A stretch of 64,000 nucleotides of DNA, taken from positions 62,001 through 126,000 of the forward strand of contig JAJDAN010000011.1 in NCBI GenBank assembly GCA_029261855.1, read 5' to 3'. The notes beneath the pieces are model-generated. The model searched no databases, had not been told where the DNA came from, and saw nothing but the letters and a program-made list of their open reading frames with translations. The DNA comes from Deltaproteobacteria bacterium (GTDB lineage Bacteria; Myxococcota_A; UBA9160; UBA4427). Every line of letters begins with the position of its first letter. The first letter of the stretch is position 1. This document shows, one piece after another, positions 1-64,000 of the stretch. The translations under genes were made by a program, and so were the position numbers.

Positions 1-1367
1 CGCGCGCCGTAGTAGCTCATCACCTGGCCGAAGGTGGCGCCGTACTTCCCCATGAACTGCAGGCGCTCGAGTACGTCGATCAGCAGGTAGCCCACCAACA
101 CCACGGCAAAGCACAGTCCCGCCATCTGCAGGAAGCGCAGGGCGACATAGCGCTCGAGCGGCCACGGCCGCGCGCGAATGCGCGTAGGGCGGCCGACTGC
201 CGTCGGTTTCTCCTTCGGTTCGGCCGACGCGGGCCGATCCGAATGGCGACCGAACGCAGTCATGCGCGTCATGCGCGCGACCATCACCCCGGCGACCGCC
301 GCCAGCGCGAAGTTCGGCAGCCAGGTGCCCACCCAGGCCGGCACTGTCGAGTCGTAGACGAGGGAATCACCGAGCTGGGCGAGGCCATAGTAGGCGAGCG
401 TCGCGACCAGCCCGAGCACGCCACCGCCGGAACGCGAGAAATGCGCACGGGCCAGGAAGAGAGGCACGATGAGCAGTCCGAACACCAGGGTCGCGGCCGG
501 CAACGCGAAGCGTCGGTGGAACTGGAGCGCCGCATCGTTCCGGGTTCGCGGCCCCGATTCTGGATCGGCCTGCTTTTCGACGAGCTCGACCAGGCTCAGG
601 CTCTGCAGCTTGTCCTTCTTGCCCCGGGCGACCGGCTCGTCACTGGTCGGGAGCTCGGCGGTCAAGCGATCGAAGCGGATCTCTCGCGCGGTCTTGCGCG
701 GGTCCAGCAGCACGGCACCGTGCTCGAGCACCACCTGGTTCTCGCCACTCGGGCTCGCCGTCAGCTGACCCGATTGCGCGAACACGGTTTCGCCGACCGA
801 CGGCATCCACAGGAAGACGCCGCGCATCTCCTCGCCGCTGGGCGAGACCTCGCGCGCCTGCAGCATCCACTTCCCGAAGCGGTGCACGCTACCGGGTGTG
901 ATCGCCGCGCCCGGGTTGCGGCGCCCGATCTCCTCGAGCTTCTCGTCGAGGGAGCGACTCGCCCAGGGCGAAGTCTGCAGGGAAAGCGCCAACGCCACGA
1001 CGGCCATCACCGCTGCGAAGCCCATCACCGGCCCGAGAACGCGCGGCGAAGAGATGCCGCTCGCCTCGAGCATCAAGAGCTCGCGATCTGCGCCCAGGCG
1101 CCCGAGGGCGACGAGCCCGCCCACCAGCACGGCGAACGGCAGCATCGACGCCAAGACCGGCAGCATCTGGAAGACGGCCAGCGCGCCGACGTCGCCGAGC
1201 GATGATCCGCGGTTGATGACCATCTCCGAGTAGCCGACCAGCTCTCGGGTCATCACCACGAGCGTGAGGCCCCCGAGGGTGTACAACGTGGGGAACACCA
1301 TCTCGAGCACGAGATAGCGGTACAACGTCGGGCCCGGACGCCGATGGATCGGCAGATCTTGGGTCAT
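1..1367 (-). CDS. LptF-LptG fused permease (partial, runs off left edge)
   Basis: Inner-membrane permease of the Lpt lipopolysaccharide export ABC system (YjgP/YjgQ family). The minus-strand frame from the ATG at 1367 stays open to the window edge, about 455 codons. Residues 1-366 form a complete LptF-like unit: N-terminal LYRYLVLEMVFPTLYTLGG, a periplasmic region rich in charged residues, and C-terminal helices including LPAATLVFGLLIVPLF. After a roughly 30-residue Pro/Arg-rich cytoplasmic linker, a second unit begins with LERYVALRFLQMAGL and LLIDVLERLQFMGKYG, the typical start of an LptG/LptF paralogue. I found no stop between the halves, so it reads as one fused LptF-LptG polypeptide. Two in-frame ATGs near 263 and 272 could give internal starts. 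The start at 1367 is the first Met before the conserved N-terminal helix. It diverges from the nucleotidyltransferase gene to its right. Confidence 0.85.
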   Translation of the reverse strand, partial: MTQDLPIHRRPGPTLYRYLVLEMVFPTLYTLGGLTLVVMTRELVGYSEMVINRGSSLGDVGALAVFQMLPVLASMLPFAVLVGGLVALGRLGADRELLMLEASGISSPRVLGPVMGFAAVMAVVALALSLQTSPWASRSLDEKLEEIGRRNPGAAITPGSVHRFGKWMLQAREVSPSGEEMRGVFLWMPSVGETVFAQSGQLTASPSGENQVVLEHGAVLLDPRKTAREIRFDRLTAELPTSDEPVARGKKDKLQSLSLVELVEKQADPESGPRTRNDAALQFHRRFALPAATLVFGLLIVPLFLARAHFSRSGGGVLGLVATLAYYGLAQLGDSLVYDSTVPAWVGTWLPNFALAAVAGVMVARMTRMTAFGRHSDRPASAEPKEKPTAVGRPTRIRARPWPLERYVALRFLQMAGLCFAVVLVGYLLIDVLERLQFMGKYGATFGQVMSYYGA

Positions 1368-1511
1368 TCGAAGACGGGCACGCTCCCCGGTCGCTTGCTG
1401 CGGTTCCGGAAGCTGCATTAGAGTTTTGAAGATCCCCCCTGAGAAGCCCCATCCTAGCCCGAGTGACCGAGCCGTGACGAAGACCGTCGCAGGTCCGGCG
1501 GATAGAGGTCC

Positions 1512-2282
1512 ATGCGAGCGATCATCCTGAGCGCCGGACAGGGAAAGCGACTGCTTCCCCTCACCCGAGAGACGCCCAAGTGCCTGCTGGAGGTGCAAGA
1601 AGGCATCTCGGTGCTGTCCCACCAGCTGCGCACCCTGGCGGCCTGCGGGATCCGCGAGGCGTCGGTGATCGTCGGCTTCGGTGCGGACCAGGTGGAAGAC
1701 CATCTGGCTGGACATCCGGTCCCCGGCATGGACGTGATCGCTTGCTACAACCCGTTCTACGCCTTGAGCGACAACCTCGCGACGGTCTGGTTGTCCCGGG
1801 ATCAGATGACCGACGATTTCCTGCTGATGAACGGCGACACCCTGTTCGAAGTCGACGTGTTGCGCACCTTGCTGGCGTCGCCGGATGCGCCGCTGACCCT
1901 CACGATCAACATCAAGGACCGCTACGACGACGACGACATGAAGGTCAGCCTGTCCGGCTCGCGACTGTGCGCCGTCGGCAAGACCCTGCGGCCGGAGGTC
2001 GTGCACGGCGAATCCATCGGGCTGATGTACTTCCGGGGCTCGGGGGTGCCGGCATTCCGGACCGCCCTCGACGGCGCGATCCGCGAGCCGGAAGCCTTGA
2101 AGCTCTGGTACCTGTCGGTCGTCAACGGCCTGACGGATTCTCTCGACGTCCAGACCGCGAACATCAGCGGCCTGTGGTGGGGCGAAGTCGACAGCCCGGA
2201 AGACCTGACGGAAGTTCGCGGCGGCCTGCGAGATCGCCCCGTACCGGGTGCGCCGCGAAGCGCCGCGACATCCGTCGAGTGA
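1512..2282 (+). CDS. LicC-like nucleotidyltransferase (sugar/alcohol-phosphate cytidylyltransferase type)
   Basis: A 256-residue NTP_transferase fold enzyme, probably activating an alcohol phosphate or sugar phosphate as its NDP derivative. The N-terminus shows the nucleotide-binding signature LSAGQGKRLLPLT followed by PKCLLEV, and a metal-site motif MNGDT lies near residue 114. The length and the single-domain form fit the LicC/phosphocholine cytidylyltransferase branch better than longer GlmU or RfbA enzymes. The ATG at 1512 has an AGAGG ribosome site 5 bases upstream. The next gene starts 9 bp after the stop, so the two are probably co-transcribed. Context with a CDP-alcohol phosphatidyltransferase suggests it makes a CDP-alcohol. 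The true substrate (choline, inositol or another polyol phosphate) cannot be read from the sequence. Confidence 0.8.
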   Translation: MRAIILSAGQGKRLLPLTRETPKCLLEVQEGISVLSHQLRTLAACGIREASVIVGFGADQVEDHLAGHPVPGMDVIACYNPFYALSDNLATVWLSRDQMTDDFLLMNGDTLFEVDVLRTLLASPDAPLTLTINIKDRYDDDDMKVSLSGSRLCAVGKTLRPEVVHGESIGLMYFRGSGVPAFRTALDGAIREPEALKLWYLSVVNGLTDSLDVQTANISGLWWGEVDSPEDLTEVRGGLRDRPVPGAPRSAATSVE

Positions 2283-2291
2283 GCCCACCCC

Positions 2292-3275
2292 GTGAGCGGA
2301 CGTCGCCCGGCACGCGGCTATGCGGCCCTGGTCCTGGCGGGCCGCCGCCACGGTGAGGACTCCCTCGCGATCGCCGCCGGCGCGCCGCACCGCGCGCTGC
2401 TCGACATCCACGGCACCCCGATGCTCGAACGCGTGCTGCGCACCCTGGCCGCGACGCCCTGCATCGACCACATCGTCGTCAGCATCGACGAGCCGAAGCT
2501 GCTCGATCGCTTCCCGGGCATCGTGGCCCTGCGCGACTCGAGCGACGCCCAGATCGTGGTCGTCCGGGCCACGGACTCGCCCAGTCAGAGCGTGCTGGCG
2601 ATCCTCGACGATGGCGCTTCGGATCAGCCCGTGCTCGTGACCACCGCCGACCACGCGCTGCTCGATGTGGCGATGGTCGAGCACTTCCTCGGCCAGGCCG
2701 AAGCCCGGGGAGGCGACGTCGCCGTGGGACTCGTGGCGTCCGCCGTCCTGAAGGCGCGCTTTCCCGAGTCCCGACGCACCTATCTGCATTTCGCGGACGA
2801 GCGCTACAGCGGCGCGAACCTGTTCTCGTTCCAGACGCCCCGGGCCCGTCGCGCCGTGGATTTCTGGAAGCGCGCCGAGAGCTTCCGCAAGCGTCCCTGG
2901 CGGCTGGTCGCGAGCTTCGGAGCGCGCGCGCTGTTCCTCTTCCTGACCCGCCGACTCTCTCTCGAAGAGGCCTTCGCCGAGGTCACACGGTCGCTCGACG
3001 CACGTGTGGTTCCCATCGTGATGCCCTGGGCCGAGGCAGCGGTCGACGTCGACAAGATGTCGGATCTCGAGCTGGTCCGGCGCGTGCTCTCGGAAGCAGA
3101 TGAGCCGGACTCACCGCGGGGCAATGCAGCACCCGCGCCCGGAGCCGAGCCCTCGGCGGCGAAGGACGAGCGGGCCGCCCCCAGCGAGAACGGCGCCCCC
3201 AGCGACGAACCCGGCGAAAGCGATCAGAGCGGTCGGGCGCCCTCGGCGATGAAGCCGCCGGTCTCGACGTCGTAG
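2292..3275 (+). CDS. MobA-like NTP transferase domain protein
   Basis: A 327-residue protein with a GTG start. The N-terminal 250 residues look like a MobA-type nucleotidyltransferase: ALVLAGRR near residue 12, GTPMLERVLRTLAA near residue 41, and an acidic TTADHALLD stretch at the place of the metal-binding Asp. The usual GxGxRM loop is altered, so nucleotide and substrate are uncertain. The last 60 residues are a low-complexity Pro/Ala/Ser/Glu tail that overlaps the 3' end of the opposite-strand phosphoesterase by 52 bp, so the tail may be a recent extension. It follows the LicC-like gene by 9 bp. It could supply the nucleotidyltransfer step lost from the N-terminal half of the nearby CDP-alcohol phosphatidyltransferase, but this is inference. 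Confidence 0.7.
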   Translation: MSGRRPARGYAALVLAGRRHGEDSLAIAAGAPHRALLDIHGTPMLERVLRTLAATPCIDHIVVSIDEPKLLDRFPGIVALRDSSDAQIVVVRATDSPSQSVLAILDDGASDQPVLVTTADHALLDVAMVEHFLGQAEARGGDVAVGLVASAVLKARFPESRRTYLHFADERYSGANLFSFQTPRARRAVDFWKRAESFRKRPWRLVASFGARALFLFLTRRLSLEEAFAEVTRSLDARVVPIVMPWAEAAVDVDKMSDLELVRRVLSEADEPDSPRGNAAPAPGAEPSAAKDERAAPSENGAPSDEPGESDQSGRAPSAMKPPVSTS

Positions 3276-4216
3276 CCCCGGGTCTCGAGCCCGAAGCGGA
3301 AGCGGGCGCCCCCCGACACCGGCCCGCGCTCGACGTGGATGAGGTGGTACTGGGCGCGGCGGCGCTCGAGCTCGTCGCAGTGAGAGGACGAGCGCACGCC
3401 GACCACCGGGATGTCTCCCTCGGGTCCCGTGACCCGGGACATCACGGTGCGGTGGCCGTGACCGTGAAGCACGAGGTCCGCACCCACGTCTCGCAAGACA
3501 CGGCGCAATCCGTCGGCGTCGGCCAGGCGCCTGCGCGGGCTGAAGTCCTCGTCGACCGGCGAATGATGGATGAGCACGATGCAGCAGAGCTCGCGGGCGC
3601 GCAGCTCCGCCAGGGTGCTCGCAAGCCGTTCCATCTGGTCCGGCCCGATGCGGCCAGACGCGAAGCCGATGGGCGTCGGAACGGCGCTGCACACCCCCAC
3701 CAGCGCGACGGGGCCGCGGATGCGAACGGTGGGAAACTCATCGTCCCGCGGTGCCGGCAGCGACGATGCCGGCGACCCGTGTTCTTCGAGCACCTCGTCC
3801 GACACCATGTACTCGGCCCACAGGTCCCAACCCTGCGCGCGGGGTACGGAGACGTAGGCATCGTGGTTGCCGGGGACGAGCGAGATCCAGGCCGGAGGGC
3901 CGAGGTCGGCGAGCCACTCGGCGGCCGCCGCGAACTCGGCGGGCAGCGCGATGTTCGTGAGATCACCGGTGACGGCGACGTGGTCCGGCGCCTCGTGGCG
4001 GAGGTCCTTGAACAGCGCGCGCAGGATGTCCGGCCGATGGCGATGGCGCCGACGCTGCTGCCAGGACAACCATCCGAGCAGACGTTTGTTGGCGAGATCG
4101 CGCACCCGGCACCCGTCCAAGGACGTGACGTGCCAGTCGGAAATGTGCGCGAGCGTAAAAGCCAACAGGAAGCTCCCTCGGGGCCGAGACCGGGCCACTG
4201 AGGCTATCTCACCCAC
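3224..4216 (-). CDS. Calcineurin-like metallophosphoesterase
   Basis: A 330-residue two-metal phosphoesterase. The full motif series is visible: ISDWH (about residue 25), TGDLTN (about 83), GNHD (about 116), IHHSP (about 217) and GHGH (about 251). It belongs to the class III/CpdA-like branch that hydrolyses phosphomonoesters or diesters. The substrate is unknown, but its position among phospholipid head-group genes would suit a phosphatase removing a phosphate from a phosphatidyl-alcohol phosphate intermediate. The start is not certain, because the conserved domain begins at LAHISD about 20 residues after the chosen Met. It is convergent with the MobA-like gene (52 bp antisense overlap) and divergent from the phosphatidyltransferase gene, whose start lies 41 bp away. 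Confidence 0.85.
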   Translation of the reverse strand: MGEIASVARSRPRGSFLLAFTLAHISDWHVTSLDGCRVRDLANKRLLGWLSWQQRRRHRHRPDILRALFKDLRHEAPDHVAVTGDLTNIALPAEFAAAAEWLADLGPPAWISLVPGNHDAYVSVPRAQGWDLWAEYMVSDEVLEEHGSPASSLPAPRDDEFPTVRIRGPVALVGVCSAVPTPIGFASGRIGPDQMERLASTLAELRARELCCIVLIHHSPVDEDFSPRRRLADADGLRRVLRDVGADLVLHGHGHRTVMSRVTGPEGDIPVVGVRSSSHCDELERRRAQYHLIHVERGPVSGGARFRFGLETRGYDVETGGFIAEGARPL

Positions 4217-4257
4217 CGCCCGTGTGATAGCCTCGCCGCCGCCGCAACGGGGGACGG

Positions 4258-5466
4258 GTGGAAGTCGAAGCTAGCCATCGCCCGAGCGCCTGGATCGTCG
4301 CCACCGCTTCGCTTCCCGAAGCCAGTACCGCCGGCGGCGACGCAAATGACGAGAGGCGGGTGTGGGGGCTCTCCGCCGGCGAGCGGCTGCGACGCAGCCT
4401 GCTGCGTGCCGGTGTGTCGCAAATCGACCTCCTGCGCCCGGACGAGCCCATTCCCGCCTGTGAGGGCTCATGTGTCGTCCTGCGGGGCGATCTCTTCTAC
4501 GACGAACGTGTGCTCGCGGGCCTGATGCAGGCCCAGGACGTCGTCCTCGAGCACGCGCTCGAAGGCGGCGGCGTGCAGCCCATCGCAGCGCACTGCGGCG
4601 CAGCGCAGCTCGCCGACATCGTCGCCAACCTGCGGGCGGGCAGCGGCGCGCTTCCCACGAACGTCACCCGGATCGGCGTCCTCGACCTGGCGCCCGCCTA
4701 CGACCGCGCACTTCGCAAGTATCAAGAACCGTTCGTGTACCCCGCCTGGACGGCGGACCTGCGGGACGTGGAGAACCGCATCTTCGCCGCCTCCTACAAG
4801 GGCATCACAGACCTCGTCACCAAGTGGGTCTTCCCCGTACCGTCGCGCGAGGTCGTCCGCGTGCTGGCCCGGGCCGGTACGCGTCCCAACACGGTGACGG
4901 CGGTGAGCTATGTGCTGGCCGTGGCGGTGACCTGGCTCTTCTACGAGGGCTGGTTCGCGACCGGGCTCGCACTGGGCTGGCTGATGAGCTTCCTCGACAC
5001 GGTCGACGGCAAGCTCGCACGCTGCACGCTGACGTCGACGCGCTTCGGCGACGTCTTCGATCACGCTCTCGACCTCATCCATCCGCCGTTCTGGTGGGCG
5101 GCGTGGGCGGTCGGGCTGCCGGGCGGCCTGTCCGAGCACGGCCTCGCGCTCTGGGTGGTCCTGGGTGGCTACCTGGTGGGACGAGCGCTCGAGGGCACGT
5201 TCATGTGGGCCTTCGAGATCCAGTTCTTCGAATGGCGGCCCTTCGACGGCTTCTTCCGTCAGGTCATCGCGCGGCGCAATCCGAACATGATCCTTCTTTC
5301 CCTGGGCGTGATCGTCGGAAGCCCCGCCTGGGGGCTCGACGCCGTCGCGGTCTGGACCGTGCTGTGTGTGGTGATCGCCGCCGCGAGGAACATCCAGGGG
5401 CACCTGGCGGTCTGGCGCGGCCAGACCATCCAGTCGTGGCTCGACGAGCCGGCCGAGACATCCTGA
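4258..5466 (+). CDS. CDP-alcohol phosphatidyltransferase with degenerate N-terminal nucleotidyltransferase half
   Basis: A 402-residue membrane enzyme. Residues about 200-400 form a CDP-alcohol phosphatidyltransferase with the complete signature DxxDGxxAR-x8-Gx3Dx3D (D247, D250, G251, G264, D268, D272) and several hydrophobic helices. The stretch ENRIFAASYKG and the PNTVTAVSY entry resemble di-myo-inositol phosphate phosphate synthase (DIPPS). In the bifunctional IPCT/DIPPS family a MobA-like cytidylyltransferase precedes this domain. Here the first 180 residues keep the approximate size and a GDLFYDERVL segment but have lost the LAAGxGxR nucleotide loop, so that half is probably inactive. 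The two separate nucleotidyltransferases upstream may substitute for it. The start is GTG at 4258. The product could be an inositol-type or other polyol phospholipid. Confidence 0.85.
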   Translation: MEVEASHRPSAWIVATASLPEASTAGGDANDERRVWGLSAGERLRRSLLRAGVSQIDLLRPDEPIPACEGSCVVLRGDLFYDERVLAGLMQAQDVVLEHALEGGGVQPIAAHCGAAQLADIVANLRAGSGALPTNVTRIGVLDLAPAYDRALRKYQEPFVYPAWTADLRDVENRIFAASYKGITDLVTKWVFPVPSREVVRVLARAGTRPNTVTAVSYVLAVAVTWLFYEGWFATGLALGWLMSFLDTVDGKLARCTLTSTRFGDVFDHALDLIHPPFWWAAWAVGLPGGLSEHGLALWVVLGGYLVGRALEGTFMWAFEIQFFEWRPFDGFFRQVIARRNPNMILLSLGVIVGSPAWGLDAVAVWTVLCVVIAAARNIQGHLAVWRGQTIQSWLDEPAETS

Positions 5467-5900
5467 GGCTCCATCCGCGACGAAGAAAGAACCGGGTGCT
5501 TTTCACATCATGGCACTATCGCCCGCGGTAGCCCGTGCTCACAGGCTGCGGTTCAAGCTGCCTCCCGCGCCGGTCGATGCGCAGGACGACTGACCCTCGT
5601 TCATCAATTCGCCCGTGGGGACGGCGAATGACCGAGGGGGTCCCCGCCGGGTGGCAGCGGGCTTACGACTGGGTACGCTTTCGCGCGTTCGAAAAGAGAC
5701 CCCACCCCTCCCCCCTGTGCCGGGGTCTGGCGCCGAACCTGAGGCCATCAAGAATCCTCGAATCCGTAACCGGTCCTTGCCGCAATTGCTCGCAAGTCAG
5801 CTCGACAGAGCGGCCGTAACGAAGACGCCAAACAGCCCGAAGTACCAGATCGACCTTTCGACATCCTGAACACGAGCCAACCCCCACTGGAGATCAACCC
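5467..5900. other. 434-bp intergenic stretch, no gene recognised
   Basis: Short open frames here have no recognisable domain, no good ribosome site and a composition unlike neighbouring genes, so I call none. The stretch holds the TTTTCACA/ATGGCA element described separately at 5500-5519, and the last 60 bases are the leader of the diacylglycerol kinase gene. I saw no riboswitch consensus or rho-independent terminator. Confidence 0.5.
5500..5519. promoter_or_regulatory. Shared intergenic element TTTTCACA-N2-ATGGCA-N2-AT (copy 1)
   Basis: The pattern TTTTCACA, two bases, ATGGCA, two bases, AT occurs here and again at 20154-20173 in another intergenic region, with all 16 fixed positions identical. 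In a GC-rich window this is unlikely by chance. It starts 34 bp after the phosphatidyltransferase stop and about 400 bp before the diacylglycerol kinase. It could be a transcription-factor site or a promoter core. Orientation is unknown. Confidence 0.4.
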
Positions 5901-6863
5901 GTGCGTCTTGGTCTACTCAACAACCTCCGCGCCGGCCGTAGCGCCGACCGCGTGTCCGAGGTGCTTCAGTTCCTGAAGGGCCACCCGGACGTTGTGACAG
6001 TGGAGACGGACAGCGCGCGCGCGGTGCCGGAGGCTCTCTCGGAGCTCGCCCGGCAGGACGTCGAGCTGCTGGCCATCAATGGTGGTGACGGCACCGTCCA
6101 GCATGCGCTCACCGAGATCCTGGGTCATCGGGCCTTCGAGGACCGCGTCCCCATGGTGGCGCCGCTGCGCGGCGGTCGAACGAACATGAGCGCCCTGGAC
6201 CTGGGCGCGCACCGCAACCCCGTGAAGGGCATGGCAGACCTGATCGCCGCCGCGCGGGAGGGCACCCTCGAAGAGCGCATCACGCCGCGCAACGTGCTGC
6301 GAGCAGAATACGGCACCAACCGGGACTTCCTCTACGGGATGTTCTTCGGCGGCGGCATGATCTACAAGGCGATCGAGCTGAATCACCGCCTCTTCAAGCA
6401 GAACGCCCGCAGCCAGGGCGTCTTCGGGGCGACCCTGATCACGGGCGGTCTCCTCGCGCGCGCCGCCATCGGCCAGGTGGGCGGCATCCTCGAAGCCAAC
6501 AAGGTCCAGATGCTGCTCGACGGCGAGCCCGTCGGGAACGGCGAGTACCGCATGATCATCGCCACGAGCCTGCATCGGCTCTTCGCTGGCATGCGGCCCT
6601 TCTGGGGCGAAGGACCCGGAGGCGTCCGCCTGACGGCCCTCACGAGCACGGCATACCGGCTCCCGGCAGCGGCCCCCGGCATCCTGCGCGGAAAGCCGCG
6701 GCCCTTCATCTGTGAGGGAGCCGGCTACCTCAGCCGCAACGTGAAGTGCGCCGAGATGCGCTTCGATTGCGGCTTCACGGTCGACGGCGAGCTGGTACAT
6801 CCCGAGCCGGGCCTGTCCGTCACGCTGACGGCCGACGACCGGGTGCAGTTCGTTCGCGCCTGA
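5901..6863 (+). CDS. Diacylglycerol/lipid kinase (DAGK catalytic family)
   Basis: A 320-residue soluble lipid kinase that would phosphorylate diacylglycerol or a related lipid using ATP to give phosphatidic acid. The DAGK_cat nucleotide-binding motif NGGDGT lies at residues 60-65, preceded by the expected N-terminal NNLRAGRS strand-loop. The C-terminal half has the beta-sandwich typical of the YegS/DgkB/LCB5 group. The GTG start at 5901 has GGAG about 9 bases upstream. The next gene begins 37 bp downstream. Placement beside a Tam41-like CDP-DAG synthase candidate and a CDP-alcohol phosphatidyltransferase suggests it feeds phosphatidic acid into phospholipid synthesis. Sphingoid-base or undecaprenol substrates cannot be excluded. 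Confidence 0.85.
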   Translation: MRLGLLNNLRAGRSADRVSEVLQFLKGHPDVVTVETDSARAVPEALSELARQDVELLAINGGDGTVQHALTEILGHRAFEDRVPMVAPLRGGRTNMSALDLGAHRNPVKGMADLIAAAREGTLEERITPRNVLRAEYGTNRDFLYGMFFGGGMIYKAIELNHRLFKQNARSQGVFGATLITGGLLARAAIGQVGGILEANKVQMLLDGEPVGNGEYRMIIATSLHRLFAGMRPFWGEGPGGVRLTALTSTAYRLPAAAPGILRGKPRPFICEGAGYLSRNVKCAEMRFDCGFTVDGELVHPEPGLSVTLTADDRVQFVRA

Positions 6864-6900
6864 TCCTCGCGATCTGCAGCAAGCCTCCTAGACTCGACAC

Positions 6901-7863
6901 GTGCACCTGGAGCTGGAAGCGCGCATCGCGGAGGAGCTCGCTCGGCCCGCGCCCGAAGCCGCGTGTCTGCTCAGCGATGCCATTCGCGAGCGCCACGGGG
7001 ACGCGGTCGCGGCCGTGTTGTTCTACGGATCGTGCCTGCGCAAGGACACCCATGAAGGGGTGCTCGACTTCTACGTCCTGGTAGACGACTACCGCAGCGC
7101 CTATCGCTCGCTCTACCTGTGCCTCGTCAACCGGCTGGTCCCCCCAAACGTGTTCTTCCTCGCCCAGGACACCGCCCTCGGGACCCTCCGCTGCAAGTAC
7201 GCCGTCATCTCCCGCGCGGACTTCGAGCGCGGCGTGAGCACCGCGAGTCTCGTGCCGTATTTCTGGGCTCGCTTCGCACAGCCTGCACGGGTGGTGCATG
7301 CGCGGGACGACGACGCACGCAGCTTCGCGGCCCGCTGCTGCACGCGCGCCGTCGTGACCCTCGTCCGGCGACTCTCGGTTTTCCTACCCGCGACCGGGGA
7401 CACCCAGCGATTCTCGCCGGCGGCGTTGTGGCACGAGGCCTTCCGTCGCACCTACGGCTCGGAACTGCGGACCGAGTCTGCCGACACGGTCCGCAGCAAC
7501 TACGAGACCGAGCCGGCGCGCTACGACGCACTCGCCGGCTTCGCCCTCGAAGCCCTGCGAGACGACGGCTGGCTCGAGGACTTTTCCCGGCGCGGCGCGT
7601 CCTTCGAAGTCGTGCTGTCCGCGAAACGTCGGGCCCTGGCGCGACTTCGCTGGCAGCTCGAACGACCTCTCTGCAAGGGGCTCGCCGTCGTCCGCCTCTT
7701 CAAGAACACGACCACCTTCGGCGATTGGGTCCCCTACATCCTGTGGAAGATCGAGCGCCACACCGGGAAGCCCGTCGAGGTGACCGAGCGCCAGCGACGC
7801 CATCCGTTCCTCTTCGGCTGGCCGGTGTTGGCGCGCCTGCTCTGGCAACGCGACATCTTCTGA
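6901..7863 (+). CDS. Tam41-like putative phosphatidate cytidylyltransferase
   Basis: A 320-residue protein that I assign to the mitochondrial Tam41/Mmp37 type. The nucleotidyltransferase signature FYGSCLRK is at residues 41-48, followed by the acidic strand LDFYVLVDD at 55-63. Then comes KYAVIS at 99-104, which matches the KYGVIS segment typical of Tam41, and an LVPYFWARFAQPARVV segment like the family's LYxAGRLxKPV. Tam41 makes CDP-diacylglycerol from phosphatidic acid and CTP. The gene lies just after the diacylglycerol kinase, which would produce phosphatidic acid, and overlaps the start of the CPBP protease gene (TGATG). The GTG start is at 6901. The assignment rests on motifs read by eye, so a different nucleotidyltransferase role remains possible. 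Confidence 0.6.
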   Translation: MHLELEARIAEELARPAPEAACLLSDAIRERHGDAVAAVLFYGSCLRKDTHEGVLDFYVLVDDYRSAYRSLYLCLVNRLVPPNVFFLAQDTALGTLRCKYAVISRADFERGVSTASLVPYFWARFAQPARVVHARDDDARSFAARCCTRAVVTLVRRLSVFLPATGDTQRFSPAALWHEAFRRTYGSELRTESADTVRSNYETEPARYDALAGFALEALRDDGWLEDFSRRGASFEVVLSAKRRALARLRWQLERPLCKGLAVVRLFKNTTTFGDWVPYILWKIERHTGKPVEVTERQRRHPFLFGWPVLARLLWQRDIF

Positions 7864-9227
7864 TGTCTCCGCCGGCACCTCGCCTCGCCCCGTGGACCAC
7901 CGCAGTCTACGTGGCGATGTGGGCGGTGGTGGTCCTGCAGGGGTGGGGTCCGCTGCTGGACAGCGACCCCCTGGACTGGCTGCAGCAGCCCGCGCGCTCC
8001 GCAGAACGCATGACGTTGCGGGACATCGAGCGCGCCGGCTCCGTCGACGGCAGTCGAGGCCTGGAGCAGGCCGTGATCGGACGCCTCTACGGCACCCGTG
8101 AAGAGGCGCTGCTCTACGCCGTCGAAGTGCACCGCGAGCTGCTCGAGATCGACGCTTCGCCGGAGTTGCGGGCGCGCACGGCGGTGCTCTCCCTCGAAGC
8201 CGGTCAGCCCGAGGCCGCCTTCGACCTCGGGTTCCTGGATTGGGCCTCTCTCGACGAGACAACCCGCGCGGAGATGTCGCCGGAGATCCGCGACATGGCG
8301 CTTCTCCAGAACGCGCGCGCAACCGGCGCAGAGGAGACCGCCAGCGAGATCGAGGCGCGTATCCGGACGCGGGGCGAACGCTGGAAGCAACGATCCGTCG
8401 CCCTGCTGCTCGCAAACCTCGCACTCGTCGCGATGGGAGCGGGCGTCATCGCCCTGGGCGTCTCGGCGAAGGGCCCGTCAGCCGTGAAGGGGATCCTGGC
8501 GGGGGATGGAGCGCGGCCTCCCTGGCCCCTGGCGGACGGCGTCGGGGTATTCGTCCGCGGCGACTTCTGGAACCGTTTCTACTTCCTCTTGCTGGTGTGG
8601 CTGTCGTCTCTGCCGGCTCTCGCCGGCTTCTTCTCGGTGCTACCCGGCAGCCTGCTCTTCACCTGGGGAACGCTGTTCGCGTCGCTCCCGCTCGTCTGGC
8701 TGGTCGCCCACCACCTGCTCTCGCCATCGGGGCTGAGCGCCCGGGAGATCTTCGGGATCCCCTCGTCTGTGAAGAGACTCGCTTCCCTCATCGGCGTCGG
8801 CTTCGCCGCCATCGCCGTCGATCTGGTGGGGACCCACGCCATCAGCTGGGGCTCGTGGTGGGCGAGCGTAGGTTCGAGCTGGGCCGAAGGCTACGACGAG
8901 ACCCTCGTGTGGGGCTCGACCCTGGACGCGGGCCTCAGTTCGGTCGACTACCTGGTGTGGACGCCCGTCTTCGAAGAGCTGGCCTTTCGCGGGCTGCTCT
9001 ACTTCTCGCTCCGACAGCGTTTCGGACCCGTGACCGCCGCGCTGGTGACCGCCACGCTGTTCGCCCTGCTCCACTTCTATTCGCTCCCGGGTTTCCTGAT
9101 GACGCTCTGGAGCGGCCTCGTCTGGGCCTTCGCCTTCGAGCACAGCCGCAGCCTGGTTCCCGGGATCGCAGCCCATGCGGTCTACAACGGGCTCTACGTG
9201 GCCGGGATCGTCCTGCTGTATCGCTGA
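7863..9227 (+). CDS. CPBP family intramembrane glutamic endopeptidase
   Basis: A 454-residue membrane protein with the complete CPBP (CAAX protease/bacteriocin-processing, Abi) signature: EELAFR at 371-376, FALLH at 400-404 and HAVYN at 438-442. The N-terminal 200 residues are an extension with one membrane segment near residue 20 and a helical, charged, TPR-like soluble region. This is longer than the usual 200-300 residue family members. About six further helices follow residue 180. The ATG at 7863 overlaps the previous stop by one base (TGATG), so translation is probably coupled to the Tam41-like gene. The substrate is unknown. Related proteins process prenylated or lipidated proteins or peptides. 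Confidence 0.88.
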   Translation: MSPPAPRLAPWTTAVYVAMWAVVVLQGWGPLLDSDPLDWLQQPARSAERMTLRDIERAGSVDGSRGLEQAVIGRLYGTREEALLYAVEVHRELLEIDASPELRARTAVLSLEAGQPEAAFDLGFLDWASLDETTRAEMSPEIRDMALLQNARATGAEETASEIEARIRTRGERWKQRSVALLLANLALVAMGAGVIALGVSAKGPSAVKGILAGDGARPPWPLADGVGVFVRGDFWNRFYFLLLVWLSSLPALAGFFSVLPGSLLFTWGTLFASLPLVWLVAHHLLSPSGLSAREIFGIPSSVKRLASLIGVGFAAIAVDLVGTHAISWGSWWASVGSSWAEGYDETLVWGSTLDAGLSSVDYLVWTPVFEELAFRGLLYFSLRQRFGPVTAALVTATLFALLHFYSLPGFLMTLWSGLVWAFAFEHSRSLVPGIAAHAVYNGLYVAGIVLLYR

Positions 9228-9263
9228 CCGCCCCTATACTCCCGGCCCAGCGTGGAGGACGAC

Positions 9264-10025
9264 ATGGAAGTCGAAGGCAAGGCGGCGATCGTCACGGGTG
9301 CGAGTCGAGGAGTCGGTCAGGCCACGGCGCTGCGACTCGCGAAGCTCGGCTGCTCGGTTCTCGTGAACTACAGCGCGTCGGCGGACGCCGCGCAGAAGGT
9401 CGCCGCCGAGGCGGAAGCACTGGGCGTCAAGGCGATCCCCTTCCGGGCGAATGTGTCCAACAACGAGGACTGCGTCGCGATGGTCGCGGAAGCGACGAAG
9501 GCCTTCGGTCGGCTGGACATCCTGGTCAACAACGCCGGCACGACCCGCTTCATCGCACACCACGACCTGGACGCCGTCGAAGACGAGACCTGGGACGAGA
9601 TCATGGGCGTGAACCTGAAGGGGCCGTTCAACTGCACGCGCGCCGCCCGCAAGGCCCTGGTCGAGTCGGGCAGCGGCGAGGTCGTGATGACGTCGAGCGT
9701 GGCGGGACTGGCGGGCACCGGCAGCTCGATTCCCTACTGCGCATCGAAGGCGGCGCTCAACAACATGACCGTCACCCTGGCCCGCGTGATGGCTCCCGAC
9801 GTCCGCGTCAACGCCATCGCGCCGGGCTTCATCGACGGCGAGTGGCTCGCCGAGGGGCTGGGCGAGGCGTACGAGCCCATCCGCAAGTCGTACATGTCCA
9901 AGGCCCCGCTCGGCCGCGTCGCCACCCCGGACATCGTCGCCCACGCCATCGTGTCGCTCATCACCGGCCCGGACCTGACGACGGGGCACGTCATTCCCGT
10001 CGAGGGCGGAGCCCTGATCGGTTGA
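9264..10025 (+). CDS. SDR family oxidoreductase, FabG-like
   Basis: A 253-residue classical short-chain dehydrogenase. The cofactor loop TGASRGVG is near residue 11, NNAGTT near 88, the catalytic Ser region MTSSVAG near 140, and the YCASK Tyr/Lys pair near 156. The closing GHVIPVEGGALIG matches FabG-like enzymes. The ATG at 9264 is chosen because GGAGG lies 6 bases upstream; a GTG 12 bases earlier lacks such a site. The stop overlaps the start of the next SDR gene. The substrate is unknown, and 3-oxoacyl or hydroxysteroid type reduction is plausible. Confidence 0.9.
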   Translation: MEVEGKAAIVTGASRGVGQATALRLAKLGCSVLVNYSASADAAQKVAAEAEALGVKAIPFRANVSNNEDCVAMVAEATKAFGRLDILVNNAGTTRFIAHHDLDAVEDETWDEIMGVNLKGPFNCTRAARKALVESGSGEVVMTSSVAGLAGTGSSIPYCASKAALNNMTVTLARVMAPDVRVNAIAPGFIDGEWLAEGLGEAYEPIRKSYMSKAPLGRVATPDIVAHAIVSLITGPDLTTGHVIPVEGGALIG

Positions 10026-10843
10026 CGGCAGAGAAACGAAGCGTCCTGATCACCGGCGCCTCGTCGGGGATCGGCGCAGCCGCAGCGTCCGCCCTGGCCG
10101 CCGGCAGTTGGCGCGTCTTCGGCACGCGCCGAAGAGCACGCGAGGACGCCGACCCCAACGTCGATTGGATCGACATGGACGTCTGCGACGAAGCGTCCGT
10201 GCAGGCAGGCGTCGAGCAGGTGCGCGCGGCGGCGGGACGCATCGACGCCGTCATCTGCTGCGCGGGCTTCGGCATCTTCGGCAGCGTCGAGGACGTGAGC
10301 CTCGAAGACGCGCAGCGTCAGCTCGACACCAACTTCTTCGGGGTCCTGCGGGTGTTGCGCGCGGTGCTTCCCGGCATGCGCGAGGCAGCAGCCGCCGGCG
10401 GCGACGCGCGCATCGTCCTCGTCGGATCCCTCGCGGGTCGCGCGTCGATCCCCTTCCAGGCCCACTATTCCGCCAGCAAGGCAGCCGTGGACTCGCTCGT
10501 GATGGCGCTCCGCAACGAGCTGCACTCCTTCGGGGTGCAGGTATCCCTCGTCGAGCCCGGTGACATCGACACGCCGTTCAACGACGCCATGGACTGGGGC
10601 ACGACCCCGCAGGCCTCTGCCTACGCCGATCAGCTGGCCCGCTGCGAAAAAGTCATCCGCGAATCCCTGCCGAAGGCGCCGAAACCGGCCGTGGTGGTCC
10701 GCGCCATCGAGAAGGCGCTCCTCGCGCGACATCCGCGGGTGCGTTATGCGGTGGGGGCCGACTCGCTGGTGGTCCCGCTCGGACGGCGCCTGCTGCCGGA
10801 CTGGCTCAGCCTGCGCTTCATCCGTTCACACTTCCGCATCTAG
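10022..10843 (+). CDS. SDR family oxidoreductase, classical, longer C-terminus
   Basis: A second short-chain dehydrogenase of 273 residues. It shows TGASSGIG near residue 11, a CCAGFGIFG NNAG-type segment, GSLAGR with the catalytic Ser, and HYSASK with Tyr/Lys. The C-terminal 70 residues (MDWGTTPQASAYADQLARC onward) extend beyond the FabG fold, as in retinol-dehydrogenase-like and ketoreductase-like SDRs. The start is a TTG at 10022 that overlaps the previous stop by 4 bases. No better start lies inside the conserved beta-strand, so the two SDRs are probably translationally coupled. Confidence 0.87.
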   Translation: MTAEKRSVLITGASSGIGAAAASALAAGSWRVFGTRRRAREDADPNVDWIDMDVCDEASVQAGVEQVRAAAGRIDAVICCAGFGIFGSVEDVSLEDAQRQLDTNFFGVLRVLRAVLPGMREAAAAGGDARIVLVGSLAGRASIPFQAHYSASKAAVDSLVMALRNELHSFGVQVSLVEPGDIDTPFNDAMDWGTTPQASAYADQLARCEKVIRESLPKAPKPAVVVRAIEKALLARHPRVRYAVGADSLVVPLGRRLLPDWLSLRFIRSHFRI

Positions 10844-10890
10844 GCGGCCCGTTCGCGGCGCGTAGGGTGAACCCTGGAGCCGATGTTCGA

Positions 10891-10920
10891 GCCGGCTCTA
10901 GAACCAGGGCTAGAGCCGGC
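10891..10920. terminator. Hairpin between convergent SDR and PhyH genes
   Basis: A perfect 11-bp inverted repeat, GCCGGCTCTAG and CTAGAGCCGGC, with an 8-base loop. It spans the stop codon of the phytanoyl-CoA dioxygenase gene and lies 48 bp after the SDR stop. It has no T-tract, so a factor-independent terminator is only a candidate. It is placed to serve both convergent genes. Confidence 0.5.
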
Positions 10921-11785
10921 CCTGATCGATCAGGTCCAGCGGGCTCGCCGTGTCGACTGCCCCGAGATAGCCGCCACCGCTCGCGATCGCGTCGTGGGCC
11001 GCGTAGCCGAGCAGCTCCTGGGCCCGGCGCGGCAGGGTCTTCGCCACTTCGAGCGGGGTCGTGAGGTAGTGGTTCTCCTCGGTGCGAAGCCAGCCGAGGG
11101 TGTAGCTCTGATGCATGCCGCGCCTGCGCCGATCGCGACTGGTGTTGGGACCGCCCGCGTGGATCGTCGATCCCAGGTACACCGCGGCAGCGCCCGCCGG
11201 CATTTCCGCGGGGACGACCTCGTCGAGGCGCGGCTGCCGGTCTCGCGGCCAACGATGGCTCCCGGGAATGACCCGGGTGGCGCCGTTCTCCGCGTCGAAG
11301 TCCTCGAGGGCGATGATGCTCGCCACCTGGACCTCCGGACGCGACGCGTCTTCCCAGAGCCCGTGCTGGAACAGGTGCACCCACACCACCTCGTCCCGGT
11401 GCAGCAGCTGCAGCTCGGCGCCCGGCCCCCGGTCGAGCACGTGAGCGATGTTCAGCTGATAGCTCGCGCACGAAGGCAGCAGGATTTCGTCGCAGATCCC
11501 GAGCAGCAGAGGGTGGCACAGGACTTCTTCGGCGAAGGTGCGCGACTTGCCGGCGACGCCGGTGATGTGCCGGGTGTGGGGGCCGAAGAAGCCGTCGACG
11601 AGGGGATTCATCAGCTTGCGGCCGGGCTCCGCCCGTTCGAGATGCTCGTCGATCTCCGCGTTGAAGCGTGCGAGCGGACCGGCGTCGAGGACGTCTTCGA
11701 CGATCACCACGCCCGCCTCGAGGATCGCGGCCGTGATGTCTCCGATGGGGTCCTTCGCGGTCAGTCGGGGGACGGCTTCTGCCAT
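10910..11785 (-). CDS. Phytanoyl-CoA dioxygenase (PhyH) family protein
   Basis: A 291-residue Fe(II)/2-oxoglutarate-dependent oxygenase. The facial-triad HxD is seen in LLHRDEV near residue 150, and the distal His in STIHAGGPNTS near residue 227, followed by basic residues for 2-oxoglutarate (RDRRRRG). The segment GATRVIPGSHRW is typical of PhyH enzymes. Members hydroxylate lipids, terpenoids or secondary metabolites. The substrate here is unknown. It lies 61 bp downstream of the HIT gene on the same strand, across a short TTCCGGG repeat, and opposite a thiolase. Confidence 0.88.
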   Translation of the reverse strand: MAEAVPRLTAKDPIGDITAAILEAGVVIVEDVLDAGPLARFNAEIDEHLERAEPGRKLMNPLVDGFFGPHTRHITGVAGKSRTFAEEVLCHPLLLGICDEILLPSCASYQLNIAHVLDRGPGAELQLLHRDEVVWVHLFQHGLWEDASRPEVQVASIIALEDFDAENGATRVIPGSHRWPRDRQPRLDEVVPAEMPAGAAAVYLGSTIHAGGPNTSRDRRRRGMHQSYTLGWLRTEENHYLTTPLEVAKTLPRRAQELLGYAAHDAIASGGGYLGAVDTASPLDLIDQGRL

Positions 11786-11796
11786 GAGGTCTCCGA

Positions 11797-11824
11797 TTCC
11801 GGGTTCCGGGTTCCGGGTTCCGGG
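11797..11824. repeat. Four tandem TTCCGGG units
   Basis: The 7-base unit TTCCGGG is repeated four times without interruption, followed by a G-run, in the 60-bp gap between the HIT gene and the PhyH start. It immediately precedes the PhyH ribosome site on the minus strand and may be a slippage-prone spacer. Confidence 0.8.
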
Positions 11825-11845
11825 GGGGCTCTGATGTTCCGGCCG

Positions 11846-12268
11846 CTAGTCCGAGACTTCGCCTCGGCCGGCGGCGCGCAGCTCGGCGCGGATCTTGTCG
11901 GCGGCGGCGGAGATGTCCTCCGGCCGGGCCTTGCTGTCGGCGTTCGCGAAGTCCAGGTCGAACGGCGTCCAGATGGGCACCACGTGGATGTGTACGTGCG
12001 GCACCTCGAGCCCCAGGATCGTGGTCCCGATCTTCACAGGGGAGAAGGCCCGCTGGATGGCATTGCCAACGACGTGAGCGACGCCGGTCAGGTGCTGCAT
12101 CGCCGACAGCTCGAGATCGATCCAGTGATCGACCTCCGCGCGCGGGACGACGAGGGTATGCCCGGGCTTGAGCGGCGCGATCGAGAGGAACGCCACGGCC
12201 GTGTCGTCCTTCCAGACGAACTGCCCGGGCAGCTCTCCTGCGATGATCTTCGTGAATATCGACGCCAA
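11846..12268 (-). CDS. HIT family nucleotide-binding protein
   Basis: A 140-residue histidine-triad protein. The catalytic motif HVHIHVVP near residue 111 fits HxHxHxx. The N-terminal FTKIIAGELP and the segment LKPGHTLVVPRAEVDHW are standard for the HINT branch, which hydrolyses purine nucleoside phosphoramidates or acyl-adenylates. Length is normal. It is divergent from the thiolase (112 bp apart) and upstream of PhyH on the same strand. Confidence 0.92.
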   Translation of the reverse strand: MASIFTKIIAGELPGQFVWKDDTAVAFLSIAPLKPGHTLVVPRAEVDHWIDLELSAMQHLTGVAHVVGNAIQRAFSPVKIGTTILGLEVPHVHIHVVPIWTPFDLDFANADSKARPEDISAAADKIRAELRAAGRGEVSD

Positions 12269-12380
12269 GCTTCGAGCCTCCGCGCGGTTCGTCCCGGCCA
12301 GAACCGGATGCTAGCCTCCTCGCTCGCGAAACCCGAACCCCCACCCCAGACGCACACCGCGCGTTTCACGGAGATCCCCA

Positions 12381-13574
12381 ATGGGCAGAAAGACGTACGT
12401 CATCGGCGTTGGCATGACCAAGTTCGAGAAGCCCGGTTCGAAGGACTGGGACTACCCGGACATGGCGCGCGAGGCGGGCACGAAGGCCCTCGAGGACGCG
12501 GGCATCCAGGTCACGGACCTCGACCAGGCGGCGGTCGGCTATTGCTACGGCGACTCGACCTGCGGCCAGCGCGCCTTCTACGAGCTCGGGCACCCCGGGA
12601 TCCCGATCTACAACGTCAACAACAACTGCTCGACGGGCTCGACGGCCCTGTTCATGGCCAAGCAGTTCGTCGAAGGCGACATCGCCGACTGCGTCATGGC
12701 GCTGGGCTTCGAGAAGATGGAAAAGGGCTCTCTCGGCATCAAGTACACCGACCGCACCGTGGCCCTCGACAAACACATGAAGGTCATGGTCGACGAGCGC
12801 GGCATCGCCCAGGCACCCTTCGCGCCCCAGATGTTCGGCAATGCCGGCATCGAGCACATGGAACGCTACGGCACCACGGCCGAGCAGTTCGCCAAGATCG
12901 GCTGGAAGAACCACAAGCACTCGGTCAACAACCCCTACAGCCAGTTCCAGGACGAGTACAGCCTCGAGGACATCCTGAACGCACCCACAGTGTTCGGGCC
13001 CCTCACGAAGCTGCAGTGCTGCCCCACCTCCGACGGTGCGGGCGCGGCGATCGTCGCCAGCGAGGACTTCATCCGGAAGCACGGGCTCGAAGCCAAGGCC
13101 GTCGAGATCCTCGGCATGGCGATGACCACCGACTTCCCGAGTTCGTACGAGAAGAGCATGATCAAGATGGTCGGCTCCGACATGACGAAGGCCGCCGCCC
13201 AGAAGGTCTACGAGCAGTCGGGCTTCGGGCCCGAGAACATGGACGTCGTCGAGCTGCACGACTGCTTCTCGTGCAACGAGATGATCACCTACGAAGGACT
13301 CGGCCTCTGCCCCGAAGGCAAGGGCGGCGAGTTCGTCGATTCCGGCGCCCAGACCTACGGCGGCCAGGTGGTCGTGAACCCGTCGGGAGGCCTCATCTCC
13401 AAGGGCCACCCCCTCGGCGCCACCGGCCTCGCCCAATGTGCCGAGCTGAACTGGCAGCTGCGAGGCGAAGCCGACAAGAGACAGGTGGAAGGCGCAAAGC
13501 TCGCCCTCCAGCACAACCTGGGCCTCGGCGGCGCGGCGGTGGTCGCGATGTACCGCAAGGCAGATCTCGCATAG
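12381..13574 (+). CDS. Lipid-transfer protein / SCP-x-type thiolase
   Basis: A 397-residue thiolase-superfamily enzyme of the sterol-carrier-x branch. The active-site Cys is C83 in [12 protein letters not shown]. The C-terminal half has [17 protein letters not shown] with the catalytic His, and [14 protein letters not shown]. Such enzymes cleave or condense 3-oxoacyl-CoA in branched lipid or steroid side-chain metabolism. The ATG at 12381 has GGAG 8 bases upstream. With the SDR and PhyH neighbours it suggests a lipid-degradation neighbourhood, though the genes are not in one operon. Confidence 0.9.
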
Positions 13575-13593
13575 ACCGTGAGGAGCGAGGAGC

Positions 13594-13654
13594 GTGCGCG
13601 CCGGAAGGCCGCGCACCCCAGCGAGCCCGAACCCGCGGTTCCGAGCGCTCGGGC
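13594..13654. repeat. Intergenic structured element, copy A (contains a GGAA-capped hairpin)
   Basis: A 61-bp stretch after the thiolase gene. GTGCGCGCC and GGCCGCGCAC pair around a GGAA loop at 13594-13616 with one bulged base, then GAACC-CGC-GGTTC forms a small palindrome at 13629-13641, then GCGCTCGGGC. The blocks AAGGCCGCGCAC, GAACC/GGTTC and GCGCTCGGGC recur in the same order at 30969-31031. It may act as the thiolase terminator. Confidence 0.5.
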
Positions 13655-13706
13655 GCAGCGCTCCGCACGTTCGCACCCGTCCTGTCTACCGATAGACTCG
13701 GGCGAG

Positions 13707-15665
13707 ATGCCCGTCCGTGCGCTCCATCCAATCCGCTGGACCAGCCTTTTTCTCGCAGCGGCTGTGACCGGCTCTATCGCGCTGGCCGCCGCCGCGGAAC
13801 CCTCGCCACCGCCCGACTCGGCCCCGAACGAGTCGCCGATCCTCGAAGAGCGGGTGGTCACGGCTTCCGTCACGCCCCAGGACCGGGACACCCTGACGAG
13901 CAGCGTCAGTGTCATCTCCGGGGAGGAGATCGAGTTCCTCAAGTACGACAACGTCGCCGAGGCCCTGCGCCTGACGCCCGGCATCCACGTCGAGCAGCCG
14001 GGATCCCGCGGTGGACGCACGTCGATCTACGTGCGCGGGCTCGACCCGAACCAGACCGTGATCCTGGTGGACGGCATCCGCATGGGCGATCCCAACAACA
14101 ACCTCGGCGGCAGCTTCGACCTTTCCACCCTCGACACGGACAGCGTCGAGCGGGTCGAATTCGTGCGCGGCCCTCTTTCGGCCGTCCACGGGTCCGACGC
14201 CCTGGCCGGTGCCGTCAACGTCATCACGAAGCGCGGGCGGGACGGCGACTCGCTCTCCCTCGATGCGTCCGGCGGACGCTACGGCTACGGGCGCGGCGTC
14301 GCGGTCGTGCGGGGGCAGCGCGGCATCTTCGACGCCATGGTGTCGGGCTCGTACGTCGACGACGGCAAGCCCGAAGCCGCCAGCACCTACGCGGCCGGCA
14401 ACCTGCACGCGACCCTGGGTGTCGAGCTACCCGAAGGCGCGGAGCTGCTGGCGAGCCTTCGCTACGTGAACGCTGAAGCCCGCGCGTTCCCGGAGGCCAG
14501 CGGTGGTGAGAAGTTCGCGGTCATCCGCGAGCGCGACAAGCGCAGGTACCAGGAGCTTTCCTTCGGACTCGCCCTCGACCAGGAATGGAACGACGACCTG
14601 AGCTACCAGGCCGGCGTCAACTACTACCGACGACGGGAGAAGCGCGACTCTCCAGCCGTCGCGCCGCCCCCGAGCAACCCGTTCGCGGCGGTGCCTGCGC
14701 AAGAGGCCCACGACCTGCTCTACCGGACGCGCATGAACGCGAACGCCACCTACCGGGTGCTCGACTTCTTGTCGTTCACCGGCGGCGCGGACCTCAGCTT
14801 CGAGAACGGAAACAGCGTCAGTGACATCGACTTCGGCGCCGGCCCCGTCCCGGGCAGCTACAACCAGGACCGCGTCTACGGCGGTCCCTTCCTCGAAATG
14901 AACCTCGACACCGACTTCGGCCTTTCGGCCCAGGTCGGCGAGCGCGTCGACTTCACCAGCGACAACGACACCGAGTGGACGCCGCGCGTCGGCGCGCGCT
15001 ACGTCGTCCCGCGCATTCCGGTCACCCTGCGCGGCAGCTGGGGGCGCGGCTTCAAGCTGCCCGCCTTCTTCTCGACCGCCGACCCGATCATCGGAAACGA
15101 AGACCTCGACCCGGAAAAGAGCAAGGGCTGGGACGTCGGCTTCGACCTGCGCCTGTGGGACGGTCGCTTCCTGCTCACCGCGACCTGGTTCGAGATCCGC
15201 GTCGAAGACCTGATCGACTTCGACTTCGCGACCTTCCAGCTGGTGAACCGCAACGAGGTCACGTCGAAGGGCCTCGAGATCGGCCTGCTCGCGTTCCTCC
15301 CCTACGACCTGACCTTCAACGGATCCGTCACCCGGGTGCGCACCAACATCGTCGACAGCGAAACGCGGCTGCGAAGGCGACCCGGCTGGCGGACCAGCGC
15401 GGACCTGCAGTGGACACCCCACGAGCGACTCGAACTGGGCATCACCGCCGTCTGGGTCGGGTCCGTCTACGACGAATCGAACCCCACCGGCCTCGTCAAG
15501 CTGGACGACTACGTGCGCTTCGACTTCCGCAGCGAGGTCCGCGTGTGGCGCGAGGTCAGCCTCTACCTCGCGATCGACAACCTCTTCGACGCCCACTACC
15601 AGGAAGCCGTCGGGACCCCTTCGATGGGCATCCGACCCCGCGCCGGCGTGCGCGCCGTCTTCTAG
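13707..15665 (+). CDS. TonB-dependent outer-membrane receptor, BtuB-like
   Basis: A 652-residue outer-membrane transporter. The ATG at 13707 starts a clear signal peptide (basic, then TSLFLAAAVTGSIALAAAAE). The frame is open 43 codons further upstream but that part has no signal character. After cleavage comes a TonB-box-like EERVVTAS, then the plug domain (YVRGLDPNQTVILVDGIR, VEFVRGPLSAVHGSDALAG, AVNVITKRG) and a beta-barrel ending in Phe (GIRPRAGVRAVF). The short length and sequence resemble BtuB and other small receptors for cobalamin or siderophores. The ligand is not identifiable and no cobalamin riboswitch is visible in the 130-bp leader. The gene is single and convergent with the membrane protein to its right. 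Confidence 0.9.
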   Translation: MPVRALHPIRWTSLFLAAAVTGSIALAAAAEPSPPPDSAPNESPILEERVVTASVTPQDRDTLTSSVSVISGEEIEFLKYDNVAEALRLTPGIHVEQPGSRGGRTSIYVRGLDPNQTVILVDGIRMGDPNNNLGGSFDLSTLDTDSVERVEFVRGPLSAVHGSDALAGAVNVITKRGRDGDSLSLDASGGRYGYGRGVAVVRGQRGIFDAMVSGSYVDDGKPEAASTYAAGNLHATLGVELPEGAELLASLRYVNAEARAFPEASGGEKFAVIRERDKRRYQELSFGLALDQEWNDDLSYQAGVNYYRRREKRDSPAVAPPPSNPFAAVPAQEAHDLLYRTRMNANATYRVLDFLSFTGGADLSFENGNSVSDIDFGAGPVPGSYNQDRVYGGPFLEMNLDTDFGLSAQVGERVDFTSDNDTEWTPRVGARYVVPRIPVTLRGSWGRGFKLPAFFSTADPIIGNEDLDPEKSKGWDVGFDLRLWDGRFLLTATWFEIRVEDLIDFDFATFQLVNRNEVTSKGLEIGLLAFLPYDLTFNGSVTRVRTNIVDSETRLRRRPGWRTSADLQWTPHERLELGITAVWVGSVYDESNPTGLVKLDDYVRFDFRSEVRVWREVSLYLAIDNLFDAHYQEAVGTPSMGIRPRAGVRAVF

Positions 15666-15687
15666 CCCGGCTCATGAATGATCCGCG

Positions 15688-16080
15688 CTAGCGACGCTCG
15701 GTGTCCGTGCGGACGACCCAGGCCTCGACCCGGCCCTGGGGACCGATGTAGGACGAGGTGAGCCAACCGGTCAGGCTCACCACGATCGAACCGAGCAGCG
15801 CGGCGCCGAAGCCGTCGAGATAGAACCCATCGAGCAGCCAGGCGACGAGCCACAGCATTGCGGCGTTCACCACCAGCAGGAAGAGCCCGAGCGTCACCAC
15901 CGTCACGGGCAGGGTCAGCACGATCGCCACTGGACGCACCAGGGCGTTGACGATCCCCAGCAGCAGCGCGGCCGCCAGCAAGGTGCCGCCACCGGGCGCG
16001 ATCTCCATCCCCGGGACGATCAGAGTCGCGAGCCAGAGCCCCAGAGCGTTGATGGCGAGGCGAACGAGGAGACCGGTCAT
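15688..16080 (-). CDS. Phage_holin_4_2-type four-helix membrane protein
   Basis: A 130-residue membrane protein with four hydrophobic helices and the conserved turn ALLLGIVNALVRPV near residue 50, typical of the Phage_holin_4_2/YvlD family found in many bacterial chromosomes. The function is unknown; despite the family name it is usually not in prophages and nothing phage-like is nearby. The ATG at 16080 is chosen because it begins the first helix (MTGLLVRLAINALGL). An upstream extension is polar and overlaps the divergent gene's leader. It is convergent with the TonB receptor gene, 22 bp apart. Confidence 0.85.
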   Translation of the reverse strand: MTGLLVRLAINALGLWLATLIVPGMEIAPGGGTLLAAALLLGIVNALVRPVAIVLTLPVTVVTLGLFLLVVNAAMLWLVAWLLDGFYLDGFGAALLGSIVVSLTGWLTSSYIGPQGRVEAWVVRTDTERR

Positions 16081-16177
16081 GGGGGCCGAGGATCCCGGAG
16101 GGTCACCCGGCGCGCAAGCCGATCGTTTCCGACCCCGATCGGACCGGGCCTGGCGATCGGTGCTAAGCCGTAGCTCC

Positions 16178-17296
16178 ATGCAGAGACCGGGTCGCGCGAC
16201 GATCGCGAAGCTCGCCGTCGCCAACGCTCTGATCCTCGGCACGCTTGGCGTGGCGGCGGTGCTTCACGCGACGCGCCCGGACACCTACCACCAGAGCGTC
16301 CAGGAAGACGGCCTGCTCGAATGGACGACCTTCTTCGCATTCGGCGTCGCCGCAGCGCTGTACGGCCGGGCCGCCCTTGGCAGCCGCCACAGCTCCGGCG
16401 CATGGCCGGGGTTCCTCGCGGGTCTCGCGCTTTTCTGTGGCGTCGTTGCAATGGAGGAGATCTCGTGGGGTCAGCGGCTGCTCGCCTACCGGCCCCCCGC
16501 GTACTTCCTCGACCACAACTTCCAGCAGGAGCTGAACCTCCACAACCTGGTCGAGAAAGAGCTGCGGAAGGCCGCGTTCCTGGCGGTGGTCCTGGGCTAC
16601 GGGGTCGCGCTGCCCCTGCTGTGTCGCATCCCGCTGATCGCTCGCGTGACGGAACGTCTGGGCGTGGTGTCGCCTTCTGTGGGGACCCTCCCGGGCTTCG
16701 CGGCGACCGCCGTCGTGTACGTCGCCTATCCGTGGTCCCACACGGGCGAGTGGGCAGAGGCCATGCTGGGCTTCGCGATGCTCGCGAGCGCCTGGCTGGC
16801 CTGCGGCGAGCTCGGAACCAGTGCCCTACGGCTCGCCGCCGCGGGCACACTCTGCGTCGGTCTCGGGTTCGCGACGACCCAGGCGACCTGGCTGCTGACT
16901 CGCGACGACCCCGAACGACTCGCGGCCGCAGAGGTCGAGCTCGAAGCCCTGTCCCGGGACTTCAGCGGCGCCCGCACCCGGACTCGCTGCGGAAGCCACA
17001 AGCGCGTCTACGCGCTGATGCGGAAGGTCGACGGGCACGCCTTGCGCGACGGGGAATTCGCCGGCCTCGTCGCTCGCGGGCTTCCGGAAGAACGCGCAGA
17101 CTTCTTCCTCGACCCCTGGAACTCGCCGTACTGGGTCCGCCACGAGTGCTCCCGGGACCGCAGCCAACGCGCCATCTTCGTCTACTCGTTCGGAGCGAAC
17201 CGGCGGCGCGACTCGACGGACTGGGAATTCGTCCCGGACGATCCCGGTGCGTGGATCAGCCGCCCGGGGTCAGCGCCTTCCGACAGGAAGGACTGA
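16178..17296 (+). CDS. Polytopic membrane protein with EExxWGQ/LHNL motif, pseudopilin-like tail
   Basis: A 372-residue protein of unknown function. The N-terminal 270 residues hold about seven membrane segments. The striking conserved block is MEEISWGQR at 92-100 followed by NFQQELNLHNL near 114-124. The same pattern (EExxWGQ, Tyr, Pro, Phe, NxQx[ED]LxLHNL) occurs in the gene at 54389-55369, so the two are homologues. After the last helix there is a soluble domain ending in FFLDPWNSPYWVR, VYSFGANRRR and DWEFVPDD, which resembles the Ca-binding C-terminal part of type II secretion pseudopilin G. The ATG at 16178 begins the first helix region; a longer frame upstream is low-complexity. A terminator-like hairpin covers its stop codon. 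Confidence 0.75.
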   Translation: MQRPGRATIAKLAVANALILGTLGVAAVLHATRPDTYHQSVQEDGLLEWTTFFAFGVAAALYGRAALGSRHSSGAWPGFLAGLALFCGVVAMEEISWGQRLLAYRPPAYFLDHNFQQELNLHNLVEKELRKAAFLAVVLGYGVALPLLCRIPLIARVTERLGVVSPSVGTLPGFAATAVVYVAYPWSHTGEWAEAMLGFAMLASAWLACGELGTSALRLAAAGTLCVGLGFATTQATWLLTRDDPERLAAAEVELEALSRDFSGARTRTRCGSHKRVYALMRKVDGHALRDGEFAGLVARGLPEERADFFLDPWNSPYWVRHECSRDRSQRAIFVYSFGANRRRDSTDWEFVPDDPGAWISRPGSAPSDRKD

Positions 17297-17303
17297 CCCC
17301 GGG
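17263..17303. terminator. Long hairpin between convergent genes
   Basis: CCCGGGGTCAG plus CCTTCC pairs with GGAAGG plus CTGACCCCGGG around a short loop, giving about 17 base pairs with a small internal bulge. It covers the last codons and the stop of the EExxWGQ gene and ends 7 bp before the stop of the convergent lipoprotein gene. It has no T-tract but is well placed as a bidirectional terminator. Confidence 0.6.
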
Positions 17304-17310
17304 CCGTCGA

Positions 17311-20106
17311 TCAAATGGTGGGCTCGACGCAGGGACCGGGGCCGGCCACCTGCACGCCCGCGACTGCGGCCTCGCAGGGGTTGGCGTAGGTCTGAGCGTC
17401 ACAGCCGCAGACCAGCTGCAAGACGCTGGAAGCGCACGTCTCCGGCGCCGGCACGCAGGCTCCCGTGGCCATCGGATCGCACTGACCCGGCGCCACGAGA
17501 CACAGGAAGCCGTCGGCGCACTCGCTGCCTCCCGCCCCGCCGCAGCTCAGGGGCGGCGCATCGCAAGCATGCGGTGACGCGACGTTGACACCGTCCGAGA
17601 GCGCGAGACACGCGTTGTCGTAGGTGTTGCCGTCGCAACCGCAGACGGGTTGGACGACGGTCGGGCAGGCGTCCGGCGTCGGGATGCAGATCCCGGCATC
17701 CATCTCCCCGCACTTCCCCAGCTCCTTGAGACAGACTTCGCCCTCGAAGCAGGACATGCCGTCCACTCCGTCGCAGTCGACGCGACCCTCGCACGCGCCG
17801 GCGAAGGAAACCGTCGCTCCCGCCGTCACGGCCTCGCAGGCGTTGCGATAGGTCACTCCGTCGCAGCCGCAGACCGGTGCGTCCACATCGGGACAGCTCG
17901 GCGGCGTCTGGACGCAGCGGCCCTCTGCAGCCGGGTCGCAGACGCGGCTGCGAACCAGGCAGACCTCGCCGTCGCCGCACGCCAAGGCGAGCGGCCCAGC
18001 ACATGCGCTCGCATCGTTGCAGGCCTCGTCAGCGGCGACCGTCGCGCCTGCGCGCAGGGCGAGACAGGCATTGCCATAGGTCTTGCCGTTGCAGCCGCAG
18101 ACGGGGTCGATCTCGTCCGAGCAGTCGTCGGGCTCGGCGACGCATTCGCCCTGGGCGAGCGGGTCGCAGGTGCCGGCCTCGACCTTGCAGAGCTGACCTT
18201 CCGGGCAGGCAACGTCGAGCTCACCGCCACAGGCGATGGGCCCACCGCCCTCGCAAGCCCCTTCGCTGGCCACGGAGCTGCCGGCGCCGTTGGCCGAGCA
18301 GGCGTTGCTGTAGGTCACTCCGTCGCAGCCGCAGACCGGATCGTATTCGAGGGTGCAGACGACGGGTGCGGTTTGACACCAGCCCAGCTCTTCACAGGCG
18401 CCGTCTTCCTTGGCGCAGAACTGGCCCAGCCCGCAATCGCCGACCGTCTCACACTGCACCGGGAAGCCGATGACGGTGCCGGCGACGAAGCATTCCTCGC
18501 CGTCCACGAACATGCCGTGCACGTCGCTGCGAAGACCCGGGAAGAGAGCGTCGAAATCGACGCGCTCACTGGTCGATCCGTCGTCTCCCTCGCGCACCAG
18601 GAAGATGTCCGCGCCTTCCGGGACCGTGACGCATTCCTCGGCCGGATCACCCGAATCGTCGATCTCGAGCTGCAGTCGTCGGGTATTCTCGTTCAGCTGC
18701 AGGATCGAGCCGCGCAGCACCTCGGTCGGGTCCACGCTGACGTCGAGGACGATCAGTGCGGTCTTCAACACCGCGCCCTCGCTGTCGCTGTCGAGAACGC
18801 CGTCGACGGTGCCCCGGGTATCCGGAACGATGGCCGTGTCGTCCAGCTCGACGCCGTTGCGACTGAAGATACGAGTGCCGTCCTGGAGAAGTGCGCTCAG
18901 GACGCTGTCGTCTCCGAAGCCCTGCCCCGGGTCGACGGCGAAGTCGAACAGATCGGCGACGGGGACGGATTCGACGATGCCGTCGAGCTGCAGGAAGGTG
19001 CCGCGCGGGCCGATCTCCACGACGTACGCGAGCAGCACGAGCTCGATGCGATCGTCGTCGTTGCCGTCGCTGTCACTGTCGCTGTCATCCGAATCGGAGT
19101 CCGCGTCATCCGAGTCCGCATCATCCGAGTCCGCATCGTCCGAGTCCGCATCATCCGAGTCCGCATCATCCGAGTCAGAGTCGCCATCGTCCGAGTCGGA
19201 GTCCGAACCTCCCGGGCCGTGGTCGTGATCGTGATGCGGGCGATGGCCGGCGCCGCCGCCTTCCGCTTCGTGGTTGTCGTCGATGATGTGGAAGCGGCCC
19301 ACGACGGTGACGTCATCGCCGACCATCAGCGCGCTGGCGTCGGTCGGATCGCCGTTCGCGTCGAAGACACTCGTATCGTCGGCAAGCTCGACATCCATGC
19401 AGCGATGTCGGTCACCCAGGCCACCGTCCGGGTAGCGGTCGTCGGACTCGTGCTTGCGCGAAGCCATGAAGAGGGTCGAGCAGAGTTCGAAGCCATCCTC
19501 CAACAGCTCGGTGACCTCACCGTGTACCCGGGCGAGCTTGTCGGGCGACCGCGTCTCTCGCACCGTGACCTTCACGACCGGGCGGAAGTTGTAAACCTCG
19601 CTGTGACCGCGCTGGACGATATGGATCGACTTGTTGGCATCCATGTCGATCTCGATCACCAGCGTGACGCCGTCGCGCACCTGGAAGTGATCGCGCGGGA
19701 GCAGATCGAGCTTGCCGTTGGCGGGCGGCGCGACCTGGATGGTCTCGCCGTCCTCGACGAGGCGGATGTCGGTGATGCGCATCCGGATCTTGTTGTAGGT
19801 GCCCGCCGGCACGTCGTCGGCGTGCACGAACAGGTCCGAGAAGTTCTCGAGGTCCGTGAGGTCCACGACCTCCTGGCCCGAGAAGATCGTGACCTGGCCG
19901 CCCTCGCCGATCAGCTCGATCGCCTCGATGGTGACGAGGATCTCGTCGAAGCCGTGGTGGGGCGCGTCGGTGAGAAATATGCTGGCCGCGCCCGTGCCGC
20001 CGACTGCCTGTCCTCCGCCACCCCCGCCACCGCCCCCGCAACCGGGGAGCAAGACCAGCAAGAAGAGTGCAAGAGCCAGCGCAATCGATCGGAGGGGGGC
20101 GTGCAT
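17311..20106 (-). CDS. DUF4382 lipoprotein with acidic SD repeats and five Kazal-like domains
   Basis: A 931-residue exported lipoprotein. The ATG at 20106 (GAGG 8 bases upstream) gives a signal peptide ending in the lipobox LLPGC (C23) and a Gly run. Residues about 40-185 match DUF4382 (IFLTDAPHHGFDEILVTIEAIEL, then FRPVVKVTV). A highly acidic Ser/Asp repeat follows near 300-355. A middle beta-rich region resembles DUF5666-like modules. The last 330 residues contain five Cys-rich Kazal-type units, each with PVCGCDGxTYxNAC or a close variant (one reads QLVCGCDAQTYANPC), separated by Cys-containing linkers. Kazal domains inhibit serine proteases in eukaryotes; here a surface protease-inhibitor or binding role is possible. 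It is divergent from the DUF6502 gene across a 113-bp promoter region. Confidence 0.85.
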   Translation of the reverse strand: MHAPLRSIALALALFLLVLLPGCGGGGGGGGGQAVGGTGAASIFLTDAPHHGFDEILVTIEAIELIGEGGQVTIFSGQEVVDLTDLENFSDLFVHADDVPAGTYNKIRMRITDIRLVEDGETIQVAPPANGKLDLLPRDHFQVRDGVTLVIEIDMDANKSIHIVQRGHSEVYNFRPVVKVTVRETRSPDKLARVHGEVTELLEDGFELCSTLFMASRKHESDDRYPDGGLGDRHRCMDVELADDTSVFDANGDPTDASALMVGDDVTVVGRFHIIDDNHEAEGGGAGHRPHHDHDHGPGGSDSDSDDGDSDSDDADSDDADSDDADSDDADSDDADSDSDDSDSDSDGNDDDRIELVLLAYVVEIGPRGTFLQLDGIVESVPVADLFDFAVDPGQGFGDDSVLSALLQDGTRIFSRNGVELDDTAIVPDTRGTVDGVLDSDSEGAVLKTALIVLDVSVDPTEVLRGSILQLNENTRRLQLEIDDSGDPAEECVTVPEGADIFLVREGDDGSTSERVDFDALFPGLRSDVHGMFVDGEECFVAGTVIGFPVQCETVGDCGLGQFCAKEDGACEELGWCQTAPVVCTLEYDPVCGCDGVTYSNACSANGAGSSVASEGACEGGGPIACGGELDVACPEGQLCKVEAGTCDPLAQGECVAEPDDCSDEIDPVCGCNGKTYGNACLALRAGATVAADEACNDASACAGPLALACGDGEVCLVRSRVCDPAAEGRCVQTPPSCPDVDAPVCGCDGVTYRNACEAVTAGATVSFAGACEGRVDCDGVDGMSCFEGEVCLKELGKCGEMDAGICIPTPDACPTVVQPVCGCDGNTYDNACLALSDGVNVASPHACDAPPLSCGGAGGSECADGFLCLVAPGQCDPMATGACVPAPETCASSVLQLVCGCDAQTYANPCEAAVAGVQVAGPGPCVEPTI
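19078..19205. repeat. 15-bp tandem repeats encoding Asp/Ser-rich segment
   Basis: Units close to ATCATCCGAGTCCGC are repeated in frame and encode alternating Asp, Ser and Ala on the minus strand inside the DUF4382/Kazal lipoprotein. The low-complexity acidic linker probably binds Ca or spaces domains, and copy number may vary between strains. Confidence 0.9.
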
Positions 20107-20153
20107 AGGGGTGCCTCGGGGTCTGTGGGACGGATCCAACCAGCTTGGGAAAT

Positions 20154-20180
20154 TTTTCACAATATGGCAAGATGCATCTT
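20154..20180. promoter_or_regulatory. Shared TTTTCACA/ATGGCA element (copy 2) abutting a 12-bp palindrome
   Basis: In the 113-bp divergent region between the lipoprotein and DUF6502 genes, the element TTTTCACA-N2-ATGGCA-N2-AT at 20154-20173 matches the copy at 5500-5519. It runs straight into AAGATGCATCTT (20169-20180), a perfect 12-bp palindrome that could be an operator. The local AT-rich stretch GGAAATTTTTCACAATATGG is the likeliest promoter area for one or both genes. Confidence 0.45.
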
Positions 20181-20219
20181 CCGAGGCAGCGCAGATAGAG
20201 GCCCCGCCGGAAACTCCTC

Positions 20220-21092
20220 TTGACCGACCCGAAGAACCCTCGCAAAGCCACGCCCAAGGCCTCGGCAGGTCTCGGCCGGGCCGTCGTGACCCTGCTCAAG
20301 CCGCTGGTTCGCCTGGCGCTGAAGCGGGGCATGGCCTTCGGCCAGCTGTCCGAGCTGCTCAAACGGGCCTACGTCGAGGTGGCGCGGGACGACTTCGCCG
20401 TCCCCGGCCGCAAGCCGACGGTCTCGCGGATCGCGGTCCTCACGGGGCTCACCCGGAAGGACGCGAAGCGGGTCCTCGAAGCCGACCCGGGTGGAGATGA
20501 CAGCGCCGTGTCGCGTCGTCGTATCAACCGCGCGGCTCGGGTCGTCAGCGCCTGGGTGGCCGACTCCGACTATCACGACGGACGGGGAGCCCCCGGCTCG
20601 CTGCCCTTCGAAGACGACGATGCCGCGAGCTTCAGCTCGTTGGTCCGGGAGCACGGTGCCGACGTCACGCCCCGGGCCGTTCTCGACGAACTGCTGCGGG
20701 TGGGCGCTGTCCAGAGCCTCAAGGACGGTCGCATCCGCCTCGTCGAGCGGGCCTACATCCCCGAAGCCGACGAGGGGGAAAAGCTCGCGATCCTGGGGTC
20801 CGACGTGGCGGATCTGATCGCGAGCATCGAGCACAACCTCGAACCCGAGTCCGGCGCTCCCTTCTACCAGCGCAAGGTCGCCTACGACAACCTGCCCCCC
20901 GCCTATCTCGATGAGCTGCAGAAGCGGGTGCGCGTCAGCGCCCAGGCACTGCTCGAAGAGCTGAACGAAGAGATGGCGGCGCACGACCTGGATCTGGCTC
21001 CCGACGAAGCCACGGCCGGCGGTAGCCGCGCCATGGTCGGGATCTACTACTTCCAGGAACCGAGTGAGGAAGACAGTGATGAAGAGAATTGA
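20220..21092 (+). CDS. DUF6502 family protein
   Basis: A 290-residue soluble protein of the DUF6502 family, function unknown. The N-terminal region (LLKPLVRLALKRGMAFGQLSE, LLKRAYVEVARDDF) followed by KPTVSRIAVLTGLTRKDAKRVL looks like a winged-helix or helix-turn-helix fold, so DNA binding is plausible. The C-terminus is acidic. The start is a TTG at 20220 close to the divergent promoter. The stop lies 14 bp inside the next gene, indicating coupling with the DUF5666 lipoprotein gene. This suggests a cytoplasmic regulator or partner for that exported protein. Confidence 0.8.
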   Translation: MTDPKNPRKATPKASAGLGRAVVTLLKPLVRLALKRGMAFGQLSELLKRAYVEVARDDFAVPGRKPTVSRIAVLTGLTRKDAKRVLEADPGGDDSAVSRRRINRAARVVSAWVADSDYHDGRGAPGSLPFEDDDAASFSSLVREHGADVTPRAVLDELLRVGAVQSLKDGRIRLVERAYIPEADEGEKLAILGSDVADLIASIEHNLEPESGAPFYQRKVAYDNLPPAYLDELQKRVRVSAQALLEELNEEMAAHDLDLAPDEATAGGSRAMVGIYYFQEPSEEDSDEEN

Positions 21093-22575
21093 CCCCCTGG
21101 GCCTGCTGCTGTGTGCGATCGCTTGGGCGTTCCTCTCGTGTTCCGGAGGCGGGAACCTCGCCGACAACGGAGGCATGAGCGGCACCGGAATCAGCCAGGG
21201 CGCCATCAGCGCCTTCGGAAGCATCTTCGTCAACGGCGTCGAGTGGGACGTCGACGACGCCGAGATCGAGATCGACGGACGCCGAGGGAGCCAGACCGAC
21301 CTGCGCGTCGGCATGGTGGTCCGGGTCGAGGGCGACCGCGCGGGCGGCGCGTCCGGCACCGCCCTGTCCGTCGTGTTCGACGACGCGCTCGAAGGACCGA
21401 TCGCCGACGACCCGGTCGATGTGAACCCCTCGGGCAAGCGCAAGCAGTTCAGTGTGCTCGGGATCCCGGTCATCGTCGACATCGAGCACACGCACTTTGG
21501 CGGTGGCGCCAACTTCGACAACCTGGTGCGAGACCAGGTGGTCGAGATCAGTGGCTTCGCCCTCGGCAACGGAACCATCCGCGCGACGCGCCTGGAGCTG
21601 CGCGGGAGCTTCCCCGACCGCTCGGAAGCCGAGCTGCGTGGACGCGTCAGCAACCTCTTCAAGGGGCCGAACGGAAGCGGCGTGTTCGACCTCGGGAGCG
21701 TCTTCGTGCGCTATGACGGCACGACGACCTTCGAGGACGGGACACGCGCCGAGCTCGCAAACGGTGTGCTCGTAGAGGTCGAGGGCAACCTGCGCGTGTC
21801 GGGCGACGAGCTCGACGCAGCGCGCATCGAACTCGAAGACGAGGGCTTCGGGGACGAGGACTTCGACGACGTCGAGGTCGAAGGCTTCGTGACCGGCTTC
21901 GTCTCGAACGCGAGCTTCGTGGTCGCGGGGGTCCCGGTCGATGCAACGACGGCCGAGTTCGAGCCCGCATCCCTCGTCCTGGCCGACGGCGTCCAGGTCG
22001 AAGTCGAGGGGCGCCTCGAGGCGGGCGTGCTCGTCGCCGACAAGGTCGAGGGAGAGGGCGACGACGACGAAGATGAAGACGACGCCAGGGTGAAGATCCG
22101 AGCCGCCGTCAGCGCGGTCTCGACGAACCCGAATCGACTGACCCTTCTCGACGTGAACGTCAGCGTCGACGCCGACAGCGAGCTCGAAGACGAGCGCGAC
22201 GACTTGCCAAACTTCCGCTTCCAGGACATCCAGGTCGGAGACTGGCTGGAGATCGAGGCGGTCGACACGGGCGCCGGTACCGCCCGGGCCCTGCAGGTCG
22301 AGCGAGACGATGCGGACGATGACGTCGTCCTGCAGGGCCCGGTCACGTCCCTCGACGTGGACGCGCCCGCACTGCAGGTGCTCGGTCAGGCCATCCCCCT
22401 CGACGCGCTGACCCGCTACTTCGACGACGAGAACGAGCGGAGCGAAGAGGAGTTCTTCCGCAATCCGGGCGACGTCGAGGTCGGAGACACCGTCAAGGTC
22501 ACCGATCAGTCCGCCTCCGACCTGGCCGCGTTGATCGAGGCCGACGAGGTCGAGATCGAAAACGAGGACGACTGA
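21079..22575 (+). CDS. DUF5666-repeat lipoprotein
   Basis: A 498-residue exported protein. The ATG at 21079 is chosen for its GAGGA site 8 bases upstream and because it begins the signal peptide, which ends at the lipobox FLSCSGGG. The mature part is built of successive beta-rich DUF5666-like modules (for example VVEISGFALGNGTIRATRLEL, VQVEVEGRLEAGVLVADKVE, VVLQGPVTSLDVDAPALQVLGQ) and is very acidic. The function is unknown; similar proteins are surface or periplasmic. It overlaps the DUF6502 gene by 14 bp and has the same organisation type as the DUF4382/Kazal lipoprotein on the other side of the promoter region. Confidence 0.8.
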   Translation: MKRIDPLGLLLCAIAWAFLSCSGGGNLADNGGMSGTGISQGAISAFGSIFVNGVEWDVDDAEIEIDGRRGSQTDLRVGMVVRVEGDRAGGASGTALSVVFDDALEGPIADDPVDVNPSGKRKQFSVLGIPVIVDIEHTHFGGGANFDNLVRDQVVEISGFALGNGTIRATRLELRGSFPDRSEAELRGRVSNLFKGPNGSGVFDLGSVFVRYDGTTTFEDGTRAELANGVLVEVEGNLRVSGDELDAARIELEDEGFGDEDFDDVEVEGFVTGFVSNASFVVAGVPVDATTAEFEPASLVLADGVQVEVEGRLEAGVLVADKVEGEGDDDEDEDDARVKIRAAVSAVSTNPNRLTLLDVNVSVDADSELEDERDDLPNFRFQDIQVGDWLEIEAVDTGAGTARALQVERDDADDDVVLQGPVTSLDVDAPALQVLGQAIPLDALTRYFDDENERSEEEFFRNPGDVEVGDTVKVTDQSASDLAALIEADEVEIENEDD

Positions 22576-22612
22576 GCCACCGTTCGTCCCGGCCCGCGAT
22601 AGCCTTCGGGCG

Positions 22613-24322
22613 ATGAGAAGTCTGCGCGCCATCCTGCTGTTCGGGTTCGGCCTGACGCTGAGCCTCTACTACGGGCGTCGCGGCTTCATGCCTCTCGACC
22701 AGTCGATCGTCTTCGACGGCGCCTGGCGGATCCTGTCCGGCGAGCTGCCCTTTCGCGACTACGTCGCGCCCAACGGCTTCGCCGTTCACGCGCTGCAGGC
22801 GCTGTTCTTCGCCGTCGGCGGCGTGAACTGGTTCAGCTATCTGCTCCATGCCGCCGTCGTGAACGGCCTCTTCGTGCTCGTGATCGATCGCATCCTGCGA
22901 CTGCTCGGGGCCGGGTCCCTGGCCGCCGCGGCCTTCGCGGCGGCCAGCGGCCTCGTCCTCTACCCACCCGTCGGGGCGCCCCTGATGGAGAGCCATGCCT
23001 TCTTCTTCTCGGCGCTCGGGATCTGGCTGGCGCTCGAAGGCCGCCATGACCGTCGACCGGGCCCATGGCGAATGAGCGCGTGGCGAACCGTCCCGTGGCT
23101 GATCATCCCGTGGGTCATGATCTGCGCCGCGCTGTCCAAACAGATCCCCTCGGCCTTCGTGCTCCCTCTCGTAGTCGCGATCGCCGGGGTCGCGCCGCGC
23201 AGCGAAGGCCTGCGTCGACTCGGCTTGATGGCGGCCTCCGCGGCGATCGCTCTGGCGACCTTGATCGGAGCGGGCCTCGCGGCGGGGATCGAACCCGATC
23301 TCGTGAGCACCTACTTCTTCGCGCTCCCCGCCGCCGAGGCGCCTCGCCGGCTCGCTGACGCGGGCTTCCAGCTCACGACGATCTGGGACGAGGCGCGCTC
23401 GCTGGGGATGATCTCGTTGGCCAGCCTGCAGCTGGCCCTCGGCGTCTGCCTCTTCGGCGCGCGGCACATGCCGCGGCCCCTGTGGTTGCTCGCACTCGCC
23501 GAGGGCCTGATCGGGGTGGGCCTCGCCTTCTCTGCGATCACGATCAACCAGAAGGAGCTCGGCGTCGCGTACGTGTTCCTCGCGACGGGCATCGCGACCG
23601 TCGCCCTCGAGCAGCTGCGCACGAGTCGCGGTGCCGGAACGATGCTGCGCCGCAGTGCGGCGGTCACGATCGCGGTGGTTGCGGTTGGCGCGGTCTGGGA
23701 CGCCTATCGCTTTCACGTCGACGTCAACGTCACCCGCTCGGTGAACGACATCCACTGGGCCGGGGCCCCGGCGCCGGGCGAGAACGCCCTGCCCGTCGCG
23801 CTGTCCTTCCTGCAGTGGCAGGTGCCGACGGTCGTCCCCTACGACGCGGTCGACCTCGGTGAGGTCGCCGCCTTTCTTGCCGCGCAAGACCGCGGCTTCC
23901 TGCTCCTCGGCGACGCGTCGATCCTGTACGGCCTGACCGGCAAGCCCTCGGCCGCGCCGTCCCTGTGGTTCCACCCGGGCCTCACCCTACCGCCCCCCGG
24001 AACCTCGGAGATGCGTGCCTACGAGGACTGGCTGCTCGCGCGGATCGCGGAGCGGGACGTTCGCTTCCTGGTGCTGGAAGGTCGACACACCTGGAACCAC
24101 TTCGCCCTCGCCGATCTGCCGCGCGTGGCGGAGATGGTCCGCACGGGCACGGGTCGTCGTTTGCACTTCGGCGGCTTCCGCGTCGTCGACCTGATCTCGG
24201 GCCACGTCGCGCCGGAAGATCAGGAAGCGGACGAGAGCCCTTCGCCCGAGACCCGCTCGTCCAGGGAGACCAGCGCCGCCGACAAGCGCGCGCCGAGCGC
24301 GGCGTCCGACGCTGCGTCGTAG
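22613..24322 (+). CDS. GT-C type membrane glycosyltransferase-like protein
   Basis: A 569-residue polytopic protein with about ten hydrophobic segments and a soluble C-terminal third. The N-terminal loop SIVFDGAWRILSGELPFRD, with an Asp after the first helix, is characteristic of GT-C/ArnT/PMT-like enzymes that use polyprenyl-phosphate sugars. The substrate is unknown. The final 35 residues are a low-complexity Glu/Ser/Ala tail that overlaps the convergent monooxygenase gene by 103 bp, so the conserved protein probably ends near VDLISGHV. The start lies 37 bp after the DUF5666 gene, possibly in the same transcript. Confidence 0.7.
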   Translation: MRSLRAILLFGFGLTLSLYYGRRGFMPLDQSIVFDGAWRILSGELPFRDYVAPNGFAVHALQALFFAVGGVNWFSYLLHAAVVNGLFVLVIDRILRLLGAGSLAAAAFAAASGLVLYPPVGAPLMESHAFFFSALGIWLALEGRHDRRPGPWRMSAWRTVPWLIIPWVMICAALSKQIPSAFVLPLVVAIAGVAPRSEGLRRLGLMAASAAIALATLIGAGLAAGIEPDLVSTYFFALPAAEAPRRLADAGFQLTTIWDEARSLGMISLASLQLALGVCLFGARHMPRPLWLLALAEGLIGVGLAFSAITINQKELGVAYVFLATGIATVALEQLRTSRGAGTMLRRSAAVTIAVVAVGAVWDAYRFHVDVNVTRSVNDIHWAGAPAPGENALPVALSFLQWQVPTVVPYDAVDLGEVAAFLAAQDRGFLLLGDASILYGLTGKPSAAPSLWFHPGLTLPPPGTSEMRAYEDWLLARIAERDVRFLVLEGRHTWNHFALADLPRVAEMVRTGTGRRLHFGGFRVVDLISGHVAPEDQEADESPSPETRSSRETSAADKRAPSAASDAAS

Positions 24323-25860
24323 ACCCCGTAGACCTGTCGGTCCGGGCGCAGGATGACGACCCGCGCCGGGCCGTAGCGGGCCGACCAATCGGCGAGCGCC
24401 CCGGTCCCGTCGGCCACGTCGCCGTCCTCGTCGGACGACACGTGCAGGCAGCGGACCTCGAGTCGTTGAGCGGCGGCTCTCCCGGAGTCGTCGAGCAGGG
24501 TCTTCGGCGCGACGCCCAGGCCGAGTACCGCGAAGCCATCCCCCAACAGCTCGTCGAGGCGCACACTTTGCCCGGCAGCCGTCCGGATCTCGGGCTGGTC
24601 GATGGGATGACCATGAGCGGATTCCCAGCTCGGCGCCTCCGCGTCTTCCCAGAGGCCGGGCCCCAGGGACCAGCGCGGCGCCCAGCCGACCTCCGGTGCG
24701 AGCCTCGGGAAGAGGCGGCCAAAGAGCAGGAACGCATCGCGCAGCAACGCGCGGCTGCGACTCCGGGTCTGGATGATGGCACCGGCGCGCACGGCATCGC
24801 GCACCACTCGCATGGCATGCGATCGACGTTCGGACGTATAGCTGTCGAGGAGATCGTCCCGGAAGCGCCCCTCGAGCACGCCGTGAAGCTTCCAGCACAG
24901 GTTGTAGGCGTCGCGGATTCCGGCGCACATGCCCTGCCCCAGGAAGGGAGGGGTCTGGTGTGCCGCGTCTCCCAGTAGGAAGGCGCGCCCCGCCCGGAAG
25001 TCGTGCGCCACGAGAGAATGGAAGGTGTAGACCTTGCCGCGGATCAGACGACCGCGATCGGCCGTGAGTCCCGGTGCCAGGTGATGCATGTGCGGAGCCA
25101 TCATGGCGCGCGCGGTTTCGGGGTCCTCGAGTCGGGCGGGATCGTCCCCGGGCATCTGCATGAATTCCCAGCGGACGTGCTGCCCCTCACAAGGCACCAG
25201 AGTCGTGGGACGCCGGGGGTCACAGATCTGCAGCGCATCGCGACGGAAGTCGACGTCGTCGTCGAGGATCAGATCGCACACGAGCCAGGGCTCGTGGCAG
25301 TGGAGGTCTTCGAGTTCGATGCCCGCCTCCCGCCGGGTCGGGCTGCCGGCTCCATCACACCCCAACAAGTAACGGGCGCGCACGGTCTCGACGCCCGTCG
25401 CTGCGCCTCCGACATCGAGACGCGAGATGCGAGCGTCGACGCCCTCGTCGTCCTGGGCGAACCCGTCGAGCCGCGCCCCGAGGCGCACCTCGACGGTTTC
25501 GAAGCGCGCCGCGCCGCCGCGCAGTCGTTCCTCCAGCAGCGGCTGGTTGAAGAAGTTGCCCACGGGCCAGCCCTGGGTCCGAGGCGCTTCGGAGACATCC
25601 GCCGAGCGCAGGGTCCAACCCCAGGCGTTCACGAAGGCGAGATGGCTGGCCGTCCCCGAGACCGCCTCGATCGCCTCGGCCAGGCCCAGGGATTGAAAGA
25701 TCCGCATGACCTCGCCGTCGAAGTGGACCGCGCGCGGGATGTCGTAGACGGCGCGACTCGGCTCGACCACCAGCACGCGCACGCCACGTTGCCCGAGCAG
25801 GTTCGCGGCCACGGCACCCGTCGGGCCGTAGCCGCTGATGATCACATCGAAGTCCGTCAT
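24220..25860 (-). CDS. FAD-dependent aromatic hydroxylase, MhpA-like
   Basis: A 546-residue class A flavoprotein monooxygenase. The Rossmann motif GYGPTG is at residues 10-15 with the ribose-binding Glu near 33, the DG motif GCDGAGSPTR at 167-176, and the GD motif LLGDAAHQTPPFLGQG at 295-310. The C-terminal 150 residues form the thioredoxin-like extra domain of 3-(3-hydroxyphenyl)propionate and phenol hydroxylases, ending in the VVILRPDRQVYGVYDA segment. It would hydroxylate a phenolic substrate with NAD(P)H and O2. The start at 25860 is just inside a divergent control region carrying two palindromes, opposite a GlxA-type regulator. Confidence 0.88.
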   Translation of the reverse strand: MTDFDVIISGYGPTGAVAANLLGQRGVRVLVVEPSRAVYDIPRAVHFDGEVMRIFQSLGLAEAIEAVSGTASHLAFVNAWGWTLRSADVSEAPRTQGWPVGNFFNQPLLEERLRGGAARFETVEVRLGARLDGFAQDDEGVDARISRLDVGGAATGVETVRARYLLGCDGAGSPTRREAGIELEDLHCHEPWLVCDLILDDDVDFRRDALQICDPRRPTTLVPCEGQHVRWEFMQMPGDDPARLEDPETARAMMAPHMHHLAPGLTADRGRLIRGKVYTFHSLVAHDFRAGRAFLLGDAAHQTPPFLGQGMCAGIRDAYNLCWKLHGVLEGRFRDDLLDSYTSERRSHAMRVVRDAVRAGAIIQTRSRSRALLRDAFLLFGRLFPRLAPEVGWAPRWSLGPGLWEDAEAPSWESAHGHPIDQPEIRTAAGQSVRLDELLGDGFAVLGLGVAPKTLLDDSGRAAAQRLEVRCLHVSSDEDGDVADGTGALADWSARYGPARVVILRPDRQVYGVYDAASDAALGARLSAALVSLDERVSGEGLSSAS

Positions 25861-25876
25861 GCGAGCTCCCCAGACG

Positions 25877-25918
25877 TTTAGTCGACTGACTAAACCGAAG
25901 CTTAGTCAATCGACTAAG
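25877..25918. promoter_or_regulatory. Pair of 18-bp palindromic operators
   Basis: TTTAGTC-GACT-GACTAAA (25877-25894) and CTTAGTC-AATC-GACTAAG (25901-25918) are each 7-bp inverted repeats around a 4-base spacer. Their centres are 24 bp apart, a little over two helical turns. They lie 17 bp upstream of the monooxygenase start and 86 bp upstream of the regulator gene. The symmetric half-site TTAGTC suits a dimeric TetR or MarR-type repressor better than an AraC-type protein, so the regulator may be encoded elsewhere. Confidence 0.75.
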
Positions 25919-26003
25919 GCCTTGCGAGAAGCCCGACGGCTTTGTCCGAAATCGTTGGGTTTTCGTCATTGCTGCCAGAGACGCCACAGCCGATCCTCCC
26001 TCC

Positions 26004-27077
26004 ATGCCCGAGAGAAGCCAGGAGCCCCGTCGCATCGTGCTCGCCGCCTTCCCCGGCGCCCAGATGCTGGACGTCACCGGCCCCCTGGAGGTGTTCTCGA
26101 CCGCCAACTACTCGATTCCGGACGAGCCGACTCCGGACCCGCCGGTTTGCGAACGCGGTCCGGGCCGCCGCGCCCCGTACCGGATCGAGGTCGTGTCGAC
26201 GACGCCCGGGCCCGTCGCCATGTCCTCGGGCATCGAGATCGTCACCGGCCCGCTCGTCGACCGGGAACGGGGCCCCATCGACACCTTGATCGTGGCGGGC
26301 GGCGGCGGCACGGAGGCGGCGCGCCGGGACGAAGCACTGATCGGCTGGATCGCCGAGGAGGGCCCGAGGGCCCGGCGACTGGCGTCCGTCTGCAGTGGCG
26401 CCTTCCTGCTCGCGCGCGCCGGGCTGCTGGACGGCAAGCGCGCCACCACCCACTGGCAGTCGTGGCAGCTGCTCGCGCGTCTCCACCCCGCGGTGGACGT
26501 GGACCCGGACCCCATCTTCATCCGCGACGGCAACACCTACACGTCGGCGGGGGTGTGTGCCGGCATGGACCTGGCGCTGGCCCTGCTCGAAGACGACCTG
26601 GGGCGCGAGCTGGCGCTGTCCGTCGCCCAGCGTCTCGTGATCTTCCTGAAGCGTCCGGGGGGGCAGTCGCAGTTCAGCGCGCAGCTGCAGGCCCAGATCG
26701 CGGACCGTCGCCCCCTGCGCGATCTCCAGAGCTACATCGGCGACCACCCGGACGCCGACCTGTCCGTCGAAGCCCTGGCGAAACGGGTTGCCATGAGCCC
26801 GCGCAACTTTGCGCGTGTCTTCACGCGCGAAGTCGGGACCACACCCGCGCGCTTCGTCGAGCAGGTCCGGGTCGAGGCGGCGCGCAGGCGTCTCGAGGAA
26901 TCCGACCTGCCGGTCGAGCGCGTGGCCAACGACTGCGGGTTCGGCACTTCCGAGACCCTGCGCCGCGCCTTCCTGCGCAATCTCCGCGTTTCCCCCAGCG
27001 ATTACCGGGAGCGCTTTCGCGGACCCGGCCCACGGGCCGACATGCCCCGCCACGAACAGAACAGGAGTGCACCGTGA
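26004..27077 (+). CDS. GlxA family transcriptional regulator (DJ-1/PfpI + AraC HTH)
   Basis: A 357-residue regulator with an N-terminal DJ-1/PfpI (class I amidotransferase-like) sensor domain (LAAFPGAQMLDVTGPLEVF, then SVCSGAFLLARAGLLDGK with the nucleophile-elbow Cys) and a C-terminal AraC double helix-turn-helix (SVEALAKRVAMSPRNFARVF, VANDCGFGTSETLRRAFLR). Such regulators control catabolism of small nitrogenous or aromatic compounds. It is divergent from the hydroxylase across the palindromic region and overlaps the start of the next DJ-1 gene by 4 bp. Confidence 0.92.
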   Translation: MPERSQEPRRIVLAAFPGAQMLDVTGPLEVFSTANYSIPDEPTPDPPVCERGPGRRAPYRIEVVSTTPGPVAMSSGIEIVTGPLVDRERGPIDTLIVAGGGGTEAARRDEALIGWIAEEGPRARRLASVCSGAFLLARAGLLDGKRATTHWQSWQLLARLHPAVDVDPDPIFIRDGNTYTSAGVCAGMDLALALLEDDLGRELALSVAQRLVIFLKRPGGQSQFSAQLQAQIADRRPLRDLQSYIGDHPDADLSVEALAKRVAMSPRNFARVFTREVGTTPARFVEQVRVEAARRRLEESDLPVERVANDCGFGTSETLRRAFLRNLRVSPSDYRERFRGPGPRADMPRHEQNRSAP

Positions 27078-27721
27078 ACACCGAGAACCCGAAGAGCGAA
27101 GAAGCCCGCAACGCCCCGAGCGACCCGTTCCACATCGGAATCGTGCTCTTCGACGACGCCGAGGAGCTCGATTGGGCGGGCCCTTTCGAGGTATTCGGCA
27201 TGGCGACGAAGGCCGCGGCGGGTGGCGCCCGGGTCTTCACCGTGGCCGAGCGCAAGGATCCGGTGACCTGCTTCAACGGCCTGCGCGTGCTTCCCGAGTA
27301 CGGCTTCGACGACGCGCCCGCACTCGACGTGGTGCTCGTGCCCGGCGGCCAGGGAACACGCAAGGAGGTCGACAACCCGGTCATGATCGACTGGCTCGCC
27401 AAGGTCGCCCCGGGCTGTCAGTGGGTCACCAGCGTCTGCACGGGGTCGTTGTTGCTGCACGGCGCCGGCCTGACCGACGGCAAGCGCATCACGACTCATT
27501 GGGGCTTCATCGACCCCCTGCGCGAGCGGGCCCCGGAGGCGATGGTGCTCGAGAAGGTCCGCTACGTCCGGGACGGCAATCTCGTCACGTCTGCGGGGGT
27601 GTCCGCGGGCATCGACATGTCGCTATGGCTCGTCGGCCAGATCTGGGACGTCGCGCACGCCCGACTCACCCAGAAGCTGATGGAGTACGACCCGGCGCCG
27701 CCCTATACCGCCGACGTCTGA
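27074..27721 (+). CDS. DJ-1/PfpI family protein, isonitrile hydratase-like
   Basis: A 215-residue single-domain DJ-1/PfpI protein. The order of segments (IVLFDDAEELDWAGPFEVF, VLVPGGQGTRKE, TSVCTGSLLLHGAGLTDGKR, TTHWGF, GVSAGIDMSLWL, ending LMEYDPAPPY) closely follows isonitrile hydratase InhA of Pseudomonas, with nucleophile Cys C122. It may hydrate an isonitrile or act on another small electrophile. The GTG at 27074 has AGGAG 6 bases upstream and overlaps the regulator's stop. The last 56 bp overlap antisense with the 3' end of the PQQ-dehydrogenase gene. Confidence 0.85.
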   Translation: MNTENPKSEEARNAPSDPFHIGIVLFDDAEELDWAGPFEVFGMATKAAAGGARVFTVAERKDPVTCFNGLRVLPEYGFDDAPALDVVLVPGGQGTRKEVDNPVMIDWLAKVAPGCQWVTSVCTGSLLLHGAGLTDGKRITTHWGFIDPLRERAPEAMVLEKVRYVRDGNLVTSAGVSAGIDMSLWLVGQIWDVAHARLTQKLMEYDPAPPYTADV

Positions 27722-30380
27722 CCCAGGCGAGCGTCACCCCGGCCAGACCGACGCCACCCGCAGCGGCACCGGCAGCAGTAGCGGCAAAGGGAATCGGCGG
27801 CGGAACGTTGGACTCGTAGTTCGCATCCCAGATCGTCTCGTCGGCATCGTCCACGAAGCCATCGCAATTGGCGTCGCCCTCGCCGAAGCCCGCCACCGCA
27901 GTCATGTAGTGATCGGCCCAGATCGTGTAGTCGGCGCCACCGACGCCACCGTCGCGATCGAAGTCGGCGTCGTTGACGAGCGGTTGGCCCGAAACGTAAC
28001 TGCACTCGCAGACATCCCCGATGCCGTCTCCGTCGGCGTCCTGTTGCCCTGCATTCGAGACGTCGGGGCAGTTGTCCTCGAAGTCGAGGTGACCGTCGCC
28101 GTCCGAGTCGTCCAGATTCCCGTCGATCCAGGCCGCGACGGCGGACGTGGCGACGGTGTCCTCTAGACGCGTGCCCGCCGCCATGCGCAGCGAGGGATCC
28201 GTGCTGGACATGCGATGCCACAGGATGCTGCTCATGTGGTCGCCGGGGTCGACACGCAGGGGGTTCGGCAAGCCGAAGTCTCCCTGGGTCGCCGGAACGG
28301 ACACCAGGTTCATCTGACCGAGGGCCGTATCGAAGCGGAAGTCGATGCCGCCCGGTGCGGTGCCTCCCGGCTGATGGCAGAACTCGCAGTTCGTCGCAAA
28401 GTAGGACCGCACGCGATCGTCGAGCGGTTCGCCGCTCTGCTCCACGGGCGTGTACGCGCCGTAGACACTGGCGTCGGCGATCGGCGTGTCCAGCAATCCG
28501 CCGCAGGCCCAGGCCTCGAGCTGGTTCTGGACCGAGCCTCCGTAGGCCGTGTAGTCGAAGTCAGCGTTGAGCTGGCGCGTGCGGCCGCCGAGTACCCGCC
28601 CGCCCGCGTCGCTGTGGCATCCGAGGCAATCGGCCGGACCGGGGTAGCCCCAGGTCTGGCTCGCCGGCAGGCCCGGCAGCGAGAGGTCGAAGTCTTCGTC
28701 GAGAGCCCCCGGGAGCAGCACGGCATCCGTCTCGTCGGCGTTCCAGCGGTAGCTGAAGCCCACCCAGCCGCTCTGCTGGTGCAGGAACACCCGGGTCTCC
28801 AGGCGCCGGAAGACGCCGGGCGCGACCTCGAGCTCGAAGTGCTTCACGAACGCCGTTCCGACCGGGTACGTCCACTCCCCGGTCGCTGAGAAGCCGATCG
28901 TCGTTCCTGCCGGGAGGGCGAGCCAGCGGGTCTTCGCGGCGCGATCGCTCCACAGCGGCGTGTTCACCGTGTACTCGAGCATTCCCGCCGCGGGGGTCAG
29001 GGTTTCCGTGTCGTCGAAGAGCCCCGTCTGGGACAGCTGCATCGGCGGCGGACCGCCGCCGCTGCCCGGGGAGGCGTCCGCAAAGAAGTTGATCGTGCCG
29101 CGATGACTCACGACGTAGAGCTCGCCGTGCTGGTCCTCGCCGAAGGACGACGGCTGGGACGGCCCGTTGCCAAGCGCGACGGGCGCTGGGAACGACGGGT
29201 CCCACGCCCAGATGGTGCGCATCACGAAGTCCGAATAGAGGTAGAGACCGTAGATCGAGGGAGCGCGCGTGCCGCGGTAGACGTTGCCGCCGATCACCGC
29301 TCCGCTGGCGCCCCGGTCATAGACGATGACCGGGAACTCGAGGTCCGGGTCGTTCGCATTGCAGACGCCGTCGTTGCTGCGGAAGCCCTCGCAGATGGCC
29401 CAGCCGAAGTTGACGCCTCCCGGCGTCCCCGCCGGCAGGTAGTCGATCTCTTCCCAATCACCCGCGCCGACGTCGCCGATCCAGAGATCGCCGGTCCCGC
29501 GGTCGAAGGAGAAACGCCAGGGGTTGCGAAGCCCGTAGTGGAAGATCTCGTCGGCACCGGCCTGGCCGACGAAGGGGTTGTCTTCGGGGATGTAGTCCGG
29601 CGGCGCCTGCGGGTCGAGCCGCAACAGCGACCCGCGCATGTCGCTCGTGTCCTGGGCGTTGTCCTGGCGGCCCCCGTCTCCCACCGACAGGTAGAGCAGA
29701 CCGTCCGGACCGAACGCGAGACCGCCGCCGTTGTGCGCCTGCTCGAACTGCGGCACCTCCAGCAGGGTCACCGGGTTCCCGTTCCCCGAGACGACGGGAG
29801 GATCTCCGAACGCCTCGTAGCGTTCGAGGCGGTTGCAGAGCAGGAGGTTCGGCGACGAGTCCTGGCAGTTTTCCGGGGGCACCGAATAGAAGACGTAGAA
29901 GTAGCCATTGCTCGCGAAGTCCGGATCGAAGGCCATGCCGAGAAGCCCGGATTCTCCCTTCGCCGCGTCCGGTGCCGTGGGGCTCGCGAGAACGGTCTTG
30001 CTCACGATGTCGAGAAAGACATCGACGTCGCCCGGTGTCACGTCCTGGCGATTCTCGAAGCGGAGCACTTCTCCGTTCCGGTCCAGCACATAGACGTGGT
30101 CGAGGGTCTCGGGGTCCGGCGGGCCGGGCTCGGCCAACAGCAAGACGAGCTGTCGGCGCGGGTCACTGTCGAAGTCCAGGCCCGGGAAGGCCTGGCTGAC
30201 GGAGATGTCCCCCACTTCCGGCGCCAGGGGGAAGTTGTGTCCCGCGAAGTCGGGCAGCCCGTCGAGGCTGCAGGTCTGGGCGAGCGCCGGGCGAGCGAGG
30301 ACCGCGCAGCCTGCAATGAGGGCAAGCACGCTGAGCGTTCGGAGACGGCGACCGAGCGCCTGCGTCCTGGAGGAGGGCAT
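27666..30380 (-). CDS. PQQ-type sugar dehydrogenase fused to diheme cytochrome c, dockerin and membrane tail
   Basis: A 904-residue secreted chimera. The ATG at 30380 begins a signal peptide (to about residue 35, ARPALAQ). Residues 90-430 are a soluble glucose/sorbosone dehydrogenase propeller, with QAHNGGGLAFGPDG (catalytic His near 216), SVGDGGRQDN and LRNPWRFSF followed by WIGDVGAGDWEEI. Residues 448-750 match the SO_2930-type cytochrome domain (SQTGLFDD, NTPLWSDRAAKTRW, YPVGTAFVKHF) with heme motifs CLGCH (585-589) and CEFCH (665-669). A thrombospondin-3-like Asp-rich stretch and a type I dockerin-like EF-hand pair follow (DFDRDGGVGGADYTIWADH, near 806-855). The end is PPPIPF, a hydrophobic helix and WVRRRRYR, which looks like an exosortase-type sorting tail. 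Confidence 0.85.
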   Translation of the reverse strand: MPSSRTQALGRRLRTLSVLALIAGCAVLARPALAQTCSLDGLPDFAGHNFPLAPEVGDISVSQAFPGLDFDSDPRRQLVLLLAEPGPPDPETLDHVYVLDRNGEVLRFENRQDVTPGDVDVFLDIVSKTVLASPTAPDAAKGESGLLGMAFDPDFASNGYFYVFYSVPPENCQDSSPNLLLCNRLERYEAFGDPPVVSGNGNPVTLLEVPQFEQAHNGGGLAFGPDGLLYLSVGDGGRQDNAQDTSDMRGSLLRLDPQAPPDYIPEDNPFVGQAGADEIFHYGLRNPWRFSFDRGTGDLWIGDVGAGDWEEIDYLPAGTPGGVNFGWAICEGFRSNDGVCNANDPDLEFPVIVYDRGASGAVIGGNVYRGTRAPSIYGLYLYSDFVMRTIWAWDPSFPAPVALGNGPSQPSSFGEDQHGELYVVSHRGTINFFADASPGSGGGPPPMQLSQTGLFDDTETLTPAAGMLEYTVNTPLWSDRAAKTRWLALPAGTTIGFSATGEWTYPVGTAFVKHFELEVAPGVFRRLETRVFLHQQSGWVGFSYRWNADETDAVLLPGALDEDFDLSLPGLPASQTWGYPGPADCLGCHSDAGGRVLGGRTRQLNADFDYTAYGGSVQNQLEAWACGGLLDTPIADASVYGAYTPVEQSGEPLDDRVRSYFATNCEFCHQPGGTAPGGIDFRFDTALGQMNLVSVPATQGDFGLPNPLRVDPGDHMSSILWHRMSSTDPSLRMAAGTRLEDTVATSAVAAWIDGNLDDSDGDGHLDFEDNCPDVSNAGQQDADGDGIGDVCECSYVSGQPLVNDADFDRDGGVGGADYTIWADHYMTAVAGFGEGDANCDGFVDDADETIWDANYESNVPPPIPFAATAAGAAAGGVGLAGVTLAWVRRRRYRAAPGRTPSASG

Positions 30381-30562
30381 GAAGCTTGGGTTCGGGCGAT
30401 TTCCACCCGGCGCGTACAAGGGTGAGTACCCGCAGACACGGAAAAGGGTTGCAGGGTGTGTCGTTCGCGTCGACAACTGCCGCCCCCTGGGACGGCCATA
30501 CGGCCAGCCCATACCGCCGCTCCCGGCGCTTTCGGGGCTGCCGGCTAAGCTCGGGTCCAAAC

Positions 30563-30952
30563 ATGCCCCTCGACTACGACATCCGGAGCGGCGTGATCTG
30601 GTTCGTGACCGAGGGAGATGTCGACTACGAGGACGGCCTCGAGACCCTGGGGACAGCGATCCGCGAGGCCGCGCGGCGCGATGCAGACCAGCGCTGGGAC
30701 GTCATCTTCGACATCCGCCTGTCGAGTGAGCAGCGCAGTGCGGACGAGCTTCGCGGCATCGCTGATTTCGTCGCGGGGCACAAGGCGGTTCTGTCGGGGC
30801 GGTGCGCAGTCGTCGCGGGCGACGCGTTCCACTTTGGGCTCGGCCGCATGTTCAGCGCCTACTCGGAGTCCAACGGCGTGGAGGCCCTCGTCGCAAGGGA
30901 CGTCGGGTCCGCGACGAGCTGGTTGAACGGCGAGCCCGTCGAATCGTCCTAG
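30563..30952 (+). CDS. Small STAS/SpoIIAA-like hypothetical protein
   Basis: A 129-residue protein starting MPLDYDIRSGVIWFV. The alternation of strands and helices, the central WDVIFDIRLSS and CAVVAGDAFHFGLGRMFS segments and the final WLNGEP are like the STAS/SEC14 or SpoIIAA-like small proteins common in environmental bacteria. The function is unknown. It is divergent from the PQQ-dehydrogenase gene (182 bp) and upstream of the structured leader of the beta-propeller cytochrome gene. Confidence 0.65.
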   Translation: MPLDYDIRSGVIWFVTEGDVDYEDGLETLGTAIREAARRDADQRWDVIFDIRLSSEQRSADELRGIADFVAGHKAVLSGRCAVVAGDAFHFGLGRMFSAYSESNGVEALVARDVGSATSWLNGEPVESS

Positions 30953-31311
30953 GAACGCGCACGGCGAGAAGGCCGCGCACTCGCGGCAAGCCAGAACCCC
31001 GGTTCGGGCCGGCTAGCGCTGGCGCTCGGGCCCATCCGGCAACGGGGACGCAAATCACCCGCACCGGGGCCGGCCCAAAGGCAGCAGTCTGTCATGGGAC
31101 CTCGAATTGGGCGCGCCGACCCATCTTGGGTCGGTCAGCTAGCCCGGGGGTTCAGTTGGGGCGTCACCTTTCCCCCCATTCGGGGAACTGATTCGGGTAC
31201 ACTGCGTTTCCAAATCTCGCGCGTTCTCGCCAGATCCATCCCTTCGGGGACCCGATGGCCGACTCCACGGGGAAGATCGTCGGCCGTGCGCGACCCAATC
31301 GGAGGTGCCTG
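30953..31311. other. 359-bp hairpin-rich intergenic region
   Basis: No gene is recognisable. The region holds copy B of the intergenic element (AAGGCCGCGCAC at 30969-30980, GAACC-CC-GGTTC at 30994-31005, GCGCTCGGGC at 31022-31031). It also has a perfect hairpin CCGACCCA-TCT-TGGGTCGG (31116-31134), a TCAGTT/AACTGA pair enclosing complementary G and C runs near 31150-31190, and GGCCGAC/GTCGGCC flanking the segment just before the downstream ribosome site GGAGG (31301-31305). It probably contains the terminator of the upstream gene and the promoter and leader of the cytochrome gene. Confidence 0.6.
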
Positions 31312-34300
31312 ATGCGGGCCCGGCGCGGTTTTTCGTTCTCCTTCTACGTTTCCTACCTGGTAGCAACGTCAGGGATGGTCGCAGCACTCGCCTTCAGTGG
31401 CGCGGCGCTCGCCCAGCCTGCATTCGTCGAGTTCGAAAGCGGACACGTGCGACCGATCGTGCTCTCGCCCGACGGCTCGCAGGTCTTCGCGGTCAACACG
31501 CCCGACGGCACCCTCGAGATCTTCGACGTCACAGGGGGCGGTCTCGTCTTCTCGGCCTCGGTTCCCGTCGGGTTGGAGCCCGTCGCCGTCGCCGCGCGCA
31601 ACAACGACGAAGTCTGGGTGGTGAACCATCTCTCGGACAGCGTGAGCGTCGTCGATGTTTCGGGTGCCGTTCCGTTCGTCGAGCGCACCCTGCTCGTCGG
31701 CGACGAGCCGCGCGACATCGTGTTCGCCGGCACCGGTGGCAACCGCGCGTTCATCACCACCGCCCACCGCGGTCAGCATCGCACCCATGGCTCGATCAGC
31801 GGCGTGTTCGGTGGCGGCAATCCCGCGGACCCGCGCCTCACGACCCCCGGCATCGACCGCGCAGACGTCTGGGTCTTCGACGCGACGAACCTGGGAACCA
31901 CCATCGGCGGTACGCCCGTCGACGTCCTGACCTTCTTCTCGGACACGCCGCGCGCCCTCGCCACCGACGGCACCAACGTCTATGTCGCGGCCTTCCTCTC
32001 GGGCAACCAGACGACAACCATCATCGAGACGGCGATCCCGAACGGATTCGGCGCGAGCGGCGTCCCGGGCCCCAACGACAATGCGGACGGAGACCCGGCT
32101 CCCGAGGTGGGCGTCATCGTGAAGCGCATCGGCGGTGTCTGGCGAGACGCCGACGGCGTCAACCGGAACAGCCTCGTGCCCTTCTCGCTTCCCGACAACG
32201 ACGTATTCACCTTCAATGCCAACACGCTCACCAAGGGCACGGTCTACAGCTCTGTCGGCACCGTCCTCTTCAACATGGCGGTGAACCCCGCGAACGGGAA
32301 GGTCTACGTCACCAATACCGACAGCCCGAACGAGGTCCTGTTCGAGGGCCCCGGCGATCACGGCGGCAGCACCGTTCAGGGCGCGCTGTCCCTCACGCGG
32401 GTGACCATCCTCGATCCGTCCGGCCCGTCCCAGGACGTGCAGCACCTGAACCAGCACATCGACTACAACCAGCTGCACACCGACGGCGGCGCGAACCACG
32501 CCGCGATCGACGCACAGATCCCGCACAGCCTCGCCACGCCGCTCCAGCCGACGATTTCGAGCGACGGCAACACCATCTACATCCCGGCCTTCGGCTCGGC
32601 CAAGGTCGGCGTGTTCTCGCGGACCGACCTCGAGGACCCGGCGTTCGAAGCGAACTTCGATCCCACCGTCGAGAGCGCCGCCTATCTCGACACCTTGGGC
32701 GGCGGCCCCAGCGGCGTCGCGCTCGACGAGGGCAACAACCGCATCTACGTCACGACCCGCTTCAACAATGCGGTCGAGGTCATCGACCTCGGAACGGGCC
32801 TGGCGACGGAGATCCACGAGCTCCACAACCCCGAGGACGAGTCCATCGTCGACGGCCGCCCCGTCCTCTACGACGCGGTCTCGACATCGGGCAACGGCGA
32901 GGCTTCCTGTGCCAGCTGTCACATCTTCGGCGACTTCGACGCTCTGGCGTGGAACCTCGGCGATCCCGACGGCAGCGTGAACGCGAACGGGAACAACCAG
33001 CCCCAGCCCGACGGTCTGCTCGAGCTCACGAACCCGCGGCAACCCTTCCACCCCATGAAGGGGCCCATGACGACGCAGACCCTGCGCGGCATGAGCACCC
33101 ACGGCGGCATGCACTGGCGCGGTGACCGGGTGGACGGCTTCTTCGGAACCGATGCCTGCAACGCACCGGGCTACGCCGGGGGGCAAGGTACCTCCACCAA
33201 CTCCCCCTGCGACGAGATCCTTTCGTTCCGGAACTTCATTGTGGCCTTCGAGGGCCTGATCGGACACGACGGCGTCATTCCCACCTCGCAGATGGATGCC
33301 TTCACGGACTTCATCCTGCAGGTGCAGCTGCCGCCGAACCCCGTGCGCAACCTCGACAACTCGCTCACGGCCGCGCAGCAGGCGGGCAAGGACAAGTGGT
33401 TCAGCTGCGGTCCGGGCACCACCGAGTGCTCGCAGCTCGATTCCAACGCAACCGACACCGTCGAGGACTGCGACGGCTGCCACAGCCTGCAGCCCATCAA
33501 CGGCTTCTTCGGCACGGGTGGCGAGGCGAGCTTCGAGGGCGAGACGCAGCACTTCAAGGTGCCCCACATCCGCAACGTCTATCAGAAGATCGGCATGTTC
33601 TCGGTGGCGGGCAACCAGGTGCGCGGCACCGGCATCCTGCACGACGGCACCGTGGACACCACGTTCAACTTCCTCAGCGCCAGCGTCTTCGACCTGACGA
33701 ACACCGAGCAGACCAACCTCGAGCAGTTCGTGCTGGCGGCGGACACGGACATCGCACCGATCGTCGGCCAGCAGGTCACGATCTCGCCGACCAACTTCGC
33801 TGTCGCGGACGTGAACGATCGCATCACGCTCATCGACGACCGCGCTGCCGCTCCCTTCGAATCGGGAGTCCTGGGCGGGCTCGTCACCGAGTGCGACGCA
33901 ATCGCGAAGACCGTCGAGGGGGGAGTCGAGAAGGGCTATGCACGGATCGCAAACGGCACCTACCTTCCCGACGACAACGGGCCCGCCATCAGCGAGGCCA
34001 GCCTGCGCGCCAAGGCCGACCCGGTCGGTGACGCCCAGACGATCACCTACACGGCGGTTCCGCCGGGCTCGGGGATCCGGATGGGCATCGATCGCGACCA
34101 GGACACCCTGCGAAACGGGGTCGAGACGGGCACGGGAGTCTTCGTGGACGGCAATGACACGGGCACCAGCCCGGCGCTGGCCGACACGGACGGCGACGGC
34201 TTCGACGACGGCACCGAGGTGAACCAGGGAACCGATCCGACCAATCCCCTGGACTTCCCCAACCAGAACCTGCCGGCCTTGCCGGGATTCGGTGAAGCGC

Positions 34301-34359
34301 TGCTGGTGAGCGCACTCTTCCTCGCCGGCCGAAGGGCGCTGCGCAAGCGCAAGGCCTGA
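31312..34359 (+). CDS. Secreted beta-propeller diheme cytochrome with C-terminal sorting-like tail
   Basis: A 1015-residue exported protein. The ATG at 31312 has GGAGG 6 bases upstream and starts a signal peptide ending near AALAQP. Residues about 40-500 are a YVTN/NHL-type beta-propeller (repeated blades such as [47 protein letters not shown]). Two heme-binding motifs follow: CASCH (533-537) and CDGCH (720-724), in a MauG/cytochrome-peroxidase-like domain with [17 protein letters not shown]. Near the end is an Asp-rich Ca-binding stretch ([12 protein letters not shown]). The tail [13 protein letters not shown], a short hydrophobic helix and RRALRKRKA resembles a PEP-CTERM-type sorting signal without the PEP box. 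It likely does extracellular or periplasmic electron transfer. Confidence 0.8.
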
Positions 34360-34375
34360 TCGCGCGATGACTCGT

Positions 34376-34405
34376 GCGCCCGTCCGCCCGCTGGCGGGCG
34401 GGCGC
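34376..34405. terminator. Strong GC-rich hairpin between convergent genes
   Basis: GCGCCCGTCCGCC pairs with GGCGGGCGGGCGC over 13 positions (one G-T wobble) around a CGCT loop. It lies in the 55-bp gap between the stops of the cytochrome gene and the convergent membrane protein gene, so it can terminate both. No T-tract follows. Confidence 0.7.
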
Positions 34406-34414
34406 AGTCGCCGA

Positions 34415-34984
34415 CTACTCGGCGGCCGGAGCGTCCCGGACGACGTCGAGCACGTAGCGACGCACGGGTAGCGGCGTGGCTTCGGCGGTCTGCACCTGGA
34501 TCAGGTAGGTGCCCGGCTCGAGCCAGTCGGGATCGATCTCGATGCGCAAGCCGCTTCCCGCGCCGTCGACGGCGACGCCCTCGACGTCGATCACCCGGCC
34601 CGAAACGTCGGCCACCTTGACGGCGCGCGCGTCCGATCCGCGCGCCACGTCGGGCATGGCAAGCCCCAGCGCCAACACGTCGCCCTCTCGCAAGGCAGCC
34701 GCAGTCACCCGCAGTCTTCCGTTCTCGGCGATCTGCTGGGCGGGTGCCTTGACCCGCAGCGCCGGCGGGACCGCTTCCCGACCGATGGGCGCCGGCATCT
34801 CCAGACCGTTCGCCGCCTGGCCCGGGCCGTCGGCGGGACCGGGACCCGGGACGCTTCCGGAACCGAGCACCAGCCAGACCGCAACCGCGATCACGACTCC
34901 GACCCCCGCCAGGATGGCGAAGCGCGTCGCGCCGCTACCCGATCCGGCAGCTCCCCCGTCGTCGTTCCCGTCGCTTCCCGCCAT
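34415..34984 (-). CDS. Membrane-anchored hypothetical protein
   Basis: A 189-residue protein with a Gly/Ser/Asp-rich N-terminus, one hydrophobic segment (FAILAGVGVVIAVAVWLVL, about residues 22-40) and a Pro/Gly linker. The exported domain ends in an Ig-like beta pattern (LRIEIDPDWLEPGTYLIQVQ, RRYVLDVV). I do not recognise the family. The ATG at 34984 is preferred to a GTG two codons earlier because GAGG lies 5 bases before it. It lies downstream of the small FN3-like secreted protein gene on the same strand (111 bp apart). Confidence 0.6.
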   Translation of the reverse strand: MAGSDGNDDGGAAGSGSGATRFAILAGVGVVIAVAVWLVLGSGSVPGPGPADGPGQAANGLEMPAPIGREAVPPALRVKAPAQQIAENGRLRVTAAALREGDVLALGLAMPDVARGSDARAVKVADVSGRVIDVEGVAVDGAGSGLRIEIDPDWLEPGTYLIQVQTAEATPLPVRRYVLDVVRDAPAAE

Positions 34985-35095
34985 CTGCACCTCGCCTCGG
35001 ATTCCGAGTGGATCCCCGGAAGGCGATCACGATGCCAATGATCGGGATGCGCCGCCAGCGCATCGCACTGGAAGCCCGACCCGATGCGATTCGTC

Positions 35096-35473
35096 CTACG
35101 GCAGGATGACGATCGGCTGCCCAGGCATCCCGAGCGCAACCGAACGAGCGATCTCGTTCGACGCCGGGCTGGGGACGGCTTCGGAATTCAACGCGGTCAT
35201 GCGTACGTACAGGGTCGCGTCGCTGTCGACATCGAGGGTGTAGGAGTAGACGCCGTTCGAATCCGGCGTCGGAACGCCGATGGACTGGTTCAGCAGATCG
35301 GCGCTCCCGGGCGTGCTGCCCACCAGGATGTGGAAGGCGGCGACCTCGTTGTCGAGGTCCTGTGTCCAGCGCACGGTCTCCTGGCGTGCTTCGGCGGCCC
35401 CGGCGAGACCGGTGGCGAAGAGCGCGAGGGGCAGCGCCAGTCGGAGATTGCGTCGGATGGTCTTGCGGGTCAT
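35096..35473 (-). CDS. Small secreted fibronectin-III-like protein
   Basis: A 125-residue protein. The ATG at 35473 has GGAGG 7 bases upstream and starts a signal peptide (TRKTIRRNLRLALPLALFAT, cleaved near AEA). The mature 95 residues form one FN3-like beta-sandwich: VRWTQDLDNEVAAFHILVG, SYTLDVDSDATLYVRMTALN, PSPASNEIARS. It probably acts at the surface or in the periplasm as a binding module. A block of phased 10-bp repeats lies about 100 bp upstream of its start. Confidence 0.65.
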   Translation of the reverse strand: MTRKTIRRNLRLALPLALFATGLAGAAEARQETVRWTQDLDNEVAAFHILVGSTPGSADLLNQSIGVPTPDSNGVYSYTLDVDSDATLYVRMTALNSEAVPSPASNEIARSVALGMPGQPIVILP

Positions 35474-35575
35474 GCCTTGCCTCCATCGTCCCACCGTCAT
35501 CCGGGTGATCATCGAGGTCACGGTCAAGGGACAGGGAGAACATCGGCGGCGACGCGAGTACCCGTTGTGACGGTG

Positions 35576-35635
35576 GTCACAGGCGCTCACAGGCCCTCAC
35601 AGGCCCTCACAGACCCTCACAGGCCCTCACAGGCA
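35576..35635. repeat. Six tandem 10-bp repeats (CTCACAGGCC)
   Basis: Six consecutive 10-base units, consensus CTCACAGGCC with single-base variants in the first, fourth and last. They lie between the stop of the DPM1-like glycosyltransferase gene and the start of the FN3-like gene. The 10-bp period matches about one DNA helical turn, so repeated protein binding on one face is possible. Simple slippage is the alternative. Confidence 0.9.
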
Positions 35636-35669
35636 AGGGGGGGGGCGCCCCCGCGACCGCGACCGGGCT

Positions 35670-36356
35670 TCAGGGACGCAGGTTGTACTTGAGGATCGCC
35701 CAGACGGCCCGCACACCGTCCCGCCAGCCGATCTTCTTGCCCTCGTCGTAGGTCCGACCTGCGTACGAGATGCCGATCTCGTAGATGCGCCAGCGGCCCC
35801 TCGCGATCTTCGCGGTGATCTCGGGCTCGAAGCCGAAGCGGGACTCCTCGATCTCGATCCCCTGGATGATCTCCCGCTTGAACAGCTTGTAGCAGGTCTC
35901 CATGTCGGTCAGGTTGAGATCCGTCAGCATGTTCGAGAGCAGCGTGAGCATGCGGTTGCCGATCGAGTGCCAGAAGTAGAGCACGCGGTGCGGCTGCCCG
36001 CCCATGAAGCGCGACCCGTAGACGACGTCCGCCTTGCCGGCGAGGATGGGCTGCATCAGCGTCGGGATCTCGCGCGGGTCGTACTCGAGGTCCGCGTCCT
36101 GGATGATCACGAGGTCGCGAGATGCCGCGGCGACCCCGGTCCGGATCGCGGCGCCCTTGCCCTGGTTCAGGTCGTGGTAGAGGACGCGGATGCCGGGCTG
36201 GTTCTCGAACTGCTGGAGCTTCTCCCGGGACCCGTCCGTCGAGCCGTCGTCGACGAGGATGATCTCCTTCTCCACGGGGACGGCCGCCACGGCCGCCACG
36301 ATGGCGTCCAGCGTGGCGATCTCGTTGTAGACGGGGATGACGACCGACAGGTCCAT
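35670..36356 (-). CDS. Family 2 glycosyltransferase, dolichol-phosphate-mannose-synthase type
   Basis: A 228-residue GT2 enzyme that would transfer a sugar from a nucleotide sugar to a polyprenyl phosphate. It shows [30 protein letters not shown] and [11 protein letters not shown] (metal-binding DxD), then GSRF and [12 protein letters not shown], all typical of the DPM1/GtrB-like DPG synthase group without C-terminal helices. The ATG at 36356 has AGGAG 8 bases upstream. It lies 106 bp downstream of the exosortase-like gene and could supply polyprenyl-phosphate sugars to the GT-C enzyme or the polysaccharide locus. Confidence 0.9.
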
Positions 36357-36462
36357 CGTCGCTTCTCCTGGGCATGCCGCGAGGCGCAGCAGGCTGAGTA
36401 TGCCTTCCAAGCGGGACCGGCGCAGCTATTCCCAGAGCGGGTCCGAGGACTGGTCACACGGC

Positions 36463-37287
36463 TCAGGTACTTGCGTCCGGGTTGCGCATCCGTTGCTCGA
36501 CCCGCCCCTCGACGCCCCATACGACGACCGCGGCGGGCAGCATCCATGAAAGCGAATCGATGCAGAAGCCTGCGAGCGCGAGGCTGCCCGCCGCCAGGGC
36601 GAGACACGCGAGGACACTCGCGACGAACTGCCCTGCGATTGCCGCGGCGACGAGGGCAGGCAAGCAACGCAGTGCGCGCACGATGTCGATCTGCAGACGC
36701 AGCGCCGCGTACGCGCCGACGCCGAGCATCGCCACCAGCGTCGGCAGGCCCGATTGCGACGAGTCCACGACCAGGGCGGCGTCCCCGGAGATCACTCGTC
36801 GCGCACCTGCCGCAACGCCGGCGCCGAAGAGGTTCACGACCTCGGAGGCAGCGCGGAGAAAGCCGGCAGCAACAGTGTCCCCGCCGAGACCATCCATGAC
36901 CTGGTGGGGCAGCGGCACGATCCACACCGCCACGCAGGCGACCGAGAGAGGCGCGAGGCCCCGCAGCCACAGCAGCCCCAACCCACCCAGTAGCATCGCC
37001 GGCCGCGCCAACGAGGGCATCACCGCCAGGCCCGCCGCCAGCTGAAGGAGCAGGCCCGCAGCGATCGCCGCGCCGCCGATGCCCCGGCGAAGCCTCGGGA
37101 CCGGACCGGCCGTCGGCCCGGCCGTTCCGCTCGCGATGAGCCAAACGGTGAGCACGACGAACAGGGCGCTGTAGCGCGACCAGGGCGCGTGCAGCCATTG
37201 CCGAACGAGGTCGTAGATCCCTGGCGAGAAGGCGATCGCCATCGCCCCGCCCAGCAGCCAGTCGATTCGTCGCCTGGACACGCTCAC
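36463..37287 (-). CDS. Exosortase-family membrane protein lacking catalytic residues
   Basis: A 274-residue polytopic protein. The pattern W-x-RYSAL (36-42), a loop IVPLPHQVMDG (123-133), an amphipathic stretch with FGAG, and VVDSSQSGLPTLVAMLG (173-189) follows the exosortase/archaeosortase template, where this last segment is normally VExACSGLRxL. The expected catalytic Cys is replaced (Gln at 178) and the following Arg is Pro. The later N-x-x-R motif reads GQFVASV (219-225), so the second catalytic Arg is also missing. The start is a GTG at 37287 overlapping the EpsI stop by 4 bp (GTGA), so the two are translationally coupled. The fusion partner or role may now be non-enzymatic. I infer homology from pattern and context only. 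Confidence 0.65.
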   Translation of the reverse strand: MSVSRRRIDWLLGGAMAIAFSPGIYDLVRQWLHAPWSRYSALFVVLTVWLIASGTAGPTAGPVPRLRRGIGGAAIAAGLLLQLAAGLAVMPSLARPAMLLGGLGLLWLRGLAPLSVACVAVWIVPLPHQVMDGLGGDTVAAGFLRAASEVVNLFGAGVAAGARRVISGDAALVVDSSQSGLPTLVAMLGVGAYAALRLQIDIVRALRCLPALVAAAIAGQFVASVLACLALAAGSLALAGFCIDSLSWMLPAAVVVWGVEGRVEQRMRNPDAST

Positions 37288-37961
37288 TGGGACGCCAGCC
37301 GCGCGGCCTCCTGGGGCCAGTGGTCTTCGAGCAGCGGCAGGATCTCGCGACCAAAAGCCTGCAGCCGGGTACGCGCCACGGCTTCGTCCTCCCCCGGCGC
37401 GATCGGGGTGCTCAAACGCACCAGCGACCCGTCGGCGCGCCCGAAACGCACGCGGCTGAGAAAACGGTCCAGCGTCTGGTCGAAGCCGCCCAACATGCCA
37501 CCGCGGCGGATGGACTGGTACCAGAACAGGACGAGGCGTCGGTCCGCACCCTTCTCGACCAGGAACTCGTTCGCACGCAGGGGCGGCACGCCGGGCACGA
37601 CCACCGCATCGACGACATCGTGGCGAACGACCTTCCAGCCCGCCGCCGGATAGCATTCCCAGGGCGTGTGCTCCGGGCGACCGCCGCGCTCGGTCCCGTA
37701 GTAGCCGACGTAGAGCCAGACCAGGTCACCGAGCGGGTGCCAGTAGGCGCGCTGGAGGTTGTAGTCCGCGTCGAGGATCTCTTCGACGCCGGAATCCAGC
37801 TCGACCTCGGTGCCGCGCCACTGAGCGACCTGGAGCGGAATCTTCCCGAGCCCACTGGCATCGACGTCCAGGGGTTCCGCGAGCAACAGCGCCCAGGACA
37901 TCACGCCAAACAACGCGAGTGCCGGAACGGCGACGACCAGAGACCACTTCTCGGCGTTCAT
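37284..37961 (-). CDS. EpsI family protein (exosortase-associated, DUF3485)
   Basis: A 225-residue protein with one N-terminal helix and an EpsI domain: VAQWRGTEVELDSGVEEIL, NLQRAYW, LVWLYVGYYGTERGG, and HTPWECYPAAGW, the hallmark H[ST]PxxCxPxxGW-like block (here C retained, G replaced by A). EpsI accompanies exosortases in polysaccharide and PEP-CTERM loci and is sometimes fused to them. It lies 16 bp after a glycosyltransferase gene and overlaps the exosortase-like gene by 4 bp, so the three form one transcription unit. Confidence 0.88.
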   Translation of the reverse strand: MNAEKWSLVVAVPALALFGVMSWALLLAEPLDVDASGLGKIPLQVAQWRGTEVELDSGVEEILDADYNLQRAYWHPLGDLVWLYVGYYGTERGGRPEHTPWECYPAAGWKVVRHDVVDAVVVPGVPPLRANEFLVEKGADRRLVLFWYQSIRRGGMLGGFDQTLDRFLSRVRFGRADGSLVRLSTPIAPGEDEAVARTRLQAFGREILPLLEDHWPQEAARLASQ

Positions 37962-37977
37962 GGGGTGCGGCTCCGCG

Positions 37978-38940
37978 CTAGTCGCGGGTCGGGTGACCCG
38001 AAACGGGGCGCAGGTTGAACTTCAAGAAGTCTCGCAGATGTCGCGTCGGTTCGTGGGGCTGAAGGTCGGTGAGGAGATATCGGACGCGGCGCGCCAGCGC
38101 CCCCACCACGAAGCCCAGGTTGGCGGCCCACAGGGTCAGACGACCGTGGTTCTTCAGGAAGTAGCGCCGGCGGGACGCGTACCAGAAGGTGGGCGTCGGC
38201 GTCGACGTGTCGAGGAAGCCCGTGGACGCCGACCCGATGTGGGTGACAGCGCTCTCGACCACATACCAGGTGGGCCAGCCGGCGCGGCGCGCGCGCAGAC
38301 AGAAGTCGGTCTCCTCGAAGTAGAGGAAGTAGCCGTCGTCCATCAACCCCACCTGCTCGAGCACTTCGCGCCGGATCAGCATGCTGGCCGCCGCTGTCCA
38401 ATCGACGGGGCAGGTCTGCTCGGGCATCGGCAGCGCGACCACGTAACGCCGAAGCAGCCGGGTCACGATGCCCAGGCCGAGAGTGCACTCGAACTCGCTG
38501 AAGGGAGTCGGGAAGCGGAAGGCCGTGCGATGGGGAACCGGCTCCGGACCGTGGACATAGCCGCCCGCGATCCCGATTTCGGGGCGCTCTTCGAGGAACT
38601 GGACCAGCCGCTCGACACAGCCCGGGTCCGGGAATGCGTCGGAGTTCAGCAGGTAGACGAAGTCCGGCTTCTCGGCGCACGCCAGCGCGGGCCGGATCGC
38701 GAAGTTGTTGCCGAACGCGAAGCCGCCGTTGTAGCCCGATTCGACCACCTCCACCCGACCGGACCAGCCCGCATCGTCGACCGCCGAGCGCAGCTTGTCG
38801 AAGGATCCGTCCCGGGAATCGTTGTCGACGACGGTGACGCGCGCGTCGGGGTAGGCTTCGAGCTCGTGCATCAACGCGGACACGGCGTCCAAGGTCATGT
38901 CCGGGGTCTTGTAGTTGACGATGACGGCGAGGAGCTTCAC
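37978..38940 (-). CDS. Family 2 glycosyltransferase, rhamnosyltransferase-like
   Basis: A 320-residue GT2 enzyme. It shows VIVNYKTPDM, VVDNDSRDGS, the Gly/Asn-rich GYNGGFAFGNNF, LLNSDAFPDPG (metal site), and the acceptor-side YFEETDFCLRARRAGW. This arrangement is typical of WbbL-like rhamnosyl or dTDP-sugar transferases in O-antigen and exopolysaccharide synthesis. The GTG start is at 38940. It begins 16 bp after the NRPS stop, so it may be transcribed with the biosynthetic cluster upstream, and it is 16 bp before EpsI. Confidence 0.9.
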   Translation of the reverse strand: MKLLAVIVNYKTPDMTLDAVSALMHELEAYPDARVTVVDNDSRDGSFDKLRSAVDDAGWSGRVEVVESGYNGGFAFGNNFAIRPALACAEKPDFVYLLNSDAFPDPGCVERLVQFLEERPEIGIAGGYVHGPEPVPHRTAFRFPTPFSEFECTLGLGIVTRLLRRYVVALPMPEQTCPVDWTAAASMLIRREVLEQVGLMDDGYFLYFEETDFCLRARRAGWPTWYVVESAVTHIGSASTGFLDTSTPTPTFWYASRRRYFLKNHGRLTLWAANLGFVVGALARRVRYLLTDLQPHEPTRHLRDFLKFNLRPVSGHPTRD

Positions 38941-38956
38941 GCGACGCGCCCCACGA

Positions 38957-41900
38957 TCAACCCCGGCCCCGCTTCCGACGGCGCGACAGGGCCGCCCGGC
39001 GTCGCTCGCCGCGGTCGGCGGCCGCCTCGGCGCTGGCGCCGGCGTCGTCCTCGCTCGACAGGTGCCGCACCAGGGTGCGGATCGTCGGGAAGCGGTACAG
39101 GTCCGTCAGCGACAATGGGCGCTCGATCTGGTCCCGCAGCTGCCGATGCACCTGGACGACCAGGAGCGAGTGGCCACCGAGGTCGAAGAAGTTGTCCTGG
39201 GTACCCACCGTGTCGAGTTTGAGGACCTGCTGCCAGACGGTCGCGATCGTGAGCTCGAGCTCGTTCTCCGGCGCCTGGTACGCGACCGATGTGTGCGGCG
39301 CGAGCTGCTCGGGCGCCGGCAACGCCTTGCGGTCGATCTTGCCGTTGGGCGTGAGCGGGAAGGCGTCGAGAAAGCAGAACGCGCTCGGAATCATGAATTC
39401 CGGCAGGGACGCACCGAGCGCCGCACGCAGGACCTCCGGCTCGGGCTTCCCGGCGGCTTCCGGTGCAACCGACGCGTAGGCGACGAGACGCTGGTCCCCA
39501 GGCGTGTCTTCTCGCACCAGGGCCACGCAGGTCTCGATGTCCGGCTGTTCCCCGAGGCGCGCCTCGATCTCGCCCAGCTCGATCCGGTAGCCCCGGATCT
39601 TCACCTGGTGGTCCATGCGCCCGATGAACTCGACGCTGCCGTCGGGCCGCCAGCGGGCGAGGTCGCCGGTGCGATACATGCGCGCGTCGGCCCGCGCCGA
39701 GAAGGGATCCGCCACGAAGCGGTCCGCGGTCAGGTCCGGGCGTTCGTGGTAGCCGCGCACGACTCCGTCGCCGCCGATCACCAGCTCGCCCGCGACACCC
39801 ACGGGCACGGGCTGCAGGTTGGCGTCCAGGATGTACAACTGGGTATTCGCGATGGGCGAGCCGATGGAGATCGAATCGGGCTTGCCCGCCACCCGCTCGG
39901 TGGACGACCAGATCGTGGTCTCGGTCGGGCCGTACATGTTCGTGACGGTGCCCCCGGCGAGACCGTCGAGCTCGTGAGCCAGGGAGACCGGGAAGGCTTC
40001 ACCCCCGACCATGAGATGCTGGATCTGCCCGAGGGCGGGATGCGTGTCGCGGTCGAGCACCAGCATGCGCGCCATCGAAGGCGTGCATTGCATGTGGGTG
40101 ACGCGATGACGCGCGACCTGTGCCGGCAGCGAGTAGTCGACCCCCTCGTCCCCTGCGCCTGCCGAACCGGACGCCAGGGCGTTCGCCTGCTCGCGGACCT
40201 GGTCGAGCAGCTCGAGGCTCTCGAGCATCAAGTCGGTGGGCACCCCGTAGTCGATCAGGCAGCCGATCTCGTCGACGCCGATGCCCTTCACCTTCTCGAC
40301 CTGGGCCAGACAGGTGTCCACCGAGCCGAACAGGCCGCTCGTCTCGTAGTAGCGCTCGAAGGCGAACTCGAGGATGGCGTCGAGTTCTTCCGGCTCGAGG
40401 CTCGCGAGGTCGATCTCCGGGAGCTCGTCGTCGCCTCCGGGACGGGTGAACGCCGGGAACGCCCAGGCGAAGCCCTTGAGCAGGTTCGCCGCGCTCGACA
40501 GGTACTGCTTCATGGGCTCGCGGGCGACTTCCTTGACGGCTTCGTCGTCGTCGCCCACCAGGGTGTGCAGCATCAGCGTGACGACGCCCGTCGCGGGGTC
40601 GAGACCTGCGGACTTCCGACCCTCGCGGTAGAGGTCGATCTTCTGCTTCAGCTCTTCGAGGGTCTGGCCCAGCAGGTGGGTCAGCAGGTTGCCACCGGAC
40701 TCTCCGGCCATGCGGAAGGTCTCGGGATTGCCGGCGGTCGTCACCCAGAAGGGAAGCTCGGCCTGGATCGGTCGAGGCTGGGTGGTCGTCGCAACCTGCG
40801 CGCCGAGGGGGTTCTGGAACTCGACGGATTCCCCGCGCCAAAGCTTCTGGACCATCTCGATGTCGCGGAACATCTGGCCCTTGGCGTCCTTGTGGTTCTC
40901 CGGTCGCAGCACGAAGTCGTTGGGCTGCCAACCCGCCGCGAACGAGATGCCGATGCGTCCCTTCGACAGGTTGTCGACGACCGCCCATTCCTCCGCGATG
41001 CGGATCGGATGGTGCAGGGGCGACACGCAGCTGCCGGCGCGGATGCCAATCCGCTCGGTGATGGCCGCGATGGCGGCGCCGGTCACGGCCGGGTTCGGGT
41101 AGGGGCCGCCGAAGGAATGGAAGTGGCGCTCGGGGGTCCAGAACGACGAGAAACCGTGGCGGTCTCCGAACTTCGCGCTCTCGAGCATCAGTTCGTACTT
41201 GGCGTTGCCCTGGGCGTCGTCTGCGCCCCACATGAAGAGGCCGAAGTCGATCGGCGTCGAAGAGATCTCGACGCCGCGCTTCGCGTCGTCGGCGTAGAGC
41301 ACCACCTGAAACCCGCGCGCGAGGGTCCAGAGCAGCTCGAGGACCGAGATGTCGAAGGAAAGGCTCGTGACGGCGAGCCACACGCCGGGTGTGTCGTGGG
41401 CAACCCGTTGGTCCATGCCGGCGAAGAAGTTCGCGACGTTGCGATGCTCGACCATCACGCCCTTCGGGCGACCGGTCGAGCCCGACGTGTAGATGACGTA
41501 CGCGAGGTTCGAAGGCGACACCGCCACATCGGGGCACGTCGTCGGGTGGCCAGCGATCTGCGACCAATGGCCATCGACCAGCACCACCTCGGCGTCGTGG
41601 GCCGGCAGTTGAGCCTCGAGATGGCTCTGGGTGATCACGACACCCGCGTGGGAATCCTCGATCATCAGCGCGATCCGGTCCGCCGGGTAGACGGGGTCCA
41701 GCGGGACATAGGCGCCGCCGGCCTTGTGGACACCGAGCATCGAGACCAGCATCTCGAGGGAGCGGTCGGTGTAGATGCCGACGAGCGAGTCGGGCCCCAC
41801 CCCGCGGCCGCGCAGGTGGTGTGCCAGCTGATTGGCGCGCTCGTCGAGCTCCCGGTAGTTGAGGCTGCGGTCGAGGAAGACCGCCGCGATGGCGTCCGGC

Positions 41901-43684
41901 GTGCGATCCGCCTGGGCGGCGATCAGCTCGTGGATGCACGAGTCGCTCGCGTAGTCGCTCGCCGTGTCGTTCCAGGCGCGCAGGACCCGGGCCTGCTCCT
42001 CTTCCGCCAACAGCGGAAGGCGGCTGATCTTCGCATCGCCGGGAGCACCGGCGAGCGAGGCGAGGAAGACCTCGAGATGACTCGCGAGGGCGTCGGCACC
42101 CGGACCATCGAGGGCGTGCTCTTCGAAGTGGATCTCGAGCGAGCTCGCATCGGGAGCGACGCGGAATCGCAGCTCCGAGCCGGGCGTCCACACCGCCGGC
42201 TCGCCCGCCTCGATCTCGATCGCCACGGCGGTGACGGCACCGGACGCGGCCAGCGGGTTCTGCGCGAGCACCGGCGTGCGACCGACCAGGTCCCGCTGCC
42301 AGGGGCCGCGCTTGCGGATCCCCGCGATCTCCTGGTCCATGGCCTCGAAGAACGACTCACGAGAGATCTCCGCAGGCTGTCGCACCAGCATCGGGACCGT
42401 CGCCGAGACCCAGGCTTCGGCGCCCTTCGCCGCCTCGACGAGGGAAGCGTCCCGGAACGCGACATGGAAGCGTTCCTGACCGCCCAGGCGACCGACATAG
42501 GCGGCCACTGCCGCCACGAGGGCATCCGCGCCGGAACCCGTTCCGCGCGGAAGATCTTCGGGGAGCTGTACCGACCGTGACGCGTAGGACGGCGCGTCGC
42601 TCTCGAGCCTGCGGTTCTGCAGGTAGGGCAGGTCGACGGGGTCGAGCCGTGACAGCCTCCGGTGCCAGAGCGACTCGCCCCGGGCGAGCACGCCCGCCCG
42701 CTCGTCCCGGGCAACCACCGCCGCATCGTCGGGGACGGCGAGCCGGGAGCCTTCGGCGATGCCCGCGCGCGCACAAAAGTCCTCGACCGTGAGGGGCGCG
42801 CCGCAGAGCTCGCTGAGCCCGGTGACCCAGAGATCTCCGGACGTCGTCGCCACGACGATGCGATGCGCATCCGCGGCCACGACCGTGCCCGGCGCGGGCG
42901 CCTCGGTCTCGGCGTCGGGATCCGGGTCGGCAACTGCCCGCCGCACGACGACGACCTCGTCGCCGCACGCGAGCTTCGCGACGGCGAGGGGATTCTCGTA
43001 GCGCTCCCCGAAGTCGAGGGCGCGAACCAGGGCTTCGAGCTCGGCCGCCGGCTTGCGGAAGTCCAGGAAGGCTGCGCCCGACGGGCGGTCGAAGCGACCG
43101 AAGTAGCTGCGGGCCGACAGGTCCTGGGCGACGGGCTGGGCGGTGCCGGATGCGAGCTTGCGGACGAGCTCGCCGAAGGCGTCGATTCCAGCCTGGAAGC
43201 ACTTGGTATTGAGGGTCAGCGAGGTCTCGTCCGGGCTGACCTCGAACAGGCGTTGCTCGTACACGCCGCCCTCGTCGACCTCTCCCCGCATCTCGTGAAA
43301 CGAAACACCGTACTCGGCCTCGCGGTTCATCAAGGCCCACGCGGGTGCGTTGAGCCCCGCGTAGCGCGGCAGCGGACCATCGTGGAAGTTGATCGCTTCG
43401 CGACGCGGGAGGTCCAGCACCTCCTGGGGAATCAACCGCAGGTTCGTGATGCTGAAGAGGTAGTCGAAGGAGTGATCCGCCAACTCGCTGGCGAGGTCGG
43501 CGTTCTTGGCGTCGGCGGCCAGGACCGGAAGCGCGTGCTGTCGGGACCAGCGATCGATGGCGGGATCGTCGGTCACGACGGCGACGATCTGATGGCCTTC
43601 CGCGAGCAGGATCTCTCCGCACTGGATCAACAGGGACTGCTCGCCCATGATCACGCAGCTGAAAGCGTTCTGGTTCTTCTCCAT
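38957..43684 (-). CDS. NRPS: formyltransferase - truncated C - A with embedded luciferase-like monooxygenase - PCP
   Basis: A 1575-residue single-module peptide synthetase. Residues 1-310 are a Fmt-type formyltransferase with triad N99, H101 and D137 (NFHDGPLPRY, GEVDEG). Residues 330-560 resemble the C-terminal lobe of a condensation domain with no HHxxxDG motif, so no condensation activity is expected. The adenylation core (575-800) has YTSGSTGRPKG and SFDIS (D778). It is interrupted at 811-1165 by an FMN-dependent luciferase-like monooxygenase of the MupA/Atu3671 type (WTPERHFHSFGGPYPNP, GISFAAGWQPNDFV). Adenylation then resumes (NMYGPTE, YRTGDLAR, NGKIDRKALP), and a carrier domain has the phosphopantetheine Ser S1506 in DLGGHS. 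There is no thioesterase. The ATG at 43684 has AGGGG 5 bases upstream. It likely loads, formylates and oxidises an amino acid. Confidence 0.88.
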   Translation of the reverse strand: MEKNQNAFSCVIMGEQSLLIQCGEILLAEGHQIVAVVTDDPAIDRWSRQHALPVLAADAKNADLASELADHSFDYLFSITNLRLIPQEVLDLPRREAINFHDGPLPRYAGLNAPAWALMNREAEYGVSFHEMRGEVDEGGVYEQRLFEVSPDETSLTLNTKCFQAGIDAFGELVRKLASGTAQPVAQDLSARSYFGRFDRPSGAAFLDFRKPAAELEALVRALDFGERYENPLAVAKLACGDEVVVVRRAVADPDPDAETEAPAPGTVVAADAHRIVVATTSGDLWVTGLSELCGAPLTVEDFCARAGIAEGSRLAVPDDAAVVARDERAGVLARGESLWHRRLSRLDPVDLPYLQNRRLESDAPSYASRSVQLPEDLPRGTGSGADALVAAVAAYVGRLGGQERFHVAFRDASLVEAAKGAEAWVSATVPMLVRQPAEISRESFFEAMDQEIAGIRKRGPWQRDLVGRTPVLAQNPLAASGAVTAVAIEIEAGEPAVWTPGSELRFRVAPDASSLEIHFEEHALDGPGADALASHLEVFLASLAGAPGDAKISRLPLLAEEEQARVLRAWNDTASDYASDSCIHELIAAQADRTPDAIAAVFLDRSLNYRELDERANQLAHHLRGRGVGPDSLVGIYTDRSLEMLVSMLGVHKAGGAYVPLDPVYPADRIALMIEDSHAGVVITQSHLEAQLPAHDAEVVLVDGHWSQIAGHPTTCPDVAVSPSNLAYVIYTSGSTGRPKGVMVEHRNVANFFAGMDQRVAHDTPGVWLAVTSLSFDISVLELLWTLARGFQVVLYADDAKRGVEISSTPIDFGLFMWGADDAQGNAKYELMLESAKFGDRHGFSSFWTPERHFHSFGGPYPNPAVTGAAIAAITERIGIRAGSCVSPLHHPIRIAEEWAVVDNLSKGRIGISFAAGWQPNDFVLRPENHKDAKGQMFRDIEMVQKLWRGESVEFQNPLGAQVATTTQPRPIQAELPFWVTTAGNPETFRMAGESGGNLLTHLLGQTLEELKQKIDLYREGRKSAGLDPATGVVTLMLHTLVGDDDEAVKEVAREPMKQYLSSAANLLKGFAWAFPAFTRPGGDDELPEIDLASLEPEELDAILEFAFERYYETSGLFGSVDTCLAQVEKVKGIGVDEIGCLIDYGVPTDLMLESLELLDQVREQANALASGSAGAGDEGVDYSLPAQVARHRVTHMQCTPSMARMLVLDRDTHPALGQIQHLMVGGEAFPVSLAHELDGLAGGTVTNMYGPTETTIWSSTERVAGKPDSISIGSPIANTQLYILDANLQPVPVGVAGELVIGGDGVVRGYHERPDLTADRFVADPFSARADARMYRTGDLARWRPDGSVEFIGRMDHQVKIRGYRIELGEIEARLGEQPDIETCVALVREDTPGDQRLVAYASVAPEAAGKPEPEVLRAALGASLPEFMIPSAFCFLDAFPLTPNGKIDRKALPAPEQLAPHTSVAYQAPENELELTIATVWQQVLKLDTVGTQDNFFDLGGHSLLVVQVHRQLRDQIERPLSLTDLYRFPTIRTLVRHLSSEDDAGASAEAAADRGERRRAALSRRRKRGRG

Positions 43685-43992
43685 CGATCCCCTACCCCGC
43701 GCTGGCCCCTGTTGATGCTCGCGCCGTGCTCTGTCGGACGTTCTAGCTGTCGTTCTGTCTGCCGTTCTGTGTTCGAGCGGTGCAAGTCCCGCGCCACGGA
43801 CTCTCTGGCGCCAGCCGGAACGCTCTCGCGCCACTCATCACGGGAAGAGCGTCCGGTGCGGGGCAGCGGGCTACGCAGCCGCTTGCGATTCGCCCCGGAC
43901 TGCCGTGAGGCAGGGGTGGTGCGCTACCGACATGTGCACCTCGGATGGCCACGTGCGCGTATCTCCTTCACTCTCTCGTTCGAAGATTGCAC
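43685..43992. other. 308-bp gap inside the biosynthetic cluster
   Basis: The gap lies between the stand-alone adenylation gene and the NRPS start. The longest minus-strand frame (43743-43952, GTG start with AAGGAG 11 bases upstream) would give 69 residues, Pro/Arg-rich with no recognised domain; it lacks the NxExQxS and Trp signature of MbtH proteins. I call no gene. The region may carry a promoter for the NRPS; a short repeated GTTCTGT motif is visible near 43750-43775. Confidence 0.5.
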
Positions 43993-45603
43993 TCATGCTT
44001 TAGCCGCTGCCAGGATCTCGAGCAGCGCCTTGCGGTCCACCTTGCCGTTCGGGTTGAGCGGCAGCTCCGCGAGACAACGGACCTCCCGAGGCGCCATGTA
44101 GTTCGGCAGGCGTGCGCGTGCGCGTTCCTGGATACCCGTCGTATCGAGGTCGCCGGCCTGGACGAACGCCACCACGCCCTCGGCGCTTCCGGCTCCCGTG
44201 CGGGGCCAACCGAGCGCGATGGCGACGTCGACCCCGGCCTCCTCGCGAACCACCGACTCGATCTCGCCCAGCTCGACCCGGTAGCCCTGGATCTTGATCT
44301 GGTTGTCGACGCGACCGAGATAGACCATGGGCGCGGCACCGTCTGATCGCCGCACGCGGTCACCCGTACGATAGAAGGTGCACTCCCGCCCAGGCGGCAC
44401 CACGAACGCCGCAGCGGTCTTCTCGGGATCGTCGAGATAGCCCGGCGTCAGCTGCGGACCGGTCATCAGCAGCTCGCCCGTCTCGCCCGGCGCCACCTCG
44501 CGCAGCTCCTCATCGACCACGAGCACTTCCATGCCCGGATACGGATCGCCGATGGGCACGACGCCCAGCTCGCACTCGGCGGGAGACCTTTCCGGGTCCC
44601 AGCGATACAGCGTACAGGCGATGGTGAGCTCGGTGGGCCCGTAGAGGTTCTCCACCGTTGAAGCCGGGGCCGCCGCCGCGAATGCCTCGACCACCTCGAC
44701 CGGCAGCGCCTCGCCGCAGAAGAGACTGAAGCGCAGGCTCGGGTAGAGCCCCGGCTTGAGCATCCGCAGTCGCTTCATCAAGACTCCCGTCGACGGCACC
44801 GAGAACCAGATCGTCAGGTGCGACTGCTCGACGTACTTCTGGGGGAGCATCTTCTGGGCCTGGGTCGGAACGCACAGGCAGGCACCCCGTTCCCAGGCGA
44901 CGAACATGTCGAAGACCGACAGATCGAAGGTGAGGTCGAAGGTCTGGGAGAAGCGGTCGTTCTCGTCGATCTGGTAGCGCTCCACCATGGCATCGACGAA
45001 GGCGACGACGTTGCGGTGAGCGACCTTCACGCCCTTCGGAATGCCGGTGCTCCCGGAGGTGAAGAGCAGGTAGGCGACGGCATCCTCGTCCACGGGCGCC
45101 GACTCCCAGGCGGCGGCGGGCAGCAGGGCGTCTCGGCCGAGCAGCGTGTGCTGCGGCAAGGACTTGGCGAGATCCGAGACGTCGTCCTCGTCGGGCAGCA
45201 ACAGCAGCAGCGAAACGGGGAAGTCGCGGACCACGTCCTCGAGATGGCGCAGGCCGTGGGCATCGACGATCAGGGCGCGACAGCCCGACCGCTCGAGCAT
45301 CTGGCGGGTCCGGTCCACGGGAAAGCCGGGATTGAGCGGAACGTAGCCGTGGCCGCGCAGCAGCGATGCGAGCACCCCGGCGAAGACACAGCTCGAACGC
45401 TGTCCGAAGACGGCGGTCAGGGGCGCGGCGGCTTCGCCTGCGTCGTGCTTGGCGAGCGTCGCTGCCAGGGACGCGGCACGGTCCCGCAGCGCCGCGTACG
45501 ACACGGTCTCGCCGTCCACCTCGAGGGCGGGACGTTGCGGGAAGCGCTCGGCGGACGCGAGAAAGCCCGCGCGGAGGGTTCGGGTGGCGTCCGGGACGCG
45601 CAT
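43993..45603 (-). CDS. Stand-alone amino-acid adenylation enzyme (DltA-like)
   Basis: A 536-residue ANL-superfamily ligase without a carrier domain. The motifs are LLFTSGSTGIPKG (A3), FDLTFDLSVFD (A4, with the amino-group-binding Asp), FCGEALP, NLYGPTE (A5), YRTGDRV (A7), NQIKIQGYRVELGE (A8) and NPNGKVDRKALL (A10 Lys). FCGExLP and YGPTExTIACT are close to D-alanine-carrier ligase DltA and other free-standing A domains. It probably activates an amino acid and loads it in trans onto a carrier, perhaps for N-oxygenation by the adjacent AurF-like enzyme. The ATG at 45603 overlaps the AurF-like stop by one base (TGATG). Confidence 0.9.
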   Translation of the reverse strand: MRVPDATRTLRAGFLASAERFPQRPALEVDGETVSYAALRDRAASLAATLAKHDAGEAAAPLTAVFGQRSSCVFAGVLASLLRGHGYVPLNPGFPVDRTRQMLERSGCRALIVDAHGLRHLEDVVRDFPVSLLLLLPDEDDVSDLAKSLPQHTLLGRDALLPAAAWESAPVDEDAVAYLLFTSGSTGIPKGVKVAHRNVVAFVDAMVERYQIDENDRFSQTFDLTFDLSVFDMFVAWERGACLCVPTQAQKMLPQKYVEQSHLTIWFSVPSTGVLMKRLRMLKPGLYPSLRFSLFCGEALPVEVVEAFAAAAPASTVENLYGPTELTIACTLYRWDPERSPAECELGVVPIGDPYPGMEVLVVDEELREVAPGETGELLMTGPQLTPGYLDDPEKTAAAFVVPPGRECTFYRTGDRVRRSDGAAPMVYLGRVDNQIKIQGYRVELGEIESVVREEAGVDVAIALGWPRTGAGSAEGVVAFVQAGDLDTTGIQERARARLPNYMAPREVRCLAELPLNPNGKVDRKALLEILAAAKA

Positions 45604-46469
45604 CAGAGCGCGGGCGCCTCGTCCAGCAGGTTCACGTCGACGAAGTAGTCGACGACCTTCTTCGACACCCGCTCGCGCATCTCGCGGCACGCGGGGTGTG
45701 CCAGCGCCATCTTTCGGACGCCGTATGCGTCCTCGACGCCAGCGTCCTTGTAGACCGCCGGGTTGTAGAAGTCACCCCAGCACGACGCCAGGTAGGCGGC
45801 GAGCCACTTCTGGAAGACCGCGCGCTCGTCGTCGTTCCAACCCGCGAGGTGCTGCTCGGCCAGCTCGCTGAGCCATTCGCGACCAAAGGCCAGGTGCCGC
45901 GCCTCGTCGACGTGGTGGACCTTGTTGATCTTCGCAACCAGGGGATTGATCCGCGTGTCACCCATCATGGCGAGGTTGTAGTAGTCCCCGAGCTCTTCGA
46001 CGATGAGCACCTTGCAGAAGAAGGCGATGTCTTCCTCGCCCTTCGCGTATTCGCGGGGCAGCAGGATCTTCTTCTCGGGGTACACCTTGCCAGCGTACTT
46101 GTTGCAGAAGGTCGAGAACATGATCATGTGCTTGTTCTCTTCGTCGACGAAGTGATGCAGGTACTCGGTAACCGCGCCCAGGCTGGCCTTGCGGTACATG
46201 CGATTCGTCATCCCCTCGATGAGCGGTCGCTCGCCGAGCAGCACGAAGCTGAAGAAGTTGACGATCTCGTAGAAGCTGAGCCGCTTCTGCTCGGTCTCCG
46301 ACAGGGAGGCCCAGGCGTCCGTGCCGTAGATGGAGACGAGTTCGGGCGCCATGTACCACTCGGCGTCTGGGGTCAGGGATTCGGGCCAGTCGAAGGCCGA
46401 ATAGACGTCCCAGGCCTTGCGGACCGAGGCGTCGCTGAGTCGAACTGCCAGCTCTGCCGCTGTTGCCAT
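45603..46469 (-). CDS. AurF-like non-heme di-iron N-oxygenase
   Basis: A 288-residue enzyme of the AurF/CmlI family (para-aminobenzoate N-oxygenase type), which oxidises amines to hydroxylamine, nitroso, nitro or diazeniumdiolate-precursor products using O2. Di-iron ligands are visible: E111 and H114 in DEENKH, VEELGD near 157-162, and H185/H186, E189 and H192 in HHVDEARH. GERPLIEG near 79-86 supplies a further Glu. Length is close to the family norm of about 300. The ATG at 46469 has GGAG 8 bases upstream. It is translationally coupled to the stand-alone adenylation gene. Relatives with an adjacent NRPS include PvfB of the Pseudomonas virulence factor pathway. Confidence 0.85.
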   Translation of the reverse strand: MATAAELAVRLSDASVRKAWDVYSAFDWPESLTPDAEWYMAPELVSIYGTDAWASLSETEQKRLSFYEIVNFFSFVLLGERPLIEGMTNRMYRKASLGAVTEYLHHFVDEENKHMIMFSTFCNKYAGKVYPEKKILLPREYAKGEEDIAFFCKVLIVEELGDYYNLAMMGDTRINPLVAKINKVHHVDEARHLAFGREWLSELAEQHLAGWNDDERAVFQKWLAAYLASCWGDFYNPAVYKDAGVEDAYGVRKMALAHPACREMRERVSKKVVDYFVDVNLLDEAPAL

Positions 46470-46633
46470 CACCCTGCTCCTGCTGCTCCCTGCTCTAGTG
46501 GTAGTGCCGCCATCGACCCGTCGGGTTGCGCCGAAATCCATTGAAATCACCGACTTGGGTGGCCTTCGGCGCACCCGCCGGCAGCCGGGGCGCAGCTATT
46601 GAGTTGCATAGCCCGACGAGACACACAAGCGGG

Positions 46634-49600
46634 TCAGTCATCCACATCCCCCGGGGCCGTCGGGGCGGCGGATCGGGACCGCGCCTCCGCCTCTGCGATG
46701 CAGGCGCTCAGCTGTCGCGCCATCACCCGGACGTTCGGCTCGAGCACCATCGAGTCGTGGTTGCCGGGCATCTCGTAGACGTCGATGCCCTCACCCCACT
46801 GGCCGAAGCCGTTGTCGTGCCAGACCCACTCCTTGGCGCTGTCGACGACGCGGTCGCCGCCGAGCGGATACGCTCGGTCGAGCTTCGGGCGGAACAGCAC
46901 CAGGCGGCCCGGGAACTTTCGCATCTGGTAGCGCGGCAGCGCCGCGAGGAAGGCCGCCTCGATCGCCTTGTTGTGGAACTGATCCTCGGTATGGCCCGCG
47001 TCGTCGGGAGTCTCGAAGCGCGCCTGGATCTGCTCGATCTGCCATCGCATCCGATTGCGCGCCCAGTCGATCGCGTAGCCGGGTCCGCGGCTCTTCAAGC
47101 GCTGCCACTGGATCTTCGCCCGGTCGATCTTCTTGAGCGGCGGGGTCTGGGGCAGACGCGAATCGAGCAGCAGCAGCAGCCCGACCTCCTCGCCGGCAGC
47201 CCGCAGCTGGTGGGCGATCTCGAAGGCCGTCAGGCCACCTCCCGAGAAGCCCCCCACGTAGTAGGGACCTTCGGGCTGGACGCTGCGCATTTCGGCGACG
47301 TACGCCTCGGCCATTTCTTCGAAGGTCTCGTGGGGCGGCTCGTCCCCATAGAGGCCGCGTGCCTGGAGGCCATAGAACGGACGGTCGCCACCCACGAGGT
47401 TCGCTAGGTGACGCAGGTTGAGGACGTTTCCGAACATGCCAGCCACCAGGAAGAAGGGCGTCCGCGGTCCGCCCTCCCCTGCGTGCATGGCCACGAGATG
47501 CTTGTAGCGGGTGCGCCGGGTCTCGCTCGCCGGCGCCGCTTCACCGGACGCAGTGGCCGCGTCGTCGCCGATGGCCTCGCGGATCAGATCGGCGCAGCCT
47601 TCGATGGTCGGCGCCTCGAACAGCACCGAGATCGGGAACTCCGCGCGATAGGCCTTCTTGATCATTGCGAAGAGCCGGACGGCGATCAGCGAGTGCCCGC
47701 CCAGATCGAAGAAGCTGTCGCACACCCCCAGCTCGTCGACCCCGAGCAGGTCCTCCCAGTAGCCCACCAGGGTGCGCTCGATCTCGTCGCGGGGTGCGAC
47801 GTACTCGCTGTCGAGGTCTGGACGCTCGAAGCGCGTCGCCGAGTCGCTGTTGGCGTCCGTCGCGAGATCGAGCTGTCGGATCAGGGCATGCAGGTCGAGA
47901 GACGAGACCGCCACCTGGGGATGTCGTCCGCCGGCGATCACGCGGGCCAGTGCCTCCGAGCCCTCGTCGGGACGGATGCCCCGCTCGTAGTTGCGCCGCA
48001 GGCGTAGCTCCGAAGGCGACACGTCCCGGGGATCGCCGGCCCCGAGCACGGCCTCGAACTCCACGTCTGCCCGGGTCGGGCCGCTGGTGACGCCGAAGTC
48101 GATGGACTCGGCGAGCCGGTGGATGGTGAATTCCTCGATCTCGAGCAGCACGCGTCCGCTCTCGTCACAGATGGTCACGTCGAAGACGGCGAAGTCGGAA
48201 TCGGCGCGGTTCTCCGCGTGGTTGCGGACCCAGCTGTAGACGCGACGGGGCAATGCGTCGTGCACGACGAAGCGGCCGTAGGAGACGGGCACCCACAGGG
48301 CGTCGGCGCCGACGTAGCCGTCGATGAGGTCCATCGCATAGCCGGTCGCATAGTCGAGCAAGGCCGGGTGCAGGCCGTAGTCGTCGAGATCGTCTTCGAA
48401 GGCTTCGGGCAGCTCGAGGCGCGCGAGCGCCTCTCCCATTCCGTCCTTGCCGTAGAGCACCTGCTGCAGCACGCGCCAGCGCGGGCCGAAGCGGACGTGG
48501 TTCTCCTGGCCGGACTTCAGCCCGCTCGGATCGAGCTCCGAGCGGCTGTACTGACAGCGGGCATCGATGGCCGCCAGGTCGATGGCCTGCGGCGGCTCCA
48601 CGTGTCCGAACTCGATGCTCGCCTGGGCGTTCAGCTCCCAGGCCGCCCGGCCCTCGAGCTCGCACCCCGTCCGCACCTCGAAGCGATAGCCCTGGGCGCT
48701 CGCGCTCAACATGACGCGCACGTCGCGCGTCTCGCCGTCGGGCACGTACAACGGGCGCAGGAAGTACAGGTCGCGGATCTCGAAGGCGCCGGTCTCGCCG
48801 TATTCCGCCAGGGCGGCGCGGGCGAGCTCCGGATAACCGGTGCCGGGAAGCAGCGCGTGTCCGGACCGCGTGCGGTGCTCGTTCAGCACCCAGTCCTGCT
48901 CGGGCGTATAGCGCTTGCCGAAGACGGTTCGTCCGTGGCCATCCTTCTCGCGGGTTTCGAAGAGCGGATGCCGGGGGGCCTTCATCGCGGCTTCGCTGGC
49001 CAACGCCCCACCCGTGTCGGCGCCGCCGAAGCTCTCGGCCGCCATCCCGACGTCGTTCCAGATCCCCCAGTTGACGGAGATCGCCCGCACGGACGTCCCC
49101 TCGCGGCCGTGCGCGTAGGCGTCGAGGAAGGCGTTGGCCCCCGCGTAGTCGATCTGGCCGGCCGGCGCGGCAATCGCGCTCGTCGAGGAGAACAGCACGA
49201 TCAGCTCGACGCCTGCTTCTTCGAGCAGCGAATCGAGCACCACGGTTCCGTGCACCTTGGGACCGAACACGTCCTCGACGTCGGACTCGAGCTTGAGCTG
49301 CATCAGCTCGTCCTTGACGACGCCGGCCGTGTGGATGACGCCGTGGATCTCACCGAAATGGTCGCGCGCAGTCCGGAACACGTCACGCATCTGGTCGTAG
49401 TTGGTGACGTCGGCAGCCACTACCAACACGTCGGCGCCCGCGCGCTCGAGCTCCTGCACCTTGCGGATGCGCCGCCCGACGGCGTCGTTTCCGCCGCGAC
49501 TACGGAGCCAGTCCTCCCACTCGTCCCGCTCGGGCAGTGGAGTGCGTCCGACCAGCACGAGCTTCGCCTTGAGGTCCCGGGCCAGGCGCTCGGCCATGGT

Positions 49601-52600
49601 CAGACCCAGGCCACCGAGTCCGCCGGTGATCAGGTAGGTTCCGCCTTCCCGCAGGCCCGTGGCATCCGCGGCGACCGGCGCGAGGGGCTCCGGCTGGAAG
49701 CGACGCACGTAGCGCAGTACCCCAGGCAGGGGTGCGGACTGAGACGCGGACTGGGCTCCGGACTGGGCTCCGGACTGGGCTCCGGACTGGGCTCCGGAAG
49801 AGACGGAGCGATAGGCGACGACCTCGCAGGCGGGTTCGCCCAGCAACTCGTCCTCGAGCGCAGCAGCGACCGAGTCGAGGGTCACCGGGGCCGTCTCCGG
49901 ACGCGAGCGGAGGCTCGTCAGCAGTCCGGTCAGCGTGTTCTCCGGACGCCCGGGCAGGCTGACGTCGACACTGCGACAGGTGACTCCGGGAAGCTCTCGC
50001 GGGATCACCTGCACCGGCCCGAGCACGGTGGCCTTCTCCGGGTGCGGCAACGGTTCGCCGGCGATCACCCGCTGCATGCCGTTGGCGACGACGTCGATGT
50101 GCAGCGGCGTCGGGACGTTCTCGTCACCGAGTGCCTGAGCCAGGAAGAACAAGCTGTAGAAGCCGTCCTGGAGGTTCTGGTGGAAGAAGCTCGAGCCCGG
50201 TCGGAAGCGTTCGCGGTCGGTCACCAACCACAGGTGCGCGATGCGACTCGGCACCTTGCCCGTGGCCACGAGATCCTGGACCAGGGCGTCGTAGCCCTCG
50301 CGTCCGCGTTCGGGCGCAAGCGTGTAGTTGAGCTCGTCCTTCTGCAGGTACGCGTCGCCGCTCTCGACGCAGACCACGGTGTGGCCCCCTGCCGCGAGCC
50401 GCTTGCGGAGCCTGCGCCCCACCCCGGCCTGATCCATGAAGAGCAGCCAGGTCAGGGGCTCACCCGCCGCGCGCTCCACCGCAACGGACTCCCAGACGGG
50501 CACCTGCCCCCAGTCGCGCAGGTCTGCGAGGCGTTCGAGATTGGTCAGGTCCTCGCCGGCCGCGACCGGGGCCGTCGGTTCGATGAAGTAGCGCTGGTGC
50601 GACCAGGCATAGGTCGGCAGCGGCACGCGCTTGCGGGTCTCCCCCTCGCGCAGGCGGCCGAGATCGACGTCCAGACCGGACGCCCAGCAACGACCGAGGC
50701 TCGCCAGGAAGAAGGCCGAGTCGCTGATGGGATCGTCGCGGTGACGCATGCTCGGGATGACGTTCACGTCCTGGCGAGCGCTCGGGTGCTGCTTCGCGAA
50801 GGAGCAGAGCGCCTGGCCGGGACCGATCTCGATCAGCACGCGTCCCGGCTTCTCGAGCAGGGCCGCCACCCCGTCGGCGAAGAACACCGTGTGTCGCAGG
50901 TGGTCGACCCAGTAGCCGGGGTCCGTCGCCTGCTCGTCGGTGATCAGCTTGCCGGTGCGATTCGACACGAAGGGAATCTTCGGCGGATGCAGCGAGACGC
51001 TCTCGAGGAAGCCGCGGAACTCCGCCAGGATGGGCTCGAACATCCGCGAGTGACCCGCCACCGGCACCGGCAGCCGCCGGTAGTCGACGTCGCGGTCCGC
51101 GAGGGTTCGCTCGAGGGCTTCGACGGCGTCCACGGCACCCGAGGCCACGCACAGCTGGGGCGTATTGATGATCGCGAGATCGATGTCGCCCTGGAGCAAC
51201 GGCTTGAGCTGGTCGGGCGACAACGCGACGCTGGTCATGGCACCGGCGGGGGCGCGCGTGGTCAGCACACCCCGCAGGATCATCAGGTCGAGGGTGTCCT
51301 CGTAGGACAGCACGCCGGCCACACAGGCGGCTGCGTTCTCGCCCATGCTGTGGCCGATCATGACCTCCGGCTCGAAGCCCCAGGACTTCCAGAGCTCGAA
51401 GAGCGCCATCTCGAGCACGAAGATCGCGGGTAGCTGACGCGCGGTGATCTCGAGCTCCGCCGCCGCGGCTTCCAGGTCGTCCGCCGCCGGGAAGAACAGG
51501 CTGCGGAAGTCCTTGCCGGTCTTCTGCTCGAGCAGCGCGATGCCGCGGTCGAGGTGCTCCCGGAAGACGGGCTCCTTCGCGTACAGCTCGGACGACATGC
51601 CCGGGTACTGCGTGCCGGCGCCCGAGAACATGAACGCCACCGAGGGCGTCGCCTCGGGGACCGCATGGCCGAAAACCCGGCGCGGGTTTCCGCTTTCGAG
51701 GGCTTCGATGGCCTCGTCGCGGCTTGCGACAGCCAGGACACGGCGGCGGTCGAAGGCGCGGCGCCCCACGTCGAGGGTGTAGGCGACGTCGGCAAGAGGC
51801 GTTTCCGGGTGGTCGCGCAACCACGCGGCCAACTGCTTCGCATTGCCGTCGAGCGCCTTGGCGTTGCGCGCGGACAGCATCAGCAGCTGGTGCGGGTTGT
51901 CGGACTCCCGGGTGGCGACAGGCGCGGGAGCTTCCTCGAGCACCACGTGGGCGTTGGTCCCGCCGACACCCAACGAATTGACCGCCGCGCGCCGCGGCGT
52001 CGCCTTGCGGGGCCACGGCTGGAGAGCGTCGTTGATGACGAAGGGCGACGCTGCGAAGTCGATCACCGGGTTCGGCGACTCGTAGCCGAGGGTCGGCGCG
52101 ATCTGCTCGTTCTCGAGGCACAGCGATGCCTTGATGAGCCCCGCCACGCCGGCGGCGGTGTCGAGATGCCCGATGTTCGACTTGACCGACGCGAGCCGGC
52201 AGAAACCGGTGGCATCGGTGTGCTGGCGGAAGGCCTGGGTGAGCGCCTCGACCTCGATGGGGTCGCCCATGTAGGTGCCGGTGCCGTGGCACTCGATGTA
52301 GCCGATGGTGGCGGGGTCGACGCCGGACACCGCGTACGCCTCGGCCATGGCAGCCGCCTGGCCGTCGACGCTGGGCGCCAGGTAGCCGACCTTGCCCCCG
52401 CCGTCGTTGTTGACCGCGGAGCCGCGGACCACTGCGTAGATGTGGTCGCCGTCTTCGAGCGCGTCTTCGAGGCGGCGCAGCACCACGACACCCACGCCGC
52501 TGGTGAGCACCGTGCCCTGGGCACGGTGATCGAAGGCGTGGCAATGCCCGTCCGGGGACAGCACCTCGCCTTCCTTGTAGACGTAGCCCCGGTTGTGGGG

Positions 52601-53239
52601 CAGCAGGATGGTGACGCCGCCCGCCAGAGCCATGTCCGACTCGCCACTGAGCAGGCTCTGGCAGGCCATGTGAGTCGCCACCAGCGAGGTCGAGCAGGCA
52701 GTCTGGACGTTGACGCTCGGGCCCTTGAGGTCGAGCAGGTACGAGACGCGGGTGACCAGGAAGTCCTTGTCGTTGCCCGTGTGCCGCAGCAGGAAGTGCC
52801 CCACGGAGTCCACGAGCTCGCGGTTCGTACAGATGTTGAAGTAGAAGTAGCTGCCCATCCCACAGCCGCCGAACAGGCCGATCTGCCCGTCGAAGTTCTC
52901 CGGCGGATGCGCGGCGTCCTCGAGGGCCTCCCAGCAGCACTCGGTGAAGTGGCGGTGCTGGGGGTCGAGGATGGCGCTCTCCTTCGGCGAGAAACCGAAG
53001 AACTCGCCGTCGAACATCTCCATGCCCGCGAGGGTGCCCGTGGCCGGGACGTAGTCCGGGTGGCGCAGCAGCTCGGGGGACTCGCCCGCTTCGAGCAGCT
53101 CCTCCTCGCTCAGCTGGCGGACGGACTCGACTCCGTCGCGCACGTTCTCGAAGAACTGGCGGGGGGTCTGTGCGCCCGGCACGCGCATCGCCATCCCGAC
53201 GATTGCGATGTCGTTGTCGTGCGAGCTGGAGTCGCTCAT
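46634..53239 (-). CDS. Type I PKS, KS-AT-psiKR-KR-DH-ACP-TE
   Basis: A 2201-residue single-module polyketide synthase. KS: C182 in TACSTS, H318 in HGTGT and H358 in NIGHLD. AT: S631 in GHSMGE and H730 in VAGHSRM, where the selectivity position reads VAGH and is not diagnostic. Residues about 900-1140 form a structural KR half, then a Ser/Gln-rich linker with four SGAQ units. KR has TGGLGGLG (1205-1212) and Y1365/N1369 in DYAGANAF. DH has H1455 and D1629 (HPALLDY); its HxxxGxxxxP motif carries one extra residue. The carrier Ser is S1850 in DLGGHS. The TE has S1999 in GFSGGG and H2161 in GNHDSM. KR preceding DH is unlike the usual DH-ER-KR order. The ATG at 53239 has GGAG just upstream. It is the first gene of the cluster; AurF-like, A and NRPS genes follow. 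Confidence 0.92.
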   Translation of the reverse strand: MSDSSSHDNDIAIVGMAMRVPGAQTPRQFFENVRDGVESVRQLSEEELLEAGESPELLRHPDYVPATGTLAGMEMFDGEFFGFSPKESAILDPQHRHFTECCWEALEDAAHPPENFDGQIGLFGGCGMGSYFYFNICTNRELVDSVGHFLLRHTGNDKDFLVTRVSYLLDLKGPSVNVQTACSTSLVATHMACQSLLSGESDMALAGGVTILLPHNRGYVYKEGEVLSPDGHCHAFDHRAQGTVLTSGVGVVVLRRLEDALEDGDHIYAVVRGSAVNNDGGGKVGYLAPSVDGQAAAMAEAYAVSGVDPATIGYIECHGTGTYMGDPIEVEALTQAFRQHTDATGFCRLASVKSNIGHLDTAAGVAGLIKASLCLENEQIAPTLGYESPNPVIDFAASPFVINDALQPWPRKATPRRAAVNSLGVGGTNAHVVLEEAPAPVATRESDNPHQLLMLSARNAKALDGNAKQLAAWLRDHPETPLADVAYTLDVGRRAFDRRRVLAVASRDEAIEALESGNPRRVFGHAVPEATPSVAFMFSGAGTQYPGMSSELYAKEPVFREHLDRGIALLEQKTGKDFRSLFFPAADDLEAAAAELEITARQLPAIFVLEMALFELWKSWGFEPEVMIGHSMGENAAACVAGVLSYEDTLDLMILRGVLTTRAPAGAMTSVALSPDQLKPLLQGDIDLAIINTPQLCVASGAVDAVEALERTLADRDVDYRRLPVPVAGHSRMFEPILAEFRGFLESVSLHPPKIPFVSNRTGKLITDEQATDPGYWVDHLRHTVFFADGVAALLEKPGRVLIEIGPGQALCSFAKQHPSARQDVNVIPSMRHRDDPISDSAFFLASLGRCWASGLDVDLGRLREGETRKRVPLPTYAWSHQRYFIEPTAPVAAGEDLTNLERLADLRDWGQVPVWESVAVERAAGEPLTWLLFMDQAGVGRRLRKRLAAGGHTVVCVESGDAYLQKDELNYTLAPERGREGYDALVQDLVATGKVPSRIAHLWLVTDRERFRPGSSFFHQNLQDGFYSLFFLAQALGDENVPTPLHIDVVANGMQRVIAGEPLPHPEKATVLGPVQVIPRELPGVTCRSVDVSLPGRPENTLTGLLTSLRSRPETAPVTLDSVAAALEDELLGEPACEVVAYRSVSSGAQSGAQSGAQSGAQSASQSAPLPGVLRYVRRFQPEPLAPVAADATGLREGGTYLITGGLGGLGLTMAERLARDLKAKLVLVGRTPLPERDEWEDWLRSRGGNDAVGRRIRKVQELERAGADVLVVAADVTNYDQMRDVFRTARDHFGEIHGVIHTAGVVKDELMQLKLESDVEDVFGPKVHGTVVLDSLLEEAGVELIVLFSSTSAIAAPAGQIDYAGANAFLDAYAHGREGTSVRAISVNWGIWNDVGMAAESFGGADTGGALASEAAMKAPRHPLFETREKDGHGRTVFGKRYTPEQDWVLNEHRTRSGHALLPGTGYPELARAALAEYGETGAFEIRDLYFLRPLYVPDGETRDVRVMLSASAQGYRFEVRTGCELEGRAAWELNAQASIEFGHVEPPQAIDLAAIDARCQYSRSELDPSGLKSGQENHVRFGPRWRVLQQVLYGKDGMGEALARLELPEAFEDDLDDYGLHPALLDYATGYAMDLIDGYVGADALWVPVSYGRFVVHDALPRRVYSWVRNHAENRADSDFAVFDVTICDESGRVLLEIEEFTIHRLAESIDFGVTSGPTRADVEFEAVLGAGDPRDVSPSELRLRRNYERGIRPDEGSEALARVIAGGRHPQVAVSSLDLHALIRQLDLATDANSDSATRFERPDLDSEYVAPRDEIERTLVGYWEDLLGVDELGVCDSFFDLGGHSLIAVRLFAMIKKAYRAEFPISVLFEAPTIEGCADLIREAIGDDAATASGEAAPASETRRTRYKHLVAMHAGEGGPRTPFFLVAGMFGNVLNLRHLANLVGGDRPFYGLQARGLYGDEPPHETFEEMAEAYVAEMRSVQPEGPYYVGGFSGGGLTAFEIAHQLRAAGEEVGLLLLLDSRLPQTPPLKKIDRAKIQWQRLKSRGPGYAIDWARNRMRWQIEQIQARFETPDDAGHTEDQFHNKAIEAAFLAALPRYQMRKFPGRLVLFRPKLDRAYPLGGDRVVDSAKEWVWHDNGFGQWGEGIDVYEMPGNHDSMVLEPNVRVMARQLSACIAEAEARSRSAAPTAPGDVDD
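49736..49798. repeat. In-frame 12-bp tandem repeats in PKS linker
   Basis: Four exact copies of GGACTGGGCTCC (49748-49795) with a degraded copy on the 5' side. They encode SGAQ units in the linker between the structural and catalytic KR halves on the minus strand. Copy changes would keep frame and alter only linker length. Confidence 0.92.
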
Positions 53240-53741
53240 CTCCGTCCTGAATAGAATTGCGTTTGAAAAGAATCCGAGGGGGCGGGCACCCATCGGGTGG
53301 TCCCCTGAGGTCCTCTTCGAAGCGAAGTCACCATGTCTTAAACGCTTTCTCGGGGTGCGGCGTCGTCCAGGTCGGCAGACCAACGACAGACCAGGACGCG
53401 TCTCGGCCCAAAGACCGAGTATGCTCGATATCTCGCGGGTCTACGACAACTCATACCGGCTCGTGAACCCCCCGGGTGTCACCCTCTCCCGCCCTGCCCC
53501 GAACTCGCGCCAGTGCGGGAACGCAGACCCGATTCAGCGCGACGACAGAGGGAGTCACCAGAGTGGGTCGCCGGGATCGGTCAGAAGGTTGCGGGGACCT
53601 CGCCCCGGTGGCGAGACAGTCTCTCGGCTCAGGGCCGGGCGACTTCTGCCGATGGAAACGAGTCAGACCCCGCGCTCGCGGGACTGCGGAAGGGCAGATG
53701 TGGCCGGCGTGAAAGGCGTGACTGTGAAGGGCGTGACATAG
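53240..53741. other. 502-bp divergent intergenic region upstream of the PKS
   Basis: It should hold the promoter that drives the biosynthetic cluster to the left and that of the methyltransferase to the right. The segment next to the PKS is unusually AT-rich (ATAGAATTGCGTTTGAAAAG, reading plus strand 53249-53268). A CTTCGAAGCGAAG repeat lies near 53312. Just before the methyltransferase start GGCGTGA recurs three times (53705-53736). Open frames here lack recognisable domains, so I call none. Confidence 0.5.
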
Positions 53742-54410
53742 ATGGGCATCCTCCACAGACTGCGCGACCCGGAGAGCGACATCTCGCTCGCGCGGCGGAT
53801 GCGCCAGAAGCGCTTCGCGTTCTTCCGGGGGCTGGTCGATCCGCTCCCCAAGCCGCTCAAGATCCTCGATGTGGGCGGGACCCAGGACTTCTGGGAGAGC
53901 ATGAACTACACGCAGCCCGAGGTGGCGACGATCCACATCGTCAACCTGCAGGCGCCGGCGTCACGCCACTCCAACATCACGACCCTCGACGGCAACGCCT
54001 GCGACATGCCCATGTTCGGCGACGGCGAATTCGACGTCGTCTTCTCGAATTCGGTCATCGAGCACGTCGGAGGCCTGCCCGAGCAGGAAGCGATGGCCCG
54101 GGAGATCCGGCGCATCGGAAAGCGCTACTTCGTCCAGACGCCGAACCTGTGGTTCCCCATCGAGCCGCACTTCATGTTCCCGTACTTCCAGTTCCTGCCG
54201 CTTGCCGGGCGGGCCTGGTTGCTGATGCATCTCGAGCTTTCCTGGGGTGGACGCAGTCCCGACCGGGAATCCGCCCTCGCGACGGCGCGCGGGGTCCAGC
54301 TGCTGGGCGGCTCGCGCTTCCGCGCCATGTTTCCCGGCGCTCGGATCTATCGCGAGCGGGTGCTGGGACTGACGAAGTCGTTCGTCGCCTATTCCGGCTG
54401 GTCGGACTGA
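53742..54410 (+). CDS. SAM-dependent methyltransferase
   Basis: A 222-residue class I methyltransferase. Motif I is KILDVGGTQDF near residue 41, the acidic region is ITTLDGNACDMPMFGDGEFD, and motif IV is VVFSNSVIEHVGG. The C-terminal part with FPIEPHFMFPYFQFLP resembles small Methyltransf_11-like enzymes in polysaccharide clusters. The substrate is unknown. It starts the plus-strand group at the right end but its 3' end overlaps the convergent EExxWGQ gene by 22 bp. Confidence 0.85.
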   Translation: MGILHRLRDPESDISLARRMRQKRFAFFRGLVDPLPKPLKILDVGGTQDFWESMNYTQPEVATIHIVNLQAPASRHSNITTLDGNACDMPMFGDGEFDVVFSNSVIEHVGGLPEQEAMAREIRRIGKRYFVQTPNLWFPIEPHFMFPYFQFLPLAGRAWLLMHLELSWGGRSPDRESALATARGVQLLGGSRFRAMFPGARIYRERVLGLTKSFVAYSGWSD

Positions 54411-55369
54411 GCACTCGGGTCGGGCTGCTCGGACTGAGCCCTCGAGCGACGGTCCGCATGCCAGGTTGTCGCCATCCAGAGGGCGACCGCCACCGCGATC
54501 GTCACCTCGCGAATCTCGGACCCGACGTTGTTCCTCGTGTACATCTCGGCAGCTTCGGGGACGAACGCCGACAGGAAGAGCAACGCCATACAGACGAACG
54601 GTGGGACCGGAATCTCCCACGCCCACATCCAGCGGCGGAACCAGGGCACGCCCAGCAACAGCACCGGCAGCACGCCGCCAAGCCCGAACGCCGCGGCCCG
54701 CAAGGTCCAGTTGGCCCAGCGCGTCCCGGGGATGACACCGGGCGGTGCCAGATTGTGGAGGCTCAGATCGTTCTGGATGTTCGCGTGGCTGAACGACTCG
54801 GGGGTCGCGTAGTCCAGGTAGACCTGGCCCCAATCCGTCTCCTCGCCGGCGATGAGGAAGCAGCCGAGCGCCGCCAGCAGCAACACCCAGCGTCGCAGCC
54901 CGGGCTGCCGGGACGCCCCCGAGCCCGAACGGATGCCTGCGATCGCAAAGCCGAAGCCCGTGAGATACGACACAACGGTCAGGGTCTCGAGCGGACCGTT
55001 CTCGAAGGTCAGGTCGTGGAGCCAGGCCGCGCCGAGTGAGAGCCCCACGGCGACCCCGACCGCCCAGGCACCGGCGACGATCCACGCGATGCGTCCGACA
55101 CGGGGTGGGGGTGCGGGAACCAGGGATTGCAGGGACAGATCCGCGGGCGCCAGTCGCCAACGAGCGACGGCACCGTGCAGGTCTTCGGACAGCGAACGCC
55201 GCAGGGACCAGACGCAGACGGCCACCCCGGCGAAGAAGACCAGGCCCCCGCGCAGGATCGTGATCTGCCCGCGCGTGAGATCACTGTCCCCGCTTGCCGG
55301 ATCGAGAACCCACGCGACGCCGACGAGCGTCGCCGCGACGGCGAGTAGAAGATTCCAGCTCCAGTGCAC
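54389..55369 (-). CDS. Polytopic membrane protein with EExxWGQ/LHNL motif (second copy)
   Basis: A 326-residue protein with about eight hydrophobic segments. It carries GEETDWGQ (175-182) and NIQNDLSLHNL (197-207), matching the gene at 16178-17296. Other shared features are an upstream ENGPLE (EDGLLE in the homologue) and a later acidic pair inside a membrane segment (FVPEAAEM here). The family function is unknown; conserved Glu, Trp, His and Asn in or next to helices suggest an enzyme or ion site. The start is uncertain: the GTG at 55369 is chosen for a GAGGTG 9 bases upstream, while the frame stays open to 55669 across 16-bp repeats that would encode an implausible Arg/Ser-rich stretch. Confidence 0.7.
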   Translation of the reverse strand: MHWSWNLLLAVAATLVGVAWVLDPASGDSDLTRGQITILRGGLVFFAGVAVCVWSLRRSLSEDLHGAVARWRLAPADLSLQSLVPAPPPRVGRIAWIVAGAWAVGVAVGLSLGAAWLHDLTFENGPLETLTVVSYLTGFGFAIAGIRSGSGASRQPGLRRWVLLLAALGCFLIAGEETDWGQVYLDYATPESFSHANIQNDLSLHNLAPPGVIPGTRWANWTLRAAAFGLGGVLPVLLLGVPWFRRWMWAWEIPVPPFVCMALLFLSAFVPEAAEMYTRNNVGSEIREVTIAVAVALWMATTWHADRRSRAQSEQPDPSAQSDQPE

Positions 55370-55485
55370 CTGTGACGACACCTCGCGTAACGTAGCCGCA
55401 ACCCACGGCAAGGACCCACCGACTTCGCTTCGGGCGGAGAGTTCCGCGACTTCGGCGCGAAGGCGGCTGGGCTTGACGGAAGCCC

Positions 55486-55549
55486 GAAAGCTGAGCTGGA
55501 TGAAAGCCGAGCGGGACGAAAGCCGAGCGGGACGAAAGCCGAGCTGGAT
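55486..55549. repeat. Four tandem 16-bp repeats
   Basis: Four units of consensus GAAAGCCGAGCGGGAC, the inner two identical and the outer two sharing CTGGAT ends. They lie in the divergent region between the EExxWGQ gene and the Alg14-like gene, a 323-bp stretch otherwise without visible features. They may be regulatory or slippage-derived. Confidence 0.92.
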
Positions 55550-55692
55550 GGACCGGGCTCGGTAGACGAGCCTGAGAGACACCCGATCCCCGGCCGTGGT
55601 TCGCGCTTCGATCCGCGTGACGTCCGTCCGATATACTCGCGACCGCTCCCGCGTCGCGAGCGCGTCCACCCGCGAGCCCTTCGGAACCCACG

Positions 55693-56184
55693 GTGCGCCC
55701 AGTGAGTGCAGAAAACTCCGCAGCCGCCCCGCACAAGCAGCGGAAGGTCCTCGCCGTCGCGAGCGGCGGGGGCCACTGGGTGCAGCTGCAGCGGCTGATC
55801 CCCGCCTTCGAGGGGCACCGGGTCGTCTACGTGACCATCAACCCGGTCTACGAACGAGACGTGCCCGAAAGCAAGGTCTACATCGTGAACGACGCGACTC
55901 GCTGGGATCGCGTCGGTTCGCTGCTGCTCGCCCTGCGGATCCTCTGGATCCTGGTCCGCGAACGCCCGCAGGTCGTGGTCTCGACGGGCGCGGCACCCGG
56001 CTGCTTCGCGATCATCCTGGGCAGATTGTTCGGGGCCCGCACCATCTGGCTCGACAGCATCGCCAACATCGAGCAGATGTCGATGTCGGGGGTCATGGTG
56101 CGGCGCTACAGCCAGCTCTGGCTGACCCAGTGGCCCCACCTCGCCGCTCCGGACGGGCCCGAGTTCGCGGGGAAGGTGTTTTGA
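55693..56184 (+). CDS. Alg14-like glycosyltransferase subunit (PssD type)
   Basis: A 163-residue membrane-anchoring half of a two-protein GT28-like glycosyltransferase. It has ASGGGHWVQLQRL near residue 23, LWILVRERPQVVVSTGAAPG and WLDSIANIEQMSMSG, as in Alg14/PssD/CpsF. It pairs with the catalytic Alg13-like subunit encoded immediately downstream, whose TTG start overlaps this stop. The GTG at 55693 is used; another GTG three codons later is possible. Role: a sugar-transfer step in exopolysaccharide repeat-unit assembly on a polyprenyl carrier. Confidence 0.9.
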   Translation: MRPVSAENSAAAPHKQRKVLAVASGGGHWVQLQRLIPAFEGHRVVYVTINPVYERDVPESKVYIVNDATRWDRVGSLLLALRILWILVRERPQVVVSTGAAPGCFAIILGRLFGARTIWLDSIANIEQMSMSGVMVRRYSQLWLTQWPHLAAPDGPEFAGKVF

Positions 56185-56696
56185 TCTTCGTCACCGTCGG
56201 CGCCCAGATGCCCTTCGACCGCCTGATCACCTGGGTGGACGACTGGGCGACGGCCCAGCAACGGGACGACGTGACGGCGCAGACCGGCGACAGCACGCTC
56301 ACGCCGCGCAGCCTGTCAGTGGTCCCGTTCATGGACCCTCCGAGCTTCCGTCGGCACATGCAGGAAGCCACGGCAGTGGTCGCGCACGCCGGCATGGGCA
56401 CGATCCTGACGGCACTCGAGTTGGGCAAGCCCATCCTGGTGGTGCCGCGCCTCGGAGACCGCAACGAGACGCGCAACGACCACCAGGTGGCGACCGCCAG
56501 GCGCTTTGCGGCGGACGGTCTGGTGCTGGCGGCCTACGACGAGGCGGAGTTCGCGGCGAGCATGGCGCAGCTCGAGCAGCGCCCGTCCGGCTCGCGCATC
56601 GGATCGCGTGCGTCGGACGGACTGCTGGCGCGCCTGCGTGGCTTCGCGCTGGACGAAGGCTGGCCGCCGCCCCTCTCCGCGGGGACGGACTCGTGA
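56181..56696 (+). CDS. Alg13-like glycosyltransferase subunit (PssE type)
   Basis: A 171-residue catalytic half of the Alg13/Alg14-type transferase, corresponding to the GT28 C-terminal domain: MIFVTVGAQMPFDRLITWV, VVAHAGMGTILTALELGKP, ILVVPRLGDRNETRNDHQ. The start is a TTG at 56181 overlapping the Alg14-like stop by 4 bp, and it ends overlapping the next GT2 start by 4 bp, so the three are coupled. It binds the UDP-sugar donor. Confidence 0.9.
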   Translation: MIFVTVGAQMPFDRLITWVDDWATAQQRDDVTAQTGDSTLTPRSLSVVPFMDPPSFRRHMQEATAVVAHAGMGTILTALELGKPILVVPRLGDRNETRNDHQVATARRFAADGLVLAAYDEAEFAASMAQLEQRPSGSRIGSRASDGLLARLRGFALDEGWPPPLSAGTDS

Positions 56697-57565
56697 TCTC
56701 GATCATCATTCCGGCCCACAACGAGGCCAACGTCATCGGGCGTTGCCTCGAAGCGATGACCGACGGAGCGGAGCCCGGCGAACTCGAGATCCTCGTGGTC
56801 TGCAACGGCTGCAGCGACGACACCGCGGGCGTCGCCCGGGGCTTCGGCCCGATGGTGACGGTGCTCGAGTCGGAGATCCCGTCGAAGAACGCAGCGCTGA
56901 ACCTGGGCCATGCGCAGGCCAGCGCCTGGCCTCGCTTCTACGTGGACGCAGACATCGTGATGCCCATCGACTCGATCCGGAAGGTGGCGGCGGTGCTCCG
57001 CGACGGCGTCCACCACGGCGCCGCACCGCGCATGCGCGTCGATCTCGAGAACCGGGGCTGGCCGATTCGCGCCTACTACGACGTCTGGCTCCGCACGCCC
57101 TACGTCCAGGAGGGAATGCTCGGGTCCGGCGTCTATGCGATCAGCGAAGAGGGGGGCCGGCGCTTCACGACCTTCCCGGACATCATCGCCGACGACGGCT
57201 TCGCGAGACTGCTCTTCGAGCCGCACGAGCGGGTATCGGTGGACGGCGCCTGGTTCCTGATGACGCCACCCGCGACCCTGCGCAGCCTCATCCACATCAA
57301 CGTCCGGCGGCGGGTCGGTCGCTTCGAGATGGCAGAGATGCACCCGGACGAGACCCTGGGCGAAGCGAAGCAGCAACGCGGCGCGCTCTATCGCCTCTTC
57401 CTGAAGCCGAAGCTGTGGCCGGGACTCGCGGTGTATCTGTACGCAAAGATCGCCTGCATGGCGATCTACTTCGTCCGCCAGCGACAGGGACGCCACAAGG
57501 AGTGGAATCGCGACGATACGTCGCGGGACGACGCCAACCGGGTCGGCACCCGATCGGACCCTTGA
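56693..57565 (+). CDS. Family 2 glycosyltransferase
   Basis: A 290-residue GT2 enzyme. It shows ISIIIPAHNEANVIGRCLE, VVCNGCSDDTA, YVDADIVMP (metal-binding DxD) and FPDIIADDGFARLLF, and it ends with a membrane-associated helix near AVYLYAKIACMAIYF. It likely adds a sugar during exopolysaccharide assembly. The GTG at 56693 overlaps the Alg13-like stop; the aldo/keto reductase gene starts 10 bp downstream. Confidence 0.88.
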   Translation: MISIIIPAHNEANVIGRCLEAMTDGAEPGELEILVVCNGCSDDTAGVARGFGPMVTVLESEIPSKNAALNLGHAQASAWPRFYVDADIVMPIDSIRKVAAVLRDGVHHGAAPRMRVDLENRGWPIRAYYDVWLRTPYVQEGMLGSGVYAISEEGGRRFTTFPDIIADDGFARLLFEPHERVSVDGAWFLMTPPATLRSLIHINVRRRVGRFEMAEMHPDETLGEAKQQRGALYRLFLKPKLWPGLAVYLYAKIACMAIYFVRQRQGRHKEWNRDDTSRDDANRVGTRSDP

Positions 57566-57575
57566 GGCACCCGGC

Positions 57576-58637
57576 GTGACCCGCGCCCGGCTGGGACCCA
57601 GCGAGATCGAGATCTCCCGCGTGATCTTCGGTTCGATGGGCCACGGGGACGCCAGCGACAGCGAGCGCATCCGCGTCGTGCATGCGGCGCTCGACGCCGG
57701 CGTCAGCAGCATCGACACGGCTCCCCTGTACGGGTTCGGCGAGGTCGAACGGATCGTCGGTCGCGCCATCCGCGGACGGCGCGGGCGGGTCGAGCTGTTG
57801 TCCAAGGTCGGGCTGCGGTGGGACGACGACCACGGCGCGGTGTTGTTCCACTTCAGCGATGCGGCTGGCACGCGGCGCGCAGTGCGGCGGGACAGCCGCC
57901 CGGCCTCGATCCGCGACGACGTCGAGGCCAGCCTGCGCCGCCTGGGAACCGACTACCTCGATTTGTGCCAGATCCATCATCCGGACGAACAGGTCGACCT
58001 CGCGGACAGCATCGCCACCCTCGAGGAGTTGGTTTGCGAAGGCAAGATCCGCGGCATCGGCGTGTCGAACTTCACGCCCCCGCAGCTCGCGCGCGCCATC
58101 GCTGCGTCCGGCGGGCGGCTGGCGTCCGACCAACTCGAGTACAACCTCCTCAAGCGCGGACCCGAGCGCGACATCTTCCCCCTCGCGAGGGAGCATGGCG
58201 TCGCGCTGCTCGCCTATTCTCCCCTCGACGCCGGATCTCTCGCGGGACGACTGCTCCAGTCGAATGCGATCCAGGACGGCCGGGGCCGGCGCGCTTCGTT
58301 TCGCCCGGCGAACGCACGCGCCATCAACGCCGCACTGCTCGAGGGTCTCGAACCCGTCGCGCGCGCCCACGACGTCAGCCTCGCGCAGGTCAGTCTCGCC
58401 TGGCTGCTGCATCAGCCGGACCTGACCGGCGTGATCGCGGGCGCGCGCTGCCCCGACCAGGTGCGGGACAACGCGCGCGCGGCGGAGATCGTACTGCGCG
58501 AAGACGAGCTGAACGCCATCGGGTCTCGCTTCGCCAGGCTGCGCATCGACCCTGCTGCGGGTTTCCCCTGGCGGGCCCGGGCCCGTCGCCTGCTCGCGCG
58601 GGCGCGTCGCAAGCTCACGCGCGGCCGGCGCAGCTGA
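57576..58637 (+). CDS. Aldo/keto reductase
   Basis: A 353-residue NADPH-dependent TIM-barrel oxidoreductase. The catalytic tetrad is visible: Asp and Tyr in SIDTAPLYGFG, Lys in LLSKVGL, and His in CQIHHPDE. Cofactor-side segments IRGIGVSNFTPPQL, LAYSPLDAGSLAG and VIAGARCPDQVRDN fit the family. A basic C-terminal tail extends it. The GTG at 57576 has TGAGG 8 bases upstream. Among glycosyltransferases it may reduce a keto-sugar intermediate. Confidence 0.9.
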   Translation: MTRARLGPSEIEISRVIFGSMGHGDASDSERIRVVHAALDAGVSSIDTAPLYGFGEVERIVGRAIRGRRGRVELLSKVGLRWDDDHGAVLFHFSDAAGTRRAVRRDSRPASIRDDVEASLRRLGTDYLDLCQIHHPDEQVDLADSIATLEELVCEGKIRGIGVSNFTPPQLARAIAASGGRLASDQLEYNLLKRGPERDIFPLAREHGVALLAYSPLDAGSLAGRLLQSNAIQDGRGRRASFRPANARAINAALLEGLEPVARAHDVSLAQVSLAWLLHQPDLTGVIAGARCPDQVRDNARAAEIVLREDELNAIGSRFARLRIDPAAGFPWRARARRLLARARRKLTRGRRS

Positions 58638-58737
58638 AGCGCATCCTCCTGCGATTCCAACCCCGCTTCAGTGAACGGCTGCAAAGGGCCGATATCATTC
58701 GGTAGTCTTGCGAGCGTACCTGGAGGGGACAGCATCG

Positions 58738-59832
58738 ATGCGAGTTCGTTGGATCCTGCCCGAGGCTTATCTCGCGGGCGGTACCAAGCTGATCGCCATC
58801 TATGCCGAACGGCTGATGAAGCGCGGGCACGATGTCGTCGTCGTTTCGACTCCGCGTCTCAAGCCCACCCCCCGGCAGCGCCTGCGGGCACTGGTTCGCG
58901 AGAAGCGCTGGCTCGAAGGCCCGCAACGCCGGGCCAGCCATTTCGACGAAACCGGTGTCGACCACCGCATCATCGAGTCGACGCGTCCCATCGTCGACAG
59001 CGACGTGCCCGACGGCGACGTCGTCATCGCCACCTGGTGGGAAACGGCGTCGGCAGTCGCGGCGCTGTCTCCGAGCAAGGGGGCCAAGGCCTACCTGATG
59101 ATGGACTACGGCGCGCCAGGCATGGCGCTCGAGGATCTGATCCCCACCTGGCGGCTGCCGCTGCACATCATCACGATCTCGCAGTTCCTGGTCGACCTGA
59201 TCCAGGAGCACGTACCGGACACCCGCGTCGAGCTGATTCCGTGCAGCGTCGACAGCGAGCAGTTCAGCGCGCCGAAGCGGGGCAAGAGCGCGGTGCCGAC
59301 CGTCGGCTTCTTGTACCGGGACGACTGGGTGAAGGGCGCCGACCTGGTCCTCGAGGCGTTCGGGATCGCGCGGAAGCAGATTCCCGATCTCCGCCTGCTG
59401 ACCTTCGGGCCCCGGGACGCGCTCGCGGTGTCACCGCCCGAAGGCATGGAGTATCGGGCCTTCCCGGCGACCGACAGCCTTCGCGACATCTACTCGAGCT
59501 GTGACGCGTGGCTCTTCGCCAGCCGCAGCGAAGGCTTTGGCCTGCCCATCCTCGAAGCCATGGCCTGCCGCACGCCCGTAATCGCGACTCCTGCCGGCGC
59601 CGCGCCCGAGCTCATCGAGAAGCGGGGAGGCGGTGTCCTCATCAAGCACGAAGATCCCAACGACATGGCGCGCGAGATCGTTCGCTTCTGCACGATGGAG
59701 GAGTCTGTGTGGATGCGGTACTCCGACGCCGCCTTCGAGACCACCCGCTCGTACAGCTGGGACGACGCTACCGATCTCCTGGAAGCGGCACTGCAGCGAG
59801 TCGCCGAGGCCCCCCCGCGGCGCGACGGATGA
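58738..59832 (+). CDS. Family 4 glycosyltransferase
   Basis: A 364-residue GT-B enzyme. N-terminal ILPEAYLAGGTKLIAIYAE, a central TISQFLVDLIQEH, and the donor-site EX7E motif in SRSEGFGLPILEAMACRTPV are present, followed by AAPELIEKRGGGVLI. The ATG at 58738 follows GGAGGGG and begins the conserved first strand; an upstream in-frame start adds ten unconserved residues. It is probably a sugar-transfer step of the local polysaccharide pathway, with the flippase gene 19 bp downstream. Confidence 0.9.
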   Translation: MRVRWILPEAYLAGGTKLIAIYAERLMKRGHDVVVVSTPRLKPTPRQRLRALVREKRWLEGPQRRASHFDETGVDHRIIESTRPIVDSDVPDGDVVIATWWETASAVAALSPSKGAKAYLMMDYGAPGMALEDLIPTWRLPLHIITISQFLVDLIQEHVPDTRVELIPCSVDSEQFSAPKRGKSAVPTVGFLYRDDWVKGADLVLEAFGIARKQIPDLRLLTFGPRDALAVSPPEGMEYRAFPATDSLRDIYSSCDAWLFASRSEGFGLPILEAMACRTPVIATPAGAAPELIEKRGGGVLIKHEDPNDMAREIVRFCTMEESVWMRYSDAAFETTRSYSWDDATDLLEAALQRVAEAPPRRDG

Positions 59833-59851
59833 CGGGGAACCCAGTCCGCTC

Positions 59852-61357
59852 GTGAGCGAGGGCTCTTCTTTCGACGCGACGCCCGCGCCGCTGCCTGACG
59901 CGCTGCCTGACGCGCTGCCTGGCGCACGCCCGGCGAGTCTCGGAGAAAAGGCGACGCGCGCCGCCGCCTGGTCGTTCCTCGGCTTCGGGGGTGGCCAGAT
60001 CGTCCGACTGGCCGGGAACCTGGTCCTCACGCGCCTGCTCTTCCCCGAGGCCTTCGGCCTCATGGCCATCGCCGCGGTGCTGATCCAGGGGCTGATGCTC
60101 TTCTCGGACCTGGGGATCGGGCCGAGCATCATCCAGAACGAAAAGGGCGACGATCGGCGCTTCCTCGACACCGCCTGGACGATGCAATGCCTGCGCGGCG
60201 TGTTCCTGACGGCCGCATCGGCGCTGGCGGCCTGGCCCTTCGCGACCTTCTACGAAGATGATCGTCTCTTCCTCGTGGTCATCGTCGTCGGCTTCAGCGC
60301 CATCTTCCAGGGGCTGAACTCCACCAAGATATTCACGGTCGGACGCCACCTCGACCTCAAGCGATTGACCCTCGTCGAGTTCGCGAGCCAGGTCGTCGGC
60401 GTCGGGACGATGATCGTGTGGGCGCTGTTGTCCCCCAGCTACTGGGCGCTCGCCGCCGGCGGACTCGCGACACCTTTCGCGAAGATGGTCCTCGGCCACC
60501 TGGCCCTGACCGGGCCCATCAACCGTTTCGCATGGCATCCGCCTTCCGCGCACGCGTTGATCCACTTCGGCAAGTGGATCTTCCTGAGCACGGCGATGAC
60601 CTTCTTCGCCGGACAGTCCGACCGCCTCATCTTCGCGAAGCTCATCCCCATGGACATGCTCGGCGTCTACAGCACGGGCGCCATGATCGCACTGATGCCG
60701 TTGACCCTGTTCGGGATGATCGAGCGCCGGGTGGTATTCCCCGTCTACAGCACGGTCCACCGGGAAGGGCGCGAGCTCGCGCCGGTCTTCCTGCGCCTGC
60801 GCTCGGGCTTCCTGACGGCGGGCGGCGTCATCTGCGGAGGACTCCTCGCTTCCGGCCCGACCCTCGTCGCGCTCCTCTACGACGACCGCTACCTCGAAGC
60901 CGGCTGGATCCTGCAGGCGTTGACGCTCGGCACCTGGTTGAACCTGCTCGAGACGACCTACGGCGCGGCACACCTGGCGACGGCGCGCGTACAGTGGGTG
61001 GCCGCCTCGTCCTTCGGCAAGGTCGTCGGCATCGTCGTCTTCGTGATCGTCGGCTACCGACTGCTCGGATTCGAGGGCGCCGTGCTCGGCTACTCCCTGT
61101 CGGAGGCGGTCCGCTATGTCGTGCTCGCGACCGGCGGACGGGTCATGGGCCTGCCCGGCCTCGGCCAGGACCTGTTCCTGTCCGGCCTGGTCGCGGTCTC
61201 TGCGCTGGCCGGCCACGCCGCCGGCGCCGGGCTGGCGTCCCTCGGCTACGGGGTGTTCTTGCAAGTCCTCGCCATCGGGTCGGTGGTGGGGCTCGTGTGG
61301 CTGCCGTTCGCCGTGCGCAACCTGGGGCCCGCCCTCAAGCTGGCCCGAGGCCGCTGA
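59852..61357 (+). CDS. Wzx-type oligosaccharide flippase / polysaccharide biosynthesis protein
   Basis: A 501-residue membrane protein of the MOP/PST (Polysacc_synt) superfamily with about 12-14 helices. Residues 40-60 (AAAWSFLGFGGGQIVRLAGN, then LVLTRLLFPEAFGLMAIA) are the typical N-terminus, and SDLGIGPSIIQ follows. It would flip lipid-linked repeat units across the inner membrane. The N-terminal 30 residues include a Pro/Ala/Leu/Asp repeat (LPDALPDALPGA) encoded by short direct repeats. The GTG start is at 59852. Confidence 0.9.
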   Translation: MSEGSSFDATPAPLPDALPDALPGARPASLGEKATRAAAWSFLGFGGGQIVRLAGNLVLTRLLFPEAFGLMAIAAVLIQGLMLFSDLGIGPSIIQNEKGDDRRFLDTAWTMQCLRGVFLTAASALAAWPFATFYEDDRLFLVVIVVGFSAIFQGLNSTKIFTVGRHLDLKRLTLVEFASQVVGVGTMIVWALLSPSYWALAAGGLATPFAKMVLGHLALTGPINRFAWHPPSAHALIHFGKWIFLSTAMTFFAGQSDRLIFAKLIPMDMLGVYSTGAMIALMPLTLFGMIERRVVFPVYSTVHREGRELAPVFLRLRSGFLTAGGVICGGLLASGPTLVALLYDDRYLEAGWILQALTLGTWLNLLETTYGAAHLATARVQWVAASSFGKVVGIVVFVIVGYRLLGFEGAVLGYSLSEAVRYVVLATGGRVMGLPGLGQDLFLSGLVAVSALAGHAAGAGLASLGYGVFLQVLAIGSVVGLVWLPFAVRNLGPALKLARGR

Positions 61358-61401
61358 CCGCCGGGCTGGTCTGGGGCGCGGGGCGCGGGGCGCGAAGAGA
61401 G

Positions 61402-63129
61402 TCAGGGTTCGATCGGCGTACAGACCTCTCCCATCAGGCGGATCTCCGCGGGGAGGCGCGAGTAGCTTCCCGCGCGGTCCACCGTCGCGCCGATGTTGGG
61501 GAAGGGCCCGCTCTCCTGGCACCACCACGAGGGCGGAGCGCTGCGATACAACGAGGCCGGCAGGGAGAGGCCCGCCCAGCCGGGGTGCGGGTCCGACCGC
61601 ACATGGTTCTCGTGCTGGGTGGTGCGCAGCTGCTGACCGCTGTTCTCGAACAGGATCTCGCGACGGGCGATGTTGTAGGCGACCCAGGTGTCCTCGTGCC
61701 GGTGCTTCGCGTCCTTCGACTCGTCGATGGCCCGGCCGCTCATCTGCGGCGAGCCCATCAGCTCGTTGACGTGGTTGCCGACCACGTTGATGAAGCGGTG
61801 GATATGCGACCCGGTGTCCTCGCCGCCGAGACGGCCCCGTTGATACCCGCGCACCCGATCCCCCTCTCCGCGCAGACGATTGCGATAGAAGGTGTTGTTG
61901 TAGCCCTGGCCGTCCCGGTACGAGTCCCACTGCATCATGCAGTCGACATCGTTGCCCTCGGCCAGGGTCGCGGTCACACCCTGCCCGTGCAGAAAGACAT
62001 GGCGCTCGCACTGGACCGCCGCGCTCGACGTCATGAAGTTGTAGGCGACCACGTTGCCGGCTCCGCCCTGCCCCACCGGACCGCTCGGCGACTCGCTGAG
62101 CGTGTTGTTCTCGAAGACGCAGTCGAAGACACCCTGGTTGAAGTAGATCGCGCCCTTGTTCCACTTGCAGGGCAGGCCGTCGTCCGTGCACTGGTTCGAC
62201 CCGAAGTCGTTGCCCCGAAAGAGCAGACGGATCGAGTCCTTCGTGCTGATGTGACTGTTGCCCCCATCCCCGAAGCTCGAGTCCGTGATCCAGCATTCGT
62301 GGCAATCCTCGAACTCGACGAAGGAGTGGTACTTCTCGACCTTGCCCGGGTTCGCGTGCTGGAGGCGCAGGTTCTCGATGCCGACGTTCGTGAGGAACGG
62401 GCCCGTAATGTGCTCGAGGACCTGGTTGCCCTGGTCGTAGGGCGCCGGCAGGGGCCGGTCGATCTTGATCTGGTTTTTCGAGAGATCGCCGCAGGGGTAC
62501 CCCGGCATGGCGTCGCCGCCGATGCAAACGACCTTGGCCGCGTAGCGATTCTCGGCCTGCCGGTGCCAGTCGGGCTCGGGGCTCGCCGTCAGCCGCACCC
62601 AGCCGCCCAGGCTGAGGCCGGCGGTGTAGGCGAGCGTCAGGACATCGGTACCGGTGGTGAAGCCTGCCGTCCAGGGACGAGCGCCGCCGAAGGGCTCGTT
62701 GGCGGGGAACGACGGCACCCCCACGATCAGCATGTCGCGGTCGAGGTGTGTGAACTCGAGGACCGAGGTCGCGCGACTGCGGCCCCGCAACACCAGGTCG
62801 GAGCGGCGAAGCAACAGCGAGTCCGGAATCACGTAGCGACAGTTGGCGGGCAGCAACAAAACGGTTCGCGGCGCGGCCGAGCCGAGCAGCTCGCGCAGAG
62901 CGCGGGGGTTGCCGCCGTCGCACGGGACGTCGACCTCGGTCCAGTCCGAGGTATCGAGCGGGAGGTGGTCGAGATCGCGCCAGTCGGGCACGCGCGACGC
63001 GGGGATCCGAAGGTCCTCGAGGCTCTCGGGGCTGCGTCCCGCGACCGAGAGGGCGACGAGTAGCGCCACAAAGACGATCGCGATCACCGCATGGCGAGGG
63101 GTCGGTCTTCGACTCGAACGAGAGGACAT
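61402..63129 (-). CDS. Exported right-handed parallel beta-helix protein
   Basis: A 575-residue protein with an N-terminal signal or anchor helix (HAVIAIVFVALLVALSVAG, about residues 13-31). After it come beta-helix rungs with regular short strands and Asn/Asp turns (ITGPFLTNVGIENLRLQH, ECWITDSSFGDGGNSHIST, VFENNTLSESPSG). This fold is used by polysaccharide lyases and epimerases such as pectate or alginate lyases, but I cannot identify catalytic residues. Eight or more Cys suggest disulfides. The ATG at 63129 has AAGGAA 6 bases upstream. It starts 10 bp after the SGNH hydrolase gene ends, forming a pair with it. A role in modifying or degrading the local polysaccharide is plausible. Confidence 0.75.
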   Translation of the reverse strand: MSSRSSRRPTPRHAVIAIVFVALLVALSVAGRSPESLEDLRIPASRVPDWRDLDHLPLDTSDWTEVDVPCDGGNPRALRELLGSAAPRTVLLLPANCRYVIPDSLLLRRSDLVLRGRSRATSVLEFTHLDRDMLIVGVPSFPANEPFGGARPWTAGFTTGTDVLTLAYTAGLSLGGWVRLTASPEPDWHRQAENRYAAKVVCIGGDAMPGYPCGDLSKNQIKIDRPLPAPYDQGNQVLEHITGPFLTNVGIENLRLQHANPGKVEKYHSFVEFEDCHECWITDSSFGDGGNSHISTKDSIRLLFRGNDFGSNQCTDDGLPCKWNKGAIYFNQGVFDCVFENNTLSESPSGPVGQGGAGNVVAYNFMTSSAAVQCERHVFLHGQGVTATLAEGNDVDCMMQWDSYRDGQGYNNTFYRNRLRGEGDRVRGYQRGRLGGEDTGSHIHRFINVVGNHVNELMGSPQMSGRAIDESKDAKHRHEDTWVAYNIARREILFENSGQQLRTTQHENHVRSDPHPGWAGLSLPASLYRSAPPSWWCQESGPFPNIGATVDRAGSYSRLPAEIRLMGEVCTPIEP

Positions 63130-63139
63130 GGGGGTTCCT

Positions 63140-64000
63140 TCACCTCTCGGCGGGCGCCGGAAGCAGACCCTCGCGTTCGATGTAGGCCTGCAGCGCCCGT
63201 GCCGTCTCGTCGTGGCCGCGGGCGGTGAAGTGTCCGTCGTGGACACTCTCCCAGTCCTCGGGCGGCATGCTCAGGAAGTGCTCGCGCAAGCTGACGAAGC
63301 GGGTGCCCGTCTCTGCGGCCCAGCTCGCCACCGCACGCTCCACCGGCGTCGGCTCGGTTCGTACGTGGAAGGGAATGTCGACGATCACGAGCTCGGCGCC
63401 CGCCGCCTCGCTCTCCCGCCGCGCGGCCTCGAAGATGGCCCGCGTGACGTGCCACTCCTCGCGGCCCTCGATCGGACGCAGCTTGGTCCGGTCGAGGGCC
63501 GTGTTGACCCCTTTGCGAACCAGCGAGCCCAGGTAGAAGGACGGCATCTCGAAGGGCGTCTCGAGCAGCGCGCCGCCCTCGAGGATCGGCGTATTGGTGA
63601 GCACGAGCTCGCCATCTTCGAGCACGAAGCGCGGCTTGCTGTAGCCGAAGAAGTCGACGACGTTGCGAGAGATGTCGGCCTCGAAGAACCCCAGGATGAC
63701 CAGATCGGGCTGGAAGCGAAGTCCGAGCTCTCGCAGGTAGAGCAGCTGCTGATCGGTCCCCCAGCCGTGCACCCCGAGATTGATGGCCTCGAGCCGGGGC
63801 AGGCGCTCTTCGAGCAGCGCCGAGAAGGTCTGCGCGTTCGAGATCGGGCCCTTCCAGGTCTTCTCGCCCCAGGTGTACGAATCACCGATCAACACGATCC
63901 GCCGCACCCCGGGCGTCCGCTCGAAGGCGTACTCCCGCGTTGCGCGAATCCCCATCGCGTTCGTCTCGATGCCCTCGCCGCTGTAACTCGGCGCGGGCAC
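63140..64000 (-). CDS. SGNH/GDSL hydrolase (partial, 5' end beyond window)
   Basis: At least 286 residues of an SGNH-fold hydrolase. It shows RIVLIGDSYTWG with the nucleophile Ser, NLGVHGWGTDQQLLYL, a DLVILGFFEADISRN segment near the usual GxND block, and the C-terminal DGHFTARGHDETARAL carrying the catalytic Asp/His. The open frame reaches the window edge and the first residues (GIETNAMGIRATREY) match the internal N-terminal part of the family, so the true start lies further right. These enzymes often deacylate or acylate extracellular polysaccharides (AlgX/AlgJ-like). Confidence 0.82.
   Translation of the reverse strand: MPAPSYSGEGIETNAMGIRATREYAFERTPGVRRIVLIGDSYTWGEKTWKGPISNAQTFSALLEERLPRLEAINLGVHGWGTDQQLLYLRELGLRFQPDLVILGFFEADISRNVVDFFGYSKPRFVLEDGELVLTNTPILEGGALLETPFEMPSFYLGSLVRKGVNTALDRTKLRPIEGREEWHVTRAIFEAARRESEAAGAELVIVDIPFHVRTEPTPVERAVASWAAETGTRFVSLREHFLSMPPEDWESVHDGHFTARGHDETARALQAYIEREGLLPAPAER

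Follow-up and report, generated by a model that had tools for sequence, protein, structure and literature searches.

The window, a stretch of 64,000 nucleotides from a deltaproteobacterial contig (JAJDAN010000011.1), carries a nonribosomal peptide synthetase (NRPS), a partner type I polyketide synthase (PKS) and genes of the kind found in polysaccharide loci. The NRPS reading frame spans 43834..38957 on the minus strand and, from the ATG at 43684, encodes 1575 aa. The protein begins with a formyltransferase domain (FT), followed by a remnant of a condensation domain (C*), an adenylation (A) domain that is interrupted by a luciferase-like monooxygenase (LLM), and a carrier domain (PCP).

38957..43684 (-): NRPS P0001, FT-C*-A(N)-LLM-A(C)-PCP, 1575 aa
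42770..43684 (-): FT domain, residues 1-305, ArnA/Fmt type with N and C subdomains; identified by Pfam, triad and model
41960..42694 (-): C*, condensation C-lobe remnant without HHxxxDG, residues 331-575; identified by hhalign, PDB profile search and alignment
41249..41932 (-): A domain, N-terminal piece, residues 585-812, motifs a3 and a4
40193..41245 (-): LLM insert (TIGR04020), predicted FMN-type, residues 814-1164
39305..40132 (-): A domain, C-terminal piece, residues 1185-1460, motifs a5 to a10
39050..39247 (-): PCP, residues 1480-1545, FFDLGGHSLL with Ser1506

Domain architecture of the NRPS

The order FT, C-lobe remnant and LLM-split A domain had been proposed in the initial annotation and is borne out by Pfam, NCBIfam and profile alignment. 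Pfam recognizes Formyl_trans_N at residues 56-166 (59 bits), Formyl_trans_C at 205-306 (34 bits), AMP-binding split into one match at 589-801 and another beyond 1185, AMP-binding_C at 1372-1449 and PP-binding at 1480-1542. The C-terminus lies directly behind the PCP, and the domain search found no thioesterase (TE) belonging to the NRPS itself. Chance or an assembly artefact is ruled out because the same layout is found in full-length relatives (46-63% identity) from many genomes; within the window's own phylum these occur in about 20 of 282 sampled genomes.

The A domain is interrupted behind FDIS (777-780) and continues from about 60 residues ahead of NMYGPTE (1249), exactly as first described, with a MupA/Atu3671-type LLM lying after the FDxS motif. 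The gap between motifs a4 and a5 is 472 residues in the window protein and 458-475 in the relatives. Residues 814-1164 match positions 1-341 of the TIGR04020 model with 481 bits against a cut-off of 244.45. The closest solved structure is the OX domain of PuwE from the puwainaphycin system (6KET), a member of the same LLM subfamily with 46% identity over the whole domain; unlike the window LLM, it sits between PKS/aminotransferase and NRPS parts, outside the A domain (PMC4219810). A structural model of A-LLM was fair (pLDDT 79.2, pTM 0.52) and matched A domains and the LLM fold. The LLM is predicted to depend on flavin and to act on a carrier-bound substrate. The source genome has 43 matches to the LLM model, of which only the window one exceeds the TIGR04020 cut-off, and thus holds a large set of luciferase-like flavoproteins.

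The ten-residue specificity code, spread over both pieces of the A domain, is DILQMGMIWK. All 22 relatives compared have DILQ[LMYF]GMIWK (one is truncated at the last position), several of them exactly DILQLGMIWK, the code that a 2025 survey reports for each of the four MOX-bearing Gly A domains (PMC12283262). The window code, with one conservative change, reads as the glycine code of the MtaG/MelG-type "Gly-MOX" modules. MtaG and MelG, of myxothiazol and melithiazol, also have the MOX inserted at a4-a5 of a glycine A domain (PMC12283262, PMC10204066), the site used in the window; two papers give a8-a9 as the general position of nested domains. They differ in having an upstream chain and a TE after the PCP, and in releasing an amide, whereas the window NRPS has an N-terminal FT-C*, a terminal PCP and a separate PKS next in line, with no chain-joining C domain.

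The FT retains the catalytic triad Asn99, His101 and Asp137 when aligned with its relatives. The Asn and His are present in every aligned FT-type relative, and the Asp in all except L033, which has Asn. As in a formylating initiation module, the N-terminal FT with its Asn-His-Asp triad is followed by A-PCP. An AlphaFold2 model of FT-C* (pLDDT 91.3, pTM 0.88) was used for a fold search, in which ArnA was the top match (Z 27.1, rmsd 2.5 over 294 residues) and formyltransferases acting on tRNA or sugars ranked just below it; FT folds filled the list of matches. Similarly, phmmer matches of the window FT were to ArnA and Fmt, with LgrA absent among them. The comparison with the starter LgrA of linear gramicidin, made in the initial annotation, therefore holds for position and role, since LgrA also has a formylation domain N-terminal to A-PCP (F-A-PCP); as to lineage, the FT groups by fold and sequence hits with ArnA/Fmt and is not clearly related to LgrA. 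LgrA also differs in having no LLM, and the C* profile matches only the C domain of its second module (1020-1217, in one stretch).

The region between FT and A (residues about 330-575) gave no meaningful Pfam match in the window protein alone, and when single C* sequences were compared with Pfam, PF00668 was matched in 3 of 21 members (best E 1.6e-4). A profile built from 21 relatives aligned with true C domains (hhalign probability 98.6, E 4.7e-16), at columns 228-491 of 516, that is, the C-lobe only; HHxxxDG lies near columns 175-180. The same lobe was matched in solved C domains (EntF 194-451, TomBC 278-537, and also Txo1). Neither HHxxxDG nor an N-lobe was found in the window protein by sequence or alignment. 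The residual C-lobe first noticed in the sequence is thus confirmed by the profile. A complete but diverged C domain, and with it the complete active domain that the initial annotation had named as contrary evidence, is ruled out, as only C-lobe columns align and HHxxxDG is missing. In each of the 20 family members measured, C* spans 225-268 residues, and its mean pairwise identity is the lowest of the domains (29%, versus 46% for FT, 56-60% for A and 61% for LLM). Uniform retention and length also rule out a recent decay of the C domain in this lineage. C* would be best described as a retained scaffold between FT and A, neither a catalyst nor a recent ruin, and the FT appears to stand on this C-lobe remnant in the place of the condensation-domain N-lobe.

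Relatives and origin of the module

With the FT-C* alignment as query, at least 572 stretches were confirmed in GTDB genome contigs (the 85,000-species set); among the best 80 of these, 11 named phyla are represented. Cultured strains of Ruegeria, Hydrogenophaga, Hyphomicrobium, Devosia and others are among the carriers; no E. coli match was found. The LLM is present in 75 of the best 80 stretches. Four of the other five run past the contig end, and one (L092) truly lacks the LLM. Variants of the architecture were found. In two single proteins (L075 and L118) a TE is appended after the PCP, giving FT-C*-A-LLM-PCP-TE; these could directly release formylated oxidised glycine or glyoxylate. On two plasmids the FT is encoded by its own gene, immediately upstream of the NRPS gene (Deinococcus L159, 4024-10409; Paracoccus L156, 15752-20343), and in Deinococcus the FT gene is itself preceded by a gene for a GNAT/FemAB-like protein. 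On a megaplasmid of Mycetohabitans rhizoxinica (L169, 9013-16407) an NRPS begins with an FT-C* homologous to the window family (549 aligned columns, hhalign E 1e-79). Its stretch matching C* corresponds weakly to PF00668 positions 189-328 (E 0.0098), and its A domain, unlike that of the window NRPS, is unbroken and has no LLM.

In three modules (L044, L045 and L158, the last from Nostoc) the same A-LLM core is preceded not by FT-C* but by a full C domain (PF00668, 258-351 bits), and L044 adjoins a PKS of the same family as the cassette PKS. Since such C-A-LLM elongation modules exist, one of them beside the same PKS, the FT is likely to have taken the place of the C-domain N-lobe; a replacement of this kind in a Gly-LLM module would fit the data. 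In the LLM tree that the initial annotation had suggested, and in a tree of A plus LLM, distant C-A-LLM modules from Streptomyces and Burkholderia fall outside, and the three C-type modules branch between FT types close to the base, which is poorly resolved. The FT type is not one branch in the A+LLM tree, but a single FT clade, and hence a single FT origin, is not rejected (AU p 0.31). Given this placement of the C-type modules, the direction of the swap between C and FT is only partly settled, and the exchange may have happened more than once or been reversed later.

The view that a fused starter arose from an elongation module is thus in keeping with the FT on a C-lobe remnant and with the C-A-LLM sisters. 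That it is still "evolving", as the initial annotation had it, is not: relatives from at least 11 phyla share the architecture and C* is kept in 20 of 20 members measured, so the fusion is neither recent nor transitional. The glycine code, the MtaG/MelG precedent, the recurrent PKS partner and the polysaccharide setting go beyond what the initial annotation had noted.

Partner genes and the polysaccharide setting

The genes around the NRPS that bear on its function are the following.

46634..53383 (-): partner type I PKS, KS-AT-KR-DH-ACP-TE, ORF of 2249 aa with a likely start at ATG 53239
45603-46574 (-): AurF-family diiron N-oxygenase, between PKS and NRPS
43993-45690 (-): stand-alone adenylation protein without a carrier, between PKS and NRPS
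37978..38940 (-): GT2 glycosyltransferase, often conserved with the cassette
37284..37961 (-): EpsI-type protein associated with exosortases (DUF3485/TIGR02914), polysaccharide-locus context
36463 to about 37320 (-): EpsI-adjacent membrane protein with a faint exosortase likeness (23 bits to XrtD)
59633..61357 (+): flippase-type protein (Polysacc_synt_3), polysaccharide-locus context

The partner PKS occurs in 46 of 52 GTDB loci of 18 kb or more, and the active-site motifs of KS, AT, KR, DH, ACP and TE are largely conserved over 56 PKS sequences; the AT motif is AGHS or AAHS. A GT2 gene often lies between or beside the PKS and NRPS genes. In Ruegeria conchae it lies between them, and the window PKS and GT2 are 52% and 45% identical, respectively, to their counterparts there. 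The AurF gene was not matched at the other cassette loci listed, and matches to the adenylation protein there were weak (27-36%), so these two genes look lineage-specific.

Besides EpsI and the flippase, the window contains GT2s and further glycosyltransferases. The membrane protein beside EpsI has SQSG where the CSG motif is expected and may therefore be a catalytically dead exosortase homologue. Polysaccharide markers, with GT2 excluded, were found in 10 of 19 loci from the window's phylum, in 30 of 52 GTDB loci and in none of 20 random 20-kb regions drawn from cassette-bearing genomes of that phylum (Fisher p 1.5e-4 and 1.9e-6, respectively); the same-phylum comparison is the fairer one because the marker panel was derived from alphaproteobacterial plasmid loci. 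About half of the same-phylum loci have no marker in their short flanks. The cassette is thus enriched in exopolysaccharide/exosortase loci. Annotated polysaccharide loci with the cassette are those of Ruegeria (2), Paracoccus (2), Shinella, Parasedimentitalea and Aminobacter. The clearest is the plasmid of Ruegeria conchae, which carries xrtD, rml genes, a sugar transferase, the PKS, GT2, the FT-NRPS and a PPTase. Aliiroseovarius departs from this pattern, and some cassettes lie outside polysaccharide loci (L161 and the C-type L044 and L045). No combination of an exosortase with NRPS/PKS was found in a search of mainly open-access literature.

Proposed chemistry and alternatives

We infer each chemical step, the product and the destination of the cassette as follows. 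The A domain would load glycine onto the PCP, and the FT would N-formylate the glycyl-S-PCP with formyl-tetrahydrofolate as donor. The formyl group would stand in for the acyl or peptidyl chain that the C domain adds in the elongation versions, so that the LLM again meets an N-acylated glycine, the kind of substrate on which the MtaG-type reaction is known; because the FT can supply the formyl group, an upstream chain is unnecessary and the module becomes a starter. C* would serve as a scaffold between FT and A with no catalytic part. The LLM would then hydroxylate the glycine alpha-carbon, giving N-formyl-alpha-hydroxyglycyl-S-PCP. The FMO between a4 and a5 of MtaG and MelG hydroxylates the glycyl alpha-carbon (PMC10204066, PMC11342130), and the PuwE OX pathway was proposed to yield a 2-hydroxy acyl chain (PMC4219810). 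Hand-over of the hydroxylated product to the PKS is suggested by the linkage of the genes and the lack of a C domain. KS-AT-KR-DH-ACP-TE would add one unit, reduce and dehydrate it, and the TE would release a C4 product, for example 4-formamido-4-hydroxybut-2-enoate, which is probably destined for a polysaccharide or glycoconjugate. Taken as a whole, this reading, a chain-initiating Gly-MOX module whose glycine is loaded, formylated, alpha-hydroxylated and extended once by the PKS to a C4 acid, is given about an even chance of being correct.

The hydroxylated intermediate may not stay intact, because MtaG and MelG cleave the hydroxylated glycine into an amide and a glyoxyl thioester (PMC10204066, PMC11342130). 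It is conceivable, though well short of probable, that the carbinolamide in the window collapses as in myxothiazol: formamide would leave, glyoxylyl-S-PCP, a C2 aldehyde, would be the starter and the PKS would turn it into a unit of the 4-oxobut-2-enoyl type. The proteins L075 and L118, like MtaG, have a TE right behind the PCP. The window PCP is terminal, however, with the PKS next in line, and cleavage does not always follow hydroxylation: the glycine module SolF, which also has an FMO, makes alpha-hydroxyglycine without cleavage, and solanimycin B keeps it (PMC10204066). SolF differs from the window NRPS in that its FMO lies at a8-a9, it is an elongation module and no FT is reported for it.

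Siderophores commonly bear N-formyl-N-hydroxy groups. If the LLM hydroxylated nitrogen rather than carbon, the product would be N-formyl-N-hydroxyglycine, a hydroxamate metal ligand; N-delta-OH-N-delta-formyl-Orn is among the units listed in PMC12283262, and an AurF-family N-oxygenase is encoded in the window. This is unlikely, since PuwE, MtaG, MelG, SolF and the PKS-embedded LLMs, characterised or proposed, act on the carbon alpha to the thioester, and the other loci listed do not share the AurF gene. No siderophore uptake or transport genes stood out in the annotated cassette loci, which also counts against a siderophore.

The fold of the FT is also that of sugar N-formyltransferases, which are found in polysaccharide loci, and this counts against the preferred reading of a formylated glycine starter. 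The substrate of the FT might be an amino sugar from the local polysaccharide, the link to the NRPS being only physical: its closest folds are ArnA and other N-formyltransferases, sugar enzymes included, the cassette sits in polysaccharide loci, and the FT is a separate gene in the Deinococcus and Paracoccus plasmids. We consider this quite improbable, because the in-frame FT-C*-A fusion is near-universal (90 FT-type rows against the two split ones) and the Mycetohabitans FT-C* is attached to an LLM-less NRPS A domain with no sugar genes in the annotated 20 kb. An active elongation module, in which C* or an unseen partner performs condensation, would account for the conserved length of C* in all relatives measured but is very improbable given the missing N-lobe and HHxxxDG and the position of C* as the least conserved domain (29% mean pairwise identity versus 46-61%).

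Each part of the glycine starter module is known, but formylation and alpha-hydroxylation in one such module are apparently undescribed; no published description of the FT-C*-A-LLM-PCP architecture was found in the mainly open-access literature searched. The assembly line looks old and widespread rather than a local oddity, because the enzyme and its matching PKS recur across at least 11 phyla. More tentatively, PKS/GT2/FT-C*-A-LLM-PCP may be an ancient cross-phylum line for surface polysaccharides. It would combine one glycine and one malonyl-type unit into a small reactive C4 group (formamido-hydroxy-enoyl or glyoxylyl-derived oxo-enoyl) that is attached to an exopolysaccharide or its carrier, and the FT would have displaced the condensation N-lobe to provide the N-acylation required by the LLM. 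If the preferred model of a formylated, alpha-hydroxylated glycine starter holds, it would add a starter unit with new chemistry, show clearly how one N-acylating domain can be swapped for another within an NRPS module, and give the first clue to NRPS/PKS-made groups on some exopolysaccharides. The cassettes of Comamonas sp. KCTC 72670 and Myxococcus sp. CA023 (L081 and L083) are nearly identical, with tree tips of 0.02-0.03, reflecting either a recent transfer or a mislabelled genome.
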